Below are positions 1 through 64,000 of a stretch of 64,000 bases of DNA, one piece after another; within the stretch, counting starts at the first letter, position 1; every line of letters starts with the position of its first letter. Position numbers and translations under genes: made by a program. Below the pieces are notes generated by a model. It was given only the letters and a program-made list of their open reading frames with translations, did not search any database and was not told where the DNA came from. The stretch is from Streptomyces sp. PCS3-D2 (lineage in GTDB: Bacteria; Actinomycetota; Actinomycetes; Streptomycetales; Streptomycetaceae): NCBI RefSeq assembly GCF_000612545.2, contig NZ_CP097800.1:6812001-6876000 (forward strand), in the 5' to 3' direction.

Positions 1-1
1 C

Positions 2-1585
2 GCCCTCCTCGCCGTCTGGAGCCTGGGTGGGACCGCCGTACCGCTGGACCCCGGGCACCCCGTGGAACGCCTCGGCGGCGTACTGCGCGACGCCGGGGCC
101 GCGGTCCTGGTCGCCACCGGGGTGCCCGCCGGCCTGGAAGCGGGCGGGACCGAACTCCTGACCCCCCGCGAGGTCCGCCGCGGCGCCCCCGGGGCACTCG
201 CCGTGTCCCCGCCCGCCCCCGACAACTGCGCCTACCTCATCTACACCTCCGGAACCACCGGCCGTCCCAAGGGCGTCGAGGTCACCTACCGCGGCCTGGA
301 CACCTTCGTCGAGGCCCTCCGCGGACTCGGCCTGCCGCCCGGCGGTCTGGGCCTCAACGCCGTCTCGCCCGCCTTCGACGGCTGGCTCTGGTGCACCCTC
401 CTCTACCTCGTGCACGGCCAGGGGGTGGCCCTCACCGACCTCTCCCTCGACGGACTGCGGCAGGCCGCGGCGGAGGGCCGTGAGCCGCTGCCCGCCGGAC
501 TGCGCACCGTCTCCCTCACACCGTCGCTGCTCGCCGCCCACGGCGCGGGACTCGACTCCGCCGAGGTGGTCGTCGTCGCCGGGGAGGCCTGCCCGGCCGC
601 TCTGGCCGAGCGGTTCGCCCGGGACCGCCGCCTGCTCAACGTGTACGGGCCGACGGAGGTGACCATCGCCGCCACCTGGGCCGACAGTCGACGAGGGGAC
701 GACGTGACCGGAATCGGACGACCGCTGCCCGGCTACCGGGCGTACGTGCTGGACGAGGAGCTGCGGCCGGTGCCCGCGGGTGCCGAGGGCGAGCTCTACC
801 TGGGCGGGCCCGCCGTCGCCCGCGGCTACCGGGGCCGCCCCGGCCTGACCGCCAGCCGCTTCCTGCCCGATCCCTTCCAGGGCGGCGGCACCCGCATGTA
901 CCGCACCGGCGACGTGGTGGTCCGCCGCGACGGCGGCGAACTGGAGTACCGGGGCCGCCGGGACGACCAGGTCAAGATCCGCGGCCACCGCATCGAGCTC
1001 GGCGAGATCGAGCGCGTCGCCGCAGAACTCCCCGAGGTCGTCGCCGCCGCCTGCTGCCCGCTGGCCTCGGGACAGGCCCTCGGCCTCGCCGTCGTCGCCG
1101 CCCCCGGCGTCGACGACCCGGACGGGCTCGCCGGCCGGGTCGTCGAACGCTGCCGCAAGCAGCTGCCCGCCGCGGCGGTACCGGGCACGGTGCGGGTACT
1201 GGACCGGATCCCGACCCTGACCACCGGCAAGGCCGACCGGGTGGCGCTGGCCCGGGCCCTGGAGCAGCCGGAAGACGGCGCCGGAAGCGGCTCGGCCGGG
1301 GACGGCGCGGTGAGTGCGAGCGAGCGCACCGTGATGACGGTCTGGGCCGAGGTGCTCGCCACCGAGGTCCCCGGCCCCGAGTCGGACTTCTTCGACCTCG
1401 GCGGTCACTCCCTGGCGGCCGCCCGAGCGGTCTCCGAGCTGCGCCGTGCCACCGGACTGCGGGTCGGCCTCGGTGCGCTCCTGGCCCGGCCGACGGTCAC
1501 CGACGTCGCCGCCGAGATCGACCGGCTGGCGGCCGAACAGGGCGGGTCCGCAGCCGATGCGGCCGGCGCCGCCGAAGGGGCGTAG
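2..1585 (+). CDS. NRPS adenylation-thiolation protein, 5'-truncated by window edge
   Basis: The reading frame is open from the first bases of the window, and the earliest residues (AVWSLGGTAVPLDPGHP) already match core A2 of an adenylation domain, so the true start lies upstream. Visible cores are YTSGTTGRPKG (A3), NVYGPTE (A5), YRTGD (A7), DDQVKIRGHRIELGE (A8) and TTGKADR (A10). A carrier (T) domain follows; its phosphopantetheine serine is in LGGHS at nt 1409-1411. Read by eye against GrsA, the specificity residues are D-G-W-L-V-A-V-I-A-K; no substrate is assigned. D235 is kept, so an alpha-amino acid is expected. The protein ends 3 nt before a type II TE gene and is followed by MbtH and P450 genes, the arrangement used to beta-hydroxylate a carrier-bound amino acid. 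Domains upstream of A, such as a C domain, cannot be excluded. Confidence 0.9.
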   Translation, partial: ALLAVWSLGGTAVPLDPGHPVERLGGVLRDAGAAVLVATGVPAGLEAGGTELLTPREVRRGAPGALAVSPPAPDNCAYLIYTSGTTGRPKGVEVTYRGLDTFVEALRGLGLPPGGLGLNAVSPAFDGWLWCTLLYLVHGQGVALTDLSLDGLRQAAAEGREPLPAGLRTVSLTPSLLAAHGAGLDSAEVVVVAGEACPAALAERFARDRRLLNVYGPTEVTIAATWADSRRGDDVTGIGRPLPGYRAYVLDEELRPVPAGAEGELYLGGPAVARGYRGRPGLTASRFLPDPFQGGGTRMYRTGDVVVRRDGGELEYRGRRDDQVKIRGHRIELGEIERVAAELPEVVAAACCPLASGQALGLAVVAAPGVDDPDGLAGRVVERCRKQLPAAAVPGTVRVLDRIPTLTTGKADRVALARALEQPEDGAGSGSAGDGAVSASERTVMTVWAEVLATEVPGPESDFFDLGGHSLAAARAVSELRRATGLRVGLGALLARPTVTDVAAEIDRLAAEQGGSAADAAGAAEGA

Positions 1586-1588
1586 GCC

Positions 1589-2335
1589 ATGGGCACCTGG
1601 ATCTCCACCTGGACGGCGGAGCCCGCCGACCCGGCCCTGCCGGTACTGCTCTGCCTGCCCCCCGCCGGGGCCGGCTGCCAGCAGTTCCGCGCCTGGCAGC
1701 CCGCGCTCGACGGCACCGCGCAGGTGTACGGCGTACAGCTGCCGGGCCGCGAGAACCGCTGGCGGGAGCCGATGCCGGACACCTTCGACGAAGCCGTCGA
1801 GGCCATCGCGGTCGAACTGGTGTCCGTCGTCGGGAACCGGCCGCTGATCGTCTTCGGCCACAGTTTCGGCGGCCTCCTCGGCTACGAGGTGTCTCGCCGG
1901 GTCACCCCGCGGGCCCTGGTGGTCAGTGGCTGTCGGGCCCCCGGCCACTGGACCGGCGCCGGACGCGGCATCGTCGACGACGGCGAGGAGCTGGACAAGC
2001 TCTTCGACACGGCCGACCTCGACCCGCGGCTGCTCGACGAGGACACCCGGGCCCTGATGGTCGGGATGCTCCGCAAGGACGCCCAGCTCTCCCTGAGCTA
2101 TGTCCACCAGCCGGGCACCCGCCTGTCCGTGCCCGTCCACGCCTGGGGCGCCGATGGCGACGAGACCGTCAGCGCGGCCGAACTGGACGGCTGGGCGGAG
2201 GTCACCACCGCTGCCTTCACCCGGCACAGCACCACCGGCGGACACCATGCCGTACTGCGCCGCCCGCAGCCCGTACTGGACCACTTGACCGCCCTGTTGC
2301 GTGGCGAGGGCGCCCCCCTCGCCCCGACCGCCTGA
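1589..2335 (+). CDS. Type II thioesterase (alpha/beta hydrolase)
   Basis: A 248-residue stand-alone thioesterase. It has the N-terminal LLCLPPAGAG strand-turn, the nucleophile elbow GHSFGG with Ser92, an acidic residue region near GADGDE and catalytic His219 in GGHHAVL. The ATG lies three bases after the preceding NRPS stop, so the two are translated together. Family members either clear misprimed carrier proteins or, in A-T/P450 cassettes such as nikkomycin (NikP2) and quinomycin, hydrolyse the beta-hydroxylated amino acid from its carrier. The neighbours (A-T, MbtH, P450) favour the second role, but this is inference. Editing remains possible because the cluster has its own chain-terminating TE elsewhere. 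Confidence 0.9.
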   Translation: MGTWISTWTAEPADPALPVLLCLPPAGAGCQQFRAWQPALDGTAQVYGVQLPGRENRWREPMPDTFDEAVEAIAVELVSVVGNRPLIVFGHSFGGLLGYEVSRRVTPRALVVSGCRAPGHWTGAGRGIVDDGEELDKLFDTADLDPRLLDEDTRALMVGMLRKDAQLSLSYVHQPGTRLSVPVHAWGADGDETVSAAELDGWAEVTTAAFTRHSTTGGHHAVLRRPQPVLDHLTALLRGEGAPLAPTA

Positions 2336-2373
2336 CACCCGCCCGCACCCATCGGCCGAGTCCGGAGGACACC

Positions 2374-2553
2374 GTGCCCACCACCCACCAGGTCCTCGTG
2401 AACCACGAGGGGCAGTACGCGCTGTACCCCGCCACGCGCGAGACGCCCGACGGCTGGACGCCGGCCGGCTTCGACGGCACCGAGGACGAATGCGCCGCCT
2501 TCGTCGACGCCCACTGGCCCGACACCCGCCCGTTCAGCCTGCGAGGAGCCTGA
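2374..2553 (+). CDS. mbtH: MbtH family adenylation chaperone
   Basis: A 59-residue protein starting at GTG 2374 behind a GGAGG-type ribosome site (2363-2367). MbtH proteins bind NRPS adenylation domains and help them fold and activate substrate. The family pattern is visible: NHEGQYALYP, then P-x-GW, GFDGTEDEC, and W-x-D-x-RP near the C-terminus. Two usual residues differ: SLWP reads ALYP and DMRP reads DTRP. The gene sits between the TE and P450 genes, one base from the P450 start. It may serve the A domain upstream or any of the five A domains of the cluster. No second MbtH gene was found in the window. Confidence 0.9.
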   Translation: MPTTHQVLVNHEGQYALYPATRETPDGWTPAGFDGTEDECAAFVDAHWPDTRPFSLRGA

Positions 2554-2554
2554 G

Positions 2555-3769
2555 ATGGAGATCGACCTGCTCGACCCGGGCCCCTTCGGCCGCAACGACT
2601 TCTGGCCGACGTTCACCTGGCTGCGCGCCAACGCGCCGGTGCACTGGCACCCCGAGCCCGGCAGCGACGACGGCGGCTTCTGGGCGCTGAGCCGGCACCG
2701 CGACATCATGAAGGTCTACGCCGACAGCGACACCTTCCTGTCGGGCCGCGGGATGCGGCTGGGCAGCGACCCCGCCGCCGTCGCCGCGGTCGCCCAGCGG
2801 ATGCTCATCGTCTCCGACGTCCCGCACCACACCCGCCTCAAGCGGGCCCTCGGACAGGCCTTCGGCCCGCAGCAGATGCCGCGCCTGGAGGCCCTCGTCG
2901 AGCAGGTCGTCGCCGACCTGGTCACCGAGGCCGCCGAATGCGACGAACTGGACTTCATCGACCTCGCCAAGCAGCTGCCCAACCGGGTGGTCTGTGCCAT
3001 TCTGGGCATTCCGCGCGCCGACTGGTCCTGGATCGGCGCCCTGACCACCGACGCCTTCGACTCCCCGGACGAAGCGGTGCGCAGCAGCGCCCACTCGGAG
3101 ATCTTCCTGTACTTCATCGAGCTGCTCGCCGAGCGCCGGGTCCGCCCCGGCGACGACCTGGTCAGCCAGATCGCCCACGACACGCTCGTGGACGAGGGCG
3201 ACGGCAGCGAACGGCCGCTCAGCGACCACGAGATCGTCTTCAACCTCAACGGCGTCCTGTCCGGAGCCAACGAGACCACCCGCTACTCGGCGGCCGGCGC
3301 GGTCCACATGTTCGCCGAGCACCCCGACCAGTGGCGGCTGCTGCGCGGTCTGGGACCCGACGGAATCGCCCCGGCGGTCGAGGAGATCCTGCGCTGGACC
3401 ACGCCCGGGGTGCACGCCCTGCGCACCGCCGCCCGCGACACCGAGATCAACGGGATCCCCATCGCCGAGGGCGCCCGCGTGACCCTGTGGAACGTCTCGG
3501 CCAACCGGGACGAGGACGTCTTCGCCGACCCGCACTCCTTCCGCGTCGACCGCCGCCCCAACCGGCACGTCGCCTTCGGGCACGGCCGTCACCTCTGCCT
3601 GGGTGCCCGCCTCGCCCGCTTCGAACTCGGCGCCCTGCTCACCGAGATGCTCGCCGTACTGGACGGGTTCGAACTGACCGGTCCCGCCACCTTCAACTCG
3701 TCCAACTTCACCTGGGGGATCAACAGTCTCCCCGTGCGGCTGCTGCGCAGCCGAGCCTTCGCGAAGTAA
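2555..3769 (+). CDS. Cytochrome P450, probable aminoacyl-carrier beta-hydroxylase
   Basis: A 404-residue bacterial P450. It shows the I-helix segment GANETTR (near residue 230), the K-helix ExxR in EEILRW, and the haem loop FGHGRHLCLG with proximal ligand Cys348. The start ATG follows the MbtH stop by one base. P450s encoded beside an A-T didomain, an MbtH and a TE (NikQ, NovI and the quinomycin enzyme) hydroxylate the beta-carbon of an amino acid held on the carrier. That role is inferred here from context and from the NETTR-type I-helix. Redox partners are not in the operon; a ferredoxin reductase gene lies far away at 49.3 kb. A tailoring oxidation of the finished peptide is the alternative. 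Confidence 0.92.
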   Translation: MEIDLLDPGPFGRNDFWPTFTWLRANAPVHWHPEPGSDDGGFWALSRHRDIMKVYADSDTFLSGRGMRLGSDPAAVAAVAQRMLIVSDVPHHTRLKRALGQAFGPQQMPRLEALVEQVVADLVTEAAECDELDFIDLAKQLPNRVVCAILGIPRADWSWIGALTTDAFDSPDEAVRSSAHSEIFLYFIELLAERRVRPGDDLVSQIAHDTLVDEGDGSERPLSDHEIVFNLNGVLSGANETTRYSAAGAVHMFAEHPDQWRLLRGLGPDGIAPAVEEILRWTTPGVHALRTAARDTEINGIPIAEGARVTLWNVSANRDEDVFADPHSFRVDRRPNRHVAFGHGRHLCLGARLARFELGALLTEMLAVLDGFELTGPATFNSSNFTWGINSLPVRLLRSRAFAK

Positions 3770-3784
3770 GAAAGGGCCCGTACT

Positions 3785-6700
3785 GTGACCACCGCACTCG
3801 TCGACTTCAACCGTTCGGACGCCGCGTTCCCCACGACCGGGTACCCGGAACTGCTCGCCGGACAGGCCGCCCGCACCCCCACGGCCACGGCCCTCGCGCA
3901 GGGCGGCCGCACCTGGACCTACGCCGAACTGGAGGGCGCCACCAACCGCCTGGCGCACGCCCTGATCGCCCGCGGTGCCGCGCCCGGGGCCAGAATCGGC
4001 CTGTGCTATCCGCGCAGCGCCGAGTACGTCCTGGGCTCCCTGGCGATCCTCAAGACGGGCGCGGCGATCGTCGCCCTCGACCCGGTCAACCCGGACGACC
4101 GGCTCGCCGCGATGATCGGTGACGCCGACCCGCTGCTCGTCCTCGCCCCGGCCGAACTCGCCCGCCGGATACCCCAGGACGTGCCGCGGGACGAGGTCGC
4201 CACCGCCGGACAGGGCATGCCGGACACCGCGCCGCCGTCCGTGACCGGGCCCGACACCGTCAGCCACCTCATCTACACCTCCGGCTCCACCGGCACCCCG
4301 AAGGCCGTCCTGGAACGGCACGGCGCGCTCACCAACCTGGTCCACTGGACCACCCGCGCCTACGGGGTCCGCCCCGGCGACCGCGCCTCGTGGATGTCCA
4401 CCCCCGGCTTCGCCGTCCAGATCATGGAGTGGCTGGCCTACCTGCCGGCCGGCGCCGCGATCCACATCCCCGAGGCGGGCCAGGCGCAGACCCCCGAACA
4501 GATCCGCGACTGGCTGGCCGGCGAGGGCATCACCCACACCATGCTGGTGGCCGCACTGGCCGAGCCCGTGTGGGGCCTGAGGTGGCCGGCGGACACGGCG
4601 CTGCGGATCCTGGTGACCACGGCCGAACGCGTCCACAGCTGGCCGCCCGTCGACACCCCCTTCCGGGTGGTGATGACCTACGGAACCACCGAGACCACCA
4701 ACGTCCTGTCCTGCTTCGACCTGGGTGCGGGTACCGACTTCACCAGTCAGGCCACGCCGGAGGAGGTCCGTGCCACCCGCCAGGTCCCGGTCGGCGTGCC
4801 CATCGCCAACCTCCGCGTCCACCTCCTGGACGACGACGGCCGTCCGGTTCCCGAGGGGGAGGTCGGCCGGCTGCACGTCTCCGGCGCCGGGGTGGCGGCC
4901 GGCTACCACGGCCGCCCCGAGCTCACCGCCGCCACGTTCCACCCGAACTTCGTCGAGGGCGACCCGCACCCGGTGCTCTACGACACCGGCGACCTCGCCC
5001 GCCGGCGCGAGGACGGGGCCGTCGAGCTCCTCGGCCGGTCCGACTCGCAGGTCAAGATTCGGGGCTTCCGCGTGGAGCTCGGCGAGGTCGAGACGCACAT
5101 CGCGCGCCTCGACGGCATCGCCGAGGCCGTCGTCGTCGCCCAGGAGCGCGACCCCGGCGGCAAGCGGCTCGTCGCCTACGCGTCCCCGGCCGGCGGGGCC
5201 GAGCCCGACCCGGCCGGCGTGCGCGCCGACCTCGCCCGCACCCTGCCCTACTACATGGTCCCCGCCGTCGTCGTCGTGCTGCCCGCCCTCCCGCGGCTGC
5301 CCAACGGCAAGGTCGACCGGCGCAGCCTGCCCGAGCCCCCCGAGGGCCGCGACGGCGTCGGCGCCGGCTACGAGGCACCGCGCAACGAGGTCGAGGACGG
5401 CCTGAGCCGGCTGTGGGCCGACGCGTTCCGCACCGACGGCATCGGTGTCCACGACAACTTCTTCGAGCTGGGCGGACACTCGCTGCTCGCCTTCCAGCTC
5501 ATCGACGAGATCCGCCGCCGCTACGGCGTCGAGCTGAGCCTCTCCGACCTGTCCACCTGCCCCACGGTCGCCGAGCTCGCCACCCTGGTCACCACCGAAC
5601 GCGCCGGTGGCCGCGGCTCCTTCGGCGGACTCCCGGCGATCGTCCCCGACCCGGCCGCCCGCTTCGAACCCTTCCCGCTGACTGAAAGTCAGCAGGCCCT
5701 GTGGATCGGCCGGGGCGGGCTCGTCGAGCTCGGCAACGTCGGCTGCCACGGCTACTTCGAGTGGGAGAGCGAGAAGCTCGACGTACCGCGCTTCGAGGGT
5801 GCCTGGCGCCGACTCGTCGAACGCCACGACGCCCTGCGCACCCGGGTCCTGCCCGATGGCACCCAGCAGGTCTTCGAGGAGATCCCGGCGTACGAGATCC
5901 CCGTGACCGACTTCGGCGGCCTCGACGAGGAGACCCGGACGGCGGAACTGGCCGCCCTGCGCGAGCGGCTCTCCCACCAGGTCCTGGACGCCGACGCCTG
6001 GCCGCTGTTCGACGTGCGGATCAGCCTGCTCGGCGGCGGGCGTGCCCGCATCCACCTGTCGCTGGACTTCCTCGTCGCCGACGCCTGGAGCTACTTCCAG
6101 GTCCTCGTCCCCGACCTGGTCACCTACTACGTCGAACCGGACGCCGAACTCGCCCCGCTGGAGCTGACCTTCCGCGACTACGTGCTCGCCGTCGGCAATT
6201 CGCTGCGCGACAGCGAGATCTACCGGCGCTCCGAGTGGTACTGGCGCGACCGTCTCGCCACCCTCCCGCCCGCACCCGCGCTCCCCGAGCGCCCGGCCGA
6301 CGCACCCGAACTGCCCGTCCGGTTCGAACGGCGCAGCCACATCGTCTCCCCGGAGCTGTGGACGCGCATCCAGGAGCGGGCACACGCCCGCGAGGTGACC
6401 CCCTCCGGGGTGCTGGCCGCCGCCTACGCCGAGGTCCTCGGCAGGGCCTGCGGGCAGGCCCGCTTCACCATCAACTTCCCGCTCTTCAACCGGCTTCCGC
6501 TGCACCCCCAGGTCAACGCCCTGCTCGCGGACACCACCACCACCCTGCTGCTCGCCGTCGAACAGCAGGACTCCACCTTCGCCGGACGCGCGCAGGCCGT
6601 CCAGCGCCGTCTCTGGGCCGACCTGGAACACCGTTACTTCAGCGGGGTGCAGGTGCTGCGCGAGCTGACCAAGCTGCGCGGCTCCCTCGCACCGGCCATG

Positions 6701-7723
6701 CCCGTGGTGATGACCAGTCTGGCCGGCCACCCGCCGCAGTACGAGGAGACCGAACTCGGCGCCCCGGTCTACGGCATTTCCCAGACCCCCCAGGTCTCCC
6801 TCGACTTCCAGGTCTTCGAGAAGCCCGAGGGGCTCACCTTCAACTGGGACTTCCTGCCCGCCGTCTACCCGGACGGGCTCATCGACGCCATGTTCGAGGA
6901 GTTCACCGCCCTGCTGCAGGCCCTCGGAGAGGACGAGGTCTGGGAGCGGTACTCCCCGCCGCCCGGCGAGGAGGGGACCGACAGCGGCAAGGCCGAGGAA
7001 CGTGACACGGGCGACGCCTGGGAGCGCTACTGGGCCGGCATCCAGCGCACCGGCCGCGGCGGCGACGTCATCTGGGACGCCGACAGCGGCGAGGAGTTCC
7101 GGTGGCTCCTGGACCAGGCCAAGCGGCACTTCCGGGGCGACCTGCCGCTCATCGACCTCGGCTGCGGCAACGGCCGCTACAGCCGCGAACTCGCCCCGCA
7201 CTACCCGTCGGTCATCGGTGTCGACGTCTCCTCCAGCGCCATCGACCACGCCAAGCGGGAAGCCGAGGGCGTGGCGAACGTCGACTACCTGGCGATCGAC
7301 ATGACCGACGCCGAACAGGCAGCAGTGCTGGGGGAGGGGCCCTACAACATCTTCGTCCGCGGTGTCTTCCACGTCCTGGACACCGAGGCGCGGGCCCGGC
7401 TCGCCGCGGTCGCCGACCGGCTGCTGGGCGACGAGGGCACGCTGATCGTGCACGAGCCCGACTACTCCAGCAACTCCTTCGGCTACCTGGGCTTCGTGGG
7501 AGGCAAGCGCGGCCGCGCCGAGGACCTGGTCGGCCCGCTGGAGGCGGCCGGTGTCCGCCACTCGCACCGCTTCACCCGGCCCGAACTGGCCGAGGCGTTC
7601 GGCGCGGACGGCTGGGAGATCGTCGAGGACGAGGCGATAGAACTGCATGCCATCGACCCCCGGTCGGACTCCGACGCGTTGCGGCTGCCCGGCTACTACG
7701 CGGTGCTGCGCCGCAGGCGCTGA
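3785..7723 (+). CDS. NRPS A-T-Cy-methyltransferase
   Basis: A 1312-residue NRPS. The A domain (about 20-505) has YTSGSTGTPK (A3), TYGTTETT (A5), YDTGD, SDSQVKIRGFRVELGE and NGKVDR. The T domain has Ser566 in ELGGHSLL. A heterocyclization (Cy) domain (about 630-1065) carries the diagnostic D761xxxxDxxS769 pattern in place of HHxxxDG. A class I SAM methyltransferase (about 1080-1312) has motif I DLGCGNG near 1125. The A-domain residue that normally is Asp235 is Ala210 (segment GFAVQIMEW), so the substrate is unlikely to be a plain alpha-amino acid. The methyltransferase is at the C-terminus, not inserted in an A domain as in pyochelin or yersiniabactin synthetases. There is no A-T after Cy, so it must work with another protein, plausibly the Cy-A-T protein on the other strand. 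Confidence 0.95.
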   Translation: MTTALVDFNRSDAAFPTTGYPELLAGQAARTPTATALAQGGRTWTYAELEGATNRLAHALIARGAAPGARIGLCYPRSAEYVLGSLAILKTGAAIVALDPVNPDDRLAAMIGDADPLLVLAPAELARRIPQDVPRDEVATAGQGMPDTAPPSVTGPDTVSHLIYTSGSTGTPKAVLERHGALTNLVHWTTRAYGVRPGDRASWMSTPGFAVQIMEWLAYLPAGAAIHIPEAGQAQTPEQIRDWLAGEGITHTMLVAALAEPVWGLRWPADTALRILVTTAERVHSWPPVDTPFRVVMTYGTTETTNVLSCFDLGAGTDFTSQATPEEVRATRQVPVGVPIANLRVHLLDDDGRPVPEGEVGRLHVSGAGVAAGYHGRPELTAATFHPNFVEGDPHPVLYDTGDLARRREDGAVELLGRSDSQVKIRGFRVELGEVETHIARLDGIAEAVVVAQERDPGGKRLVAYASPAGGAEPDPAGVRADLARTLPYYMVPAVVVVLPALPRLPNGKVDRRSLPEPPEGRDGVGAGYEAPRNEVEDGLSRLWADAFRTDGIGVHDNFFELGGHSLLAFQLIDEIRRRYGVELSLSDLSTCPTVAELATLVTTERAGGRGSFGGLPAIVPDPAARFEPFPLTESQQALWIGRGGLVELGNVGCHGYFEWESEKLDVPRFEGAWRRLVERHDALRTRVLPDGTQQVFEEIPAYEIPVTDFGGLDEETRTAELAALRERLSHQVLDADAWPLFDVRISLLGGGRARIHLSLDFLVADAWSYFQVLVPDLVTYYVEPDAELAPLELTFRDYVLAVGNSLRDSEIYRRSEWYWRDRLATLPPAPALPERPADAPELPVRFERRSHIVSPELWTRIQERAHAREVTPSGVLAAAYAEVLGRACGQARFTINFPLFNRLPLHPQVNALLADTTTTLLLAVEQQDSTFAGRAQAVQRRLWADLEHRYFSGVQVLRELTKLRGSLAPAMPVVMTSLAGHPPQYEETELGAPVYGISQTPQVSLDFQVFEKPEGLTFNWDFLPAVYPDGLIDAMFEEFTALLQALGEDEVWERYSPPPGEEGTDSGKAEERDTGDAWERYWAGIQRTGRGGDVIWDADSGEEFRWLLDQAKRHFRGDLPLIDLGCGNGRYSRELAPHYPSVIGVDVSSSAIDHAKREAEGVANVDYLAIDMTDAEQAAVLGEGPYNIFVRGVFHVLDTEARARLAAVADRLLGDEGTLIVHEPDYSSNSFGYLGFVGGKRGRAEDLVGPLEAAGVRHSHRFTRPELAEAFGADGWEIVEDEAIELHAIDPRSDSDALRLPGYYAVLRRRR

Positions 7724-8367
7724 TGGCCGGTCTCGCACTGGCCGGGCCGACCGGGGCGGTGCTGGCCGCGGCCGGGGACGTACGGGAGCTGCTGACCCGT
7801 ACCGAACTGGACCGCGCCGGCGCCCTCCGGTCAGCCGCCGACCGGGAGGACTTCCTGGCCGCGCACGCACTGGTCCGGCTCTGTGCCGGGCGGCTTCTGG
7901 GCCGCCCGGCCCAGAGCCTCACCGTCGTTCAGCGCTGCGGCTCCTGCGACCGGCCGCACGGCAGGCCGCGGCTCGCCGAGGTGCCCGGCACCGCCGTCAG
8001 CCTGGCGCACACCCGGGGCTGGGTCGCGGCCGCCGCGGCCGGCGGCCCGGTGGGCGTGGACGTGGAGGCCGTCGAGGAGGCGGAGATGGACTGGCGGACG
8101 GCCGAGGCCGTCTGCACCGGAAAGGAACTGGCCGCCCTGCGGTCGGACACCCACCCGCGGCGCGCCTTCCTGCGCCAGTGGGTGCGAAAGGAGTCCCTGG
8201 TCAAGGTCGGGGCGGGCACGCTCGACGAGCCCGCCCGCCTCGACGTTCCCGTGTACGGGCAGGAGCCGCCGCGCTGGCACGGCTGGCGGCTGCTGGACTG
8301 GGGTGGAGCGGAGGCCGTCGGATGCGTGGCGGCCCGCGAGGAGATGCGGCTGCGGCTGCTCGGCTGA
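7723..8367 (+). CDS. 4'-phosphopantetheinyl transferase, Sfp type
   Basis: A 214-residue enzyme that moves phosphopantetheine from coenzyme A onto the conserved serine of carrier domains, here most likely those of the neighbouring NRPSs. The magnesium-binding motif GVDVE is at 111-115 and the second motif WVRKESLVK starts at Trp153. Both acidic residues and the KE pair are present, so it should be active. Its ATG overlaps the TGA of the upstream NRPS by one base (TGATG), indicating coupled translation. Length is typical of the short Sfp-like enzymes found within biosynthetic clusters. Confidence 0.93.
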   Translation: MAGLALAGPTGAVLAAAGDVRELLTRTELDRAGALRSAADREDFLAAHALVRLCAGRLLGRPAQSLTVVQRCGSCDRPHGRPRLAEVPGTAVSLAHTRGWVAAAAAGGPVGVDVEAVEEAEMDWRTAEAVCTGKELAALRSDTHPRRAFLRQWVRKESLVKVGAGTLDEPARLDVPVYGQEPPRWHGWRLLDWGGAEAVGCVAAREEMRLRLLG

Positions 8368-8379
8368 AAGACTGGACAC

Positions 8380-9411
8380 GTGGAACGACGTACGACCGAA
8401 CGGCTGCTCAGGGCGCGCGCACAGGCGATCGGGGAGGAGGTCCGGGAGGAGTCCGTCGCCGGCGTCCTCGGCCGGGTGCTGGCGATCCAGGCCCAGGACC
8501 TGCCCGCGGCCGAGCTCGGACTGCGGGTGCGGGCCCGCGGGCTGACGCGGGAGGCGGTGCGCCGGGCCACCGACATCGAACGCACCGCCGTCCGGGGCTG
8601 GTTCATGCGGGGAACCCTCCAACTCGTGCCTGCGGCCGACGCCCGCTGGCTGCAGGCCCTGTTCGGCCCCGTCTACCTGGCCCTCGCCGCGCGGCGCCTG
8701 CGCGAGCTCGGCCTCGACGAGGCCCTGTGCACGCGTGCGGAGCGGCTCATCGCCGACGCGATCGCCGCGGAGGGCCCGCTGACCCGCGCCCGGCTCACCG
8801 ACCGGCTCACCACCCTCGGGGTCGAGCCGAAGGGACAGGCCGCATTCCACCTCATCCGCCGCGCGGCCCTGGCCGGCCTCATCTGCCACGGACCACAACA
8901 GGGCGGCGATGCCACCTTCGTCCTCCTCGACGACTGGTTGCCCGCCACCGGATCCCTGCCGTACACGGGGGAGGCGGCCGTACGGGAGCTGGCGCGGCGT
9001 TACCGCGCCGCCCACGGCCCGTCCGACGCCCTGGACTTCGTCCACTGGTCGGGGCTGAAGACCACGGCGGGCAGGAACGCCTGGGCGGCCGTACCCGACA
9101 CCGCTGTCGAATCCCCGCCCGTCCCCGGCGAACCCGACGTACGGCTGCTGCCGGCCTACGACAACTACCTCGTCGGCTATCGCAGCCGTGACCTGTCGGT
9201 GCCCGCCGAGCACGAACGCCGGGTGTGGCCCGGCGGCGGACAGATCCGCGCCACCGTGGTGGTCGACGGCCTGGCCGTCGGCACCTGGTCCGGCGGCCGA
9301 CGGGGGGCGCCGGTCACGGTCGAGCCCTTCCCCGGGTCCGAGCCGCCGAGCCCCGCCGTGGCCGCCGGAATCGCCCGCGAGAGCGCCGACATCGCACGCT
9401 TCTCCAGCTGA
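8380..9411 (+). CDS. AlkZ/YcaQ-like winged-helix DNA glycosylase (HTH_42)
   Basis: A 343-residue protein of the winged-helix DNA-binding HTH_42 (DUF1006) superfamily. It reads from GTG 8380, twelve bases after the PPTase stop. The N-terminal segment contains AIQAQD with Gln37 and Gln39. In the azinomycin resistance glycosylase AlkZ the catalytic motif is Gln-x-Gln, whereas E. coli YcaQ has Gln-x-Asp, so this protein has the AlkZ-type active site. AlkZ-like enzymes excise alkylated or cross-linked bases, and several are self-resistance genes in clusters for DNA-alkylating antibiotics. Its place inside the operon suggests resistance to the cluster product or an intermediate. Family members also occur outside clusters, so a general repair role cannot be excluded. 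Confidence 0.85.
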   Translation: MERRTTERLLRARAQAIGEEVREESVAGVLGRVLAIQAQDLPAAELGLRVRARGLTREAVRRATDIERTAVRGWFMRGTLQLVPAADARWLQALFGPVYLALAARRLRELGLDEALCTRAERLIADAIAAEGPLTRARLTDRLTTLGVEPKGQAAFHLIRRAALAGLICHGPQQGGDATFVLLDDWLPATGSLPYTGEAAVRELARRYRAAHGPSDALDFVHWSGLKTTAGRNAWAAVPDTAVESPPVPGEPDVRLLPAYDNYLVGYRSRDLSVPAEHERRVWPGGGQIRATVVVDGLAVGTWSGGRRGAPVTVEPFPGSEPPSPAVAAGIARESADIARFSS

Positions 9412-9436
9412 ACCCATCGCATGTCTACAAGCGTTC

Positions 9437-9461
9437 TATAGTCCCGGAATTCATAACCGGG
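9437..9461 (+). promoter_or_regulatory. Putative promoter and small hairpin before the MFS gene
   Basis: The 119-base gap before the MFS gene is much poorer in G+C than its surroundings. It contains TATAGT at 9437-9442, a good -10 element, though no clear -35 is seen upstream. It is followed at once by an inverted repeat with CCCGG/CCGGG arms around nine A/T-rich bases (9443-9461). This may be an internal promoter or operator for the exporter and downstream NRPS genes. Confidence 0.3.
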
Positions 9462-9530
9462 GTCTAACTCGCGGTCCATAGCGTCGGTGCCGTCCGACAA
9501 TTCCGTACCCAATCAGAAAAGGGCGTCGAC

Positions 9531-10808
9531 ATGGCACTCGGTCGGCATTCCGATTTCAATCGCCTGTGGTTCGGGCAGACCGTCAGCAACTTCGGCGACA
9601 AGATCTCCCTTCTCGCGCTGCCGACCCTCGCGGTCGTGGTGCTGGACGGCGGAGCCTTGGAGGTCGGCGTGCTCGGCGCGCTGCGCTTCCTCCCCTTCCT
9701 GCTGCTCGCCCCGATCGCCGGGCTGGTGGCCGACCGGGTCTCCAGGCGCACCGTCATGATCGTCGCCGACCTGGGCCGCTTCCTGGCCCTGGGGACGATC
9801 CCGCTGGCGTTCGCCCTCGACTCCGTCACCATGACGCACATCTTCATCGTGGCCGGCATCACCGGCTGCCTGACGACCTTCTTCGAGGTCTCGTACCAGT
9901 CCTGGCTGCCCCAGCTCATCGGTACCGAGAACCTCATCGAGGGCAACACCAAGCTGCAGATCAGCCGCAGCGTCGCCGAGGCGGTCGGCGCGGGCGCCGG
10001 TGGCGCACTCATCCAGCTGCTCGGCGCCGCACGCGCCATCACCGCCGACGCGTTCACCTTCCTCGTCTCGCTCGTCGCCCTGCTGGTCATCCGCCACCGG
10101 GACGTGCGCGAGCGGACCGAGGAGCGGAAGGCCTCCGCGAAGGCGGAGATGAAGGAGGGCATGAAGACCCTCTTCGGCAACCCGGTCCTGCGCGGCCTGT
10201 TCACCGCCAACGTCGTGGTCAACCTCGGTGCCGCGATGGGCGACGCGATCCTGATCGTCTACGCCTACAAGGAGCTGCACCTCAGCCCCGGCCAGGTCGG
10301 TGCCGCATTCGCCGTCATGTCGGTCTTCGTCATCGTCGGCGCGGTGCTCTCCGAGGTCGTCTCCAAGAAGCTCTCGGTGGGCCGCCTGCTGGTGATCACC
10401 GCGGTGGTGCTCGGCGCCGGCTACATCCTGGTCCCGACGGGCGGCGCGGTCGGCGGCTTCGTCGGCCTGATCGTCGTCCAGGCCGTCATCGGCTTCGTCT
10501 CCCCGATGTTCGACATCCACGTCCTGAGCCTCGTGCAGGGTGTCACCCCGAACGAGCAGATGGGCCGCGTCAGCGGCACCGCGCTCTCCGCGGTGTACGG
10601 CGCCCTGTCCCTCGGCTACTTCGCCGGCGGCGCGCTCGGCGAGGCGGTCGGCCTGACCGGCGGCCTCGCGGTGGCCGGCGCCGTCACCATCATCGGCGGC
10701 CTGACCCTGCTCAGCGGGCCGGTCGCCAAGATCAAGGAAATGCCCGGCGGCGACGACACCGCCGAGGAGGGATCTCCGGCCTCCGACGAGACCAGGATCA
10801 CCGCCTGA
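9531..10808 (+). CDS. MFS exporter (MFS_3, EntS-like)
   Basis: A 425-residue integral membrane protein with about twelve hydrophobic helices. The N-terminus FNRLWFGQTVSNFGDK and the loop DRVSRR after helix 2 are typical of MFS_3 drug and siderophore exporters such as EntS. It starts at ATG 9531 behind an AGAAAAGGG ribosome site. Its place between a likely resistance glycosylase and the main NRPS genes makes it the probable exporter of the peptide. The C-terminal 25 residues are acidic and polar and probably cytoplasmic. It is followed by a strong hairpin. Confidence 0.9.
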   Translation: MALGRHSDFNRLWFGQTVSNFGDKISLLALPTLAVVVLDGGALEVGVLGALRFLPFLLLAPIAGLVADRVSRRTVMIVADLGRFLALGTIPLAFALDSVTMTHIFIVAGITGCLTTFFEVSYQSWLPQLIGTENLIEGNTKLQISRSVAEAVGAGAGGALIQLLGAARAITADAFTFLVSLVALLVIRHRDVRERTEERKASAKAEMKEGMKTLFGNPVLRGLFTANVVVNLGAAMGDAILIVYAYKELHLSPGQVGAAFAVMSVFVIVGAVLSEVVSKKLSVGRLLVITAVVLGAGYILVPTGGAVGGFVGLIVVQAVIGFVSPMFDIHVLSLVQGVTPNEQMGRVSGTALSAVYGALSLGYFAGGALGEAVGLTGGLAVAGAVTIIGGLTLLSGPVAKIKEMPGGDDTAEEGSPASDETRITA

Positions 10809-10823
10809 CCGGCACCTCCAGAG

Positions 10824-10863
10824 GTGTGGAGTGGGTGCCGGCCCAACGGCACCCACTCCACAC
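10824..10863 (+). terminator. 16-bp perfect hairpin after the MFS gene
   Basis: Perfect inverted repeat with arms GTGTGGAGTGGGTGCC and its complement around an eight-base loop, beginning 15 bases after the MFS stop codon. No T-run follows, as is usual in Streptomyces. It should terminate or attenuate transcription, or stabilise the upstream mRNA, between the exporter and the next NRPS gene. Just after it, a short direct repeat (CGGCACATCCCCACC twice, about 10879-10909) fills the rest of the gap. Confidence 0.6.
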
Positions 10864-10979
10864 TGCGCCCCGCACACCGGCACATCCCCACCCGGCACAT
10901 CCCCACCCGGCGCCGCCGCACGCGGCGTCCCCCTCGCCGTATCCCTCTCCCGACTCCCGAAGACGCACGGAGGCTCAAG

Positions 10980-13900
10980 GTGAGCGAGTCCCTCGCCGAA
11001 CGCATAGCCGCACTGCCGAAGTCCCGCAGGGCACTGTTCCAGGCTCTGACGGGCCGCAACGGCGGGCGTGCCGCCGTACGGGAGGACCCTGAGCCGGCAC
11101 CCCGTGACCCCGCCGACCCGCCGGTGCTCTCCTTCGCACAGCGCCGGCTCTGGTTCATCGACCAGCTCCAGCCCGGCAGCCCCGCCTACAACGTGCCGGT
11201 GGCCACCCGGATCCGGGGCCCGCTGGACGTCCCCGCCCTGCACGCCGCGCTCCAGGACGTCGTCGACCGGCACGAGGTCCTGCGCACCGTCTACACCTAC
11301 CAGGAGGGCGCCTCCGAGGCCCTGCCCCGCGTGGTGGACGGATTCCGGCTGCCCCTGCCGCTGACCGAACTGCCCGACGAGGCATCCGTCCGACCGTTCT
11401 ACGACGCGGACGCGGGCGCCCCCTTCGACCTGGCCGGCGCCGTCCCGCTGAGGGCCCGGCTCGGCCGCCTCGGCGCCGAGGACCACGTCCTCGTCCTCAA
11501 CCTCCACCACATCGTCACCGACGGCTGGTCGATGCGGATCCTCTACACCGAACTGGAGCGCGCCTACGCGGCCCGCACCGGCGCTGCCGCCGAGGCGAAC
11601 ACCCCGCTCGCCCTCCAGTACGCCGACTTCGCCACCTGGCAGCGCCGCCGCGTCAGCGGTGACCGGTTGGAGGCACTCACCTCCTTCTGGCAGGAGGAGC
11701 TCGGCGGAGCCGTACCCGTGGACCTGCCCACCGACCGGCCCCGGCCCCCCGTCTTCGGGCACGCCGGAGCCTCCCGCTACATCGACCTGCCGCCCCAGCT
11801 GATCGCCCGGCTCCGCGCGTTCGGCAAGTCCGAGGGCGCCACCCTCTACATGACGATGCTGGCCGGGTTCGCCGCCACGCTGCGCCGCTGGACCGGCCAG
11901 GAGGACATCGTCGTCGGTACCTCCGTCTCCGGCCGCGACCACCCGGCCTTCAGCGACCTCATCGGCTTCTTCGTCAACACCCTGCCGCTGCGCATCAGAA
12001 CCGGCGGAGACCCCGTCTTCGCCGAACTGGTCCGTGCCACCCGCCACACCACCCTCCAGGCGTACGCACACCAGGAACTGCCCTTCGACCTCATCGTCGA
12101 CACGCTCGGACTGCCCCGTGACCCCAGCCGGCCGCCGCTCACCTCCGTGATGTTCCTGCTCGACGAGACCCCGGACACCGCCCCCGGCCTGGCCGGCCTC
12201 GCGACCGAGCCCATCGACTTCTCCTCGCACGCCACCAAGTACGACCTCATGATCAGCGTCCACGACACCGGCACCGCGGTCCGCGCCCTCGTGGAATACC
12301 CCACCGCCCTGTTCGACGCCTCGACCGTGGACCGGCTGCTCGGCCACTTCCTCACCACCCTCGAAGGCGCCGTCGACCGCCCGGACGCCCCGCTGTCGAC
12401 CCTGCCGCTGCTCACCGACGCCGAACGGGCCGCCGCCCTGGACGACTGGAACGCCACCCGCGCCCCCTTCCCCCAGGACGCCTGCCTGCACCACCTGTTC
12501 GAGCAGCACGCCGACCGCCGGCCCGACGCACCCGCCGTGGTGCTCGGCGGAGTCGGCGGCTGGAGCGTCACCTACCGGGAGCTGGAGGAACGCGCCAACC
12601 GCCTCGCCCACCGGCTCGTCGAGTCGGGGGCGGGTCCCGGCCGGACCGTGGCGCTGTGCCTGCGCCGCGGTCCCGGACTGGTCACCGCGATCCTCGCCGT
12701 CCTCAAGGCCGGCGGGGCCTACGTACCGCTCGACCCGGACTACCCCGCCGAACGCCTCGCCCTGCTGCTGAAGGACGCCGCACCGCCCATCGTCGTCTCC
12801 GACGCCGAACTGATCGGCCGCCTCCCCGTGCCGGACGGCACCGCGCGCGTGCTCCTGGACACCGACCGGGCCGTCCTCGCCGAACTGCCCGCCACCCGGC
12901 CCGAGGCGCCCGTCACCGCCCGGGACCTCGCCTACGTCATCTTCACCTCGGGCTCCACCGGCACCCCCAAGGGGATCGCCCTGGAACACCGCGGCGTCGT
13001 CAACAACCTCCTCGACCTCAACCGTTCCTACGGCATCGGCCCCGCGGACTCCGTGCTCGCCCTGTCCTCGCCCAGCTTCGACATGAGCGTCTACGAAACC
13101 CTCGGCATCCTGGCGGCGGGCGGCACGCTCGTCCTGCCCGACCCCGCCGCCGCCAAGGACCCGGCGCACTGGGCCGATCTCGTCGAGCGGCACGGAGTCA
13201 CCGTCTGGAACTCCGCCCCCGCCCTCCTCGGCCTCCTGGTCGACCAGCTCGAACACGCCGGCGGCCCCCGGCTGCCGAAACTGCGCACCGCCTTCCTCGG
13301 CGGCGACTGGATCCCCGTCACCCAGCCCGACCGGATCCGCACCTTCGCGCCGGAGCTGTCCTTCGCGGCACTGGGCGGGGCGACCGAGGCATCGATCCAC
13401 TCGGTGGAGTTCCGGGTCGGCCGCGTCGACCCGCAGTGGACGAAGCTCCCCTACGGACGCCCCATGGCCAACCAGCGCACCTACATCCTCGATGCCCACG
13501 ACCGCCTCGTCCCCGTCGGCGTGCCCGGCGAACTCCACCTCGGTGGGGTCGGACTGGCCCGCGGCTACCTGAACCGGCCGGAGCTCACCGAGGAGAAGTT
13601 CGTCCACGTCGAGCTGGCACCCGGCCGCACCGAACGGCTCTACCGCACCGGCGACCTGGCCCGCTACGGCGCGGACGGCACCATCGAGCTGCTCGGCCGC
13701 ACCGACTTCCGGATCAAACTCAACGGGCTCCGCATCGAACCCGGCGAGGTGGAAAGCGCGCTGCGCGGCCGCCCCGGTGTCCGCGAGGCCGTCGTCGCCG
13801 CCCGCCGCTCCGCCGCCGGGTCCGACCGCCTCGTCGGCTACGTCGTCCCCGAGGACGGCGCCGCCCTGGACACCGCCGCCCTGCGGACCGCGGTCAGCGC

Positions 13901-15071
13901 GGTCCTCCCGCCGCACTGCGTCCCCGCCGAGCTGGTGCTGCTGGAGCGGCTGCCGCTGAGCCCCAACGGCAAGGTGGACCGGGGCGCGCTGCCCGACCCG
14001 CGCCCGGCCGCCCCCGCCGCACACCTGCCCGCCGCCGCTCCCGCGCACGGCGACGGCGACCCCGTCGCGCTGCGGATCGCCGCCGTCTGGGCCGAGGTGC
14101 TGGGCGTGGCCGACGTGGCCCCCGGGGACGACTTCTTCGCCCTCGGCGGAGACTCCTTCGCCGCCGTGCGCGCCGTCCGGGCCGTCGCCGCCGCCCTGCC
14201 GGACGGCGGGGCCGCCGCCCTGCGCGTCGTCGACCTCTTCAGCAATCCGACCCCGGCCGGCCTCGCCGCCCGCAGCGCCGAACTCGGCGACCCCGGAACC
14301 CGGGCGCACAGCCTGCTGCACCGGCTCACCCCCGAACGCCCCGCCGGCACCACCGCGCTGACCCTGGTCTGCTTCCCGCACGGCGGTGGCGATGCCATCG
14401 CCTACCAGCCCCTCGCGGCCCAGCTCCCCCCGCACATCGAGCTCCTGGCCGTCTCCCCGCCCGGGCACGACCCGCTGCGCCCCGGCCCGATGCTGCCGGT
14501 CGCCGAGTTCGCCGAACTCGCCGCCGAGGAGATCGCCCGCACCGTGCGGGGCCCGTACGCGGTCTACGGCCACTGCGCCGGAGTCGTCACCGCACTGGAG
14601 ACCACCCACGTCCTCGAACGCAGGGGACAGCGTCCGATCGCCCTGGACCTCGCCGCCGCCCTCCCGGAGGAGGACCCGGAGTACGCCCTGGAGATGGAAC
14701 GGACCTCCGGCGACGACGACCTCGTCGCATACCTGACCACCATGGACGGCTTCGACGGCGTCCTGGACGACCGCGACCTCAGCGCCGTCCTGCGGATGGT
14801 GCGGCACGACATGACCGAAGCCGCCCGGTTCTTCGCCCGCACCCCCGGCGGCTACGACCGGCCCCTGGCCACCCCGCTCACCTGCATCATCGGCGACGCC
14901 GACGACGCCACCGAGGGCTACGAGGACGGGTACCGCGCCTGGGGCCGGTACGCCGCCGACGTACGGCTCGCCGTGATCCCCGGCGGTCGCCACTACTTCG
15001 CCAAGCACCTGCCCGACCGGCTCGCCGCCCTGCTCGCAGACCTGCACCGCAACGGAGGAAACCATGTCTGA
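10980..15071 (+). CDS. NRPS C-A-T-TE with cysteine-type thioesterase
   Basis: A 1363-residue chain-terminating NRPS. GTG 10980 is chosen because GGAGG stands eight bases upstream; the frame is open further upstream but only through the hairpin. The C domain (about 48-480) has HHIVTDG at His176-Gly182. The A domain (about 490-985) has FTSGSTGTPKG, Asp701 (D235 position) and a code read as D-M-Y-N-F-G-L-I-H-K, resembling the layout of cysteine-type codes but not identical. The T domain serine is Ser1059 in LGGDSF. The TE (about 1110-1363) has GHCAG with Cys1199 where most TEs have Ser, and His1338 in GGRHYF. Cys TEs are known for obafluorin (beta-lactone) and sulfazecin (beta-lactam), so the release chemistry may be unusual. 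Confidence 0.95.
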   Translation: MSESLAERIAALPKSRRALFQALTGRNGGRAAVREDPEPAPRDPADPPVLSFAQRRLWFIDQLQPGSPAYNVPVATRIRGPLDVPALHAALQDVVDRHEVLRTVYTYQEGASEALPRVVDGFRLPLPLTELPDEASVRPFYDADAGAPFDLAGAVPLRARLGRLGAEDHVLVLNLHHIVTDGWSMRILYTELERAYAARTGAAAEANTPLALQYADFATWQRRRVSGDRLEALTSFWQEELGGAVPVDLPTDRPRPPVFGHAGASRYIDLPPQLIARLRAFGKSEGATLYMTMLAGFAATLRRWTGQEDIVVGTSVSGRDHPAFSDLIGFFVNTLPLRIRTGGDPVFAELVRATRHTTLQAYAHQELPFDLIVDTLGLPRDPSRPPLTSVMFLLDETPDTAPGLAGLATEPIDFSSHATKYDLMISVHDTGTAVRALVEYPTALFDASTVDRLLGHFLTTLEGAVDRPDAPLSTLPLLTDAERAAALDDWNATRAPFPQDACLHHLFEQHADRRPDAPAVVLGGVGGWSVTYRELEERANRLAHRLVESGAGPGRTVALCLRRGPGLVTAILAVLKAGGAYVPLDPDYPAERLALLLKDAAPPIVVSDAELIGRLPVPDGTARVLLDTDRAVLAELPATRPEAPVTARDLAYVIFTSGSTGTPKGIALEHRGVVNNLLDLNRSYGIGPADSVLALSSPSFDMSVYETLGILAAGGTLVLPDPAAAKDPAHWADLVERHGVTVWNSAPALLGLLVDQLEHAGGPRLPKLRTAFLGGDWIPVTQPDRIRTFAPELSFAALGGATEASIHSVEFRVGRVDPQWTKLPYGRPMANQRTYILDAHDRLVPVGVPGELHLGGVGLARGYLNRPELTEEKFVHVELAPGRTERLYRTGDLARYGADGTIELLGRTDFRIKLNGLRIEPGEVESALRGRPGVREAVVAARRSAAGSDRLVGYVVPEDGAALDTAALRTAVSAVLPPHCVPAELVLLERLPLSPNGKVDRGALPDPRPAAPAAHLPAAAPAHGDGDPVALRIAAVWAEVLGVADVAPGDDFFALGGDSFAAVRAVRAVAAALPDGGAAALRVVDLFSNPTPAGLAARSAELGDPGTRAHSLLHRLTPERPAGTTALTLVCFPHGGGDAIAYQPLAAQLPPHIELLAVSPPGHDPLRPGPMLPVAEFAELAAEEIARTVRGPYAVYGHCAGVVTALETTHVLERRGQRPIALDLAAALPEEDPEYALEMERTSGDDDLVAYLTTMDGFDGVLDDRDLSAVLRMVRHDMTEAARFFARTPGGYDRPLATPLTCIIGDADDATEGYEDGYRAWGRYAADVRLAVIPGGRHYFAKHLPDRLAALLADLHRNGGNHV

Positions 15072-18000
15072 TCTCGCCGAACGGCTCGGCCGCCTGCCCC
15101 AGGGACAGCGCTCCCGGCTGCTGGGGAGAATGCGCAACCAGATGACGGCCGGTGTGGGCCGCCGCATCGAACTCAAGCGCGCCGACCACGGACCGCGCTC
15201 CCGCTCCTCCTTCCAGCAGGAGCAGATGTGGTTCGTCGACAAGCTCGGCGCCGGCAAGGCCCGCAACAACATAGCCCTGTCCATAGCGCTGGGCGGTCCG
15301 CTCGACCGGGCCGCCCTGCACGAGGCCCTCAACGCCGTCGTGGCCCGGCACCAGGTGCTCCACAGCAAACTCGTCGAGATCGACGGGGTCCCCTGGCAGG
15401 AGCCCGTCCCCTCCTTCGTCCTCGGCGTCCAGAGCACCGACCTGTCGGGCAGCGAGGACGCCGACCGCGAACTCGCCGAGCTCACCGCCGACTGCGCCGC
15501 CGCCCCCTTCGACCTGGCCGCCGCCCCGCCCGTGCGCGCCCACCTCGTACGCCTCGCCGAGGACCGGCACGTCCTGCTCTGGGTCGTCCACCACATCGCC
15601 TGGGACCCGGGATCGACCCGGATCTTCACCGAGGAGCTGACCGCCAGCTACGCCGCGGCCGCCGCCGGCCGGCGTCCCGAGGCCCCCGGACTCGCCGTCG
15701 AGTACGCCGACTTCGCTGCCTGGCAGCGGGCCAAGCTGGAGAACGACGAGCACGGCCGGGCGCTCGCCGCCAAATGGCGCCAGATCCTCGCCGGCGCCGT
15801 CGCCACCGAGGTCATGCCCGACCACCCGCGCGGTCCCGAAACCCGTGGTGACGGCCGCGGTCTGAAGCTGAACCTCGACCAGAAGCTGCTCGACCGGCTC
15901 ACCGAACTGGCCGACGCCAACAGCACCACCGTCTTCACCACCCTGCTGGCCGCCTTCAACGCGCTGCTCAGACACTGGACCCGGACCGAGGACGTCGTCG
16001 TCGGCACGGCCAGCGCCTCCCGCCCGCACCCCGACCTGGAACGGGTCATCGGCTGCTTCGTCCAGATGATCACCCTGCGCACCGAGGTCACCGACGCGCT
16101 CACCTTCCGCGAGCTCGTCACCCGTACCGCGGCCTCCGTGATGGACTCCTTCACCAGCAGCGAACTGCCCTTCGAGCAGGTCGTGGAGGCCGTCCGCCCG
16201 GTCCGCGACCCGCTGCGCCACCCGCTCTTCCAGATCGAGTTCACTTCCCTCGGCCGGTGGGGCACCCACCGGGCACAGGCCGCGGACGTCGAGTTCGCCA
16301 TGGACCAACTGCACGACGGCGCAGCCAAGTTCGACATGAGCTTCCTCGTCGGCGAGAACGACGGCCTGGAACTCTCCCTGGAGTACAACACCTCCCTCTA
16401 CCGGCACGGCACCGCCAGCGCCCTGCTCACCGCCTTCAAGCAGGTCCTGGAGCAGGTCGCCGAGAACCCCGACCTCCGGGTCGGCGACATCAGCCTGGTC
16501 GAGGAGCCGGCCGCCTCCCGGCACGCCCGCGAGCTCTCGCGGGGCGGCCCGGTCGACGAGGCAGCCTGGACCACCACCCTGGACCGCGCCTTCCGCGAGC
16601 GGGCCACCATCCACCCCGACGCCGTCGCCGTCCGGCACGGCACCACCCGGCTGGACTACGCGGCCCTCGACCGCTGGTCCGAGGCCATCGCCCACCGGCT
16701 GCGCGACCGCGGCGTCGGACACGGCGACCCCGTCGCGGTGTGCGTGGCCCGCGGCCCGGCCGCCGTCGCCGGAGTCCTCGGCGTCCTGAAGGCCGGCGCC
16801 CACTACATCCCGGTCGACCCGGCCGCCCCGGCCGAGCGGACCCGCACGGTCCTCGCCGATGCCAAGGTCCGCCACGCCCTCATCGACGAGAGCGCGCAGC
16901 TGCCCGTACCGCTGGAGCTGGTCACTACCGGCAGTGCGGCCCCGGTCCGCGAGGTGCCCTCCCTCGCCCTCAGCTCCACCCCCGCCGACCTGGCCTACGT
17001 GCTCTACACCTCCGGCAGCAGCGGAACCCCCAAGGGGGTCATGATCGAGCACCGCTCGGTCACCCACTTCTCCCGCACCATCGCCAAGGCGTACGAGATC
17101 GGGGCCGCGGACCGGGTGCTGCAGTTCGCTCCGCTCACCTTCGACGTCTCCGTCTTCGAGATCTTCACCACGCTGCTCGCCGGCGGCTCCCTCGTCATCG
17201 CCACCGACGACGAACGCCGCGACCCCGCCCTGCTCCAGGCCCGGATGCGCGCGGACGCGGTCACCGTCGCCGAACTCCCGCCCGCGCTGCTGCCGCTGCT
17301 CGACCAGGCGGCCCTGCCCGACCTGCGCCTGGTCTCGGTCGGCGGCGAGGCCTTCCCCGGCCGGCTGGTCGCCGAATGGACCGCGGGGGAGCGCCGGTTC
17401 GTCAACGGCTACGGCCCGACCGAAGCCACCGTCGCGGTGACGCTGATGGACTGCACCGGCAGTTACGACCGCAACCCGCCCATCGGCCGCCCCATGCCCG
17501 GCCACCAGGCCTTCGTGCTCGACGAGCGCCTGCGTCCGGTGCCCCCGGGCGTCCCCGGCGAACTGTGCGTGGCCGGACCCGGCGTGGCCCGCGGCTACCT
17601 GGGACGCCCCGACCTCACCGCCGAACGCTTCGCGGACAACCCCTACGGCGACGGTCCCGAGACGGCACGCCTCTACCGCACCGGCGACCTCGTCCGCTGG
17701 CTGCCCGGTGGCAACCTCGACTTCCTCGGACGCACCGACCGCCAGCTCAAGGTCCGCGGCCACCGGATCGAGCCGGGCGAGGTCGAGGCCGTCCTGACCG
17801 GGCACCCCTCCGTGCAGCAGGCCGTGGTGGTGGCCCAGCCCGCCGCGGGCGGCGAGCGCATGCTGGCCGCCTACGTCACCGTCGAGCAGGTCGGCTCCTA
17901 CGCCTCGGAGGTCGCCGACGCCGAGGGCCTGCGCGCCTACACGGCCGTCCGGCTCCCCGGCTACATGGTCCCGGTCGTCGTCGTCCTGGACGAGCTGCCG

Positions 18001-18420
18001 CTGACCCCGCACGGCAAGGTCGACACCGCCGCCCTGCCCCTGCCCACCGAGCAGTCGGCGCAGGGCGGGACCCCGCCGCGTGACGCCGTCGAGGAGCAGA
18101 TCTGCCGCGACATCCTCACCCCGCTCCTGGAGTGGCAGAACCCGGACGTGGAAGGCGACTTCTTCGCCCTGGGCGGCAGCTCCCTCCAGGCCACCATCGT
18201 GGTGTCCCGGGTGCGTGCCCTCTTCGGCATCGACATCGCCCTGGCCGACTTCTTCGGCCGTCCCACCGTCGCGGGCCTGGCCGAACTCGTCCGCGCCGCG
18301 AAGGCCGAGGCCGCAGGCGAACAGGACCGGCTGCTCGCGGTCTTCGAGCAGATCGAGAACATGAGCGACGAAGAGGCCGCCGCCCTCCTCGGCTCCCTCC
18401 AGCAGCCGGAGGGACCCTGA
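15064..18420 (+). CDS. NRPS C-A-T module
   Basis: A 1118-residue single-module NRPS. Its ATG lies inside the last codons of the upstream NRPS (8-nt overlap), so translation is coupled. The C domain (about 45-475) has HHIAWDP at 176-182: both histidines and Asp181 are kept, but the usual final Gly is Pro182. The A domain (about 510-985) has YTSGSSGTPKG, Asp694 at the D235 position and a code read as D-V-F-E-S-G-G-V-A-K; no substrate is assigned. The T domain serine is Ser1040 in LGGSSL. The C-terminus is a predicted helical, acidic tail (about 1085-1118) rich in Glu and Ala that may act as a docking element for the free-standing C domain encoded next. Confidence 0.95.
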   Translation: MSDLAERLGRLPQGQRSRLLGRMRNQMTAGVGRRIELKRADHGPRSRSSFQQEQMWFVDKLGAGKARNNIALSIALGGPLDRAALHEALNAVVARHQVLHSKLVEIDGVPWQEPVPSFVLGVQSTDLSGSEDADRELAELTADCAAAPFDLAAAPPVRAHLVRLAEDRHVLLWVVHHIAWDPGSTRIFTEELTASYAAAAAGRRPEAPGLAVEYADFAAWQRAKLENDEHGRALAAKWRQILAGAVATEVMPDHPRGPETRGDGRGLKLNLDQKLLDRLTELADANSTTVFTTLLAAFNALLRHWTRTEDVVVGTASASRPHPDLERVIGCFVQMITLRTEVTDALTFRELVTRTAASVMDSFTSSELPFEQVVEAVRPVRDPLRHPLFQIEFTSLGRWGTHRAQAADVEFAMDQLHDGAAKFDMSFLVGENDGLELSLEYNTSLYRHGTASALLTAFKQVLEQVAENPDLRVGDISLVEEPAASRHARELSRGGPVDEAAWTTTLDRAFRERATIHPDAVAVRHGTTRLDYAALDRWSEAIAHRLRDRGVGHGDPVAVCVARGPAAVAGVLGVLKAGAHYIPVDPAAPAERTRTVLADAKVRHALIDESAQLPVPLELVTTGSAAPVREVPSLALSSTPADLAYVLYTSGSSGTPKGVMIEHRSVTHFSRTIAKAYEIGAADRVLQFAPLTFDVSVFEIFTTLLAGGSLVIATDDERRDPALLQARMRADAVTVAELPPALLPLLDQAALPDLRLVSVGGEAFPGRLVAEWTAGERRFVNGYGPTEATVAVTLMDCTGSYDRNPPIGRPMPGHQAFVLDERLRPVPPGVPGELCVAGPGVARGYLGRPDLTAERFADNPYGDGPETARLYRTGDLVRWLPGGNLDFLGRTDRQLKVRGHRIEPGEVEAVLTGHPSVQQAVVVAQPAAGGERMLAAYVTVEQVGSYASEVADAEGLRAYTAVRLPGYMVPVVVVLDELPLTPHGKVDTAALPLPTEQSAQGGTPPRDAVEEQICRDILTPLLEWQNPDVEGDFFALGGSSLQATIVVSRVRALFGIDIALADFFGRPTVAGLAELVRAAKAEAAGEQDRLLAVFEQIENMSDEEAAALLGSLQQPEGP

Positions 18421-19826
18421 TGGCCGGACCGGCAGGGCTGGAGGGGGCGCTCGCCGCACTCCCCGAGGGCAAGCGCGAACTCGCCCGCCTGATGCTGGCC
18501 GCCCGCCGGCCCGTCCCCGCACACCCGGCCCCGCGCCCCGGCGCGGGGCCGGTCCCGCCGACCGCACTGCAGACCCGGCTGTGGCGCCGGGAGCGCACCC
18601 ACCCGGCCGTCGCCACCGGCTCGCACGCGCTCCGGCTGGCCGGCCCGCTCGATCCGCAGCGGCTGACCGGGGCCCTCACCGCGGTGCTGCGCCGCCACGA
18701 GGCGCTGCGCACCCGGCTGGTCCGCTCCACCGCCGGCCAGCCGCGGCTCCACGTGGACGAGGAACCGGCCCTGCGGCTCACCCGGGCCGACCTGTCGGGC
18801 TTCACCCCGCGGGCCGCGGCCGAACGGACGGCCCAGCAGCTCACCGAGAGCGCCTCCACCGTCCTGGACCTGGAGAGCGGCCGCACCAGCGCGTTCCGGC
18901 TGCTGCGGACCGCTCCCGACGAGCACGTCCTGATCCTCGCCTCCCACCTCGCGGTCTTCGACGGCTGGTCCTCGGGGGTCTTCCTCGCGGACCTCGCCGC
19001 CGGCTATCGCGCGGGTCCCGAGGCCCTCACCCCGCCCGAGCTGCAGTTCCCCGACTACGCCGACTGGCAGCACCGCTGGCTTGCCGGACCGGACGGCACC
19101 GCCGAACTGGAGCGCCGCCGTGCCGTGTTCGCGGCCGACCCGCCCGCGCCCCGGGCCCCCGGCGGCTTCGAGCGCGGACACCTGCCCGTACGGCTGGCCC
19201 GCGGTCCCGTCGACGCCGGGCTGGAGCTGGGCGCGGCCGAGGGGGCCACCCCGTTCATGACCCTGCTGGCCGCGCTCGCCGTCGTACTGGCCCGCAGGGA
19301 CGGCCGTACCTCCGTGGTGATCGGCACCCCGGCCGCCGGCCGGTTCGCCGCACCGCTGGAGGGCGCGGTCGGGCAGTACACCACCGTGGTGCCGATCCGG
19401 CTCGACCTCGCGGGCGGACCGACCTTCCGCGAGCTCCTGCTCCGTACCCGCACCGCGGTGGCCGATGCCCTGGCCCACCAGCGCCTGCCCGTGGACGTGC
19501 TGTTCGGCGACGGCACGCCCCCGCCGTACAACGTCCTGTTCGCCCTGCACAACTACCCGGCCGTACCGCTGGACCTGCCCGGCATCGAGGTCGGTCAGCT
19601 GCCCGGGCCACCCGCCCGCCACCTGGAGCTCTACAGCCCCGACCCGGCCGCGGCCCTGGCCTGCGTCGGCCTGGTCGAGCGGGACGGTGAGATCGGCGGA
19701 ACCGCCGAGTACAACCGGCACGCGGCCACGCCCGAGGACGTGCGGGGCCTGCTCACCGGCATCGAGGAGGTGCTGGACCGGGCCGTCACCGCGCCCGCGT
19801 CCCCGGTCGGCACCAGCCGGCACTGA
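18420..19826 (+). CDS. Free-standing NRPS condensation domain
   Basis: A 468-residue protein consisting of a C domain after a 45-residue leader. Its ATG shares one base with the preceding TGA. The catalytic segment reads SHLAVFDG: the first histidine of HHxxxDG is Ser, while the second (catalytic) His and the Asp-Gly are kept. The later cores are recognisable, for example GTPAAGRF (usual GTPVAGR) and GQYTTVVPIR (usual GxFVNTxxxR). Free-standing C domains condense an amine, an alcohol or a separately carried acyl group with a peptide on a carrier. Here the partner is probably the C-A-T protein just upstream. The N-terminal leader resembles those of the two preceding NRPSs (LPEGKRELARLML). Confidence 0.88.
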   Translation: MAGPAGLEGALAALPEGKRELARLMLAARRPVPAHPAPRPGAGPVPPTALQTRLWRRERTHPAVATGSHALRLAGPLDPQRLTGALTAVLRRHEALRTRLVRSTAGQPRLHVDEEPALRLTRADLSGFTPRAAAERTAQQLTESASTVLDLESGRTSAFRLLRTAPDEHVLILASHLAVFDGWSSGVFLADLAAGYRAGPEALTPPELQFPDYADWQHRWLAGPDGTAELERRRAVFAADPPAPRAPGGFERGHLPVRLARGPVDAGLELGAAEGATPFMTLLAALAVVLARRDGRTSVVIGTPAAGRFAAPLEGAVGQYTTVVPIRLDLAGGPTFRELLLRTRTAVADALAHQRLPVDVLFGDGTPPPYNVLFALHNYPAVPLDLPGIEVGQLPGPPARHLELYSPDPAAALACVGLVERDGEIGGTAEYNRHAATPEDVRGLLTGIEEVLDRAVTAPASPVGTSRH

Positions 19827-19906
19827 GCCGGGGCCGGGGCCCCGCGGCCCCGGCCCCCTCGCCGACCCCCACCCGGAACCACCCAGATCCGCCTGAGGAG
19901 TTGCCC

Positions 19907-21097
19907 GTGCTCACCACCGAGTTCTACCGCGCGCCCGCGGACTGCGGGCTCGTACGGAGCGGGGCCGACGTGCCCCGCACCCCCATGCGGGCCCTGCGCG
20001 AGGACATCCACGACATCCTGGTGTCCGCCCCCGTCGCCGAGGCCCGGCGCACCCGGGACCCCCGGCCCATCCACCGGGCCCTGGGCGAACGGGGCCTGCT
20101 CGCACCCCAGTGGCCCGAGGAGTACGGGGGGCGGGGCGTCAGTCAGGTCGCGGCCGCCGTGCTGGTCGAGGAACTCGCCATGCACGACGTTCCCGACCTG
20201 CTGCACACGCTCACCGTGCAGATCGTCGGATCCACCCTGCTCCATGTCGCCGGCCCGCAGATGAAGGCGCGCCACCTGCCCGGTTTCGCCGCCGGCACCT
20301 CCTTCGGATGCGTCCTCTTCAGCGAGCCGCAGGCAGGCTCCGACCTCAACATCCTCTCCACCCGCGCCGTCTCCGACGGCCGCGGCGGCTACAAGCTCTA
20401 CGGCACCAAGGTCCACTCCCTCTTCGCCCGTTTCGCCGACTACGGCCTGTGCCTGGCCCGCGGTGAGGACGACGCCTTCAGCCTGTTCCTCGTGCCACTG
20501 GACCAGCCGGGCGTCACCATCCGGCAGATCCCGGGCATCGGCGACGACGCCTTCCACGAAGTCGCCCTCGACGGGGTGTCCGTCACCGCCGACGACGTCG
20601 TCGGCGGCATCGGCCAAGGCTGGGCGATCGTCGTCAAGACATTGGCCTTCGAACGCACCGGTCTCGACTACTACGTCAAGGCGCTGCGTTGGTACCGGGC
20701 CGCCGTCGACCGGCTGGAGGCCCACACCGACCGGCTGGAGGCCGGCCAGCACGACCAGATCGGCCTGGCCAAGCTCAACGCCCGGCTGCTCGCGGCCGGC
20801 ACCCTGGTCCGCCGCGTCCTCACCCGCCTCGACCGGGGCGAGCTCAACGAGGACGAGGCCGCCGCCGCGAAGTGGTACACCACCGAACTCGCCGCGGAGG
20901 TGGCCTGGTGGGCCGCCGAACTCGACGGCGACACGAGCATGACCCTCGACGACCCGGAGGTCGACGGGGTGGCCCACCCACTCGATTCGGCGATGCGTGA
21001 AGCCCCGGGGATGCGGATATCCGGCGGCACCGCCGAAATGATGCTGGAGACGCTGGCCCGGCTGCGTCTCGACTCAGGGGCGGAGGTACGGCCGTGA
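19907..21097 (+). CDS. Acyl-CoA dehydrogenase-like flavoprotein (first of pair)
   Basis: A 396-residue acyl-CoA dehydrogenase family protein. GTG 19907 is preferred because GAGGAG ends six bases upstream. Family signs include WPEEYGGRG, the FAD-contacting stretch FSEPQAGSDL, and a C-terminal RISGGTAEMMLE region that takes the place of the usual GGSQEI segment. It overlaps the next gene by four bases (GTGA). Such enzymes introduce alpha,beta double bonds, and cluster members often act on carrier-bound substrates. Because two divergent copies are encoded together, a heteromeric dehydrogenase is likely. Possible roles are oxidation of an acyl starter or of a prolyl-like or azoline unit. The substrate is unknown. 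Confidence 0.88.
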   Translation: MLTTEFYRAPADCGLVRSGADVPRTPMRALREDIHDILVSAPVAEARRTRDPRPIHRALGERGLLAPQWPEEYGGRGVSQVAAAVLVEELAMHDVPDLLHTLTVQIVGSTLLHVAGPQMKARHLPGFAAGTSFGCVLFSEPQAGSDLNILSTRAVSDGRGGYKLYGTKVHSLFARFADYGLCLARGEDDAFSLFLVPLDQPGVTIRQIPGIGDDAFHEVALDGVSVTADDVVGGIGQGWAIVVKTLAFERTGLDYYVKALRWYRAAVDRLEAHTDRLEAGQHDQIGLAKLNARLLAAGTLVRRVLTRLDRGELNEDEAAAAKWYTTELAAEVAWWAAELDGDTSMTLDDPEVDGVAHPLDSAMREAPGMRISGGTAEMMLETLARLRLDSGAEVRP

Positions 21098-22239
21098 CGA
21101 CCCAGGCGGTCAACGGGAGCGGTACGGACGGGGCGGCCGGCGAGGCGCCCGAGCGGTGGCGGGAGCGGGAGGACGAGGACTCGCTCTTCCGGCAACTCCG
21201 GCTCACCGTGCGGCAGGGCCTGGAGGTCGACGGGGAGACCCCCGCGGGCGCCTGGGAGGCGCTGACCCAGGTCGGGGCCTGGGAGTTCGCCCTCCCCATC
21301 GAGAAGGAGGGCCTCGACCTCGGCCAGGCCGTGCTCGCCATGGTCTGCGAGGAGGCCGGCAATGCGATGCAGCCGGTCCCGCTCGCCGACACCCTGCTCG
21401 CGCTCGACGTGCTCTCCGCCCTCGGCCCCCTCGCCCCCGAGGGCACCGAGGACCTGCTGGACCGGGTGCGCGCCGGCGAGCTCCAGCTCGCCGTCCCGGG
21501 CCGGCTGCCCGATCCGCGCGGCTCCGTACCGCCGGGGATCGCCTGGAAACCGGACGGTGACGGCGCGGGCATCGTCCTGACCGGCACGGGAGGCCCGTTC
21601 GCCGCCGGCGTCGGGCCGGACGCCCTGCTGGTCCTGGCGAGCGGTCCCGACGGCCCCTGCGTCGCCCTCGTCGGCCTGCCCGCGCAGGGCGTGACCGTAC
21701 GCCCGCTGCGCGACCACGGCGGGGGAGCGGTCGCCGGTGCCGTCTTCGACGAGGCACGGATCCCGGCCTCCTCGGTACTGCTGCGAGGGATCGCCGCCGA
21801 GCAGGCCCTCGCCCGGGTCGGCCTGCGCGCCGCCGTCCACCAGGCGTCCCTGCTGGCCGGCATCACCGCGGCCGCCCTGACCGCGGTCGTCTCCCGGATC
21901 CGCGGACGGCAGCAGTTCGGCCAGGCCCTGGTCAAGCACCAGGGGCCCCGGCTGCGGGTCGCCGGGCTCCTGGCCCGACTGGACGCCGTGCGCTGGGCCG
22001 TCGGCGACGCGGCCCGCGACCTCGACGAGGGCCGCCTCACCCCCGGGGAGGCCGCCGGGCTGATCGCCCTCACGGCGGAGACCGCGCTCGACGTGACGCG
22101 GGACGCGGTCCACCTGCACGGCGCCTCCGGTCTCGTGCGGGACGGCCTGGTCGCCGGCTGCTATCGGCGCGCGGCATGGGAGGCCCTGCGCTGCGGACGC
22201 CCCGCCCACCTGTGGGACACCGCGGCGCACACCCCCTGA
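21094..22239 (+). CDS. Acyl-CoA dehydrogenase-like flavoprotein (second of pair)
   Basis: A 381-residue partner of the preceding dehydrogenase, translated from a GTG that overlaps its stop. The C-terminal half has the clear family pattern SRIRGRQQFGQALVKHQ and LHGASGLVRD. The N-terminal half is less conserved, and the FAD loop of the first protein (SEPQAGSD) is not obvious here. This fits heterotetrameric dehydrogenases in which one subunit carries most of the flavin contacts. It is the last gene of the plus-strand operon, and a hairpin follows at 22345. Confidence 0.85.
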   Translation: MTTQAVNGSGTDGAAGEAPERWREREDEDSLFRQLRLTVRQGLEVDGETPAGAWEALTQVGAWEFALPIEKEGLDLGQAVLAMVCEEAGNAMQPVPLADTLLALDVLSALGPLAPEGTEDLLDRVRAGELQLAVPGRLPDPRGSVPPGIAWKPDGDGAGIVLTGTGGPFAAGVGPDALLVLASGPDGPCVALVGLPAQGVTVRPLRDHGGGAVAGAVFDEARIPASSVLLRGIAAEQALARVGLRAAVHQASLLAGITAAALTAVVSRIRGRQQFGQALVKHQGPRLRVAGLLARLDAVRWAVGDAARDLDEGRLTPGEAAGLIALTAETALDVTRDAVHLHGASGLVRDGLVAGCYRRAAWEALRCGRPAHLWDTAAHTP

Positions 22240-22344
22240 TCCGCCGGGCCCCGCGGCGGCCTGCGCCGGCGCCGCGGGGCCCGGCGGGACGTCGCGGACA
22301 CGACCGGGTACGGCTCGGGCACGACCCGGTAGACCCGGACACGA

Positions 22345-22377
22345 GGAAGGGGCCCCCGCACCGCGGGAGCCCCTTCC
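22345..22377. terminator. Bidirectional hairpin between convergent operons
   Basis: An inverted repeat with GGAAGGGG and CCCCTTCC arms and an inner CCCCGC/GCGGG pairing. It sits between the end of the plus-strand NRPS operon (22239) and the end of the minus-strand operon (22398). It can form in RNA from either strand and probably ends both transcripts. A further weak repeat (ACCGGGT/ACCCGGT) lies just before it. Confidence 0.6.
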
Positions 22378-22397
22378 CTGCACCACCGGCGCGACCG

Positions 22398-22979
22398 TCA
22401 GACCAGGTCGCGGCGCATGATCCAGCGGTGCCGCTTGTCGCTCTTGGCCTCGGTGCGCTGGATCCGGCGGAAGCCGGCCCGTTCGAACATGTCTATCGTC
22501 CCGACATAGGCGAGGGTCGGGTTCACCCGGCCGCCCTCGGGGTCCACCGGGTAACCCTCGACGGCGGGCGCGCCGTTGGCCCGCGCGTGCTCGACGGCCC
22601 CCTCCAACAGACCGGAGGCGACCCCCTTGCCGCGGAACTCCTTGCGCACGACGAAGCAGGTCACCGACCACACCGGCAGCTCGTCCACCGGCTTGATCGT
22701 CTTGGAGGAGGTGAGCCGGTCGAGCTGGCGGCGCGGGGCCACGTTGCACCAGCCGGCCACCTCACCGTCGAGGAAGCCGAGGACCCCCGGCGGCGGGTCC
22801 GCCTTCTCGGTGAGGGTGCGCAGGTGCTCGCCCCGCTCCTCGGCGGTCATCCGCCCGTAGTCGCCGGTGGTCAGCCGCCACGCCATGCACCAGCACGTGT
22901 GCGCGCTCTTGCGGGGCTGGAGCACCCGTCGGACGTCGTCCCACAGATCCGCCGTGGCGGGCCGGACTTCTAAACTCAT
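22398..22979 (-). CDS. GNAT family N-acetyltransferase
   Basis: A 193-residue GNAT protein. The acetyl-CoA loop VRKEFRGKGVASGLLEGAV is clear, followed by FERAGFRR near the C-terminus. Its ATG overlaps the stop of the threonine aldolase-like gene (ATGA), so it belongs to the minus-strand cluster operon as its last gene. It could acetylate the product or an intermediate as modification or self-protection, but its substrate is unknown. The N-terminal region has CWCMAWR, a short Cys/Trp-rich segment seen in a subset of GNATs. Confidence 0.88.
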   Translation of the reverse strand: MSLEVRPATADLWDDVRRVLQPRKSAHTCWCMAWRLTTGDYGRMTAEERGEHLRTLTEKADPPPGVLGFLDGEVAGWCNVAPRRQLDRLTSSKTIKPVDELPVWSVTCFVVRKEFRGKGVASGLLEGAVEHARANGAPAVEGYPVDPEGGRVNPTLAYVGTIDMFERAGFRRIQRTEAKSDKRHRWIMRRDLV

Positions 22980-24082
22980 GCTGTTACTTCGCTCTCTTCC
23001 GCTTCTTGTTCTTGCGAGCGTCCCGCCGGCGCGGTCCTGCGCGCCCCGGCGACGACGTCGGTCATCACGGCGGTCAGCACCTCCAGGGCGCGCCGACACG
23101 CCTTGTCCCCTGCGTCCAGATGCGTGACCAGCCGGACGGTGTCCGGGTCCGGCGCGGTCACCAGCACTCCTTCCTGCGATGCCCGTGCGACGACCTCGTC
23201 GGCGCCCGGCACCTCGACGAGGACGATGTTGGTCTCGGGCGGGCGCACGGGGAAGCCCGCGTCCCGCAACCCCGCCGCCAGCAGCCCGGCGTGGTCGTGG
23301 TCCTCGCCGATCCGCTCCACGTGGTGGTCCAGGGCGTACAGCCCCGCAGCCGCCAGGATGCCCGACTGACGCATGCCGCCGCCCAGGCCGTGCCGCAGCT
23401 TCCGCGCCCTGGGCAGATGTTCGGACCGGAGCAGGAGCACCGAACCGACCGGCGCGCCCAGCCCCTTCGACAGGCACACCGAGAGCGAGTCGGCGGTCTC
23501 CCCGTACTGCGCCGCCGCCGTCCCGGTCGCGGCCATCGCGTTCCAGATCCGGGCGCCGTCCATGTGGACGGCCACACCCGCGCCGGAGGTCAGCTCGCGC
23601 ACCTCGCGCAGCGTCTCCAGCGGGTGGACGGTACCGCCGGCCCGGGTGTGGGTCTGCTCCACCTCCACGGCCCGCGTGCCCAGGGTGTACGCGTTGCCCC
23701 GCCGGACCGTGCCGGCCAGCAGCGCCGCGGTGACCACCCCGCGCTCCGCCGCCACCGTACGCGTCTGGATCCCGCCGTAGCGGGCGGGGGAGGCCTCCTC
23801 GTGGGCCAGGACGTGCGCCTCCGCGTCGCACACGAGCTCCTCGCCGGGGGCGACCAGGAGCTGGAGCGCGATCTGGTTGGCCATCACTCCCGAGGGTGTG
23901 AACAGGGCGGCCGGGAAACCGAAGAGACCGGCGAGGCGCTCTTCCAGGGCGCGGACGGTCGGATCCTCCCCGAAGAGGTCGTCACCGACCTCCGCGCCGG
24001 CCATCGCGGCCCGCATTCCGGGACCCGGCCGGGTCACCGTGTCGCTGCGCAGATCGACGATGCCGGAGCTGTCGGTGTTCAT
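22976..24082 (-). CDS. L-threonine aldolase family PLP enzyme
   Basis: A 368-residue fold-type I PLP enzyme of the low-specificity L-threonine aldolase family. The N-terminus VDLRSDTVT, HMDGARIWNA and the PLP lysine Lys206 in CLSKGLGAPVGS are all typical. It reversibly cleaves beta-hydroxy-alpha-amino acids to glycine and an aldehyde. In this operon it follows an SHMT-like enzyme and a DUF2461 protein with 4-nt overlaps on both sides, so it is probably a pathway gene that makes or breaks a beta-hydroxy amino acid. The last 20 residues are a polar Glu/Gln-rich tail. A second, different threonine aldolase-like gene at 60.6 kb lies in a housekeeping context. Confidence 0.9.
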   Translation of the reverse strand: MNTDSSGIVDLRSDTVTRPGPGMRAAMAGAEVGDDLFGEDPTVRALEERLAGLFGFPAALFTPSGVMANQIALQLLVAPGEELVCDAEAHVLAHEEASPARYGGIQTRTVAAERGVVTAALLAGTVRRGNAYTLGTRAVEVEQTHTRAGGTVHPLETLREVRELTSGAGVAVHMDGARIWNAMAATGTAAAQYGETADSLSVCLSKGLGAPVGSVLLLRSEHLPRARKLRHGLGGGMRQSGILAAAGLYALDHHVERIGEDHDHAGLLAAGLRDAGFPVRPPETNIVLVEVPGADEVVARASQEGVLVTAPDPDTVRLVTHLDAGDKACRRALEVLTAVMTDVVAGARRTAPAGRSQEQEAEESEVTA

Positions 24083-24768
24083 GACGGTTCCTCAACTCCT
24101 CGCTCACGGGGCTTCGGGGTCAGATCGCGCGCCGCCATCCAGTCCAGCAGCGGCCGCACCAGCAGCCAGGTCTCCCTTACGAGTTCCCCGGCGCGCGCCG
24201 TGTGCAGGCCCGCGGCCGGACCGTACCGGCGCCCCGCGTCGATCTTGCGGTGGCGCAGCAGGTCCAGCCGCGGGTGGTCCGCGGGCACTCCCCGCGGCCG
24301 GGACCTGAGCCGGTCCCCGCCCAGCGCGAAGCCCTGCTCCGTCAGCCGGGCCGCGATCGCTGCCAGCTCCGTGCCGCCGTCCTCCTCCTCGACGGCGGTA
24401 CGGTAGCGGGCGACCTCGGCCCCGGCGTACGGGTACCAGCGGCCGGAGGCGTACAGCCCGTCCCGGTCCAGGTGCACCCACAGGCCGAGGCAGGGCAGCA
24501 AGTCCAGATAGGCGCCCTGGTAGGTCTTGTACGGGGACTTGTCGTGGGACATCCGGGTGTCCCGGACCGGGCCGAGCACCCGCACCGCGTCCGGCCCGGC
24601 CCACTCCTCGAAGAACGTGCCCAGTTCAGCGGCCAGCTCGTCCATCGGCGCACGTACGTCACGCTCGTACCGCTCGCGGTGGCGCAGCCGCCACGCCTCC
24701 TTGCTGTTGTCGGCCGCGAGGTCCTCGTACAGGCGCAGTGCCGAGGGCGGGAAGCCGCTGAAGGTCAC
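24079..24768 (-). CDS. DUF2461 (TIGR02453) family protein
   Basis: A 229-residue protein of the uncharacterised DUF2461 family. The signature FSGFPPSALRLYEDLAADN near the start and RDTRMSHDKSPYKTYQGAYL in the middle are plainly recognisable. The GTG start at 24768 overlaps the SHMT-like gene's stop (GTGA), which is preferred to an in-frame start inside that gene. Its own stop overlaps the aldolase start (ATGA). No biochemical role is known to me for the family. Tight coupling between two PLP enzyme genes suggests a part in amino acid precursor supply. Confidence 0.88.
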   Translation of the reverse strand: MTFSGFPPSALRLYEDLAADNSKEAWRLRHRERYERDVRAPMDELAAELGTFFEEWAGPDAVRVLGPVRDTRMSHDKSPYKTYQGAYLDLLPCLGLWVHLDRDGLYASGRWYPYAGAEVARYRTAVEEEDGGTELAAIAARLTEQGFALGGDRLRSRPRGVPADHPRLDLLRHRKIDAGRRYGPAAGLHTARAGELVRETWLLVRPLLDWMAARDLTPKPRERGVEEPS

Positions 24769-26165
24769 GGCAGGTACCCCGGAAGGGGGTGGGCGGCGCA
24801 CAGCTCGCCGACCCGGGTGCGGACCCGGTCGCGCAGGTCATCCGGCAGGCTGCCGCCCGGCGCGGCCAGCGCCGTCAGGACGTCCGCGACCAGGTCGGCG
24901 CACTCGGCGGCAACCGTCCGGTCCATTCCGCGCGCGGCCAGCGTGTTGGTCCCCAGCCGCAGGCCCCCCGTCACGCGTACGGGTGTGGTGTCTCCGGGGA
25001 CGCGGTTGCGGTTGACGACGATCCCGCAGGCCTCCAAGGCCTCCTCGGCCACGTCCCCGGTGACGCCGCTGCCGCGCAGGTCGAGCAGCACCATGTGGGT
25101 GTCCGTACCACCCGTGACGAGCCGGAAGCCCCGGTCCAGGAGCCGCTCCGCGATCGCCTGCGCGCCGTCGGCCAGCCGCTTGGCGACCTCCGCGAAGTCA
25201 GGGCTCGCCACGAAGGCCAGCGCACGGGCCTTGGCCGCCACGGACGCCAGGTCGGGGGTGCCCTGGGTGAAGGGGAACACGGCACGGCGCAGGGTCGCGG
25301 CCAGCGTGCCGCGCTCTGGTCCGGGCCTGCGGGCCTCGCGGCCCAGCAGGATCAGCCCACCGCGCGGACCGTACAGCTGCTTGTAGGTGCTGGTGGTCGT
25401 CACGTGGGCGTGGTCGACCGGGCTCTGGTGCAGGCCGGCCGCGACCAGTCCCGCGATGTGCGAGATGTCGGCGAGGAGGTAGGCGTTGGCCTCGTCCGCG
25501 ATCTCCCGGAACCGGGCGAAGTCGATGCTGCGCGGGTACGCGCTCGCCCCGCACACGATGAGCTTCGGCCGGTGTTTCAGGGCCATTTCACGGATCTGGT
25601 CGTAGTCGAGGAGCCCTTCCGGTGTCACCCGGTAGCCGTGGGCGCGGTAGTACCGGCCGGTCACCGAGGCGGGGGAGCCGTGGGTCAGGTGGCCGCCGCA
25701 GTCCAGGTCGAGCCCGAGCAGGCTGTCGCCCGGACTCAGCAGCGCCGTGATCACGGCGAGGTTGGCGGAGGACCCCGAGTGCGGCTGCACGATCGCATCC
25801 TGTGCCCCGAAGGCGGCGCACGCCCGCTCGATCGCGAGGCGCTCGATGTCGTCGGCGATGCCGCAGCCCGCGTGGTAGCGGTTGCCGGGATACCCCTCCG
25901 CGGTCAGGTTCCCGAGCGCGCTGCCCTCGCAGGCCAGCACGGACGGGTCCGCGACACTGGACGCCGCGACCATCATCAGCGTCTCGTGCTGGCGCGCCGA
26001 CTCCCGCGCCAGCAAGTCGTACAGGACGGAATCGCTCTCTCTCAGCCGGGTGTTGGCGTGCGCGGAGAATGCGGCCAGGTCCGGCACGGGCACCCGCGGT
26101 GCGCCGCCCCGGTGTCCGTCCCCGTCCAGCGGATCGCTGACGGGCGCGGGCAGGGTGAGACTCAT
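24765..26165 (-). CDS. SHMT-like PLP enzyme with altered folate-site residues
   Basis: A 466-residue homologue of serine hydroxymethyltransferase with GYPGNRYHAGC, DISHIAGLVAAG and the PLP lysine Lys262 in TSTYKQLYGPRGG. Two normally fixed residues differ. The Glu of the ASEN motif, needed for folate-linked chemistry, aligns with Ser69, and the His before the PLP lysine is Tyr261. It is therefore probably not the housekeeping GlyA. Cluster relatives include the alpha-methylserine-forming SHMT of the JBIR-34/35 pathway, which pairs with a Cy-A-PCP protein, and SHMT-fold L-threonine transaldolases (obafluorin type). It lies 54 bases downstream of the Cy-A-T gene, supporting a role in making that module's substrate. 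A ribosome site GAGGGG precedes the ATG. Confidence 0.88.
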   Translation of the reverse strand: MSLTLPAPVSDPLDGDGHRGGAPRVPVPDLAAFSAHANTRLRESDSVLYDLLARESARQHETLMMVAASSVADPSVLACEGSALGNLTAEGYPGNRYHAGCGIADDIERLAIERACAAFGAQDAIVQPHSGSSANLAVITALLSPGDSLLGLDLDCGGHLTHGSPASVTGRYYRAHGYRVTPEGLLDYDQIREMALKHRPKLIVCGASAYPRSIDFARFREIADEANAYLLADISHIAGLVAAGLHQSPVDHAHVTTTSTYKQLYGPRGGLILLGREARRPGPERGTLAATLRRAVFPFTQGTPDLASVAAKARALAFVASPDFAEVAKRLADGAQAIAERLLDRGFRLVTGGTDTHMVLLDLRGSGVTGDVAEEALEACGIVVNRNRVPGDTTPVRVTGGLRLGTNTLAARGMDRTVAAECADLVADVLTALAAPGGSLPDDLRDRVRTRVGELCAAHPLPGYLP

Positions 26166-26219
26166 GACTGTCCCCTCTCGGAATCGTCCGTGATGGCCGT
26201 GCTGGATGCGCCGGTGTCC

Positions 26220-29200
26220 TCAGCGGGCCGCATCGGCGGTGTCCGTCCCGTCGGCCTCCAGCGCACCGAAGGCCTCGGCTGCCCGGACCGCTTCCGCACC
26301 GTGCTGCCCGTCCGCGGCGATCTTCTCGGCGAGCTCGGAGACCACCGGGTTCTGGAACACGGTCTTGACCGGTACCGGCACCCCGAGCAGCTGCCCCAGC
26401 AGCCCCGCGAGCCGGGTCCCGCTGAGCGAATCGCCGCCCAGGGTGAAGAAGTTGTCGCCGGGCGCCACCCCGTCCAGACCGAGGATGTCGGCGACGGCCG
26501 CGCACAGCACCAGCTCCAGCGCGCTGCCCGTCCCGTCCCCGCCCTCCCGTGCGGCCTCGTCGTCGGCGGACTGCCGGCTCCCGGCGGAGGAGGCCAGCCG
26601 CAGCCGGTCGACCTTGCCGTTGCGGGTCAGCGGCAGCTGGTCCAGCACGGTCAGCGTGGCGGGCACCATGGAGCCGGGCAGCTGCGCGGCGAGCCGCTCC
26701 AGCACCCGGTCCGCCGCGGCGGCATCGCCGTCGGCGCCGGCGACCACGAAGGCGTGCAGGCGCCGCACCCCGTGGGCGCTGGCGGGGGCCACCACCACGG
26801 CCGCCTCGACCTCCTCGTCCTGACGCAGCACGGCCTCGATCTCGCCCAGCTCGATCCGGTGGCCCTGGATCTTGACCTGGAAGTCGTCCCGGCCCAGGAT
26901 CTCGATGCTGCCGTCCGGCAGGTAGCGGCCCAGGTCGCCGGTCAGATAGGCGCGTTCGCCCGTCTCCGGCAGGCGCACGAAGCGGCTCGCGGTGCGATCG
27001 GCGTCGTTCCAGTAGCCGAGCGCGAGGCCGACGTCACTGGCCACGGCCATCTCGCCGACGACCCCGAGGGGGCGCTCGTACGCCGCGCCGTCGACGATGT
27101 AGTAGCGCTGGTTGGTGATCGGCTTGCCGTAGGGGATGCTCGTCCAGGACGGGTCGACCTCGCCGATCGGCTGGAACAGCGACCAGCAGATCGTCTCGGT
27201 CGGACCGCCCGAGCCCACGACCTGGATCCGCGGGCTCTGCGCGCGCAGCCGGTCCGGCAGGGTCAGCGGGATCCAGTCGCCGGAGAGCACCGACAGCCGC
27301 AGCGACTCCAGCGGCCGGCCGCCGCCGCGGCGCTCGCGCACCTCGGCCTCGCCGACGAGCAGCTCCATCAGGACGGGCACGGAGTTCCAGAGCGTGACCC
27401 GTTCCGTCTGCACCAGATCGGCCCAGACATCGGGTTCGGCGTGGTCGAACGGCGGCGGCACCACCACGGTCCCGCCCTGCGTGAGCACCCCGAAGACGTC
27501 GTAGATGGACGCGTCGAAGTGCAGCCCCGAGATGGCCAGCAGCCGGTCCCGTGCACCGACCTCGAAGCGTGCCGCGACGTCGCGGATCAGGTTGACCACA
27601 CCGATGTGGTCGACCATCACGCCCTTCGGCTCGCCCGTCGAGCCCGAGGTGAAGATCGTGTACGCGAGGTCCGCCGGAGTCTGCGCGGTGTCGGGCCGCG
27701 TGGCGGTGCCGGTCTCGAAGTCCTTGTCCACCCGATACCGGCGGGCGGTGGGCGGCCAGCTGATCCGGGACTCCAGCGAGGACTGCGTGAGGATCCGGTC
27801 GACCTTGGCCTCGGCCAGCAGCCGGCGCAGCCGCTCCGGCGGCACGGAGGCGTCCAGTGGCAGGTAGGCCGCGCCGGAGGCGAGGATCCCGTACACCGCG
27901 GCGTACTGCTCCCAGCCCTTCTCCATCACGACGGCGACCAGCTCGCCGGGAGCCGCCCCGTGCTCGCGCAGGGTGTGCCCGATCCGCCAGGCGTACGCGG
28001 CCAGCTCGGCATAGCTGAGCCGCCGCCCGGTGGCGTCCACCACGGCCTCCGCGTCGGGTGTGAGCTCGGCCTGCCGGGCGAACAGCTCGTGCAGGGTGGT
28101 GTACGGGATCTGCCCGGCGGTGTCGTTGACCTTGCGGCGCAGCTCCCGCTCGGCTGGCGGGATCAGGTCGAAGCGGGTGGTGTGCAGGCTGTCCGGGTCG
28201 TCGGTGAGCCGTTCCAGGAGGTCCACGTACACGCCGAAGGCGGCGTCGACGAACCCGGGAGCGAAGGCGCCGTCCACGAAGTCCCAGATGACGCGGAGCT
28301 CTCCGGCCAGTTCGCGCAGCTGCACGTCGAGCGTCACCTGCGGGGTCTGCGAGATCGAGTACACCTCCCGGCCCAGGTCCGTGACCGGCCGGCGCACCGG
28401 GTAGTCGAGCAGGCTGGTGACGACCACGGGCATCCCCGCCTGCGCGCCCACACCGTGCAGGCGGGTCAGCTCCCGCAGGACGCGCACGCCGTTGAAGGCC
28501 CCGTGCTCCACGTCGCGGGCGAGCTGGTCGCGCAGGGCGTGTGCGCGGTCCAGGAAGGTCGCGCCGGAACCGTCGGCGGCGAGCATCACCGCATTGGTGA
28601 AGTCGCCGAGCACGCCGGTGATGTCCGGGTGCACGGCCGGGCGCTGGAAGACCGGGTAGTTGATCGTGAAGTCGGACTCCTCCGCCCAGGCCCGGACCAC
28701 CTCGGCGAAGGCCGCGGTGAGCAGCACCGACGGGGTCAGGCCCGCTCCGTGCGCCCGCGCGGAGAACTGCTGCCAGTCGGCGGGGGAGAGACGGTGCTCG
28801 CGCCGGTCGAAGCGGACTTCGCCGGTGTCCCCGCCGGAGCCGCCGGTGGGCAGCGACGGGGCCGGCGGCAGGGTGGGCACGCGCTCCACCCAGTAGTCGC
28901 GCGCGGCGCGAAAGGCCTCGGTGTGCGGCAGGGCCTCGGCGCGCCAGCGGGCGTATTCGGCGAAGCCGATTCCGGGCTGGGGGAGTTCCGCCTCCGGGTT
29001 CTCGTACAGGTCGACCAGCTCGGGGAAGAGCACCTGGAAGGCGCTGGAGGCGTCCAGCACCTGCAGGTCGATCCCCAGGTGGACGCGGCCGAGGTTCTCG
29101 GGGCCGCCCAGCCGGAAGATCCGCAGGTCGAACAGCGGCCAGCTGCCCACCGGGAAGACCACGTGGCTCATCTCCTCGCGCAGGGCGGCGAGGTGCTCAC

Positions 29201-29510
29201 GGGCGGCAACGGCGGACAGGTGGCGCAGGTCCACGACCGGTATCTCGAACGGCAGCGGGTCGGACGGCACCCACTGGGTGCCGTCCGTGCTGCCGATCGC
29301 CCGGAGCATGTCGTGGCGAGCGACCACCCTGCGCCAGGCGGTGGCGAACCGCTCCGGGTCGAGGTCGGCGCGCTCCCACTCGAAGTATCCGTAGCAGCCG
29401 ATGCCGCCCATCTCGACGGCTTCGCCCCGCCCGATCATCAGTGCCTGCTGCGTCTCGGTCATCGGGAAGGACGCGGCACTGTCCGCGCGGGCGGGCAGGA
29501 GCTCGGTCAT
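26220..29510 (-). CDS. NRPS Cy-A-T (heterocyclization module)
   Basis: A 1096-residue NRPS. The Cy domain (about 15-445) has D148xxxxD153xxS156, which marks condensation plus ring closure of Ser, Thr or Cys to oxazoline or thiazoline. The A domain (about 470-975) has FTSGSTGEPKG at 621-631, Asp666 at the D235 position and catalytic Lys966 in NGKVDR. Its code reads D-A-Y-N-V-S-S-C-W-K, close in layout to cysteine codes (DLYNLSLIWK) but changed. The T serine is Ser1028 in LGGDSL. There is no TE. Size and order match the FmoA3-type Cy-A-PCP protein for 4-methyloxazoline formation, and the adjacent SHMT-like gene strengthens that comparison. Start ATG 29510 has GGAG seven bases upstream. Confidence 0.95.
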   Translation of the reverse strand: MTELLPARADSAASFPMTETQQALMIGRGEAVEMGGIGCYGYFEWERADLDPERFATAWRRVVARHDMLRAIGSTDGTQWVPSDPLPFEIPVVDLRHLSAVAAREHLAALREEMSHVVFPVGSWPLFDLRIFRLGGPENLGRVHLGIDLQVLDASSAFQVLFPELVDLYENPEAELPQPGIGFAEYARWRAEALPHTEAFRAARDYWVERVPTLPPAPSLPTGGSGGDTGEVRFDRREHRLSPADWQQFSARAHGAGLTPSVLLTAAFAEVVRAWAEESDFTINYPVFQRPAVHPDITGVLGDFTNAVMLAADGSGATFLDRAHALRDQLARDVEHGAFNGVRVLRELTRLHGVGAQAGMPVVVTSLLDYPVRRPVTDLGREVYSISQTPQVTLDVQLRELAGELRVIWDFVDGAFAPGFVDAAFGVYVDLLERLTDDPDSLHTTRFDLIPPAERELRRKVNDTAGQIPYTTLHELFARQAELTPDAEAVVDATGRRLSYAELAAYAWRIGHTLREHGAAPGELVAVVMEKGWEQYAAVYGILASGAAYLPLDASVPPERLRRLLAEAKVDRILTQSSLESRISWPPTARRYRVDKDFETGTATRPDTAQTPADLAYTIFTSGSTGEPKGVMVDHIGVVNLIRDVAARFEVGARDRLLAISGLHFDASIYDVFGVLTQGGTVVVPPPFDHAEPDVWADLVQTERVTLWNSVPVLMELLVGEAEVRERRGGGRPLESLRLSVLSGDWIPLTLPDRLRAQSPRIQVVGSGGPTETICWSLFQPIGEVDPSWTSIPYGKPITNQRYYIVDGAAYERPLGVVGEMAVASDVGLALGYWNDADRTASRFVRLPETGERAYLTGDLGRYLPDGSIEILGRDDFQVKIQGHRIELGEIEAVLRQDEEVEAAVVVAPASAHGVRRLHAFVVAGADGDAAAADRVLERLAAQLPGSMVPATLTVLDQLPLTRNGKVDRLRLASSAGSRQSADDEAAREGGDGTGSALELVLCAAVADILGLDGVAPGDNFFTLGGDSLSGTRLAGLLGQLLGVPVPVKTVFQNPVVSELAEKIAADGQHGAEAVRAAEAFGALEADGTDTADAAR

Positions 29511-29601
29511 GGTCCAACTCCATTCGGTGTTACGGGCCGTTGGCTGTTGCGTGCACGGGTGGATGCGGGCCGGGGACGCCCTGCTGCGGGGCAGGGCGAG
29601 G

Positions 29602-31488
29602 CTAGGGGCGGCGAGTTAGCCGCCGGTTATGCTCCGCGAGGCCGGCCGGCCCGCCGGACACCGGAGCCCGCCCCTGCGCCAGGGAGAGCGCGAAGAGGCG
29701 TACGAGCGGATGGAACAGGTAGCAGGGCTGGCCCCACTCGTCGGCGCCGCTCACCTCCAACAGGGCCGCGTCGGCGAGCGCCTCCAGCAGCCGCTCTGCC
29801 TCCGCCTCCGGCAGGTCCAGTGCCGTCGCCGCCTCGGCGGCCGGGAAGGGCAGCGCTCCCAGCGCGGCCAGCGCCGGGAACACCGCCCGCACCTCCGGTT
29901 CCAGGGCACGCCAGGACGGCAGCAGGGAGGTGTGCACGTCCAGGTCGCCGGAGTGCAGCTCACGCAGCCGGGTGACGGGGTCCGCCAGCCTGCGGGCCAG
30001 CCGGTCAGGAGTGCAGTGCGGCCGGGCCGCGATCCGGGTTCCGACGATCCGCAGCGCCAGGGGCAGGCCGGCGCAGTGCTCGACGATCGCGGAGGCGGCG
30101 CACGGGGCGGCCGCCACCCGGGCGGGGCCGGCCGCAGCGGCGAGGAGTTCCAGCGAGTCCCGCGGCTGCAAGGGGGCGAGGGCCACGGTGTGCGCCCCGG
30201 CCACCGTGGGCAGCGCCGTACGCCCTGTCACCAGTACGGCGGGCTCGGGGGTGTTGGGCAGCAGCGGGCCCAGCTGGGCGGCGCCCGAGGCGTTGTCCAG
30301 CACGATCAGCAGCCGCCTGCCCCGGGTCCGCTCCCGGTACAGGCGCACCAACTGGTCCTGGTCGTCGGCGGCCGGTACGTCGTCCATCGGGCCCAGCGCC
30401 CGCAGCAGAAGGCGCAGCACTCGGGCGGGGTGCCGCGGGGTACCGTCCGCGGCGCGCAGATCGGCGTACAACTGCCCGTCGGGGAAGTGTCGTTGGCAGC
30501 GGTGGGCCGCGTGCACGGCCAGGGCGGTCTTGCCCAGCCCCGCCATGCCGGTGACCAGCACCCGGCGGGGTCGTCCGGAGCTCTGCCGATCGGGGGCGAG
30601 CGCGCGGCACACCAGTTCCAGTTCCGGTCCCCGGCCTGTGAAGTCGACGGTGTCCGGCGGCAGCATCGCCGGGGTCGCGGCCGACGGTCCGGACGGCCGC
30701 GGCCGGGTGGCCGCGCGTACGGCGGGCGCGGCCACCGGCCGGCGGTCGAGTGTGCCGTCGAGCAGCGCCCGGTAGGTGGCCTGGAGCTCCTCGCCCGGAT
30801 TGATCCCGAGCTCGTCCGCCAGTACCGCGCGGCCGTGGTGGTAGAGGTGGATGGCGTCCGCCTGCCGTCCGGACCGGCACAGGGCGGTCATCAGCTGGCA
30901 GCGGATGCGCTCGCGCAACGGGAACTCGGCGACCAGCCCGGTGAGCTCACCGGTGATCTGCTCGTGCCGGCCGAGGGCGAGGTCCGCGGCGATGCGGTGC
31001 TCCAGGGTCACGGCCCGGGCCTCCGTCAGCCGCGGGGCCTCGGCGTCCGCGAGGTATTCCGTGGCGTTCGCGAACGGCTGGCCGTTCCACCGGGCCAGGG
31101 CGTCGCGCAGCAGCTCTCCGGCGCGTTCGTAGTCCTCTTTGACCAGTGCCTCGCGGCCGGCGAGCGCCAGCTTCTCGAATTCGTCCAGGTCGACGGTCGC
31201 ATTACCGATGCTCATGGCATATCCCGGCGGTCTGCGATCGATCGTCACATCGTCGCCGAGAATCTTGCGCAGGCGCGAAATATAGGTGTAGAGCTGTGCG
31301 CTGACCGTGGCCGGAGGCGCCCAGCCCCACAGCAGCCGGCACAGCCGATCGTCCGACACGACCTCTTCGCGGGCCAGGAGGAGCGCCGCGAGCACGGTGT
31401 GCAGCTTCGCTCCGGAGAACGCGACCCGGTGGCCGTCCCGCCGTACCTCTACTGGCCCGAGCACTCGGAATTCCATGTACCGCCCCAT
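29602..31488 (-). CDS. SARP-type regulator with BTAD and NB-ARC domains
   Basis: A 628-residue activator. Residues 1-100 form an OmpR-like winged helix, 100-250 a bacterial transcriptional activation domain, and an NTPase domain follows with P-loop GMAGLGKT at 314-321. SARPs bind heptad direct repeats and switch on antibiotic clusters. There is no long TPR tail, so it is shorter than AfsR. The gene is directly upstream of, and co-oriented with, the Cy-A-T operon, and is divergent from a small secreted-peptide gene. ATG 31488 has AGGA seven bases upstream; an in-frame ATG twelve bases later is also possible. It is the best candidate pathway-specific activator. Confidence 0.92.
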   Translation of the reverse strand: MGRYMEFRVLGPVEVRRDGHRVAFSGAKLHTVLAALLLAREEVVSDDRLCRLLWGWAPPATVSAQLYTYISRLRKILGDDVTIDRRPPGYAMSIGNATVDLDEFEKLALAGREALVKEDYERAGELLRDALARWNGQPFANATEYLADAEAPRLTEARAVTLEHRIAADLALGRHEQITGELTGLVAEFPLRERIRCQLMTALCRSGRQADAIHLYHHGRAVLADELGINPGEELQATYRALLDGTLDRRPVAAPAVRAATRPRPSGPSAATPAMLPPDTVDFTGRGPELELVCRALAPDRQSSGRPRRVLVTGMAGLGKTALAVHAAHRCQRHFPDGQLYADLRAADGTPRHPARVLRLLLRALGPMDDVPAADDQDQLVRLYRERTRGRRLLIVLDNASGAAQLGPLLPNTPEPAVLVTGRTALPTVAGAHTVALAPLQPRDSLELLAAAAGPARVAAAPCAASAIVEHCAGLPLALRIVGTRIAARPHCTPDRLARRLADPVTRLRELHSGDLDVHTSLLPSWRALEPEVRAVFPALAALGALPFPAAEAATALDLPEAEAERLLEALADAALLEVSGADEWGQPCYLFHPLVRLFALSLAQGRAPVSGGPAGLAEHNRRLTRRP

Positions 31489-31553
31489 CCGTGATTCCTG
31501 AGAAGAATCTTCGAACGAAGCTAGAAGAGTCCGTTGTCTCCTCGATATCGTGT

Positions 31554-31585
31554 CGATTTCGCGGTGTGCCCGGGTCGCGAAATCG
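31554..31585. promoter_or_regulatory. Perfect 10-bp inverted repeat in SARP/peptide intergenic region
   Basis: CGATTTCGCG and its complement CGCGAAATCG flank a twelve-base spacer, between the divergent SARP and small-peptide genes. The half-site centres lie about two helical turns apart, which suits a dimeric regulator. Hairpin formation in the peptide mRNA leader is the other possibility. A second smaller repeat CTTCG-AA-CGAAG lies at about 31509-31520, closer to the SARP start. Confidence 0.45.
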
Positions 31586-31677
31586 GTGGAACACGGAAGA
31601 GAAAGGAGCCGTCCCTACTGTTCCGTTCGTGCCGCAGCGAGCGGTGCAGAGATGATCCACCGAGAGGGGAACCCGAG

Positions 31678-31884
31678 ATGCGCAGCACCCGGACGGCGAA
31701 GACGACGGCCGCCTGCCTGGTCGTTCTTGCGGGAATGTTCGTGGGTACCGGGGCCGTCTCGGCCGTCACGGCGGACGGGGGCACGAGCGTCGTGGCGGAC
31801 GACATGCCGTGGGGGATCGTCAAGCCGGTGCACCCCTCGCACCCGGGCTCCGCCGGCACCCACGGCGACATGCCCTGGGGCTGA
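31678..31884 (+). CDS. Small secreted peptide with two DMPWG repeats
   Basis: A 68-residue protein from ATG 31678, with the ribosome site GAGGGGA eight bases upstream. Residues 1-7 are basic, 8-27 form a hydrophobic signal segment (ACLVVLAGMFVGTGAV), and an AxA-like cleavage site follows (VSAVTA, about residue 32). The mature part would be about 36 residues, rich in His, Pro and Gly, with DMPWG once in the middle and once as the very C-terminus. No cysteine is present in the mature part. I do not recognise a function. Its place divergent from the SARP gene and next to an NRPS cluster suggests a secreted signal or surface peptide, but this is inference. Confidence 0.75.
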   Translation: MRSTRTAKTTAACLVVLAGMFVGTGAVSAVTADGGTSVVADDMPWGIVKPVHPSHPGSAGTHGDMPWG

Positions 31885-31928
31885 CCGACGGCCGGCGCCC
31901 GCCCACGCACCGCACCACCGCGAACCCG

Positions 31929-31960
31929 CACCACCGCACCACCGCACCACCGCACCACCG
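31929..31960. repeat. Four tandem copies of CACCACCG
   Basis: Four perfect 8-bp units in the gap between the small-peptide gene and the end of the AfsR-like gene, with one further near-copy at about 31911-31920. It is a simple-sequence tract, non-coding as far as can be seen, and prone to slippage. Confidence 0.8.
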
Positions 31961-32016
31961 CAATCCCGCACTCGCGCGCATGCCGCCGCCGAGGCCCGAT
32001 CCGTACCGGACGGGCG

Positions 32017-35000
32017 TCAGTCCGCCGGATGCGCCAGCAGGGCCGTCAGTTCCTCCGGAGTGAAGGAACGATGCGGCAGCCCTCCGGACTCCCCACGGCC
32101 CGGTTCTCCCGCTGCCTCCCGCACGGCCGTCAGCAGCCGGCCCGCCTGCGCCCGCCAGGGCTGCGCGCCGACCTCGCCGAAGCCGGCACAGGCCCGCCGG
32201 AACCTCTCCGCCGCCTCCGCACAGCGGCCCCCGAGTGCGTCCACGCATCCGAGGTCCGTTTCCACCCGCGCGTAGAGAAACCGGTCCGCCAGCTCATCAG
32301 TGATCTCCAGGGCCTGTTGCAGCGTGTCCCCCGCCGCCTGCAGCAGGCCCTGGCTCCACTGCGTCTGCCCCAGACCCCGCAGCGCGTGGGCCTCGCCGAC
32401 CCGGTCGCCCTCACCGCGGGTGAGTCGCAGTACGGCGCCGAACGCCTTGCCGGCCTCACCCAGATCGCCCGCACGCAGCCGCACTTCGGCCAGCCGGTAC
32501 ACGCTCTGCGCCTCCGCCCGCACCGATCCGGTACGCCGGCTCAGTGCCACCGCCTGTTCCGCGAGCGGCAGCGCGGCCGACACGTTTCCCCGGTCCAGCT
32601 CGATCTGCGCCTGGAAGCCCAGCAGATGGGCCTCGTTCCCGATGTCGCCGGAGGCGTGGAAACCACTCAGGGCCGCCTCGCAGTACTCCAGCGCCCGCTC
32701 CCAGTCACCCTGGAAACGTGCGCACATGGCCAGGTTCCGCTGCGCGAGCGCCGCCCCGTCCAGGTCACCGGTGCTGCGCAACAGCCGCAGCGCGGCCATG
32801 TTCCAGCCCTCGGCCTGCTCGTAGCGCCGCTGGTAGATCGCCAGCGACCCCAGGAGCCGCAGCATCGTCGCCTCGCCCTGTTCGTCGCCGGCCCGCCGGG
32901 CCGAGGCCAGGGCCTGTTCGGCGCTGCGCTGCCAGTCCTCCAGGTAGTTCTTCGTCTCGAAGTGCGGAACCGCGCTCTCGGTCAGCATCCAGGCGTAGCC
33001 GGCCCGGCCCGTCTCCGCCGCCTGGGCCACCACGTCGGTCACCGCGGTGCGCTCCGACTCGAACCACTCCATCGGCGAGCCCAGCAGTTCCTCGGCGAGC
33101 TCGCCGAGGAAGCCGGGCGCGGGCGCCGCCGGCCGGCCCACCGGGAACCGCCTGCCGTCGATCCGCCGGTGCGCCTCCTCCGCCAGCCAGAGCCAGGCCC
33201 CGAAGGCCCGCTCCAGCGCGGCGTCCGTCTCCTCCTCCGGCTCGTCCGACTCCGCCCGCTCCCGGGCGAACAGCCGCAGCAGGTCCTGGAACCGGTAGCG
33301 GGCCGGCCGGCCCGGCGCCGCCTCCGCCACCTCCAGCAGCTGGGCGTCGACCAGGTGGTCGATCAGCTCCTCCGCGTGCCACACGCTGGTGTCCAGTACG
33401 GCCGCGCCCGCCCAGGCGGCGAAGTCCGCCGTGCGCAGCAGCCCGAGGCGCCGGTACATCCGGGCCGCCTCCGGCGGCAGGTCCCGGTAGGTGAGCCGGA
33501 AGCCGGCCCGCACCCCGCCCTCTCCCGGGCTCAGTACGTCGAGTCGGGACCGGTGGTCGCGCAGCCGCTCCACCAGGCTGCGCACGCTCAGGTTGGGCTT
33601 GGCCGCCAGCCGCGCTCCGGCGATCCGCAGTGCCAGCGGCAGGCAGTCGCAGAGCGCGCCGAGCTGCTCCACCGCCACCGGGTCGCTGCCGAACCGGTCC
33701 GCCCCGGCCAGTTTGATCAGGAGGGCGGTCGCCTCGGCCGGTTCCAGCATCCGCAGCCGGATGCTCAGCGCCGTGTAGTCGCCGGTCAGGTCACCCAGGT
33801 TCTCCCGGCTGGTGGCCAGCACCACGCTGCGTCCGCCGCCGGGCAGCAGGGGTCTGAGCTGTTGGAAGGAGCGTACGTTGTCCAGGACGATCAGCGTTTT
33901 GCGGGTGCTGAGCAGACTCCGCAGCAGTGAGGCCCGCTCGTCGGGGTCGGCCGGGACCTGGGGTGCGGCGATGCCGAGAGCGCGCAGGAAGCGGTCGAGC
34001 ACGGCGGCGGGGGACACCGGTGCCTGCTCCTCGTCGTATCCCCGCAGGTCGGCGAAGAGCTGACCGTCCGGGAACTGGTCGGCGACCTGGCTCGCCCAGT
34101 GCACCGCCAGTGCCGTCTTGCCCACCCCGCCCACGCCCACGATCGTCGCCAGGGCGGGGGTGTGCGGGTTGTACGGTTCCTTCAGCAGCCGGTCCAGCGA
34201 GGCCATCTCGCGTTGGCGCCCGGTGAACGCCATGACCCCGGCCGGGAGTTGCGCCGGAATCGTGTGCACGGCGGCGGGTGCGGGGGTGACCACGGCCGGG
34301 GGCCGGGTCAGTTCCGGTGAGTCCCGCAGGATCAGGTCGTGCAGCTGGCGCAGCCCCGGACCGGGCTCGATCCCGAGCTGCTCGGTCAGTAACCGGCGGC
34401 CGTGCAGGAAGACGTCGAGGGCCTCGGCCCGCTGGCCCGACCGGTACAGGGCGAGCATGAGGTGCTCGCGGCACTGCTCGCGCAGCGGGTGCCGGGCCAC
34501 CAGTTCCGTGAGTTCGCCGATCAGTACACGGTGCCGGCCCAGCTGGAGCATCAGCCCTGCGCGCTCCTCGATCAGCGTGAGCCTCACCTGTTCCAGGCGC
34601 GTCGCCTCGGCCTCCAGCCGGGACCCGGGCGTCTCGTCGAGCGCCGAGCCCCGCCAGATGCTGAGCGCCTCCTCGAACAGCGTGCAGGCCTCCTCGGTGC
34701 GGCCGTGCCGGGCGGCATCGCGGCCCTGGTCGGCCCGTTCCAGGAACTCCTGGACGTCGATGCGGTGCTCGCCCTTGGCCAGCAGGTAGCCGGGGGGAGA
34801 GGTGATCAGCAGGTCGGTCACTCCCGCCTGCTTGAAGGTCTTGCGCAGGGTGGCCACGCAGATCGCGATCTGGTTCCGCGCCGTCGCGGGAGGGGAATCC
34901 GGCCAGACGGCGTCCACCAGGGTGTCCACCGAGACGACGCGGTCGGCGTAGAGCACCAGCATCGCGAGGACGGTCGCCTGGCGCCGGCCGTTGATGCGCA

Positions 35001-35061
35001 AGGGGCCGTCCTCGGCCTGGACGAGCAGTGGCCCCAGCAGTCTGAAGACAAACCGATTCAA
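32017..35061 (-). CDS. AfsR-like SARP regulator (BTAD, NB-ARC, TPR)
   Basis: A 1014-residue regulator with the AfsR layout: winged helix (1-95), activation domain (97-245), NB-ARC NTPase with P-loop GVGGVGKT at 309-316 and LIVLDN as Walker B, then TPR-like helical repeats from about 640 to 960. It starts at TTG 35061, chosen because GGGGGA stands about five bases upstream and the SARP fold begins at once (FRLLGPL). It reads toward the cluster but is separated from the SARP gene by the divergent peptide gene. Large AfsR-type proteins integrate phosphorylation or nucleotide signals. Here it could be a second cluster regulator or a global one. Confidence 0.92.
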   Translation of the reverse strand: MNRFVFRLLGPLLVQAEDGPLRINGRRQATVLAMLVLYADRVVSVDTLVDAVWPDSPPATARNQIAICVATLRKTFKQAGVTDLLITSPPGYLLAKGEHRIDVQEFLERADQGRDAARHGRTEEACTLFEEALSIWRGSALDETPGSRLEAEATRLEQVRLTLIEERAGLMLQLGRHRVLIGELTELVARHPLREQCREHLMLALYRSGQRAEALDVFLHGRRLLTEQLGIEPGPGLRQLHDLILRDSPELTRPPAVVTPAPAAVHTIPAQLPAGVMAFTGRQREMASLDRLLKEPYNPHTPALATIVGVGGVGKTALAVHWASQVADQFPDGQLFADLRGYDEEQAPVSPAAVLDRFLRALGIAAPQVPADPDERASLLRSLLSTRKTLIVLDNVRSFQQLRPLLPGGGRSVVLATSRENLGDLTGDYTALSIRLRMLEPAEATALLIKLAGADRFGSDPVAVEQLGALCDCLPLALRIAGARLAAKPNLSVRSLVERLRDHRSRLDVLSPGEGGVRAGFRLTYRDLPPEAARMYRRLGLLRTADFAAWAGAAVLDTSVWHAEELIDHLVDAQLLEVAEAAPGRPARYRFQDLLRLFARERAESDEPEEETDAALERAFGAWLWLAEEAHRRIDGRRFPVGRPAAPAPGFLGELAEELLGSPMEWFESERTAVTDVVAQAAETGRAGYAWMLTESAVPHFETKNYLEDWQRSAEQALASARRAGDEQGEATMLRLLGSLAIYQRRYEQAEGWNMAALRLLRSTGDLDGAALAQRNLAMCARFQGDWERALEYCEAALSGFHASGDIGNEAHLLGFQAQIELDRGNVSAALPLAEQAVALSRRTGSVRAEAQSVYRLAEVRLRAGDLGEAGKAFGAVLRLTRGEGDRVGEAHALRGLGQTQWSQGLLQAAGDTLQQALEITDELADRFLYARVETDLGCVDALGGRCAEAAERFRRACAGFGEVGAQPWRAQAGRLLTAVREAAGEPGRGESGGLPHRSFTPEELTALLAHPAD

Positions 35062-35201
35062 CAGGTCCCCCGCCTTTGAAACCCCGCGTCAGGCGCGAAC
35101 GGTACCGCAAAGACGATTCCTCGGTGCAGTCAACCTTTGGGAAAATCACCGGCTGTTTCAGGCCAGCTTGTCCGTATAGGCGTAGAGCACCGGAGGGTTC
35201 A

Positions 35202-35672
35202 TCACGGAGAGTCGCCGCCGCCGACCGAGGACAGGGCGCCCGACAGTCCCCGAAGCATCTCGGCCGTCCGGTGCACCTCCTCCTCGCCCCCCAGGCTCTC
35301 GCACAGATGCCGAGCCAGCTCCGCCAGGCAGGAGTCGATCTCCCGCTTCGCCGCCGCGCCCCGCTCGGTGGCGGCGAGGAGCTTCGCCCGCCGGTGCGCC
35401 GGATTGTCCAGGTAGGCGGCGAGCCCCTGGGACACGAGCAGGTCGGCTATGCGCTGCACGCTCTGCCGGGTGGTCCCCACCCGCCGGGCGACCTCGGAGA
35501 CCGACAGCGACTCGTCCGTCACCGTGCTCAGGATCTGCCAGCGTGCCGCGCTGAGCCCGACCGACAGCGCCAGCCGGTCCACGGCCGCGGTGAACCGTCC
35601 GTTCAGTCGGAAGACCGCCACGGCGGCCCGGCTGAACGCCTCGACTTGCCCGGACTCCGCTGTACGCGTCAA
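35202..35672 (-). CDS. MarR family transcriptional regulator
   Basis: A 156-residue winged-helix protein. The DNA-binding part is SVSEVARRVGTTRQSVQRI followed by the wing NPAHRRAKLL; dimer helices flank it. TTG 35672 is the only start that gives a full N-terminal helix. It lies upstream of the AfsR-like gene on the same strand and divergent from the FUSC-like membrane protein gene across about 360 bases. MarR proteins often repress an adjacent transporter in response to aromatic ligands, and FUSC proteins export aromatic acids, so the divergent pair may be a regulator and its target. Confidence 0.88.
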   Translation of the reverse strand: MTRTAESGQVEAFSRAAVAVFRLNGRFTAAVDRLALSVGLSAARWQILSTVTDESLSVSEVARRVGTTRQSVQRIADLLVSQGLAAYLDNPAHRRAKLLAATERGAAAKREIDSCLAELARHLCESLGGEEEVHRTAEMLRGLSGALSSVGGGDSP

Positions 35673-36033
35673 CGCCGGCCCCCCCTTCCGTACGCCCCCC
35701 GGGTCGCTGCACGATAACAGCGCGTGGTCGCCCGGACGAGAGCCCTGCGCGGTCGAGGTCGAGCAGCCTCCCCGACTGGTCCGTTGGCCGCGTCATGGCC
35801 GACGAATCCCCTCAGGGGCCATGCCAATGGCACTGCCCACCGGTCACGAGTTGAGCCAGTGGGCCTCCAGGTGCTTATCTGTGTCCTATCCATGTACTTA
35901 CGGCGCCGTGCAGCGCCGGACGGCAACGAGGCCGGTTCCGGAGCGCGGCGCCTTCGCCGTGCCCGTCCGCCGCCCACCACCCCCGGGCGGCGCCGGGCCG
36001 GCGCGCACCGTTCCAGGGGGGCGGCACACCGCT
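35673..36033. other. Divergent intergenic region, MarR gene to FUSC gene
   Basis: About 360 bases with no convincing gene. It must hold the promoters of the two divergent genes. I see no long inverted repeat that would be an obvious MarR operator. A lower-G+C patch near 35870-35900 (TTATCTGTGTCCTATCCATG) is the likeliest promoter area for the membrane protein. Confidence 0.5.
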
Positions 36034-37545
36034 GTGAAGAGGATGTTCGTAGCTCCGGATCCGGGGCGCCTGCGGCTCAGGACCTCGGCCCGCGCCGTGA
36101 TCGGCGTCGGCGCCGCCGCAGCCCTCGCCGAACTGTGCGGTCTCTCCCTGACCGCTTCCATCACCGGCGGCCTCGCCGCCCTGCTCGCGCTCTTCACCGT
36201 CACCGACGCCAGCGTGCGCCGCCAGGCCGCCACCACCGCCCTGCTTCCCGCTGCCGGATTCCCGGTCCTGGCCCTCGCCACCGCCCTGCACGGGGTCACC
36301 CCGCTGCGCGACGCAGCCTTCGTCCTCGTCGTCTTCTGCGGGGTCTACGCCCGCCGCTGGGGTCCGCGCGGTCATGCCCTGGGGATCTTCGCGTTCATGA
36401 ACTTCTTCATCACGCAGTTCCTGCACGCCCTCCCCGCGCAGCTCCCCGAGCTGTACGCCGCCGTGGGCCTCGCCCTCGGCGCCGCCGCGGCCGTGCGCTT
36501 CCTGCTGTGGCCCATCGAGCGGCGCACCCCGCCGCCCGCCGCCCCCGCGCCGCTGCCCGGCCGCGGCCTGGCCCGGCACACGACCCGCCAGGCCTTCCAG
36601 GCGACCGCCGCCTGCGCCGTCGCCCTCAGCGTCGGCCAGGTGCTCTCCGAGGAGCGCTGGTACTGGGCCGTCGGCACCGCCTGGTGGATCTTCGTCAACA
36701 CCGCCTCGCGCGGGGAGACGCTCGTCCGCGGCTTCCGCCGGGTGCTGGGCACCGTCGTCGGCGTGGCGGCCGGGGTGCTGATCGCGATCCCGCTGGACGG
36801 CGCGCCCGTGCCCACCGCCCTCCTGGTCGGGGCCTGCGTGTTCGGGATCTTCTACACGGCCGCCGTCTCGTACAGCTGGATGATCCTCGCCGTCACGCTC
36901 ATGGCAGGCCTGCTCTACGGCCTCCTCGGCGTGCTGGACCCGGGCCTGCTCGTGCTCCGCCTGGAGGAGACCGCCGTCGGGGCCCTGTGCGCCGCGCTGG
37001 CCGTGGTCCTCGTCCTGCCGGTCACCACCCACGCCACGAACGACGCCTGGATCCAGCGCGCCCTGCTCTGCGTGCACGCGGCCACCGCCGAGGCCACCGC
37101 CCGCCTCGCGGGCTCCCCGGCGGCGGATCCCGCCCCGCACGCCGCGGAGCTGGAGACGCTGCTGGCCCGGGTCCGGATGGCGCTCGCGCCGCTGGTCCAC
37201 CCGCTCAGTCCGTTCCGCGCGCGCAAGGCCCGCGCCGGCCAGGTCATCACCCTGCTGGACGACTGCGCCCGCGAGGTGCGCGGCCTGGTGGCCGTCGCCG
37301 CCGATCCGGACGCCGGCCACGACGCCCGCCTCGCCGCGGCCTGCTGGCGCGTCGAGGCCGCGGTGCAGGCACTGACCGTCGGGGAAAGGGAACTCGAAGG
37401 CCCCGCGTCGGCGGACGCCACCGCGCCGCCCGCCGCCACGACCGAGCCCGCGCTCGCCCACCTCCAGGGCCTGGAGCGGGCCCTCGCCGAACTGGCCACG
37501 CCGCTGGGCAGCGACCCCAAGGCACCGTTCGTCATCAGCGCCTGA
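36034..37545 (+). CDS. FUSC-like aromatic acid exporter family membrane protein
   Basis: A 503-residue protein, counting from GTG 36034 (ATG 36043 is an equally good start). The N-terminal half has two clusters of hydrophobic helices separated by a Pro-rich loop (PPPAAPAPLP, near 165-175), and the C-terminal third is a soluble helical domain. The second half contains the FUSC hallmark VGTAWWIFVN and RGFRRVLGTVVGVAAG. Family members export aromatic acids or fusaric acid-like compounds. It ends 11 bases inside the convergent helicase gene. It is not obviously part of the NRPS cluster, but export of a cluster by-product is possible. Confidence 0.82.
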   Translation: MKRMFVAPDPGRLRLRTSARAVIGVGAAAALAELCGLSLTASITGGLAALLALFTVTDASVRRQAATTALLPAAGFPVLALATALHGVTPLRDAAFVLVVFCGVYARRWGPRGHALGIFAFMNFFITQFLHALPAQLPELYAAVGLALGAAAAVRFLLWPIERRTPPPAAPAPLPGRGLARHTTRQAFQATAACAVALSVGQVLSEERWYWAVGTAWWIFVNTASRGETLVRGFRRVLGTVVGVAAGVLIAIPLDGAPVPTALLVGACVFGIFYTAAVSYSWMILAVTLMAGLLYGLLGVLDPGLLVLRLEETAVGALCAALAVVLVLPVTTHATNDAWIQRALLCVHAATAEATARLAGSPAADPAPHAAELETLLARVRMALAPLVHPLSPFRARKARAGQVITLLDDCAREVRGLVAVAADPDAGHDARLAAACWRVEAAVQALTVGERELEGPASADATAPPAATTEPALAHLQGLERALAELATPLGSDPKAPFVISA

Positions 37546-39832
37546 GCAGCCCGCCCCAGGCCGGCGCCCGCCCCGCGGGCGTCCGGCCGGGGGAGTGCAC
37601 CACGCCCAGGGCCTGGGTCGCCCGGGTCAGCGCCACGTACAGGTCGCTCGGCCCCAGATCGGCCGGCTCCACCACGATCACCGTGTCGAACTCCAGCCCC
37701 TTGGCCTGGCGAGGATCCAGCAGGACGACCTCCCGCGTCAGATCGGGCCCCTCCTCCTGCCGCACCTCCGGCAGCCCGCCCGCCAGCGCCCCGTGCAGAT
37801 CCCGCGGCGCGATCACCGCCAGCCGCCGTCCGGCCGACCGCTCCCGCTCCACCGCCTGCGCAACCGCCCCGGCGAGGTCGTCGGCCTCCCGCACCCACGG
37901 CCGCACCCCGGTGGCCCGTACCGAACGCGGTGGTTCGAAGCCCGGATCGCGCTCGCGCAGCACGGCCGCCGCCACCTCCATGATCTCGGCCGGCGTACGG
38001 TAGTTCACCCCCAGCCGGACCAGCTCCCAGCGCTCGCCCACGTACGGCGAGAGGATCCGTTCCCAGGACCCGCAGCCCGCCTCGTCCCCGGTCTGCGCCG
38101 GATCGCCGACCAAGGTCATCGAGCGGGTCGGGCAGCGCCGCATGAGCAGCCGCCATGCCATCTCCGACAGCTCCTGCGCCTCGTCCACGATGACGTGCCC
38201 GAACGCCCAGGTCCGGTCGGCCGCGGCACGCTCGGCGGTGCTGCGGTGGTCGGCCTCCTCGTGACGCTCCGCCATCCGCTCGGCGTCGATGATGTCGTGC
38301 GCCGCGAGGTACTCGCTCTCCTCGTCCTCGAACTCGTACGACCGGGAACCCGCGGACACGTCCAGCACGCCCTGCGCGTACGCGATGCGCCGCACGCGCT
38401 GCCGCTCCTCGGCGGCGCGCAGCGCGCTGTCGTCCTCTCCGAGCAGCTCGGCCGCCTCGTCCAGGAGCGGCACGTCGGCCGGGGTCCAGTCGGGCCGCGC
38501 CGAGGGGCCCCGCCGGACGAGCCGGGCCTCGTCGTCGGGCAGGTGCGTGGGCTCTGCCAGGAAGTCGACGATCAGTTGCTGCGGGGTGAGCGGGGGCCAC
38601 AGCGTGTCGATCGCCGCGTGCACGGCGGGGCTCGTGGCGATCTCCTTGCCGAGCTGGGCGACATCGTCGGGGCCGAGCAGGTTCGGTCCGCCGTACGGGT
38701 CGGCGCCCAGTCGGTCGGCGAGCTGCGCGGTGAGCGCGTCGATGATCCGGAAGGCGAAGACCGGCCTCGCCCGGTTGTGCGGCAGCCCGGTGGCCCGGGC
38801 CGCATCCCGTGCCCCGTGGGCCATCGTGCGGTCCAGCAGCAGGGTCCCGTAGTCGTCGTGGTCGATCTCCAGCGCGGGCTCGGGGACGGTGTCGTACTCC
38901 TCGCCGCTGTCCGCCGGCACGTGCTCCGGCAGGCACTGCCGGTCGGCCACGACCCGGGCGAGGACCTGGGCCATCGCGGCGCGGCCCTTCACGGCGGCGG
39001 CCCCGGGGCGGTCGGTCCCGGTGGCGTGAACCCCGGGGAACAGCTCGCCCGGGGTGGACAGCAGCACGCCCGTCTCGCCGAGCGCGGGGAGGACCCCGCC
39101 GATGTAGCCGAGGAAGGCCGGACCCGGCCCGACGATCAGCACACCGCGCCTGGCGAGCAGCTCGCGGTGGGCGTACAGCAGGTAGGCCGCGCGGTGCAGG
39201 GCGACCGCGGTCTTGCCGGTGCCGGGTCCGCCCTCGACGACGAGCACCCCGCGGTACGGGGAGCGGATGACCCGGTCCTGGTCGGCCTGGATCGTCCGCA
39301 CGATGTCGTGCATGCGGCCGGTGCGGGCGGCGTCGAGCGCGGCCAGCAGGACCGCGTCGGCGTCGGATCCCTCGTGGCCGGTGCGCTCCGCGTCGGCCAG
39401 GTCCAGGATCTCGTCGTGCAGGGCGGTGACCACCCGGCCCCGGCTGCTGATGTGCCGACGCCGGCGCAACCCCATCGGGGTGTGTCCAGTGGCGAGGTAG
39501 AAGGGACGGGCGGCCTCGGCGCGCCAGTCCAGGACCAGCGGAGTGCGTTCCGTGTCGTCCGCGCGGATCCCGATGCGGCCGATGTGGTGGTCGCGGCCGT
39601 CCGAGAACTCCAGGCGCCCGAAACAGAGACCGTTCTCCCCGGCGTTCAGGGCGGACAGGAGACCGGACTGCTCAGCCACCAGGACATCGCGCTCCAGACG
39701 CGCCTGAAAGCCGCTTCCCACATCGCGCAAGGCGCTTTCCACCGCCTGTTCGGCCTGGTCGCGCAGGTCGTCGAGGCGCCGATAGAGATCGGTGACGAAT
39801 TGCTGCTCTTTCCGGAATTCCTCGGTTGACAA
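37535..39832 (-). CDS. HelD/UvrD-like superfamily I helicase
   Basis: About 766 residues. It has an N-terminal coiled-coil (1-60), Walker A GGPGTGKT at about 201-208, Walker B VIVDEAQEL, VGDPAQTGDEAG, and the C-terminal motifs NYRTPAEI and VALTRATQ. This is the HelD group, which binds RNA polymerase and recycles stalled complexes; some actinomycete members (HelR) protect against rifamycins. TTG 39832 is preferred because AGGAG lies five bases before it; GTG 39838 overlaps that site. I looked upstream for the palindromic rifamycin-associated element and did not see one. Confidence 0.88.
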   Translation of the reverse strand: MSTEEFRKEQQFVTDLYRRLDDLRDQAEQAVESALRDVGSGFQARLERDVLVAEQSGLLSALNAGENGLCFGRLEFSDGRDHHIGRIGIRADDTERTPLVLDWRAEAARPFYLATGHTPMGLRRRRHISSRGRVVTALHDEILDLADAERTGHEGSDADAVLLAALDAARTGRMHDIVRTIQADQDRVIRSPYRGVLVVEGGPGTGKTAVALHRAAYLLYAHRELLARRGVLIVGPGPAFLGYIGGVLPALGETGVLLSTPGELFPGVHATGTDRPGAAAVKGRAAMAQVLARVVADRQCLPEHVPADSGEEYDTVPEPALEIDHDDYGTLLLDRTMAHGARDAARATGLPHNRARPVFAFRIIDALTAQLADRLGADPYGGPNLLGPDDVAQLGKEIATSPAVHAAIDTLWPPLTPQQLIVDFLAEPTHLPDDEARLVRRGPSARPDWTPADVPLLDEAAELLGEDDSALRAAEERQRVRRIAYAQGVLDVSAGSRSYEFEDEESEYLAAHDIIDAERMAERHEEADHRSTAERAAADRTWAFGHVIVDEAQELSEMAWRLLMRRCPTRSMTLVGDPAQTGDEAGCGSWERILSPYVGERWELVRLGVNYRTPAEIMEVAAAVLRERDPGFEPPRSVRATGVRPWVREADDLAGAVAQAVERERSAGRRLAVIAPRDLHGALAGGLPEVRQEEGPDLTREVVLLDPRQAKGLEFDTVIVVEPADLGPSDLYVALTRATQALGVVHSPGRTPAGRAPAWGGLLRR

Positions 39833-39972
39833 TTGCACTCCTGCCGCGATACTGTGCCCACGTTGCGTTTATCGCGCCTTCGTTCGCACGAAAACACGAA
39901 CTGGTAAATATACGCCTTCCGCTCCCTCGGTTGCCCATTCGGCCGGGGGATTTTTTGCGTACGGTGGATCTC

Positions 39973-40560
39973 ATGACCACCGCACACGGCCCGGCCGACG
40001 GAATCGTCTACCGCCTCGCGCGCCCCGAGGACGCGGGCGCCGTCGCGGCCCTGGACAGCTCCTTCACCACCCGCACCGTCTTCGAGGTGGCCGTCTCCGG
40101 TGACGGTTCCGGCTTCCTGCTCCGCGAGGTCCCCGTGGACCCGCCCGTGCGCAGGGCGTTCCCGCCCGAGGAGCACGACGAGCAGGGCATCGCAGGCCCC
40201 CGGGGGGCCGACGTGGACGCGGACACGCGCACCTTCGTCGCCCTCGACAGCGGCGAGCTCTGTGGCTTCGCCGCCGTCGGCTACGCCGCGTGGAACCGGC
40301 GTCTGACGGTCGAGGACATCGAGGTCGCACCCGGCCACCGGGGCCGCGGGATCGGCAGCGCCCTGATGGGGTGCGCGGCCGAGTTCGGCCGGGAGCGGGG
40401 TGCGGAGCACATCTGGTTGGAGGTCAGCTCGGTCAACGCCCCCGCCGTGCACGCCTACCGGCGCATGGGGTTCACCTTCTGCGGCCTCGACACCGCCCTC
40501 TACGGAGGCACCCCCGCCGCCGGCGAGCAGGCGCTCTTCATGAGCCGGCCCTGCCGCTGA
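39973..40560 (+). CDS. Streptothricin acetyltransferase homologue (GNAT)
   Basis: A 195-residue GNAT enzyme that closely follows the pattern of the Streptomyces streptothricin acetyltransferase (nat1/sta): SSFTTRTVFEVAVSGDG near the N-terminus, DIEVAPGHRGRGIGSALM as the acetyl-CoA loop, and AYRRMGFTFCGLDTALYGG near the end. That enzyme acetylates the beta-lysine amine of streptothricin and inactivates it. The middle segment (DEQGIAGPRGADVDADT) is the acidic insert seen in the family. No streptothricin biosynthesis genes are in the window, so it is probably a resistance gene only. ATG 39973 has GGTGGA four bases upstream. Confidence 0.85.
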   Translation: MTTAHGPADGIVYRLARPEDAGAVAALDSSFTTRTVFEVAVSGDGSGFLLREVPVDPPVRRAFPPEEHDEQGIAGPRGADVDADTRTFVALDSGELCGFAAVGYAAWNRRLTVEDIEVAPGHRGRGIGSALMGCAAEFGRERGAEHIWLEVSSVNAPAVHAYRRMGFTFCGLDTALYGGTPAAGEQALFMSRPCR

Positions 40561-40817
40561 TCCGACCCCGCCCCCGCGTGGGGTGCGCCGGCGTGCGGCA
40601 GTGGGTCTGACGAAACGTCAACCCGCCTCGCGCGCCGCATCGTACGCTTGTGCGGCCCTTGTTCGCAGCCCGTTCCGTGAGGATCACCCGGAGGAGTGTT
40701 CCGGGTGCCCGGACGGTACGCCGCTGACCTGCGGCAGGTACAACGGGTCATTGTTTACTGCACATTCATCCGGCACGTACAGGGTGGATCTGGTCGGACA
40801 GGGGGTAACCCGCCGGA

Positions 40818-41954
40818 ATGGAAATTCTTCAACAGCGCTCCACCACCGCACAGGTGTGGCAGGCGGCCGAGGAGTTCATCCGACTCTTCCACCGGGAGCA
40901 CGCCGGCGCGGGTGATCCGCGCGCTCGGCTCGCCGCCGTGAGGGCGGAACTCGCGGACACGGGGACCTACGTGCACACCCCCGAGGAGCTCGTCCACGGG
41001 GCGCGCGTGGCCTGGCGCAACAGCAACCGCTGCATAGGCAGGCTCTACTGGAACTCGCTGCGGGTCCGTGACCGCCGCGGGCTCGCCGACGCCGACGCCA
41101 TCGCGGCCGAATGCTTCGACCACCTGCGCGAGGCCACGAACGGCGGCCGGGTCAGACCCACCATCACGGTGTTCGCCCCGGAGACCCCGCAGCGCCCGGG
41201 GCCGGTGATCTGGAGCGAGCAGCTCGTCCGCTACGCCGGCTACGGCGACCATCCCTCGATAACCGTCGGCGACGCCCGCAACGCCCCGCTGACCGAGGCC
41301 CTGCTCCGGCTCGGCTGGTCCGGCGGGGCCGGCACCCCCTTCGACCTCCTCCCGCTGGTGGTCCAGGGCTCCGACGACAAGCCCAGGTGGTTCGACACCC
41401 CCGCGGACGCGGTCATGGAGGTGCCGATCGGCCACCCCGACGGCGACGGCTGGGAGGACTGGGGCCTGCGCTGGCACGCCGTACCGGCCATCTCCAACAT
41501 GTGCCTGGAGGTCGGCGGCATCCACTACCCGGCCGCCCCCTTCAACGGTTGGTACATGGGCACCGAGATCGGCGCCCGCAATCTCGCCGACACCGACCGC
41601 TACAACCTCCTCCCCGCCGTCGCCCGCCGCCTGGGCCTGGACACCTCCAGCGACCGCTCGCTGTGGAAGGACCGTGCCCTCGTCGAGCTCAACCGGGCGG
41701 TCCTGCACTCCTTCGACCGCGCGGGGGTCACGATCGCCGACCACCACAGCGAGTCCCGGCGCTTCCTCTCCCACATGGAGCGCGAGGAGCGCAAAGGCCG
41801 CGAGGTGGGGGCGGACTGGTCCTGGATCGTGCCGCCGATCTCCGGCGCCGCGACCCCGGTCTTCCATCGCACCTACGAGGACCGCCCCAGCAGCACGGCC
41901 TACGTCCACCATCCCGGCGCACAGGAGCGAGCCCGGGGGCGGGATTTGGTCTAG
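40818..41954 (+). CDS. nos: Bacterial nitric oxide synthase oxygenase
   Basis: A 378-residue oxygenase-only NOS that converts L-arginine to citrulline and nitric oxide. The haem-thiolate ligand is Cys72 in WRNSNRCIGR, and the substrate/pterin region FNGWYMGTEIG is intact. As in other bacteria there is no reductase domain, so electrons come from separate flavoproteins. Streptomyces NOS can protect from stress or supply NO for nitration, as in thaxtomin. A nitrating P450 neighbour is not present; the only P450 is 37 kb away in the NRPS operon. The 257-base upstream gap contains a TCCGGG-TG-CCCGGA repeat (about 40700) but no recognised element. Confidence 0.93.
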   Translation: MEILQQRSTTAQVWQAAEEFIRLFHREHAGAGDPRARLAAVRAELADTGTYVHTPEELVHGARVAWRNSNRCIGRLYWNSLRVRDRRGLADADAIAAECFDHLREATNGGRVRPTITVFAPETPQRPGPVIWSEQLVRYAGYGDHPSITVGDARNAPLTEALLRLGWSGGAGTPFDLLPLVVQGSDDKPRWFDTPADAVMEVPIGHPDGDGWEDWGLRWHAVPAISNMCLEVGGIHYPAAPFNGWYMGTEIGARNLADTDRYNLLPAVARRLGLDTSSDRSLWKDRALVELNRAVLHSFDRAGVTIADHHSESRRFLSHMEREERKGREVGADWSWIVPPISGAATPVFHRTYEDRPSSTAYVHHPGAQERARGRDLV

Positions 41955-42009
41955 ACCTTCTGTTACCGTCGGCTCGGGACGGATCCGAAAGCGGTGAGAG
42001 GGGTTTCCT

Positions 42010-43074
42010 GTGGGCGACGCGGACAGCACGGACCGAAGCGGCGAACACCGGGCCTACATCGGCTCCTTCACCTCGGGGGGCGGCCGCGGTGTCACCATCG
42101 CGGCCGTGGATCCGAAGACCGGGGCGCTGACCCCGCTCTCGGTCGCCACCGCCGAGGATCCGTCGTACCTCGCCCTCGCGCGGGACGCCGGCGTCCTCTA
42201 CGCGGTGAGCGAGACCGAGCGGGGCGGGGTGGCGGCGTTCCGGCGCACCGCCGGGGGCCTCGCCCCGCTCGGCGCACCCGTGTCCGTCGGCGGCTCCGGA
42301 CCCACCCATGTCAGCGTGGCCGGAGGTCGCCTGTTCACCGCGAACTACACCTCGGGCAGCGTCAGCAGCCTCCCCCTGGACGCTGAGGGCCGCCCGCACG
42401 GCCCGGCGCGCGTCCTCGCACACCGGGGCTCCGGGCCCGACGCCGCCCGGCAGGCGGGTCCGCACGCCCACCAGGTGCTGCCGGACCCGACCGGCCGCTG
42501 GGTGCTGAGCGTCGATCTCGGCACCGATTCCGTACGGGTCTGCGCGCCGGACCCGGCCTCGGGCGGGCTGCGGCAGCACGCCGAGACGGCGCTGCGCGCC
42601 GGTACCGGCCCCCGCCACCTGGTCTTCCACCCGGAGGACGCGTTCGTCTACGTCCTGCACGAGCTGGAGCCGCAGGTGACCGTCTGCCGCTGGAACACCG
42701 CCCTGGGGCAGCTGGAGCCGGTCGGTGAGGTTCCGGTGGCCTCCGAGGGTGCCTCAGGGGTCGTACGGGCGTACCCATCGGCGATCGTGGCCTCGCCGGA
42801 CGGGAGGTTCGTCTGGGCGGCCGTCCGCGGTACCGACGCGCTGGCCACCCTGTCCCTCGCCGACGGGCCCGGGAGGCCGCGGCTCACCGGCACCGTCGCC
42901 TGCGGCGGCAGCTGGCCGCGCGACCTCGCCGCGGACGCCACCGGGAGCCGCCTCTACGCGGCCAACGAGCACTCGGGAGACGTCACCTGGTTCGACGTGG
43001 ACCCGTCGACCGGGCGGCCGCACAGGGCGGGCGCGCTCGCCGTCCCCGCCGCCACCTGCGTGGTCCTCGGCTGA
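42010..43074 (+). CDS. Lactonase family beta-propeller (YbhE-like)
   Basis: A 354-residue protein of the seven-bladed 6-phosphogluconolactonase-like propeller family. Repeated blade segments such as PSYLALARD, PTHVSVAGG, PRHLVFHPED and PRDLAADAT are visible. It may hydrolyse 6-phosphogluconolactone or a related lactone, though many actinomycete members are uncharacterised. It starts at GTG 42010 behind GAGAGGGG, only 55 bases after the NOS gene, so the two may be co-transcribed. A strong hairpin follows its stop. Confidence 0.88.
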   Translation: MGDADSTDRSGEHRAYIGSFTSGGGRGVTIAAVDPKTGALTPLSVATAEDPSYLALARDAGVLYAVSETERGGVAAFRRTAGGLAPLGAPVSVGGSGPTHVSVAGGRLFTANYTSGSVSSLPLDAEGRPHGPARVLAHRGSGPDAARQAGPHAHQVLPDPTGRWVLSVDLGTDSVRVCAPDPASGGLRQHAETALRAGTGPRHLVFHPEDAFVYVLHELEPQVTVCRWNTALGQLEPVGEVPVASEGASGVVRAYPSAIVASPDGRFVWAAVRGTDALATLSLADGPGRPRLTGTVACGGSWPRDLAADATGSRLYAANEHSGDVTWFDVDPSTGRPHRAGALAVPAATCVVLG

Positions 43075-43100
43075 GATGCCATGCGGGCCGGACGTGCGAA

Positions 43101-43138
43101 GGCCCCCGCAGTCCGGGTGCACCGGGTCTGCGGGGGCC
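43101..43138. terminator. Bidirectional terminator hairpin
   Basis: GGCCCCCGCAG and its perfect complement around a sixteen-base loop, between the convergent lactonase and CbiX-like genes. The 11-bp G+C-rich stem should end transcription from both sides. Confidence 0.75.
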
Positions 43139-43158
43139 TCCGTGGCGTGTCGGGCGGG

Positions 43159-44073
43159 TCAGTGCGCGGGCGAGCCCTGGGGGATCCCCAGCGCCGCGGT
43201 GTACTGCGCGACGGCCAGCTTGCCGAGCGCCGGGTAGGCGCCGAGCACCTCGGCGGTGGCGCAGTCGGCCTCCTTGCAGGCGGTGTCCAGCAGGCCGTCG
43301 GCCGCCTCCGGCCCGATCAGGTAGGGGGCGAGCGCGAGCTGAGTGGAGCCTTCGCGGCGCAGCTGCTCGGCGACCGCGGCCACCGAGCCCTCCTGGTCCA
43401 GCGCTGCCGCCTGGACGGGCACGGCGAGGCGGGCCGCGAGCAGCATGCCCGTGATCCCGGCGGCCTGCACGGCCTCCTCGCCCCCGGTGGTCGCCAGGAC
43501 GATGCCGTCGGCGGCGGTGGTCACGGTGAAGAGGCGGGCGCGGTCGGCGCGGGCCAGACCGGCCTCGGAGAGGCGCACGTGCAGCCCCTCGGCCAGCAGC
43601 GGGTGCGGGCCGAGGACATCGGCCAGCTCGGCGGCGGCGGAGGAGTCCATCAGCGCCTGGCGCATCCGGCGCAGCAGGTCGCTGTCCGGACCGGCCAGCA
43701 GCGGGACGACCACGGCGTCCGGGCCGGACGGTTCGGACACCTCGTGGCCGGCGGCGCGGGCGAACTCCGCACGCGCGGTCCGGTCGGCCGCGACGGCGCT
43801 CAGCACGCCCGACAGCGACGGGAACTCGGTCGCGTCGTCACCTTCGAGGAAACCGATGCGGGCGTCGAGGCCCGGCAACTCGGAGCGGCCGATGCTGATG
43901 ATCTCTTCCGCGAGCCCCCGCGAGGCGGCCGAGGGCGCACCGGGCACGGCGAGCACCAGCGCGGGCGCGCCCTCGGGCGCAGCCGCGGGCTCGGGCCGGC
44001 GGTGCCGTCCGGTCGGGCGGGGTCGCGGCATTCGTACGGGCAGGCCATTTGCGGGGCCAGTGGGGGAGCTCAT
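43159..44073 (-). CDS. CbiX/sirohydrochlorin chelatase-like protein
   Basis: A 304-residue protein with two weakly similar halves, related to CbiX/SirB ferrochelatase-like proteins. Recognisable parts include ALVLAVPGAP, DAVVVPLLAG, LAPYLIGPEAAD and LGAYPALGKLAVAQY. In canonical enzymes two histidines bind the metal near the start of each half; I do not see the usual HGS motif here, so chelatase activity is uncertain. The first 35 residues are basic and Pro-rich and look disordered. Such proteins are common single genes in Streptomyces. Confidence 0.75.
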   Translation of the reverse strand: MSSPTGPANGLPVRMPRPRPTGRHRRPEPAAAPEGAPALVLAVPGAPSAASRGLAEEIISIGRSELPGLDARIGFLEGDDATEFPSLSGVLSAVAADRTARAEFARAAGHEVSEPSGPDAVVVPLLAGPDSDLLRRMRQALMDSSAAAELADVLGPHPLLAEGLHVRLSEAGLARADRARLFTVTTAADGIVLATTGGEEAVQAAGITGMLLAARLAVPVQAAALDQEGSVAAVAEQLRREGSTQLALAPYLIGPEAADGLLDTACKEADCATAEVLGAYPALGKLAVAQYTAALGIPQGSPAH

Positions 44074-44169
44074 GGCGCCGCATGCTACTGGCTTATCGGA
44101 ACAAGGTGTTCGGGCAGGGCCTTTTCGTGTCGCATCTGTCCGTATTTATCCGTTGAATTGCAGATACGC

Positions 44170-44856
44170 TCAACTGACGGACGGCAAGCGCCAGTCCACA
44201 GGCTGTGCACCCTGGCCCACCAGCAGCTCGTTCGTCCTGCTGAACGGCCGGGAGCCGAAGAACCCGTAGTCGGCCGACTTGGGCGAGGGGTGCGAGGACT
44301 CCACCACGGGCAGGTCGCCGAGCAGCGGCCGCAGGTTGCGGGCGGCCCGGCCCCACAGGATGGAGACCAGCGGCTTCCCTCGGGCGGCCAGCGCGCGGAT
44401 CGCCTGGTCGGTGACGGCCTCCCAGCCCTTGCCCTGGTGTGCGTTCGAGCGGCGGGGAGCGGTCGTGAGCGAGCGGTTGAGCAGGAGCACGCCCTGCCGG
44501 GTCCAGGGGGTGAGGTCGCCGTTCGCGGGCCGGCCGGTCCCTATGTCCCGGTGCATCTCCAGGAAGATGTTGTCCAGGCTCGGCGGCACGGGACGCACCT
44601 CGGGGGACACCGAGAAGGACAGGCCCACCGCGTGCCCCGGGGTGGGGTACGGGTCCTGGCCCACGATGAGGACCTTGACCTCGTCGAAGGGCTGCTGGAA
44701 GGCGCGCAGCACATGGGCCCCGGCGGGGACGTACGTCCTCCCCGCCGCGATCTCGGCTCGCAGGAAGTCGCCCATCGCGGCGATCTGCGCCGCCACCGGC
44801 TCCAGAGCGCGGGCCCAGCCCGGCTCGACGATCTCGTTCAACGGTCGTGCTGCCAC
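44170..44856 (-). CDS. ung: Uracil-DNA glycosylase
   Basis: A 228-residue family 1 uracil-DNA glycosylase that removes uracil from DNA. The water-activating motif GQDPYP is at 66-71 with Asp68, LLLNRSLT follows in the middle, and the DNA-intercalating HPSP motif is near residue 190. The start is GTG 44856. It is a housekeeping repair enzyme and is 12 bases downstream of the BNR-repeat gene on the same strand. Confidence 0.96.
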
Positions 44857-44867
44857 GGTGGATCACT

Positions 44868-45959
44868 CTACTGGCCGATCGTCGCCGCCCGCACGCACAG
44901 CACGTCCGGCAGGTGCTCGGCGAGCAACTGCCAGCTGTCGCCGTCGTCGTGGCTGGCGTACAGCTCGCCGTTGCGGTTGCCGAAGTAGATGCCCGCGGGG
45001 TCCGCGTCGTCCGTGCAGAGTGCGTCCCGGAGCACCGTGCCGTAGTGGTCGGAGTCGGGCAGTCCGCGCGTCAGGGGCTCCCATGTGGCGCCCGCGTCCC
45101 CGGTGCGGAAGACCCGGCAGCGGCGCTCGGCCGGCACCCGGTCGGAGTCGGCGTTGAGGGGGAAGACGTAGGCGGTGTCCGGCCGGTGCGGGTGGGCCGC
45201 GACGGCGAACCCGAAGTCGGAGGGCAGCCCGTCCCCGATGTCGCTCCAGCGGCCCCCGGCATCGTCGCTGCGGTAGACGCCCCAGTGGTTCTGCAGGTAC
45301 AGCCGGTCCGTGTCCCCGGCATCCCGGGCGATCTTGTGGACGCACTGGCCGAACTCGGGGTTCGGGTCGGGCAGGAACACCGCCGAGACGCCCTCGTTGG
45401 ACGGCTGCCAGCTCGCCCCGCCGTCCACGGTCCGGAACACCCCGGCCGTGGAGACGGCCACCGTCACCGCGTCCGGGTCGCGGGGGTCGGTGAGGACCGT
45501 GTGCAGGCCCTCGCCACCCCCGCCCGGCACCCACTTCCCGCGGGTCGGGTGCTCCCACAGCGGGCGGACCAGCTCGAAGGACTCGCCGCGGTCGGTCGAG
45601 CGGAACAGCGCGGCCGGCTCGGTCCCGGCGTAGACCACGTCCGGCGCCTCGGGCCCGGCCGGCTGGAGCTGCCAGACCCGCTCCAGCGAGGCTCCGGTGT
45701 CCTGGGGGAACTTCACGGCCGGCCTGGCCGGTTCCCGCCAGGTGGCTCCTAGGTCGTCGGAGGTGAAGACGGACGGCCCCCAGTGCGTGCTGTCCGCGCC
45801 GACCAGCAGCCGGGGCGCCGGGCCGCGCCGGTCCACCGCGGCCGCGTAGACGGCCTGGGCGTTGAAGTGGGGCTCACCGAACTCCCACGGCCCGTCGCCC
45901 CGGCGGCGGCCGATGAACAGTCCCTTGCGGGTTCCCACGAGCAGCAGTACGTCGGCCAT
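44868..45959 (-). CDS. BNR-repeat / sialidase-like propeller protein
   Basis: A 363-residue protein beginning at ATG 45959 with GGAGG nine bases upstream. It contains repeated BNR/Asp-box segments such as SDDLGATW, TVDGGASW, SDDAGGRW, TGDAGATW and SHDDGDSW, each in a propeller blade. There is no signal peptide, so it appears cytoplasmic. Similar proteins are annotated as exo-alpha-sialidase or glycosyl hydrolase-like, but catalytic residues cannot be assigned from this sequence. It is probably in an operon with the uracil-DNA glycosylase gene. Confidence 0.85.
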   Translation of the reverse strand: MADVLLLVGTRKGLFIGRRRGDGPWEFGEPHFNAQAVYAAAVDRRGPAPRLLVGADSTHWGPSVFTSDDLGATWREPARPAVKFPQDTGASLERVWQLQPAGPEAPDVVYAGTEPAALFRSTDRGESFELVRPLWEHPTRGKWVPGGGGEGLHTVLTDPRDPDAVTVAVSTAGVFRTVDGGASWQPSNEGVSAVFLPDPNPEFGQCVHKIARDAGDTDRLYLQNHWGVYRSDDAGGRWSDIGDGLPSDFGFAVAAHPHRPDTAYVFPLNADSDRVPAERRCRVFRTGDAGATWEPLTRGLPDSDHYGTVLRDALCTDDADPAGIYFGNRNGELYASHDDGDSWQLLAEHLPDVLCVRAATIGQ

Positions 45960-46138
45960 GGCCGGCACCTCCGGACCTCGTCCTCGCGCGCTTCGTTCCT
46001 CACAGAGCGTCTTTCCGGCCAGTCTGCACCCGGCCGCCGGCGAAGGCCCGGCAGGCGCCGCACACCTCGCATCGGATGATCTATACCGATCATTTACCGG
46101 CCGGAAATGATTGCGCCTTGCATGGGGGTGTTCGTAAT

Positions 46139-46166
46139 GGGTTGACTTCAAGGGGTTGACTTCAAG
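46139..46166 (+). repeat. Perfect 14-bp tandem duplication with TTGACT
   Basis: GGGTTGACTTCAAG occurs twice head to tail, 30 bases upstream of the acyltransferase start. Each copy contains TTGACT, a -35-like hexamer, but no good -10 element follows at the right distance. It may be a regulator-binding direct repeat. Confidence 0.5.
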
Positions 46167-46195
46167 CCAACGCCGCCGCACGTGAGAGGACGTAT

Positions 46196-47548
46196 GTGGC
46201 CACCGAGCACCTGTCTCCGCTCGACCTCGCCTTCTGGCGGATGGAGTCCGCCGACCACCCGATGCACCTCGGCGCCCTCGCCGTCTTCCGCGCCGCCGGA
46301 CCGCCCGGCTCCGGCGGCGGACGCCCCGCCGAGCGCCCCGCCGAGCGTGCCGCCGCACTCCTCACCGCGCGCTGCGCGGCGGTGCCGGGCCTGCGCCGCA
46401 GGATCCGGGACGTGCTCCTGCCCCTCGGCGCCGCCGCCTGGTCGCCGGACCCGGACTTCGACCCGGCGCGGCACGTCTTCCTCGTCCGCGCCGACCGCAC
46501 CCTCCCGCACGAGGCCGCCGGGCCGCTGATGGCCCGCCCGCTGGACCGCGGGCTGCCGCCGTGGGAGGCGCACGTGCTGGACGGGCCGGATCCGGACTCC
46601 TTCGCCGTGCTCTTCAAGTTCCACCACGCCCTCGCCGACGGCCTGGGCGCCCTCGCCCTCGCGGCCGCGCTGTTCGACGACGTGCCGGGGCCGCGGTCCC
46701 CTGCGCGCCCGGTCCCGGGACAGCGGGCCGGGTCCGTCCTGGGGCGGCTGCCGGGGGCGCTGGCCGCGCGGGTCCAGGGGGTCGGACAGGCCCTGGAGAT
46801 CGGGGCCGCCGTGGCCCGAGGCGGGTTGCCGCTGGGCGTTCCGGCCGCGCTCACGACGGGTCCCGCCGGCGCGGGCAGCCGCGCCGTCGCCGGTCTCGCG
46901 CTCGATCTGGACGAGGTCAATCTGATCCGCAAGGGGGCCGGCGGTACCGTCAACGACGTGCTGATCACCCTGGTCGCGGGCGCTCTGCGGCGCTGGCTGG
47001 CCGAGCGCGGCGACCCCGAGCCCCTGGGGGCGGGGCCGCGGGCCCTGATCCCGGTGTCCCGCCGCCGCGGTCCCCGGGGCGCCGAGGGCGCCGGGAACAG
47101 GCTTTCCGGGTACCTGCTCCGGCTGCCGCTGGCCGAGCCCGATCCGCTGCGCAGGCTGGACCGCGTACGGGCCGGCATGGACCGCAACAAGGACGCCGGG
47201 CCCGCCCGGGGTGCGGGGGCTGTCGCCCTGCTCGCGGACCACGTCCACCCGCTCGGCCACCGGCTCGGCGGCCCGCTCGTCGCCCAGGCGGCCCGCCTGC
47301 TCTACGACATCCTCGTCACCAGCGTCCCGCTGCCCGGTCTGACCTTTTCCCTCGGCGGTAGCCGGGTCCACGAGGTCTACCCGCTCGCGCCGCTGGCGCG
47401 CGGCCAGTCGTTGGCCGTCGCGGTCTCCACCTACAAGGGGACGGTTCACTACGGCCTGGTCGCCGACGGAGCCGCCGTTCCGGACCTGGCGGCGCTGGCA
47501 GGGGCGCTGCGCGCGGAGCTCGACACACTTGTACGAGAGGTCTCGTAG
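46196..47548 (+). CDS. Wax ester synthase / diacylglycerol acyltransferase
   Basis: A 450-residue WS/DGAT enzyme. The active-site HHxxxDG motif reads HHALADG near residue 143, the N-terminus is SPLDLAFWRMESADHPMHLG, and TVNDVLITL is in the second half. It transfers an acyl group from acyl-CoA to diacylglycerol or a fatty alcohol to make storage lipid. GTG 46196 has GAGAGGA upstream; an overlapping ATG is out of frame. The last codons overlap a palindromic site (47532-47547) that probably belongs to the next transcription unit. Confidence 0.92.
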   Translation: MATEHLSPLDLAFWRMESADHPMHLGALAVFRAAGPPGSGGGRPAERPAERAAALLTARCAAVPGLRRRIRDVLLPLGAAAWSPDPDFDPARHVFLVRADRTLPHEAAGPLMARPLDRGLPPWEAHVLDGPDPDSFAVLFKFHHALADGLGALALAAALFDDVPGPRSPARPVPGQRAGSVLGRLPGALAARVQGVGQALEIGAAVARGGLPLGVPAALTTGPAGAGSRAVAGLALDLDEVNLIRKGAGGTVNDVLITLVAGALRRWLAERGDPEPLGAGPRALIPVSRRRGPRGAEGAGNRLSGYLLRLPLAEPDPLRRLDRVRAGMDRNKDAGPARGAGAVALLADHVHPLGHRLGGPLVAQAARLLYDILVTSVPLPGLTFSLGGSRVHEVYPLAPLARGQSLAVAVSTYKGTVHYGLVADGAAVPDLAALAGALRAELDTLVREVS

Positions 47549-47581
47549 TACGAGGAGGTTCGTAGTATGGTGATTCTCGTA
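47531..47581. promoter_or_regulatory. Putative ArsR operator array before the OYE gene
   Basis: TACGAGA-GG-TCTCGTA (47532-47547) is an inverted repeat, TACGA-GGAGGT-TCGTA follows at 47549-47564, and a third TCTCGTA half-site is at 47575-47581. The 10-mer GTACGAGAGG at 47531-47540 recurs exactly on the other strand at 48821-48830, just before the ArsR gene. Shared sites at both genes suggest that the ArsR protein controls the flavin oxidoreductase and itself. Confidence 0.55.
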
Positions 47582-47627
47582 CTTAGGCGCCGACCCCGGC
47601 GCGCCCGGTGACCCCTGGAGAGCCCCG

Positions 47628-48737
47628 ATGAGTGCTGCCCCCGCCGTACCCGCTGCTTTCGCCGCCCTGTTCGAGCCGTACACCCTGCGTTCGGTCACCG
47701 TGCCGAACCGCGTGTGGATGGCCGCGATGTGCCAGTACAGCGCCGAGGCCTCCGGGCCGGACGCGGGGGTCGCCAACGACTGGCACTTCGCCCACTACGC
47801 CGCCCGCGCGACCGGCGGCACCGGCCTGATCATCCAGGAAGCCACCGCGGTCTCCCCCGAAGGCCGGATCTCCCCCTACGACCTCGGCATCTGGAACGAC
47901 ACCCAGGTCGAGGCGCTGCGCCGGATCACCGGCTTCCTCAAGGCCCGGGGGGCCGTGCCCGGCATCCAGATCGCCCACGCGGGCCGCAAGGCCTCCACCG
48001 ACCGCACCTGGAAGGGCGGCGCACCGGTCGGCCCCGACGCGCACGGCTGGCAGCCGGTCGCCCCCAGCGCCGTGCCGTTCGCCGAGGGCCACGCGGTACC
48101 GCACGAGCTGACGACCGATGAGATCGCCGAGATCACCGGCCAGTTCGCGGCCGCGGCCGAGCGGGCGCTCGCGGCGGGTTACGAGGTCGTCGAGATCCAC
48201 GGGGCCCACGGGTACCTGATCGGGGAGTTCCTCTCCCCGCACAGCAACAGGCGTACCGACGCCTACGGCGGATCCTTCGAGAACCGGACCCGGTTCGCCC
48301 TCGAGGTCGTCGACGCCGTGCGGGCGGTGTGGCCCGAGGAGCTCCCGCTCTTCTTCCGCATCTCCGCCACCGACTGGCTGGAGGAGGAGGGCTGGACCGC
48401 CGACGAGACCGTGCGCCTGGCCCGGCTCCTGCGGGAGCACGGAGTGGACCTCCTCGACGTCTCCACCGGAGGCCTCGCTCCGGGGGTGACGATCCCGGTC
48501 GGCCCCGGATACCAGGTGCCCTTCGCCGCCCGGGTGAAGGCCGAGACGGAGCTCCCGGTGGCCGCGGTCGGCCTGATCACCGAGCCCGAGCAGGCCGAGA
48601 AGATCCTGGCCAACGGCGAGGCCGACGCAGTCCTGCTGGGCCGCGAACTGCTGCGCGACCCGTTCTGGGCCCGCCGCGCGGCCGCCCGGCTGGGCGCGCC
48701 CGTCCGCACGCCCGAGCAGTACCACCGATCCTGGTGA
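47628..48737 (+). CDS. NADH:flavin oxidoreductase (old yellow enzyme, YqjM-like)
   Basis: A 369-residue FMN-dependent ene reductase that reduces activated C=C bonds of enones with NAD(P)H. Typical segments are NRVWMAAMCQYSAEASG, the flavin-binding QIAHAGRKAS, EIHGAHGYLIGEFLSPHSNRR (here cited by its ends, about 180-200) and GLITEP near 320. The Cys in MCQYS matches the YqjM subgroup. The gene lies between the operator array and an ArsR gene, so it is probably induced by an electrophile or metalloid that the regulator senses. Confidence 0.93.
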   Translation: MSAAPAVPAAFAALFEPYTLRSVTVPNRVWMAAMCQYSAEASGPDAGVANDWHFAHYAARATGGTGLIIQEATAVSPEGRISPYDLGIWNDTQVEALRRITGFLKARGAVPGIQIAHAGRKASTDRTWKGGAPVGPDAHGWQPVAPSAVPFAEGHAVPHELTTDEIAEITGQFAAAAERALAAGYEVVEIHGAHGYLIGEFLSPHSNRRTDAYGGSFENRTRFALEVVDAVRAVWPEELPLFFRISATDWLEEEGWTADETVRLARLLREHGVDLLDVSTGGLAPGVTIPVGPGYQVPFAARVKAETELPVAAVGLITEPEQAEKILANGEADAVLLGRELLRDPFWARRAAARLGAPVRTPEQYHRSW

Positions 48738-48820
48738 CGGCGGTGCGGCCGCGCCCACCGCGCCGTGGCCGCACCCACCCGTTCCCGCCGATTCCCGCGA
48801 CCGCCACGCCTCCTTCGATG

Positions 48821-48830
48821 CCTCTCGTAC
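48821..48830 (-). promoter_or_regulatory. Operator half-site before the ArsR gene
   Basis: On the minus strand this reads GTACGAGAGG, identical to ten bases of the operator upstream of the OYE gene. It lies about 40 bases before the ArsR start at 48871, consistent with autoregulation. Confidence 0.4.
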
Positions 48831-48870
48831 CATGGGGATCCGGACCAAGCCGATTGAGCGGAGCAGGGAC

Positions 48871-49218
48871 ATGACGGATCGGGACACCTCCCGCAGCCTG
48901 GCCCACCCGGAGGCGGCCGAGATCCGCCTGGAAGGCGTGCTGCACGCCCTTTCCGACCCGGTGCGGCTCTCCATCGTCCTGGACCTGGCCAGCTCGGCGG
49001 ACGACCTGGCCTGCTCGCACTTCGAGCTGCCCGTCACCAAGTCCACGACCACGCACCACTTCCGTGTCCTGCGGGAGAGCGGTGTCGTGCGCCAGGCCTA
49101 CCGCGGCACCACCAAGCTCAACGCCCTGCGCCGCGACGACCTGGAGGCACTGTTCCCGGGTCTGCTCGACAGCGTCCTGACGGCGGCAGCGGCCGAGGCG
49201 GCCCGGCGCCCGTCCTGA
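48871..49218 (+). CDS. ArsR family transcriptional regulator
   Basis: A 115-residue winged-helix protein. LHALSDPVRLSIVLDLA opens the fold, and the recognition helix VTKSTTTHHFRVLRESGVV is followed by a short wing (YRGTTKLNALR). ATG 48871 with the AGCAGGGA ribosome site is preferred over an ATG 39 bases upstream, because that upstream start would lie at the operator half-site. No cysteine pair typical of arsenite sensing is present; the only cysteine is in LACSHF, so it may sense an organic electrophile or another signal. The preceding OYE gene is its likely target. Confidence 0.9.
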   Translation: MTDRDTSRSLAHPEAAEIRLEGVLHALSDPVRLSIVLDLASSADDLACSHFELPVTKSTTTHHFRVLRESGVVRQAYRGTTKLNALRRDDLEALFPGLLDSVLTAAAAEAARRPS

Positions 49219-49318
49219 CCCGCTCCGGCCGTCCGCGCGGACCGCTGTCGTGGCGTCGGTCGAGGGACGGCTGCCGCGACCGCCTTCCGCGTGCCCCGAC
49301 CTGACAGGGCGCCGCTCC

Positions 49319-50677
49319 TCAGGTTCGCCCGGCCGCGTCCAGCAGGCCCGCCCAGTCAGGGATCTTGACGGAGCGCCGTCCCAGGGAGTGTCCGAGGTCC
49401 GCCTCGGCCGACTCGATGGCCAGCCAGCCCGGCCACCGGACCGGGTGCAGGCCGGCCGCCCGCAGGGCGTCCAGCGGGTCGCCGGGCAGCTCGCGCCGGG
49501 CCAGTGCCCCGGCGTCCTGGAGCAGCGAGGAGGCGGTCTCCTTGGCACACGGCCGGTTCGTGCCGATCACGCCGGTCGGGCCGCGTTTGATCCAGCCCGC
49601 CACGTACTCGCCGAGCGAGGCCCGGCCCGCGCGCAGCACCCGGCCCGCGGCATGCGGGACGGTGCCCTTCGCCGGGTCGAAGGGCAGCCCGGCCAGGGGC
49701 ACGCCCCGGTACCCGACGGAGCGCAGCACCAGCTGTGCGTCGAGGTCCTCGTGGACGCCCGTACCGGTCACCCCGCCGCGGCCGTCCGGCGCGGTCCGCT
49801 CGAAGCGCATCGCGCGGACCCGCCCGTCGGGCCCGCCCAGGATTTCCACCGGGCGCAGGTAGAACCGCAGGGCGATCCGGCGCGGTCCGGAGCCGGCGGC
49901 TCCGCCGGCCCACCCGCGCAGCACCTCCAGGTTGCGCCGCGCCACCGCAGGCAGTGCCGCGGCCGCGCCCGGATCGGCGTACAGCGGGTCCAGCGCCAGC
50001 TCGGCGGGGTCGGCCCGGGCCTCCACGCCCGGCAGCGTGCCCAGCTCCCGCAGCTCCTTGGTGGTGAACTTCCCTTGCGAGGGCCCGCGCCGGGCCACCA
50101 TCGACACGCTGCCGAGCCCGCTGTCCGCGAGCGCGGCGAGTGCCGGCTGAGGCATGTCCGTGGGCGCCAGCTCCGCCGTGCCGCGGGCCAGGATCCGGGT
50201 CACGTCCACTGCGACGTTGCCCGCCCCGACCACCACCGCCGCCTCCACCCCGGGCAGGTCGAAGACCTCGGCAGCGGCGTCCGGGTGCCCGCTGTACCAG
50301 GACACGAAGGCCGTCGCGGAGTGCACCCCGGTCAGCTCCTCGCCCGGGATCCCCAGCAGCCGGTCCCGGGCGGCGCCCACGCAGTACACGACCGCGTGGT
50401 ACAGCTCCAGCAGCCGCGGTACGGGCAGGGTCTCCCCGCCGACCTCCACGTTCCCGAGGAAGCGGATCCGCTCGTCCTCCAGCACGGTGCGCAGGCTGCC
50501 CTGCAGTGATTTGATCTTCTCGTGGTCGGGTGCGACCCCGTACCGCACCAGCCCGTAGGGGGCGGGTAGCCGGTCCAGTACGTCGACCCGTACCCCGGGC
50601 ACCTCGCGCTGCTGGACCAGCGTCTGGGCCGCGTAGACCCCGCTGGGGCCCGATCCGACGACGGCGACACGAAGCAC
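49319..50677 (-). CDS. Ferredoxin/adrenodoxin-type NADP+ reductase (FprA-like)
   Basis: A 452-residue FAD- and NADP-binding flavoprotein. The FAD Rossmann motif GSGPSG is at 8-13, APYGLVRYGVAPDH follows near 50, the NADP motif GAGNVAVD is near 160, and the C-terminal GWIKRGPTGVIGTN is typical of FprA and adrenodoxin reductase. It passes electrons from NADPH to ferredoxin and on to P450s. GTG 50677 has GGAGGAG upstream. It could supply the cluster P450, but it is 46 kb away in a housekeeping context. Confidence 0.92.
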   Translation of the reverse strand: MLRVAVVGSGPSGVYAAQTLVQQREVPGVRVDVLDRLPAPYGLVRYGVAPDHEKIKSLQGSLRTVLEDERIRFLGNVEVGGETLPVPRLLELYHAVVYCVGAARDRLLGIPGEELTGVHSATAFVSWYSGHPDAAAEVFDLPGVEAAVVVGAGNVAVDVTRILARGTAELAPTDMPQPALAALADSGLGSVSMVARRGPSQGKFTTKELRELGTLPGVEARADPAELALDPLYADPGAAAALPAVARRNLEVLRGWAGGAAGSGPRRIALRFYLRPVEILGGPDGRVRAMRFERTAPDGRGGVTGTGVHEDLDAQLVLRSVGYRGVPLAGLPFDPAKGTVPHAAGRVLRAGRASLGEYVAGWIKRGPTGVIGTNRPCAKETASSLLQDAGALARRELPGDPLDALRAAGLHPVRWPGWLAIESAEADLGHSLGRRSVKIPDWAGLLDAAGRT

Positions 50678-50730
50678 GGCGGAACTCCTCCCGCAGGTGG
50701 TTACAGCATGACACCGGTCCCTTCCGCCGG

Positions 50731-51441
50731 TCAGCCCATCGCGCGCATCCGGTGGATCTCGGCGCTCTGGGTGGCCACCACCTCGTTGGCCATCTCCTCG
50801 ACGGCCACGTTGTTCCCGCCGGCCAGTGCCTCGCCCGCCATCGTCAGGGCCCCTTCGTGGTGGGTGGTCATCAGCTTCAGGAAGAGCCGGTCGAAGTCGG
50901 TTCCCCGGGCGTCGGCCAGCTCCCTGAGCTGCTGTTCGGTCGCCATGCCCGGCATCGAGGCGTGGTCGTGGACGGGGGCGTGGGCGCGTCCGGGGGCGGT
51001 CGTGGCGGTGCCCGCCGGCACCGGCGCCGGATGGCGGGCCAACCACTTCTCCATGGCGCCGATCTCCGGCTTCTGGCCGGCCGCGATCCGTTCGGCGAGG
51101 CGCTTCACGGGGTCCGCCGCCGCCCGTTCGGGTGCCAGCGCGCTCATCGTCAGCGCCTGGCGGTGGTGCTCGATCATCCGCTCCACGTAGGAGCGGTCGG
51201 CGGCGTTCGGGCTGTCGTCGGGTTTCGCCCTGGCGGCCTGTTCGGGAGTGAGCGTGCGTGACGTTTCGCCGGGTCTGCCCGGCGCGACGATTCGGGCCGG
51301 ACCGTCGTCGGCCCGGTCCGCCCCGCCGTCTTGGCAGGCGGTGAGGGTCAGCAGGAGGCCGGCGGTCGCCGTCGCCGCGGCGAGCCGGAAGGCAACCGCG
51401 GTCGAGGCCCTGCGGCCCCGGAGGTCTTTTGCCATGTCCAT
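50731..51441 (-). CDS. DUF305 family lipoprotein
   Basis: A 236-residue exported protein. After basic residues (RGRR) a hydrophobic stretch ends in the lipobox LTAC, so it is probably lipid-anchored at Cys36. The DUF305 core has ERMIEHHRQALTMS and a second LMTTHHEGALTMAG, the paired HH motifs that may bind metal such as copper. It is divergent from a secreted LVIVD-repeat protein across 75 bases, a common pairing in Streptomyces. Function is not established. Confidence 0.88.
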   Translation of the reverse strand: MDMAKDLRGRRASTAVAFRLAAATATAGLLLTLTACQDGGADRADDGPARIVAPGRPGETSRTLTPEQAARAKPDDSPNAADRSYVERMIEHHRQALTMSALAPERAAADPVKRLAERIAAGQKPEIGAMEKWLARHPAPVPAGTATTAPGRAHAPVHDHASMPGMATEQQLRELADARGTDFDRLFLKLMTTHHEGALTMAGEALAGGNNVAVEEMANEVVATQSAEIHRMRAMG

Positions 51442-51516
51442 GAAGGGAAGATACTGCCGGGGTCCTGGTTTCGTTCCCCCGCGGACGGAACCGATCGGGC
51501 TCCCATGGGAGGCACA

Positions 51517-53001
51517 GTGACCTCGCTGCACACCAGGAGAGCGCGCAACAGGGGAGTGGGGGTGGCCGTCGCGGCGGCCGGACTCCTCACGACCCTCCTC
51601 ACGGCCGGACCGGCCGCAGCCACCCCCGACCCGGGCGACCTGACGCCCGGCCACGGCAACCACCAGAGCACGGGCACCGCCGAGGGCGGGGAAGCCGCCC
51701 CGGGCGACATCCCGGGCCAGGACGAGATCGTGCACAGCGCCAACATCAAACCCCTGGCCAACGTCCCCTCCACCGACCCGACGGCGATCAACTCGGACCT
51801 GGCGTTCCAGGGCCGGTACGCCTACGCGGGCAACTACAACGGCTTCACGATCTACGACATCGCCGATCCCAAGGCTCCGAAGAAGGTCACCGAGGTGTTG
51901 TGCCCGGGCGGGCAGAACGACATCTCCGTCGACGGCGACCTGCTCTTCCTCTCCACCGACTCCTCCCGCAGCGACGACTCCTGCAACAGCGTCTCGCAGC
52001 CCGCGACGGAGAAGTCCTCGTGGGAGGGCATCAAGATCTTCGACATCAAGGACAAGAAGAACCCCAAGTACATCAAGTCCGTCGAGACGGCCTGCGGCTC
52101 CCACACCCACACCCTGGTACCGGGCCGCAAGGACATCTACCTCTACGTCTCCTCCTACTCCCCGAGCGAGGCCTTCCCCGACTGCCAGCCGCCGCACGAC
52201 GGCATCTCGGTGGTCAAGGTCCCCAAGAAGAGCCCGACGAAGGCCGCGGTCGTGGCCTTCCCGGTGCTCTTCCCCGACGGCGGCAACCCGGGTGCGCCCA
52301 CCAACCCGGGCGTCTCCAAGACCACCGGCTGCCACGACATCACCGTGCTGCCGTCGAAGAACCTTGCCGCCGGCGCCTGCATGGGCGACGGCATCCTCTT
52401 CGACATCAGCCGGCCCGAGCAGCCACGCGTCATCGATCGGGTGCAGGACAACGTGAACTTCGCGTTCTGGCACTCGGCCACCTTCAACGAGCGAGCGGAC
52501 AAGGTGGTGTTCACCGACGAACTCGGCGGCGGTGGCGGGGCCACCTGCAACGAGGCCACCGGCCCCGACCGGGGCGCCGACGGCATCTACGACATCACCG
52601 GCCGCGGGAACCAGCGCACACTCACCTTCCGCGGCTACTTCAAGATCCCGCGACACCAGGCCGACACCGAGAACTGCGTGGCCCACAACGGCTCACTGGT
52701 CCCGGTCGGCGGCGGCCGCGACATCATGGTGCAGGCCTGGTACCAGGGCGGCGTCTCGGTATGGGAGTTCACCGACTCCACCCGGCCCAGGGAGATCGCC
52801 TACTTCGAGCGCGGCCCGCTGACGACGGACCGGCTGGGCGTCGGCGGTTCCTGGTCCGCGTACTACTACAACGGGCACATCTACTCGAACGACATCACCA
52901 AGGGCCTCGACGTGCTGCGGCTCGACGACCGGCGCACCGACAGCGCCAAGAGGGTCCGCATGGACCGGCTCAACGTACAGACCCAGCCCGACTACCACTG
53001 A
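51517..53001 (+). CDS. Secreted LVIVD-repeat beta-propeller protein
   Basis: A 494-residue exported protein. GTG 51517 is chosen because GGAGG lies five bases upstream. A signal peptide (RRARN, then a hydrophobic run, then AAAT) is followed by LVIVD-type repeats such as GFTIYDIADPKAPKKV, GIKIFDIKDKKNPKYI, GILFDISRPEQPRVI and VSVWEFTDSTRPREI, each a propeller blade. Four or more cysteines in the mature protein may form disulfides. The family has no assigned activity; pairing with DUF305 suggests a shared cell-surface role. Confidence 0.9.
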   Translation: MTSLHTRRARNRGVGVAVAAAGLLTTLLTAGPAAATPDPGDLTPGHGNHQSTGTAEGGEAAPGDIPGQDEIVHSANIKPLANVPSTDPTAINSDLAFQGRYAYAGNYNGFTIYDIADPKAPKKVTEVLCPGGQNDISVDGDLLFLSTDSSRSDDSCNSVSQPATEKSSWEGIKIFDIKDKKNPKYIKSVETACGSHTHTLVPGRKDIYLYVSSYSPSEAFPDCQPPHDGISVVKVPKKSPTKAAVVAFPVLFPDGGNPGAPTNPGVSKTTGCHDITVLPSKNLAAGACMGDGILFDISRPEQPRVIDRVQDNVNFAFWHSATFNERADKVVFTDELGGGGGATCNEATGPDRGADGIYDITGRGNQRTLTFRGYFKIPRHQADTENCVAHNGSLVPVGGGRDIMVQAWYQGGVSVWEFTDSTRPREIAYFERGPLTTDRLGVGGSWSAYYYNGHIYSNDITKGLDVLRLDDRRTDSAKRVRMDRLNVQTQPDYH

Positions 53002-53012
53002 GCCGCGTGAGG

Positions 53013-53642
53013 TCAGAGGTGTGAAGGAGACGTTCCGCCGGGCGGCCCGCCGTCCGGCGGAACACCGAGCTCCCAGTCCAGCCCGTAGCGCTGGAACAGT
53101 TCCGCCCGCAGCCGGACGGCCGGCATCGGGGCACCGGGCAGCAGCACCGCCACGACCGCGCCCATCAGCAGGGCGCGCAGCAGCGGGTAGTCCGTGTCCA
53201 CGTCCGCCGAGCCGTAGCGACCGACGGTGTCCCGCAGCAGTTCGGCCAGCCGCTGCTGCTCCGGGCACTGCACGAAACCCTCGGCCGTGAGGATGCCCGC
53301 CATGTGCGTCCGCATCAGCAGCGGTTCGTCCCGCGCGAGCCCCAGGACCGCGTCGATGGCGCGCGCGAGCCGCTCGCGCCCGTCCTCGCTGCGGGGCTCG
53401 CGCTCCAGCGCGGCGTACAGGGTCAGGTGCATCAGTCGGTGCACGGCCGACTGGAGCAACTGCCGCTTGCCCGGGAAGTAGTACGAGACCAGGCCGCGCG
53501 CCGCCCCCGCCCGGTCGGCGATGTCGCCGAGTGTGGTGGCCTCGTAGCCCCGCTCGGCGACGAGCTCCACCGTGGACTGCAGCAGCCGCTCCCGGGAACG
53601 TCTGCGCAATTCTTCATTGACCGATGCGCTGCGCGGGGACAT
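53013..53642 (-). CDS. TetR family transcriptional regulator
   Basis: A 209-residue repressor. The N-terminal helix-turn-helix is RLLQSTVELVAERGYEATTLGDIADRAG (about 18-45), followed by GLVSYYFPGKRQLL. ATG 53642 has AGGAG six bases before it. Its C-terminal ligand domain ends in a Pro/Gly-rich tail. It is convergent with the LVIVD gene, with only 11 bases between them. Its target is not obvious. Confidence 0.9.
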   Translation of the reverse strand: MSPRSASVNEELRRRSRERLLQSTVELVAERGYEATTLGDIADRAGAARGLVSYYFPGKRQLLQSAVHRLMHLTLYAALEREPRSEDGRERLARAIDAVLGLARDEPLLMRTHMAGILTAEGFVQCPEQQRLAELLRDTVGRYGSADVDTDYPLLRALLMGAVVAVLLPGAPMPAVRLRAELFQRYGLDWELGVPPDGGPPGGTSPSHL

Positions 53643-53773
53643 GCTTACTCCTGCGTTGACTGGCTCGCGGCCAATATACTCAGCGCACGGCGTCGCCTGC
53701 TCTGGGTGACACGGGGGATCATCCAGGGCAGGCACGCCCCGTCCTCAGCGCCGTCCTCCGCGCGCTCCTCGGC

Positions 53774-54412
53774 TCAGCGCTCCACCGGCTCGCGCCCACC
53801 GAAGCGCAGCGACGTCGCCAGAACCACCAGGACCGTGCCCAGCAGCCAGCCCGCCACGACGTCCGAGAACCAGTGGACGCCGAGGTAGAGCCGGGTGAAG
53901 CCGACGCCGAGGACCGAAAGGGCCGCCACGGCCCAGGCGGCCGGGGCCCACGTCGGGGCGGGGCGGGGGACCAGCCACAGCAGCATCCCGCACACCACCG
54001 TCGCCGTCAGGGCGTGCCCGGACGGGTAGGCCGCGGAGTGCGCGGAGTCCACCGGGTCCGACCACACCGGGCGCTCCCGCCCCACAGCGACCTTCAGCCC
54101 CTGTGACACCGCCAAAGCGCCCACCGTCGCAAGCGCCACGCGCAGCGCCCGCTCCCGGTCGCCGCGCCACCACAGGAGGAAAGCGGCCACGGCAGCCAGC
54201 ACCCGCATGGTCCACGGGTCCCAGACCAGGTCGGACAGCACCCGCATGGACTCCCTGACCCCGGAGTGGACGACGGCGTGGGCGTGCAGGTCCCGCGCGA
54301 CCCGGTCGTCCCAGGCCGACAGGGGCTGCCAGCCCGTGACCACCAGGGCGGTCAGCACCGCCGCAAGCAGCGCGCAGCCGATGCCCACCCGACGCAACAG
54401 ATCGTTCCACAT
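53774..54412 (-). CDS. PAP2 family membrane phosphatase
   Basis: A 212-residue integral membrane protein with about five or six helices. The three PAP2 motifs are KVAVGRERP, YPSGHA and RLYLGVHWFSD; the histidines of the second and third are catalytic. It dephosphorylates a lipid phosphate or polyprenyl diphosphate at the outer membrane face. ATG 54412 has AAGGA seven bases upstream. It is followed on the same strand, going upstream, by an M56 peptidase gene. Confidence 0.92.
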   Translation of the reverse strand: MWNDLLRRVGIGCALLAAVLTALVVTGWQPLSAWDDRVARDLHAHAVVHSGVRESMRVLSDLVWDPWTMRVLAAVAAFLLWWRGDRERALRVALATVGALAVSQGLKVAVGRERPVWSDPVDSAHSAAYPSGHALTATVVCGMLLWLVPRPAPTWAPAAWAVAALSVLGVGFTRLYLGVHWFSDVVAGWLLGTVLVVLATSLRFGGREPVER

Positions 54413-54505
54413 GAAGGGATCCTTGCACCGGCGACGGCCCGGCGGGGCCGGACACCCCTGGAATGTCGCGCCGGTCGGGCCGGGCCCGCGGCGCCGGGGC
54501 ACCTC

Positions 54506-55444
54506 CTACGCCAGCGCGCTCAGCCCCGGTACGAAGGCCACCAGCAGGGGGACGGCCGGGATCAGCGTGGCCAGTGCGGTCAGTCGCAGCCGGCGGCCCG
54601 GCGACAGCCGGGGCGCGGCCGACAGCAGTCTGCGCACCCGCTGCGGGACGTGCGCCTCCGGCGCCGAGGAGGCCGCGAACACCCCGCGGTCCTCATTGAG
54701 TCCGACGAGCGCCAGCGCGACCGTCAGCCGCCCGAACCGCCGCGAGGCCATGTCGTCGGCGGCCAGCTCCACCAGCCGGTGCATCTCCGCCTCGAAGGCC
54801 GCGAAGACGGGCACTTGGGGGAAGGCGCGGGCCAGCGCCCGCGAACAGTGCAGCAGCCAGTCGTGCCGGGCCGCCGCGTGCCCCTGCTCGTGCGCCATCA
54901 CGGCGTCCAGCTGGCTTCCCTTGAGCCGGCCCAGCGCCGCCGTCGTGACCACCAACTGCGGCGCCGCTCCCGGCAGCCACCAGGCATCCGGCCGCGGACC
55001 CTCCAGTACGACGAGCCGAGCCCCCACCGGGTCCTCTCCGGGCAGCAGCGGGGCCCGCTGCATCAGTTCGCTGCCCTGCGCGCGCCGACGGGCCCGGGCC
55101 CGCAGCACCTCCCCGGCCAGCATCGCCCCGGTCCACAGGCCGCCGCCCGCGAGCGCGAGGGCGGTGACGGCGGCCCACGGGCCGCCGGACGTGCCCAGTG
55201 CGTACGCGTCGACCACCCCGTGCGGGGCGGCGGCGAAGAGCCGGCCCCGGACCGCCTGCCAGGCCGCCGCGGAGCTCAGCAGCATGGACAGCCCGAGGCA
55301 CAGCAGTACCGCACCGACGACGCACTGCCATGCCCACAGGGCCACGACCGGTTCTCGCTCGGGCCACTGGGCACGGGCCAGCAGGCGGGGGGCGAGCACC
55401 GCGGTCAGGGCGCCGAGCACGAGGAGGGCGGCGGGGACCATCAT
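54506..55444 (-). CDS. M56 family membrane metalloprotease (BlaR1-like)
   Basis: A 312-residue membrane protein with about four hydrophobic helices around a zinc protease domain. HEQGH near 185-189 supplies two zinc ligands and the catalytic Glu, with VELAADDMASRRFG downstream giving the third ligand region. It lacks a penicillin-binding sensor domain. In Streptomyces such genes usually pair with a BlaI-type repressor, which is not adjacent here. ATG 55444 is used; an ATG three bases downstream and a GTG six bases upstream are alternatives. Confidence 0.87.
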   Translation of the reverse strand: MMVPAALLVLGALTAVLAPRLLARAQWPEREPVVALWAWQCVVGAVLLCLGLSMLLSSAAAWQAVRGRLFAAAPHGVVDAYALGTSGGPWAAVTALALAGGGLWTGAMLAGEVLRARARRRAQGSELMQRAPLLPGEDPVGARLVVLEGPRPDAWWLPGAAPQLVVTTAALGRLKGSQLDAVMAHEQGHAAARHDWLLHCSRALARAFPQVPVFAAFEAEMHRLVELAADDMASRRFGRLTVALALVGLNEDRGVFAASSAPEAHVPQRVRRLLSAAPRLSPGRRLRLTALATLIPAVPLLVAFVPGLSALA

Positions 55445-55526
55445 GGCCACCAGCCTAGAAGCGAGGGGCTACCTGCGGGTACGGGACGGCGGCATTGGTG
55501 ACGCAGGACACGTTTGCCGGCTGTCG

Positions 55527-56066
55527 TCACATCGACAGCAGCATCGCCAACATCCCCATTCCCATGGCGAGTCGGCAGGCCCGGTCGAGCTCCGTGGGGG
55601 CCCCGTGCGGGGGCCCGGGAGCCGTACCGCCCCCCGTGGCCAGCCGGGTGCCGCCGAGCATCACGTAACCGGCGTAGTAGAGCAGGAGCACCCCGGTCAG
55701 CAGCGGAGGTCCCGCCCCCCGGCCGTGCCCGTGCGTGCCCCCGGAGCCCGCCGCCGCGGCCATGTACACCATCGTCAGCGACCCCACCAGGTGGTGCAGG
55801 TGGTGGGTCGTCCCGCCCCGCAGCAGCCACAGGGCGTGCACGGCCGCGGCGCAGAAGACCGCACCCAGCACGGGCGGACGCCACGCACCGGCGGCCCCGA
55901 GCGGCACCGCCATGACCGCCATCCCGATTCCCATCACCGCCTCACCGGCTGCGTCCCCGCGCCCCCCGCATGCCCGCCGCAGGCAGTACCCGCCGCTCAC
56001 CGCGCACAGCAGCACCAGCAGCCAGGCGGAAACGGAGGCGGACAGGGACGAGGCGGATCCGTGCAC
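55527..56066 (-). CDS. DUF5134 integral membrane protein
   Basis: A 179-residue protein with about five hydrophobic segments. It has a His-rich patch GGTTHHLHHLVGS and a Met-rich C-terminus (MGMGMLAMLLSM), both seen in the DUF5134 family of actinomycetes. The His and Met content hints at metal binding, but no function is known. It is 82 bases upstream of the M56 gene on the same strand. Confidence 0.82.
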   Translation of the reverse strand: MHGSASSLSASVSAWLLVLLCAVSGGYCLRRACGGRGDAAGEAVMGIGMAVMAVPLGAAGAWRPPVLGAVFCAAAVHALWLLRGGTTHHLHHLVGSLTMVYMAAAAGSGGTHGHGRGAGPPLLTGVLLLYYAGYVMLGGTRLATGGGTAPGPPHGAPTELDRACRLAMGMGMLAMLLSM

Positions 56067-56195
56067 GGCGGAACCTCCCGGTTCGTCGGCGTCACGGAGA
56101 GGGATGCCCTTCTCACGGGGCCCTCACGCGGGTGGGGATAGGCTCTCCCCGCCGTCCCAGGCATGTCATATGCCACCGCACCGAACGGAGCGCCC

Positions 56196-56741
56196 ATGTC
56201 GACCGCCCAGCCCGCAGCCCTCAGCTTCCGCAGCGCCGTCGAGGCGGACGTTCCGGAACTGGTGGCGCTCGTGGAGTCCGCGTACCGCGGGGACGCCAGC
56301 CGGGCCGGCTGGACCACCGAGGCGGACTACCTGGACGGACAGCGCACCGATCCGGACGGGGTCCGCGCCGTTATCGAGAGCCGGGCCGGGGTCCTGCTCG
56401 TCGTCGAGCGAGCGGGCGAGCTCGTCGCCTGCTGCCACATCGAACACCGGGGCGACCACGCGTACTTCGGCATGTTCGCTGTCCGTCCGGGGCTCCAGGG
56501 CGCCGGCCTCGGCAAGGAGATCCTCGCCGAGGCGGAGCGCCGTGCCCGCGAGACGTGGGGCGCCGGGGAGATGCGGATGACGGTGGTGAACGTACGGGAG
56601 GAGCTCATCGCCTACTACGTGCGCCGTGGCTACCGGCGCACCGGCGAGCTGAGCCCCTTCCCGTACGGCGACGAGCGCTTCGGCATCCCGCTCCGCGACG
56701 ACCTCGCCTTCGAACTGCTGGTCAAGCCGCTCCAGCCGTGA
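56196..56741 (+). CDS. GNAT family N-acetyltransferase
   Basis: A 181-residue GNAT protein with FGMFAVRPGLQGAGLGKEIL as the acetyl-CoA loop and AYYVRRGYRRTGE near the C-terminus. ATG 56196 with GGAG six bases upstream is preferred over an upstream in-frame ATG at 56163. The substrate is unknown. It is convergent with the GDPD gene. Confidence 0.9.
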   Translation: MSTAQPAALSFRSAVEADVPELVALVESAYRGDASRAGWTTEADYLDGQRTDPDGVRAVIESRAGVLLVVERAGELVACCHIEHRGDHAYFGMFAVRPGLQGAGLGKEILAEAERRARETWGAGEMRMTVVNVREELIAYYVRRGYRRTGELSPFPYGDERFGIPLRDDLAFELLVKPLQP

Positions 56742-56762
56742 ACCGCCCGCCAGGGTCTCCGC

Positions 56763-57455
56763 TCAGGCGGTGAAGCGGCCCGTGCTGCGGATCTCCGGGA
56801 AGTCCGTGGCCACGCCGTCGAGCCCGAGCGCCCGTGCCAGCCGCAGTTGGTCGAGGGTGTTGACCGCGAGGCCCGTCATCCGCAGGCCCGCCGCGTGCGC
56901 CGCCTCCACCGCCTCCAGGGCGATCACGCGGATGTCCAGGGCGATCGCCGCCGCGCCCGCGGCCACCGCCCGGCCCACGGCGGCCTCGGCGCCCTCGACC
57001 GGGGACGGGACGAACAGGGTGGTGCGCACCCCCGGCACCCGCCGGGCGGCCTCGGTGAGCACTGCCTCGTGCGCGGAGCCGATCTCCACCCGGGAGACCA
57101 GGTCGCGGCGCAGGAGCAGGTCCGCGAGCGCGATGGCCGCGGCCCGGTCCTGGACGGACACGTGCAGCGGCGGCCGTACGGCGTCCAGCACCTCCTCGAA
57201 CACCGGGATGCGCTCACCCTGGCCGGCGTCCAGACCGCGCAGCTCGGCCAGGGTCAGGTCGGCGACGGTCCCCGATCCGTCGGTGGTCCGGTCCACCTCG
57301 GGGTCGTGCACGGCGACGAGGACGCCGTCCTTGCTCAGCCTGAGGTCCAGCGCGATGGCGTCCATGCCGGCACGTTCCGCTCGGATGTACGACCGCAGGG
57401 TGTTCTCCGGTTCGACACCCATGACCCCGCGGTGACCGATGGTGAGGAAAGTCAA
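56763..57455 (-). CDS. Glycerophosphodiester phosphodiesterase
   Basis: A 230-residue GDPD-type TIM-barrel enzyme that hydrolyses glycerophosphodiesters to glycerol 3-phosphate and an alcohol. It has the N-terminal GHRG and PENT motifs, the metal-binding LDLRLSKDG, and HDPEVDRTTDG. The C-terminal GLDGVATDFPE is also typical. Translation probably starts at TTG 57455, since the fold begins immediately. No signal peptide is seen, so it is cytoplasmic. Confidence 0.9.
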   Translation of the reverse strand: MTFLTIGHRGVMGVEPENTLRSYIRAERAGMDAIALDLRLSKDGVLVAVHDPEVDRTTDGSGTVADLTLAELRGLDAGQGERIPVFEEVLDAVRPPLHVSVQDRAAAIALADLLLRRDLVSRVEIGSAHEAVLTEAARRVPGVRTTLFVPSPVEGAEAAVGRAVAAGAAAIALDIRVIALEAVEAAHAAGLRMTGLAVNTLDQLRLARALGLDGVATDFPEIRSTGRFTA

Positions 57456-57990
57456 GGTTCTCTCGCTTCCGTCGACGGCGGCTCCCCGCGCGGTCGCGGT
57501 GTCCCTGCCGGCCGCGCGCGATGAGGTCGCATGCTAGTGCGCCGCTCGTGGATGCGGACCACGCCTGCACGGGCCCGCGGGAGCGCCACCGGCCGCTTCC
57601 CGCCAGGGTTGTGCGCCCCCGCGAGGGCTTTCGCGGCCGTGCCGCGTCACCCGGGCGTGGGCGCGTCCCCGCGGGCTTGACGTGCCGCCGCACCGTGCCG
57701 CGTGGAGGATCCCCCGAGGTCGGCCAACAGGGCTTCGCCAGGCTCCAGTTCGGCGAGATGCTGCCGTTCGCTCCAGCGCAGCGCGAGGGCGGGGAGGGTC
57801 CCTTCCGGTACGCCGGCGGGCTGGTCCGTCGCCTCGCGCGCTGCGCCCGGTTCACCCCGGGTGTGCGCCGGCTCACCGACCGTCGTCCGCCGCGGGGCCG
57901 GTTCGGCCGGGTGGCCGAGCCGGATTCGCAGCAGCAGCCCGTGCTTGAGCACCGGGGGTCTGCGTCCGCCCTTCCGGAGCCCCGGGGCGG
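57456..57990. other. Intergenic region without a recognised intact gene
   Basis: About 530 bases between the GDPD gene and a hydrolase remnant. Open frames exist in several phases, but none has recognisable motifs or a good start. A minus-strand stretch near 57700-57790 encodes RWSERQHLAELEPGEALL, which looks protein-like, but it lacks a start, family signature or clear boundaries. It is probably decayed coding sequence. Confidence 0.4.
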
Positions 57991-57996
57991 CCACCG

Positions 57997-58239
57997 CGGG
58001 GGACCGGCCTCGGCGGCCGCGGCCCGCTGGCCTCCCCACTGCGCGCCGCCCCCGCCGTGCTGCCGCCCGCGCACCGGGTGGTCGCCGGGTGCGATCCGCT
58101 GCGGGACGACGGGAGGGTGTACCACCGCTGGCTGGCGCGCAGCGGAATCCGGTCGGTTCTGGACGTCCATCCCGGCATGTTTCACGGCTTCCCGGGGCTG
58201 GCCGCGGTACTGCCACAGGCATGTGAAGCCTTGGCGTGA
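57997..58239 (+). pseudogene. C-terminal remnant of an alpha/beta-hydrolase (HSL/esterase type)
   Basis: Reading in frame up to the TGA at 58237-58239 gives ASPLRAAPAVLPPAHRVVAG, then CDPLRDDGRVYHRWLA and HPGMFHGFPG. This is the conserved C-terminal third of hormone-sensitive-lipase-type esterases, including the acid (DPLRD) and histidine (FHGF) of the triad. The upstream oxyanion HGGG and nucleophile GDSAG motifs are not found in any frame nearby. No ribosome site or start serves this fragment. It is best read as a gene that has lost its 5' two thirds. Confidence 0.65.
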
Positions 58240-58327
58240 CTGGGCGGAGCTATCAGTTCCGCCCTGACTGACGGGAAGACTTTCGGTGAATCGGGGGGTG
58301 ATGCAGGATATTTTCCCGAATCTCCTC

Positions 58328-58357
58328 TTGAGTGGGAGAGCCTCGCACGCATACGCT
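58328..58357 (+). promoter_or_regulatory. Probable sigma-70-type promoter of the DUF6421 operon
   Basis: TTGAGT (58328-58333) and TACGCT (58352-58357) are separated by 18 bases, close to the HrdB consensus. They precede the DUF6421 start by about 36 bases. A TCTCC/GGAGA inverted repeat overlaps the -35. Confidence 0.5.
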
Positions 58358-58392
58358 GTGCGGACGTGAGGTTCTCCTGTGGAGGAAGTGAC

Positions 58393-59799
58393 ATGACGGA
58401 AACTCTTGTGCCGGGCGTCGGCGGTGCCGTGATATCCGCTGGAGCGCGGGTGGTCGACCACCCTGCGTGGCTCGAGCTCAAGGCCGCCGTGGAGGAGATC
58501 CGTCCCTGGCAGGCCGCCGACGGTTCCATCGACTTCGAGGCGGAGGGCGAGCACGCCCGCGCCACCGTCAAGGCAGCGGTCGAGCGCGTGATCGGCGCCG
58601 TCGAGACGCTTTCCCCGCTGCTCCCGCACGCCACCGCCTACCACCAGGCGCTCGTCGCCGACCTGCGCAAGTGGGCCGCGGACGACTTCGGCGTACCGGA
58701 CTTCCTCGACTCCCTGATGGCCTTCCACCCGGCCGCCGAGCGCGCCGACGGCCTGCAGCACCTCGTCGTCTTCCCGATGTACACGCAGAACGGCAACCCG
58801 GACCGCAACCTCGAGGCCGTCGTGCTGAAGATGGTGTGGCCCGAGTGGCTCTCCGAGCTGGAGCGCACCCGCTACGACAACCCGCTCTTCCTCGGTATCA
58901 CCTTCGAGGACTTCACCCCGGGCTACGACACGCACTCCGCCGTGCTGTTCCCGGAGACCATCGCCGTGCGCGAGGCGCCCGAGCGCTTCACCTGGGGCGG
59001 CATCTTCTGTGACCGCGAGGCCGCCCGCTACCGCAAGGTGACCGCGGCCGCCGTCGACATCCTGGGCATCGACCTGCCCGAGGACATCGCGCGCATGGTC
59101 GACGACCAGGAACGCTGCGAGAAGGCGTTCGTCCTGTGGGACATGGTCCACGACCGCACCCACAGCCACGGCGACCTGCCGTTCGACCCCTTCATGATCA
59201 AGCAGCGTCAGCCGTTCTGGATGTACGGCCTGGAGGAGCTGCGCTGCGACCTCACCGCCTTCAAGGAGGCCGTGAAGCTGGAGTCCGAGGGCAACGAGCA
59301 CGGCCGTGACGTGCAGTACGCCGTCCTCTTCGACCGGATGTTCCGCTTCCCGGTTTCCGGCGACCGCAACCGCAACTACGACGGTCTCGGCGGCCAGCTG
59401 CTCTTCGCCTACCTCCACAAGCACGACGTCGTGCGCTGGACGGACAACAAGCTGAAGATCGACTGGATGCGCGCCCCGCAGGTCACCAACCAGCTCTGCG
59501 CCGAGATCGAGGACCTCTACCGGGCCGGCATCGACCGCCCGAAGCTGGTCCACTGGTTCAAGGCCTACGAGCTCGTCTCCACCTACCTCGCCCCGCACCC
59601 GGGCTCCAAGTGGGCCAAGGGCGCCGACGCGCTCGACCTGACGCAGCCGCCGCGCAAGCTCGTCGACGACGTGCTTCCGGACGAGTTTCCGCTCAGCATG
59701 TTCTTTGAGGCGCTCGCCAAGAAGCTCAAGGGCACCATCGCCTCGACCAAGGGCATCACCGCTCTGAACGCCGAGCACGGCGAGCGGGTCGCCGCGTGA
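58393..59799 (+). CDS. DUF6421 family protein
   Basis: A 468-residue cytoplasmic protein that matches the DUF6421 family of actinomycetes. Conserved-looking segments include FPMYTQNGNPDRN, a His-rich HDRTHSHGDLPFDPFM, and GLGGQLLFAYLHKHDVVRW. The last two are good candidates for metal or substrate binding. ATG 58393 has GGAGGAAG upstream. It heads an operon with an SDR and a threonine aldolase-like gene, so it may act in the same amino or hydroxy acid pathway. Activity is unknown. Confidence 0.9.
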   Translation: MTETLVPGVGGAVISAGARVVDHPAWLELKAAVEEIRPWQAADGSIDFEAEGEHARATVKAAVERVIGAVETLSPLLPHATAYHQALVADLRKWAADDFGVPDFLDSLMAFHPAAERADGLQHLVVFPMYTQNGNPDRNLEAVVLKMVWPEWLSELERTRYDNPLFLGITFEDFTPGYDTHSAVLFPETIAVREAPERFTWGGIFCDREAARYRKVTAAAVDILGIDLPEDIARMVDDQERCEKAFVLWDMVHDRTHSHGDLPFDPFMIKQRQPFWMYGLEELRCDLTAFKEAVKLESEGNEHGRDVQYAVLFDRMFRFPVSGDRNRNYDGLGGQLLFAYLHKHDVVRWTDNKLKIDWMRAPQVTNQLCAEIEDLYRAGIDRPKLVHWFKAYELVSTYLAPHPGSKWAKGADALDLTQPPRKLVDDVLPDEFPLSMFFEALAKKLKGTIASTKGITALNAEHGERVAA

Positions 59800-59825
59800 G
59801 CACTCGCCCACAGGAGGCTGTACCG

Positions 59826-60587
59826 ATGAACGGCTCCCACAACGGCAACGGAAAGCTGCACGGAGCGGTGGTGGCGGTGGCCGGAGCCGGCGGGCCCGCC
59901 GGCCGCGCGGCCCTGCTCCGCCTCGCCGAGGCCGGCGCGGTGGTCGTCGCCTCCGACGCCGATCCGGCACGGCTCGCGGAAGCCGTCGACGCGGCACGCT
60001 ACGCCCATGGCGGCGCCACCATCACCGGTGACACCGTCGACCTGCTCGACCTGGACGCCACCAAGGCGTGGGCCGAGCAGACCGAGAAGGAGTTCGGGCG
60101 GGTCGACGGACTGGTCCACCTCGTCGGCGGCTGGCGCGGCAGCAAGACCTTCACCGACGTCGACCTCGCCGACTGGGCCTTCCTGGAGAAGCTCCTCATC
60201 CGCACCGTCCAGCACACCTCGCTCGCCTTCCACGACGGACTGCTGCGCAGCGACCGCGGGCGCTACGTCCTGGTGAGCCAGTCCGGCGCGCACAAGCCGG
60301 TCGCCAACAACGCCGCGTACAACGCGGGCAAGGCGGCCGCCGAGGCGTGGACCCTCGCCATGGCGGACTCGTTCCGCAAGGCGGGGGGTGACGAGGGGCC
60401 CGGCGCGGCAGCTGCGATCCTGGTCATCAAGGCACTGGTGCACGACGCGATGCGCGCCGAGCGTCCCAATGCGAAGTTCGCGGGCTTCACCGACGTGAAG
60501 GAGCTGGCCGAGGCCATCGCCGGCGTGTGGGAGCGGCCCGCCATCGATGTGAACGGACAGCGTCTGTGGCTCACTCCGCAACCGTGA
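59826..60587 (+). CDS. SDR family NAD(P)-dependent oxidoreductase
   Basis: A 253-residue short-chain dehydrogenase. The cofactor loop is VAGAGGPAGRAAL near 18-30, the VHLVGG segment follows motif NAG, and the active site has SQSG with Tyr in NAAYNAGKAA (YxxxK). ATG 59826 with AGGAGG eight bases upstream is preferred over a GTG overlapping the previous stop. It lies between DUF6421 and a threonine aldolase-like gene, an arrangement recurrent in Streptomyces. The substrate is unknown. Confidence 0.92.
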   Translation: MNGSHNGNGKLHGAVVAVAGAGGPAGRAALLRLAEAGAVVVASDADPARLAEAVDAARYAHGGATITGDTVDLLDLDATKAWAEQTEKEFGRVDGLVHLVGGWRGSKTFTDVDLADWAFLEKLLIRTVQHTSLAFHDGLLRSDRGRYVLVSQSGAHKPVANNAAYNAGKAAAEAWTLAMADSFRKAGGDEGPGAAAAILVIKALVHDAMRAERPNAKFAGFTDVKELAEAIAGVWERPAIDVNGQRLWLTPQP

Positions 60588-61645
60588 AGACCGATGCCCG
60601 CCGGCACCACGATCCGGCAGTGCGCGGCTTCGCCAGCGACAACTACGCGGGAGTCCATCCGGAGATCCTGGAGGCCCTCGCGCTCGCCAACGGAGGTCAC
60701 CAGGTCTCCTACGGCGAGGACGAGTACACCGAACACCTGCAGAAGATCGTCCGCAGCCACTTCGGCCCGTACGCGGAGGCCTTCCCGGTCTTCAACGGCA
60801 CCGGCGCGAACGTCACCGCCCTCCAGGCGATGACGGACCGCTGGGGTGCGGTGATCTGCGCCAAGAGCGCCCACATCAACGTGGACGAGGGCGGCGCGCC
60901 GGAGCGGATGGCCGGGCTCAAGCTGCTCGCCGTGCCCACCCCGGACGGCAAGCTCACGCCCGAGCTGATCGACGAGGAGGCCTGGGGCTTCGAGGACGAG
61001 CACCGCGCGATGCCGCAGGTGGTCTCGATCACCCAGAACACCGAGCTCGGCACGGTCTACACCCCGGACGAGATCAGGGCCATCTGCGACCACGCCCATG
61101 GCCTCGGCATGAAGGTGCACCTCGACGGCGCCCGGATAGCCAACGCCGCGGCCTCGCTCGACATGCCGATGCGCACCTTCACGAACACCGTCGGCGTCGA
61201 CGTGCTGTCCTACGGCGGCACCAAGAACGGCATGATGTTCGGCGAGGCCATCGTCGTGCTCAACCCGGACGCGGCCCGGCAGATGAAGCACGTCCGCAAG
61301 ATGTCGATGCAGCTCGCGTCGAAGATGCGCTTCGTTTCGGTGCAGCTGGAGGCGCTGCTCGCCAAGGACCTGTGGCTGCGCAACGCCCGCCACGCCAACG
61401 AGATGGCGCAGCGACTGGCCGCCGGGGTCCGCGAGACCGACGGCGTGGAGATCCTCTACCCGGTGCAGGCGAACGCGGTGTTCGCGCGGCTGCCGCACGA
61501 GGTGTCGCGGCGCCTGCAGAAGCGTTACCGCTTCTACTTCTGGGACGAGGCTGCCGGTGACGTCCGCTGGATGTGCGGCTTCGACACCCAGGAGGAGGAC
61601 GTGGACGGCTTCCTCCAGGCCCTCAAGGAGGAGCTCGCCCGCTAG
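60584..61645 (+). CDS. Threonine aldolase / beta-eliminating lyase family PLP enzyme
   Basis: A 353-residue fold-type I PLP enzyme. It has RGFASDNYAGVHPEIL at the N-terminus, FNGTGANVTALQA, HLDGARIANAAASL and the PLP-lysine region SYGGTKNGMMFGEA. It should cleave or form beta-hydroxy-alpha-amino acids. GTG 60584 overlaps the SDR stop (GTGA); GTG 60566 is also possible. It is only distantly like the aldolase in the NRPS cluster and is probably part of primary metabolism with the SDR and DUF6421 proteins. Confidence 0.92.
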   Translation: MKTDARRHHDPAVRGFASDNYAGVHPEILEALALANGGHQVSYGEDEYTEHLQKIVRSHFGPYAEAFPVFNGTGANVTALQAMTDRWGAVICAKSAHINVDEGGAPERMAGLKLLAVPTPDGKLTPELIDEEAWGFEDEHRAMPQVVSITQNTELGTVYTPDEIRAICDHAHGLGMKVHLDGARIANAAASLDMPMRTFTNTVGVDVLSYGGTKNGMMFGEAIVVLNPDAARQMKHVRKMSMQLASKMRFVSVQLEALLAKDLWLRNARHANEMAQRLAAGVRETDGVEILYPVQANAVFARLPHEVSRRLQKRYRFYFWDEAAGDVRWMCGFDTQEEDVDGFLQALKEELAR

Positions 61646-61726
61646 GCAGGGACCGCGGAACACACAAATACTGCATAGGTATGCCGCTCACTGTAAATCC
61701 ATTGATGGATGGTGGGTGGCACACCT

Positions 61727-62338
61727 ATGCTCCGGGCCATGCAGCTGATGCAGCAGGATCCCGACGTCCTCGCCTACCTGGCTTCGGATGAAGCCGTGGA
61801 CCACCGGCATCCCCGCGTGCGGGACAACGCCAAAGCCCTCTGGTCGGCCACCGGGGACGCCTACGCGTACGCGGAGGCCGCCTTCGAGTTCGTCCGCGAC
61901 ACCATCGCGCACTCCGCCGACTCCGGGGACCCTCGGGTCGCCTGGCGGGCCTCCGACGTGCTGGGTACGCGCAACGGCATCTGCCACGCCAAGTCCCACG
62001 CCCTGGTCGCCCTGCTGCGCGCCCAGGGGGTTCCGGCCGGGCTGTGCTACCAGCGCCTCGCCGACGACGACGGCTCCAACCCCCTCGTCCACGGGCTGAT
62101 CGCGCTGCGTCTGCCCGGCAGCGACCGCTGGAGCCGCCTCGATCCGCGTGGCAACAGGCCCGGGGTCGACGCCCGCTTCGACCTCGCCGAGGAGCGCCTG
62201 GCCTTCCCCGTCCGCCCGGAACTGGGCGAGGTCGACTACCCCGGGCTGTACGCGGCCCCGCACCCGGCCGTACTGGCGGCCCTCCAGGATTCCGCGGACC
62301 GGCAGGAACTGTGGCGGAAGCTGCCGACGGCGCTCTGA
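61727..62338 (+). CDS. Transglutaminase-like cysteine protease fold protein
   Basis: About 203 residues. The triad of the transglutaminase-like fold is visible: Cys86 in NGICHAKSHA, His122 in PLVHGLIAL and Asp139 in RLDPRGN. Such bacterial proteins act as peptidases, amidases or cross-linking enzymes on unknown substrates. There is no signal peptide, so it is cytoplasmic. The start is uncertain among ATG 61709, 61727 and 61739. A hairpin follows the stop. Confidence 0.88.
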   Translation: MLRAMQLMQQDPDVLAYLASDEAVDHRHPRVRDNAKALWSATGDAYAYAEAAFEFVRDTIAHSADSGDPRVAWRASDVLGTRNGICHAKSHALVALLRAQGVPAGLCYQRLADDDGSNPLVHGLIALRLPGSDRWSRLDPRGNRPGVDARFDLAEERLAFPVRPELGEVDYPGLYAAPHPAVLAALQDSADRQELWRKLPTAL

Positions 62339-62349
62339 GACGCCTCCGC

Positions 62350-62385
62350 GGACGGCCCCCGGGAGAACCCGGGGTGCGCCCGTCC
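62350..62385. terminator. Terminator hairpin between convergent genes
   Basis: Nested inverted repeats: outer GGACGG/CCGTCC and inner CCCCGGG/CCCGGGG around AGAA. It lies between the transglutaminase-like gene and the convergent acyltransferase gene. Confidence 0.6.
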
Positions 62386-62450
62386 CCCGCGGCGCCGAGC
62401 ACGCGGCTACAGGGCCCTCGGACGGGGCCGCCCGGGCGCGGGAGGGGCCC

Positions 62451-63173
62451 TCAGCCGGCTTCGCGCACCTGCGCGGCGGTCGGCGCCGTACCGCCGAGGT
62501 GGGCCGGCAGCCACCAGGAGTCCTCGGGGCTCCGGGGCTTCTCCGGGTAGGCGCGCTGGGCGGCGTCCAGCAGTTCCTGGACGCGCTCGCGCAGCCGCCG
62601 CGTGATCGCCCCGGCGTACTGGTCGGTGGGAGCCTCGATCGGCTCGCCCACCCGCAGCGTCACCGGGATGTGGCTGCGCTTGAGGTTCTTCGGACGTCCC
62701 TTGGTCCACAGCCGCTGCGTGCCCCACAGCGCCACCGGGATCAGCGGGACGCCGGCCTCCTGCGCCATGCGGGCCGCACCCGACTTGAAGCTCTTCAGGG
62801 TGAAGGACTGGGAGATCGTCGCCTCGGGGAAGACCCCGATGATCTCGCCGGAGCGCAGCGACTCCAGGGCGTGCTGGTACGCCGTCTCGCCCTGTTTGCG
62901 GTCCACCGGGATGTGCTTCATCGCGCGCATCAGCGGACCGGACACCTTGTGGCGGAACACCGACTCCTTCGCCATGAAGCGCACCAGGCGCTTCTGCGGC
63001 CGCGCCGTCAGGCCGGCGAAGATGAAGTCGAGGTAGCCGATGTGGTTCGACACCAGGACCGCACCGCCCTTGCGGGGGATGTTCTCGGTGCCCTTCATGT
63101 CGATGCGGATGTCGAGCGCGCGGAACAACCCGTGCGCGGCGCCGATCACCGGAGGGTAGACGAGCTCAGCCAT
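62451..63173 (-). CDS. plsC: 1-acyl-sn-glycerol-3-phosphate acyltransferase
   Basis: A 240-residue PlsC-type acyltransferase that makes phosphatidic acid from lysophosphatidic acid. The catalytic NHxxxxD reads NHIGYLD at 43-49, and the substrate motif reads FPEAT (usually FPEGT) near residue 110. VPLIPVALWG follows. ATG 63173 is chosen because a GGGTCTCCCC stretch and weak ribosome site precede it and the conserved region starts soon after. It is a housekeeping lipid enzyme; Streptomyces encode several. Confidence 0.92.
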   Translation of the reverse strand: MAELVYPPVIGAAHGLFRALDIRIDMKGTENIPRKGGAVLVSNHIGYLDFIFAGLTARPQKRLVRFMAKESVFRHKVSGPLMRAMKHIPVDRKQGETAYQHALESLRSGEIIGVFPEATISQSFTLKSFKSGAARMAQEAGVPLIPVALWGTQRLWTKGRPKNLKRSHIPVTLRVGEPIEAPTDQYAGAITRRLRERVQELLDAAQRAYPEKPRSPEDSWWLPAHLGGTAPTAAQVREAG

Positions 63174-63370
63174 GGGGAGACCCGCTTTCTGTCTGGGGAG
63201 GTGCTCCCGGCCGGAAGTTACGGAAGCGTAGGTACGCGACCCTTGGGGATGGTGCCCCAAACGAGGGCCGCTGGCCAGTCCAGGCGTCCGCGCCCGGGGA
63301 GATTCTCGTCACGCCGGGAATTCCGCGGGGCCGCCGGGTGTCCCCATCCACGTACGAGCGTACGACGATC

Positions 63371-63763
63371 ATGTGCGTGGACGAAGACGGTGGTGTGACG
63401 GGAGTGCGGGTGCTCGGCAGGGAAGAGGGGCGCAACGGCGCGGGCGGGGCGGTGCCCGCGCGCCTGGGCGCCGCGGAACTGGGTGCGCGACCGGGGCGCC
63501 GGGCCACCCTGGTGCAGTTCTCCAGCGCCTTCTGCCAGCCGTGCCGGGCCACGCGGCGGATCCTCGCCGAGGTGGCGGAGATGGTCGAGGGAGTCGCGCA
63601 CATCGAGATCGACGCCGAAGAGCGGCTCGACCTGGTGCGGGCCCTGGGGGTCGAGAAGACCCCGACCGTGCTCGTACTCGACGCCGCCGGACGTATCGTG
63701 CGTCGGGCGGCCGGGATGCCGCGCAAGGTGGACGTGATCGCCGCACTGGGCGCGGCCGTATGA
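63371..63763 (+). CDS. Thioredoxin family protein
   Basis: About 130 residues with the redox motif FCQPCRATRR (Cys55 and Cys58), then IEIDAEERLDLVRALGVEKTPTVLVLD with the cis-proline of the fold. It is a thiol-disulfide oxidoreductase of the type linked to sulfur metabolism in actinomycetes. The start is uncertain: GTG 63338, ATG 63371 and GTG 63395 are all in frame. A cysteine-containing leader peptide lies downstream, so the next gene beyond the window may also be sulfur-related. Confidence 0.88.
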   Translation: MCVDEDGGVTGVRVLGREEGRNGAGGAVPARLGAAELGARPGRRATLVQFSSAFCQPCRATRRILAEVAEMVEGVAHIEIDAEERLDLVRALGVEKTPTVLVLDAAGRIVRRAAGMPRKVDVIAALGAAV

Positions 63764-63870
63764 CGCGCGGTGCGGCCGGCGGTGGGAGCGGGTCGGGGCC
63801 GGGGGTGCCGGAGGCGCCGGTGCACACGCCCGCACACCGCGTGACGCGCCTGACATCTGCCCGATCCCGC

Positions 63871-63900
63871 TTGACTGGGTCCACGGGAGATCGCCAGGCT
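63871..63900 (+). promoter_or_regulatory. Putative promoter of the leader peptide
   Basis: TTGACT (63871-63876) and CAGGCT (63895-63900) are 18 bases apart. Transcription would begin about at the A of the leader ATG (63907), giving a leaderless mRNA, as is common for short actinomycete leader peptides. Confidence 0.4.
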
Positions 63901-63906
63901 GGCGGT

Positions 63907-63987
63907 ATGCGGTATGAACTCCTGCTCTACGGACGGTTCCATGTGGACCTCGTCCGATACGCGAGCGCGCTCTGTCCGGATCGCTGA
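63907..63987 (+). CDS. Cysteine-containing leader peptide (RFHVDL-type)
   Basis: A 26-residue peptide: MRYELLLYGRFHVDLVRYAS followed by ALCPDR. It fits the actinobacterial leader family with consensus R-R/F-HVDL-x-R-x-S-SA-x-C near the end. These upstream peptides are found before sulfur-assimilation and thiol genes, and the late Cys codon is thought to let ribosome stalling sense cysteine supply. The controlled gene would begin just beyond the window. The reading ends 13 bases before the window edge. Confidence 0.65.
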   Translation: MRYELLLYGRFHVDLVRYASALCPDR

Positions 63988-64000
63988 ACGCCCCGTCCCC

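What the first reader, a model, noticed from the sequence alone, without database searches (positions are those of the whole stretch)
8380..9411. AlkZ-type glycosylase as possible self-resistance: hint of a DNA-modifying product
Gln37 and Gln39 reproduce the catalytic Q-x-Q motif of AlkZ, which protects the azinomycin producer. HTH_42 proteins of this type also sit in clusters for other DNA-alkylating antibiotics. Here the gene is inside the NRPS operon between PPTase and exporter genes.
Basis: partly seen in the sequence, partly recalled or inferred. Interest (0 to 1): 0.75.

Follow-up and report, generated by a model that had tools for sequence, protein, structure and literature searches.

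The report
DNA-repair gene inside tambromycin-type cluster
A Streptomyces gene for a DNA-repair enzyme of the AlkZ kind sits inside what is most likely the gene cluster for a known peptide, tambromycin; the pairing was already published, but its strong conservation makes the open question of whether this peptide damages DNA easy to test.

The parts
8380..9411 (+). AlkZ-like (AZL, HTH_42) DNA glycosylase gene, 343 aa, catalytic pair Q37/Q39
1..1585 (+). A-T didomain, probably Trp-loading (inferred); starts upstream of the window at genome C1:6811753
   Evidence: Pfam AMP-binding + PP-binding
1589..2335 (+). type II thioesterase
   Evidence: PF00975
2555..3769 (+). cytochrome P450
   Evidence: PF00067
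3785..7723 (+). NRPS A-T-Cy-MT; the A domain lacks the usual Asp235 (aryl-acid type)
   Evidence: sequence read by eye, code positions and the Cy assignment recalled
7723..8367 (+). 4'-phosphopantetheinyl transferase; no match in 5 of 16 related Streptomyces clusters whose slot could be read, partial matches in 2 more
   Evidence: PF01648
9531..10808 (+). MFS exporter
   Evidence: PF07690; best NCBIfam model TIGR00900, below its cut-off
10824..15071 (+). NRPS C-A-T-TE
15064..18420 (+). NRPS C-A-T
18420..19826 (+). stand-alone condensation domain
19907..22239 (+). two acyl-CoA dehydrogenase-like genes (19907-21097 and 21094-22239), proposed for the lysine-derived residue
   Evidence: role inferred
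22398..22886 (-). GNAT acetyltransferase, conserved in the cluster
22976..24082 (-). threonine aldolase-like beta-eliminating lyase
   Evidence: PF01212; role inferred
24079..24768 (-). DUF2461 protein, conserved in the cluster
24765..26165 (-). SHMT homologue, probably alpha-methylserine synthase
   Evidence: PF00464; role inferred from the recalled JBIR-34/tambromycin pathway
26220..29510 (-). NRPS Cy-A-T, homologue of FmoA3 (alpha-methylserine)
   Evidence: best PDB hit 6lta, 1141 bits; A, N, S substrate residues kept
29602..35061 (-). two SARP-family regulators (29602-31488, 32017-35061)
   Evidence: PF03704

Best explanation
The gene encodes an AlkZ-like (AZL) base-excision DNA glycosylase that belongs to a tambromycin (JBIR-126)-type biosynthetic cluster. 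Most likely it protects the producer. Tambromycin, a congener or a reactive pathway intermediate forms a purine adduct in the producer's DNA. The enzyme clamps the adducted DNA in its winged-helix groove, hydrolyses the N-glycosidic bond with the help of Q37/Q39, and leaves an abasic site for host AP endonucleases, while the neighbouring MFS pump lowers the intracellular dose. Shown here: family, catalytic motif, predicted fold, cluster type, linkage, conservation, selection. Inferred: glycosylase activity, DNA adduct, protection, pump substrate.
For: Family, motif, fold. Cluster identity: plus named relatives whose species carry the cluster in print: S. antarcticus (96% similar to JBIR-126/tambromycin; my L067 is strain H27-S2) and S. 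yangpuensis (JBIR-126 100% in strain CM253; my L062 is strain fd2-tb). AlkZ to cluster: all 17 of 80 loci with AlkZ at 71% identity or more lie in this cluster. Cluster to AlkZ: 11 of 393 Streptomyces genomes (own one included) have the cluster's acyl-CoA dehydrogenase and all 11 have AlkZ 11.5-12.2 kb from it; one more from the class-wide search; gene order read in all 12. dN/dS 0.16-0.28 against 14 loci. AlkZ kept where the PPTase is gone. AlkZ beside the MFS gene also in two clusters of the Planomonospora family. Precedent: AlkZ, HedH4, TxnU2/U4, LldU1/U5.
Against: Tambromycin has no known DNA alkylation; Bradley et al. [quoted passage not shown] G536 has a full diverged cluster without AlkZ in it (its PF06224 matches are on other contigs). 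Close AlkZ relatives occur without this cluster: L076, L077, L087. Even among proven cases, deleting txnU2 did not raise sensitivity. No biochemical result for this clade was seen in the listings searched.
Confidence: 0.5

Rival explanations
1. The protein is a working glycosylase, but against incidental damage of the pathway (leaked hypochlorite or arene oxide from halogenase and P450 steps, or dehydro-amino-acid Michael acceptors) and not against the final peptide.
For: The cluster encodes a Trp halogenase with flavin reductase, a P450 and two acyl-CoA dehydrogenases. Tambromycin itself is not known to alkylate DNA.
Against: Studied cluster-borne AZL enzymes act on the adduct of the finished product. 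Many halogenase clusters have no AZL (general knowledge, not counted here).
Confidence: 0.2
2. It is a generic AZL-type repair or DNA-binding gene that was caught in the operon and is kept for general DNA protection, unrelated to the product.
For: Relatives are common: 259 pattern-selected stretches encode one. G536 lacks it in the cluster. Close relatives stand alone in other places.
Against: Present in the same slot in all 12 Streptomyces genomes reached through a different gene. Kept where the neighbouring PPTase is lost. Divergence runs with that of the cluster. The genome already has two other full PF06224 genes.
Confidence: 0.25
3. The protein has lost glycosylase function and is a regulator of the cluster.
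For: Winged-helix fold; Bradley et al. mention regulatory roles as possible.
Against: Both catalytic glutamines are kept in all 45 aligned rows, with the search-pattern bias noted; the best whole-length fold matches are two DNA glycosylases, AlkZ and AlkX.
Confidence: 0.05

Closest known systems
AlkZ-like proteins of the tambromycin (BGC0001368) and JBIR-34/35 clusters, reported by Bradley et al. 2022 (PMC9040887)
   Same: Same protein subfamily in the same type of NRPS cluster; the genotoxin hint is already proposed there
   Different: This is another strain's copy. The linkage counts, selection, the clusters of the Planomonospora family and G536 without AlkZ are added here. BGC0001368 itself was not held, so no letter-by-letter comparison was made
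AlkZ of Streptomyces sahachiroi (azinomycin B), PDB 5uuj
   Different: Distant sequence (E 7.8e-21; 25% identity); azinomycin is a proven crosslinker, tambromycin is not known to react with DNA
HedH4, TxnU2/U4, LldU1/U5
   Same: Cluster-borne AlkZ homologues with tested glycosylase function
   Different: Tested enzymes for epoxide-bearing polyketides; nothing seen tested for this clade
YcaQ/AlkX (YQL) proteins
   Different: Q-x-D motif and not found in clusters; the window's genome has a separate Q-L-D gene

Membership tests
AZL (AlkZ-like) subfamily of HTH_42 DNA glycosylases | HTH_42/PF06224 domain over most of the protein | tested here: met
   182.6 bits, residues 31-341 of 343, profile 2-329 of 329
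AZL (AlkZ-like) subfamily of HTH_42 DNA glycosylases | (Q/H)-aliphatic-Q motif rather than Q-x-D | tested here: met
   Q37-A-Q39, aligned with AlkZ; alanine fills the middle position here and in AlkZ
AZL (AlkZ-like) subfamily of HTH_42 DNA glycosylases | Location in or near a biosynthetic cluster (typical, not universal) | tested here: met
AZL (AlkZ-like) subfamily of HTH_42 DNA glycosylases | AlkZ fold (C-shaped, three winged-helix motifs) | tested here: met
AZL (AlkZ-like) subfamily of HTH_42 DNA glycosylases | Excision of alkylated bases from DNA | not testable with these tools
   Needs an enzyme assay
Self-resistance AZL glycosylase | Cluster product forms DNA adducts that the enzyme removes | not testable with these tools
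   Tambromycin is listed as not known to alkylate DNA
Tambromycin/JBIR-34-type cluster | Cy-A-T module of FmoA3 type activating alpha-methylserine | tested here: met
   FmoA3 6lta best hit, 1141 bits. The A688, N730 and S760 equivalents are A, N, S (read by eye)
Tambromycin/JBIR-34-type cluster | Trp halogenase, P450, SHMT, aldolase-like and aldehyde dehydrogenase genes for the chloroindole and alpha-methylserine units | tested here: met
   Genes found; the assignment of steps is inferred
Tambromycin/JBIR-34-type cluster | Size about 42.4 kb, 27 genes (BGC0001368) | tested here: inconclusive
   Na/H exchanger to last SARP: about 41.7 kb, 24 genes by my caller against 27 genes and 42,431 bp; boundaries of the reference not seen
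Tambromycin/JBIR-34-type cluster | Direct sequence match to BGC0001368 | not tested
   Record not held. Indirect: species of relatives L067 and L062 are annotated with the JBIR-126/tambromycin cluster in print

The most novel reading that the evidence does not exclude
Tambromycin-type oxazoline-indole peptides (or a pathway intermediate) are unrecognised DNA-alkylating agents. The AlkZ clade described here is their dedicated glycosylase, retained or recruited with the same cluster in Streptomyces and in the family of Planomonospora. G536, which has the cluster without AlkZ, either makes an unreactive congener or uses another defence.
Probability: 0.38. Interest if true: 0.65.

Novelty: already known. 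Interest (0 to 1): 0.38.

Why it matters
Tambromycin is antiproliferative in B- and T-cell cancer lines (PMC8466323, passages), and no molecular target appeared in the passages I saw. If its dedicated neighbour is a DNA glycosylase for its own adduct, the target would be DNA, and a new DNA-reactive scaffold without an epoxide would be found. The test is simple: trioxacarcin producers release the excised base conjugate (gutingimycin), so a tambromycin-guanine conjugate should be visible by mass spectrometry.

Tried and rejected
Rejected: 'unknown product' (the cluster matches tambromycin/JBIR-34). Rejected: housekeeping gene at a fixed position without the cluster.

Considered and left open: a single recruitment of AlkZ into the cluster or two. 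An AU test rejects all cluster-borne AlkZ as one clade to the exclusion of all others (p 3.9e-6), also with the strays L076 and L087 added (p 0.0036), and with L077 also added (p 0.025). It does not reject it with L077 and L100 both added (p 0.145) (without G813, rejected three such groups too and did not test L100). The wider groups were named after seeing the tree. Divergence of AlkZ runs parallel to that of the MFS gene, which suits one old acquisition with strays and a loss in G536; the two different slots suit two. Predicting the C-A-T-TE residue from its A-domain code was inconclusive.

Led nowhere: long NRPS proteins as queries over many genomes failed. No paper was seen that tests the tambromycin AZL protein (listings; 20 of 28, 10 of 10, 6 of 7 and 10 of 21 papers shown; open-licence library only).

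Full report

The cluster. My gene caller and Pfam give, left to right from about 6.6 kb upstream of the window: Na/H exchanger, flavin reductase, Trp halogenase (C1:6807345-6808946), SARP, aldehyde dehydrogenase, A-T, thioesterase II, P450, A-T-Cy-MT, PPTase, AlkZ, MFS, C-A-T-TE, C-A-T, C, two acyl-CoA dehydrogenases, GNAT, threonine-aldolase-like lyase, DUF2461, SHMT, Cy-A-T, and two SARPs. The Cy-A-T protein's best PDB match is FmoA3 of JBIR-34/35 (6lta, 1141 bits). The three residues that a review (PMC11253843, passages) names for alpha-methylserine in FmoA3 (A, N, S) are kept (read by eye). The C-A-T domain carries an acidic residue where lysine/ornithine-type pockets often have one (code positions and that rule are recalled). 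Together with the acyl-CoA dehydrogenase pair this suits the lysine-derived residue of tambromycin better than the alanine of JBIR-34. That step is inference.

Naming anchors from print. PMC8466323 (passages) gives BGC0001368 as 27 genes over 42,431 bp and says the PPTase gene is missing in 10 genomes. PMC12451607 (passages) gives a 96% match to JBIR-126/tambromycin in its account of the S. antarcticus strains; my L067 is strain H27-S2. PMC9607649 (passages) gives 100% similarity to the JBIR-126 cluster in S. yangpuensis CM253; my L062 is another S. yangpuensis strain. PMC13273461 (passages) finds the cluster across S. virginiae groups 1-3; my L060 is an S. virginiae strain. I therefore call it a tambromycin-type cluster with high confidence, although BGC0001368 itself could not be compared.

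Prior report. Bradley et al. 2022 (PMC9040887, parts 1-4 of 8 read) list tambromycin and JBIR-34/35 among nine characterised clusters with an AZL gene. I saw no later test of it (listings; not all papers shown in three of them; open-licence papers only).

Is AlkZ really part of the cluster? From AlkZ to cluster: one search kept the best 80 of 259 relatives. All 17 loci listed there at 71% identity or more (L060-L075, L121) show the cluster's genes beside it (four are short or cut by contig ends: L061, L068, L071, L074). The remaining 63 loci are listed at 63% or less, and of these only L106 is in a recognisable form of the cluster, judged on 12 cluster proteins and flanks of at most 10 kb. From cluster to AlkZ: the first acyl-CoA dehydrogenase was found at E 1e-120 or better in 11 of 393 Streptomyces genomes, the window's own included. 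All 11 have AlkZ, the ten others at 72% or more, 11.5-12.2 kb away. A class-wide search of 394 genomes found the own genome and one more, G1108, with AlkZ in the same slot. Of 199 relatives, only G042, G039, G030 and G034 have AlkZ at 72% or more, and all four have the cluster. G021 (= L076, 65%) has AlkZ without it in 40 kb. The PPTase has no match in 5 of the 16 of those 17 loci whose slot can be read (L063, L066, L071, L073, L121), only partial matches in L070 and L075, none in G347 and a fragment in G308; AlkZ is present in all. Nei-Gojobori dN/dS of AlkZ against 14 of the 17 loci is 0.16-0.28, like P450 (0.09-0.25) and MFS (0.13-0.24), above C-A-T (0.07-0.21, 13 loci; L061 dropped as a contig-end artefact) and below PPTase (0.31-0.63, 10 loci).

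Beyond Streptomyces. Planomonospora parontospora (L106, found through AlkZ) has a rearranged form of the cluster with AlkZ at 56-57% identity. The family of Planomonospora as the genome set groups it (341 genomes; it also holds Actinoallomurus) has the dehydrogenase in two genomes. G813 has a full cluster with AlkZ next to the MFS gene and a two-component gene pair. G536 has a full cluster with 477 bp and no AlkZ in that same slot (no tblastn match of note there), and its five PF06224 matches lie on other contigs. The pair was identified by Pfam in L106 only and by place and start of sequence in G813 and G536. So the count there is 2 of 3, one of the two having been found through AlkZ itself. 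In the 17 loci, the window, G1108, G277, G308, G347, L106 and G813 AlkZ adjoins the MFS exporter gene.

Trees. A quick tree of 84 rows and careful trees of 38 and 39 rows put the 18 Streptomyces cluster AlkZ proteins in one clade (100/99 in the careful trees) that also holds the cluster-less L076. The AU test does not reject leaving L076 outside (p 0.236). G813, L106 and the cluster-less L087 form a second clade (100/98). AU tests of one origin are given under Tried and rejected. Whether AlkZ joined once, with strays and a loss, or twice, is undecided. AlkZ divergence follows the cluster: window-L075 71% with MFS 87%, L106-G813 73% with MFS 88%, window-L106 56% with MFS 74%. The position of AlkZ 5uuj, L001 and L002 rests on very long branches and is not used.

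Mechanism. Shown: family, catalytic pair, predicted fold, genetic linkage, selection. Inferred from AlkZ and HedH4 (PMC9040887) and TxnU/LldU (PMC8934636, abstract start and passages): the protein hydrolyses the bond between sugar and an adducted purine, and the cell repairs the abasic site. The introduction of PMC13303869 (passages) says AZL proteins share relatively little sequence beyond the Q-x-Q motif, in line with different substrates. A possible electrophile is speculation: the oxazoline, a dehydro-amino-acid intermediate, or an oxidised chloroindole. The evidence against (no known DNA reactivity, G536 without AlkZ, strays without the cluster) keeps me at even odds; the fold result did not change them.

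Verdict. The added value is the strength of the linkage, the clusters of the Planomonospora family with and without AlkZ, and a simple mass-spectrometry test.

Noticed in passing
L077:778-16353 (Streptomyces netropsis CECT 3265): An AlkZ homologue with a Q-S-Q motif lies near genes for anthranilate synthase, DAHP synthase II, a chalcone-synthase-like ketosynthase, a methyltransferase and a protein with a DNA polymerase A domain; looks like another cluster with DNA-related self-protection.
   Followed up: partly
L096, L116, L124 (Frankia canadensis, Streptomyces hygroscopicus NBRC 3401, S. malaysiense): An AlkZ homologue sits directly upstream of a conserved NRPS and MFS gene set in three genomes of two families (Pfam run on the S. 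hygroscopicus genes only): a second, different AlkZ-linked NRPS cluster.
   Followed up: partly
L087 (Planomonospora sp. ID82291): An AlkZ gene 85% identical to that of the P. parontospora cluster stands without the cluster; its genome has no match for the cluster's acyl-CoA dehydrogenase at E 1e-110: a possible stray from a lost cluster.
   Followed up: partly
L048/L049 and L076 (Streptomyces sp. YIM 130001): The AlkZ nested in the tambromycin clade but outside the cluster lies between an MFS transporter gene and a SnoaL-like gene, with several regulators nearby.
   Followed up: partly
window 37535-39832 (-): UvrD/AAA-type helicase gene just beyond the cluster's end; its linkage to the cluster in other genomes was not tested.
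   Followed up: no
PMC8466323 text: Tambromycin C is reported with a sulphur-containing formula; whether this is a thiol conjugate of an electrophile cannot be told from the formula.
   Followed up: no
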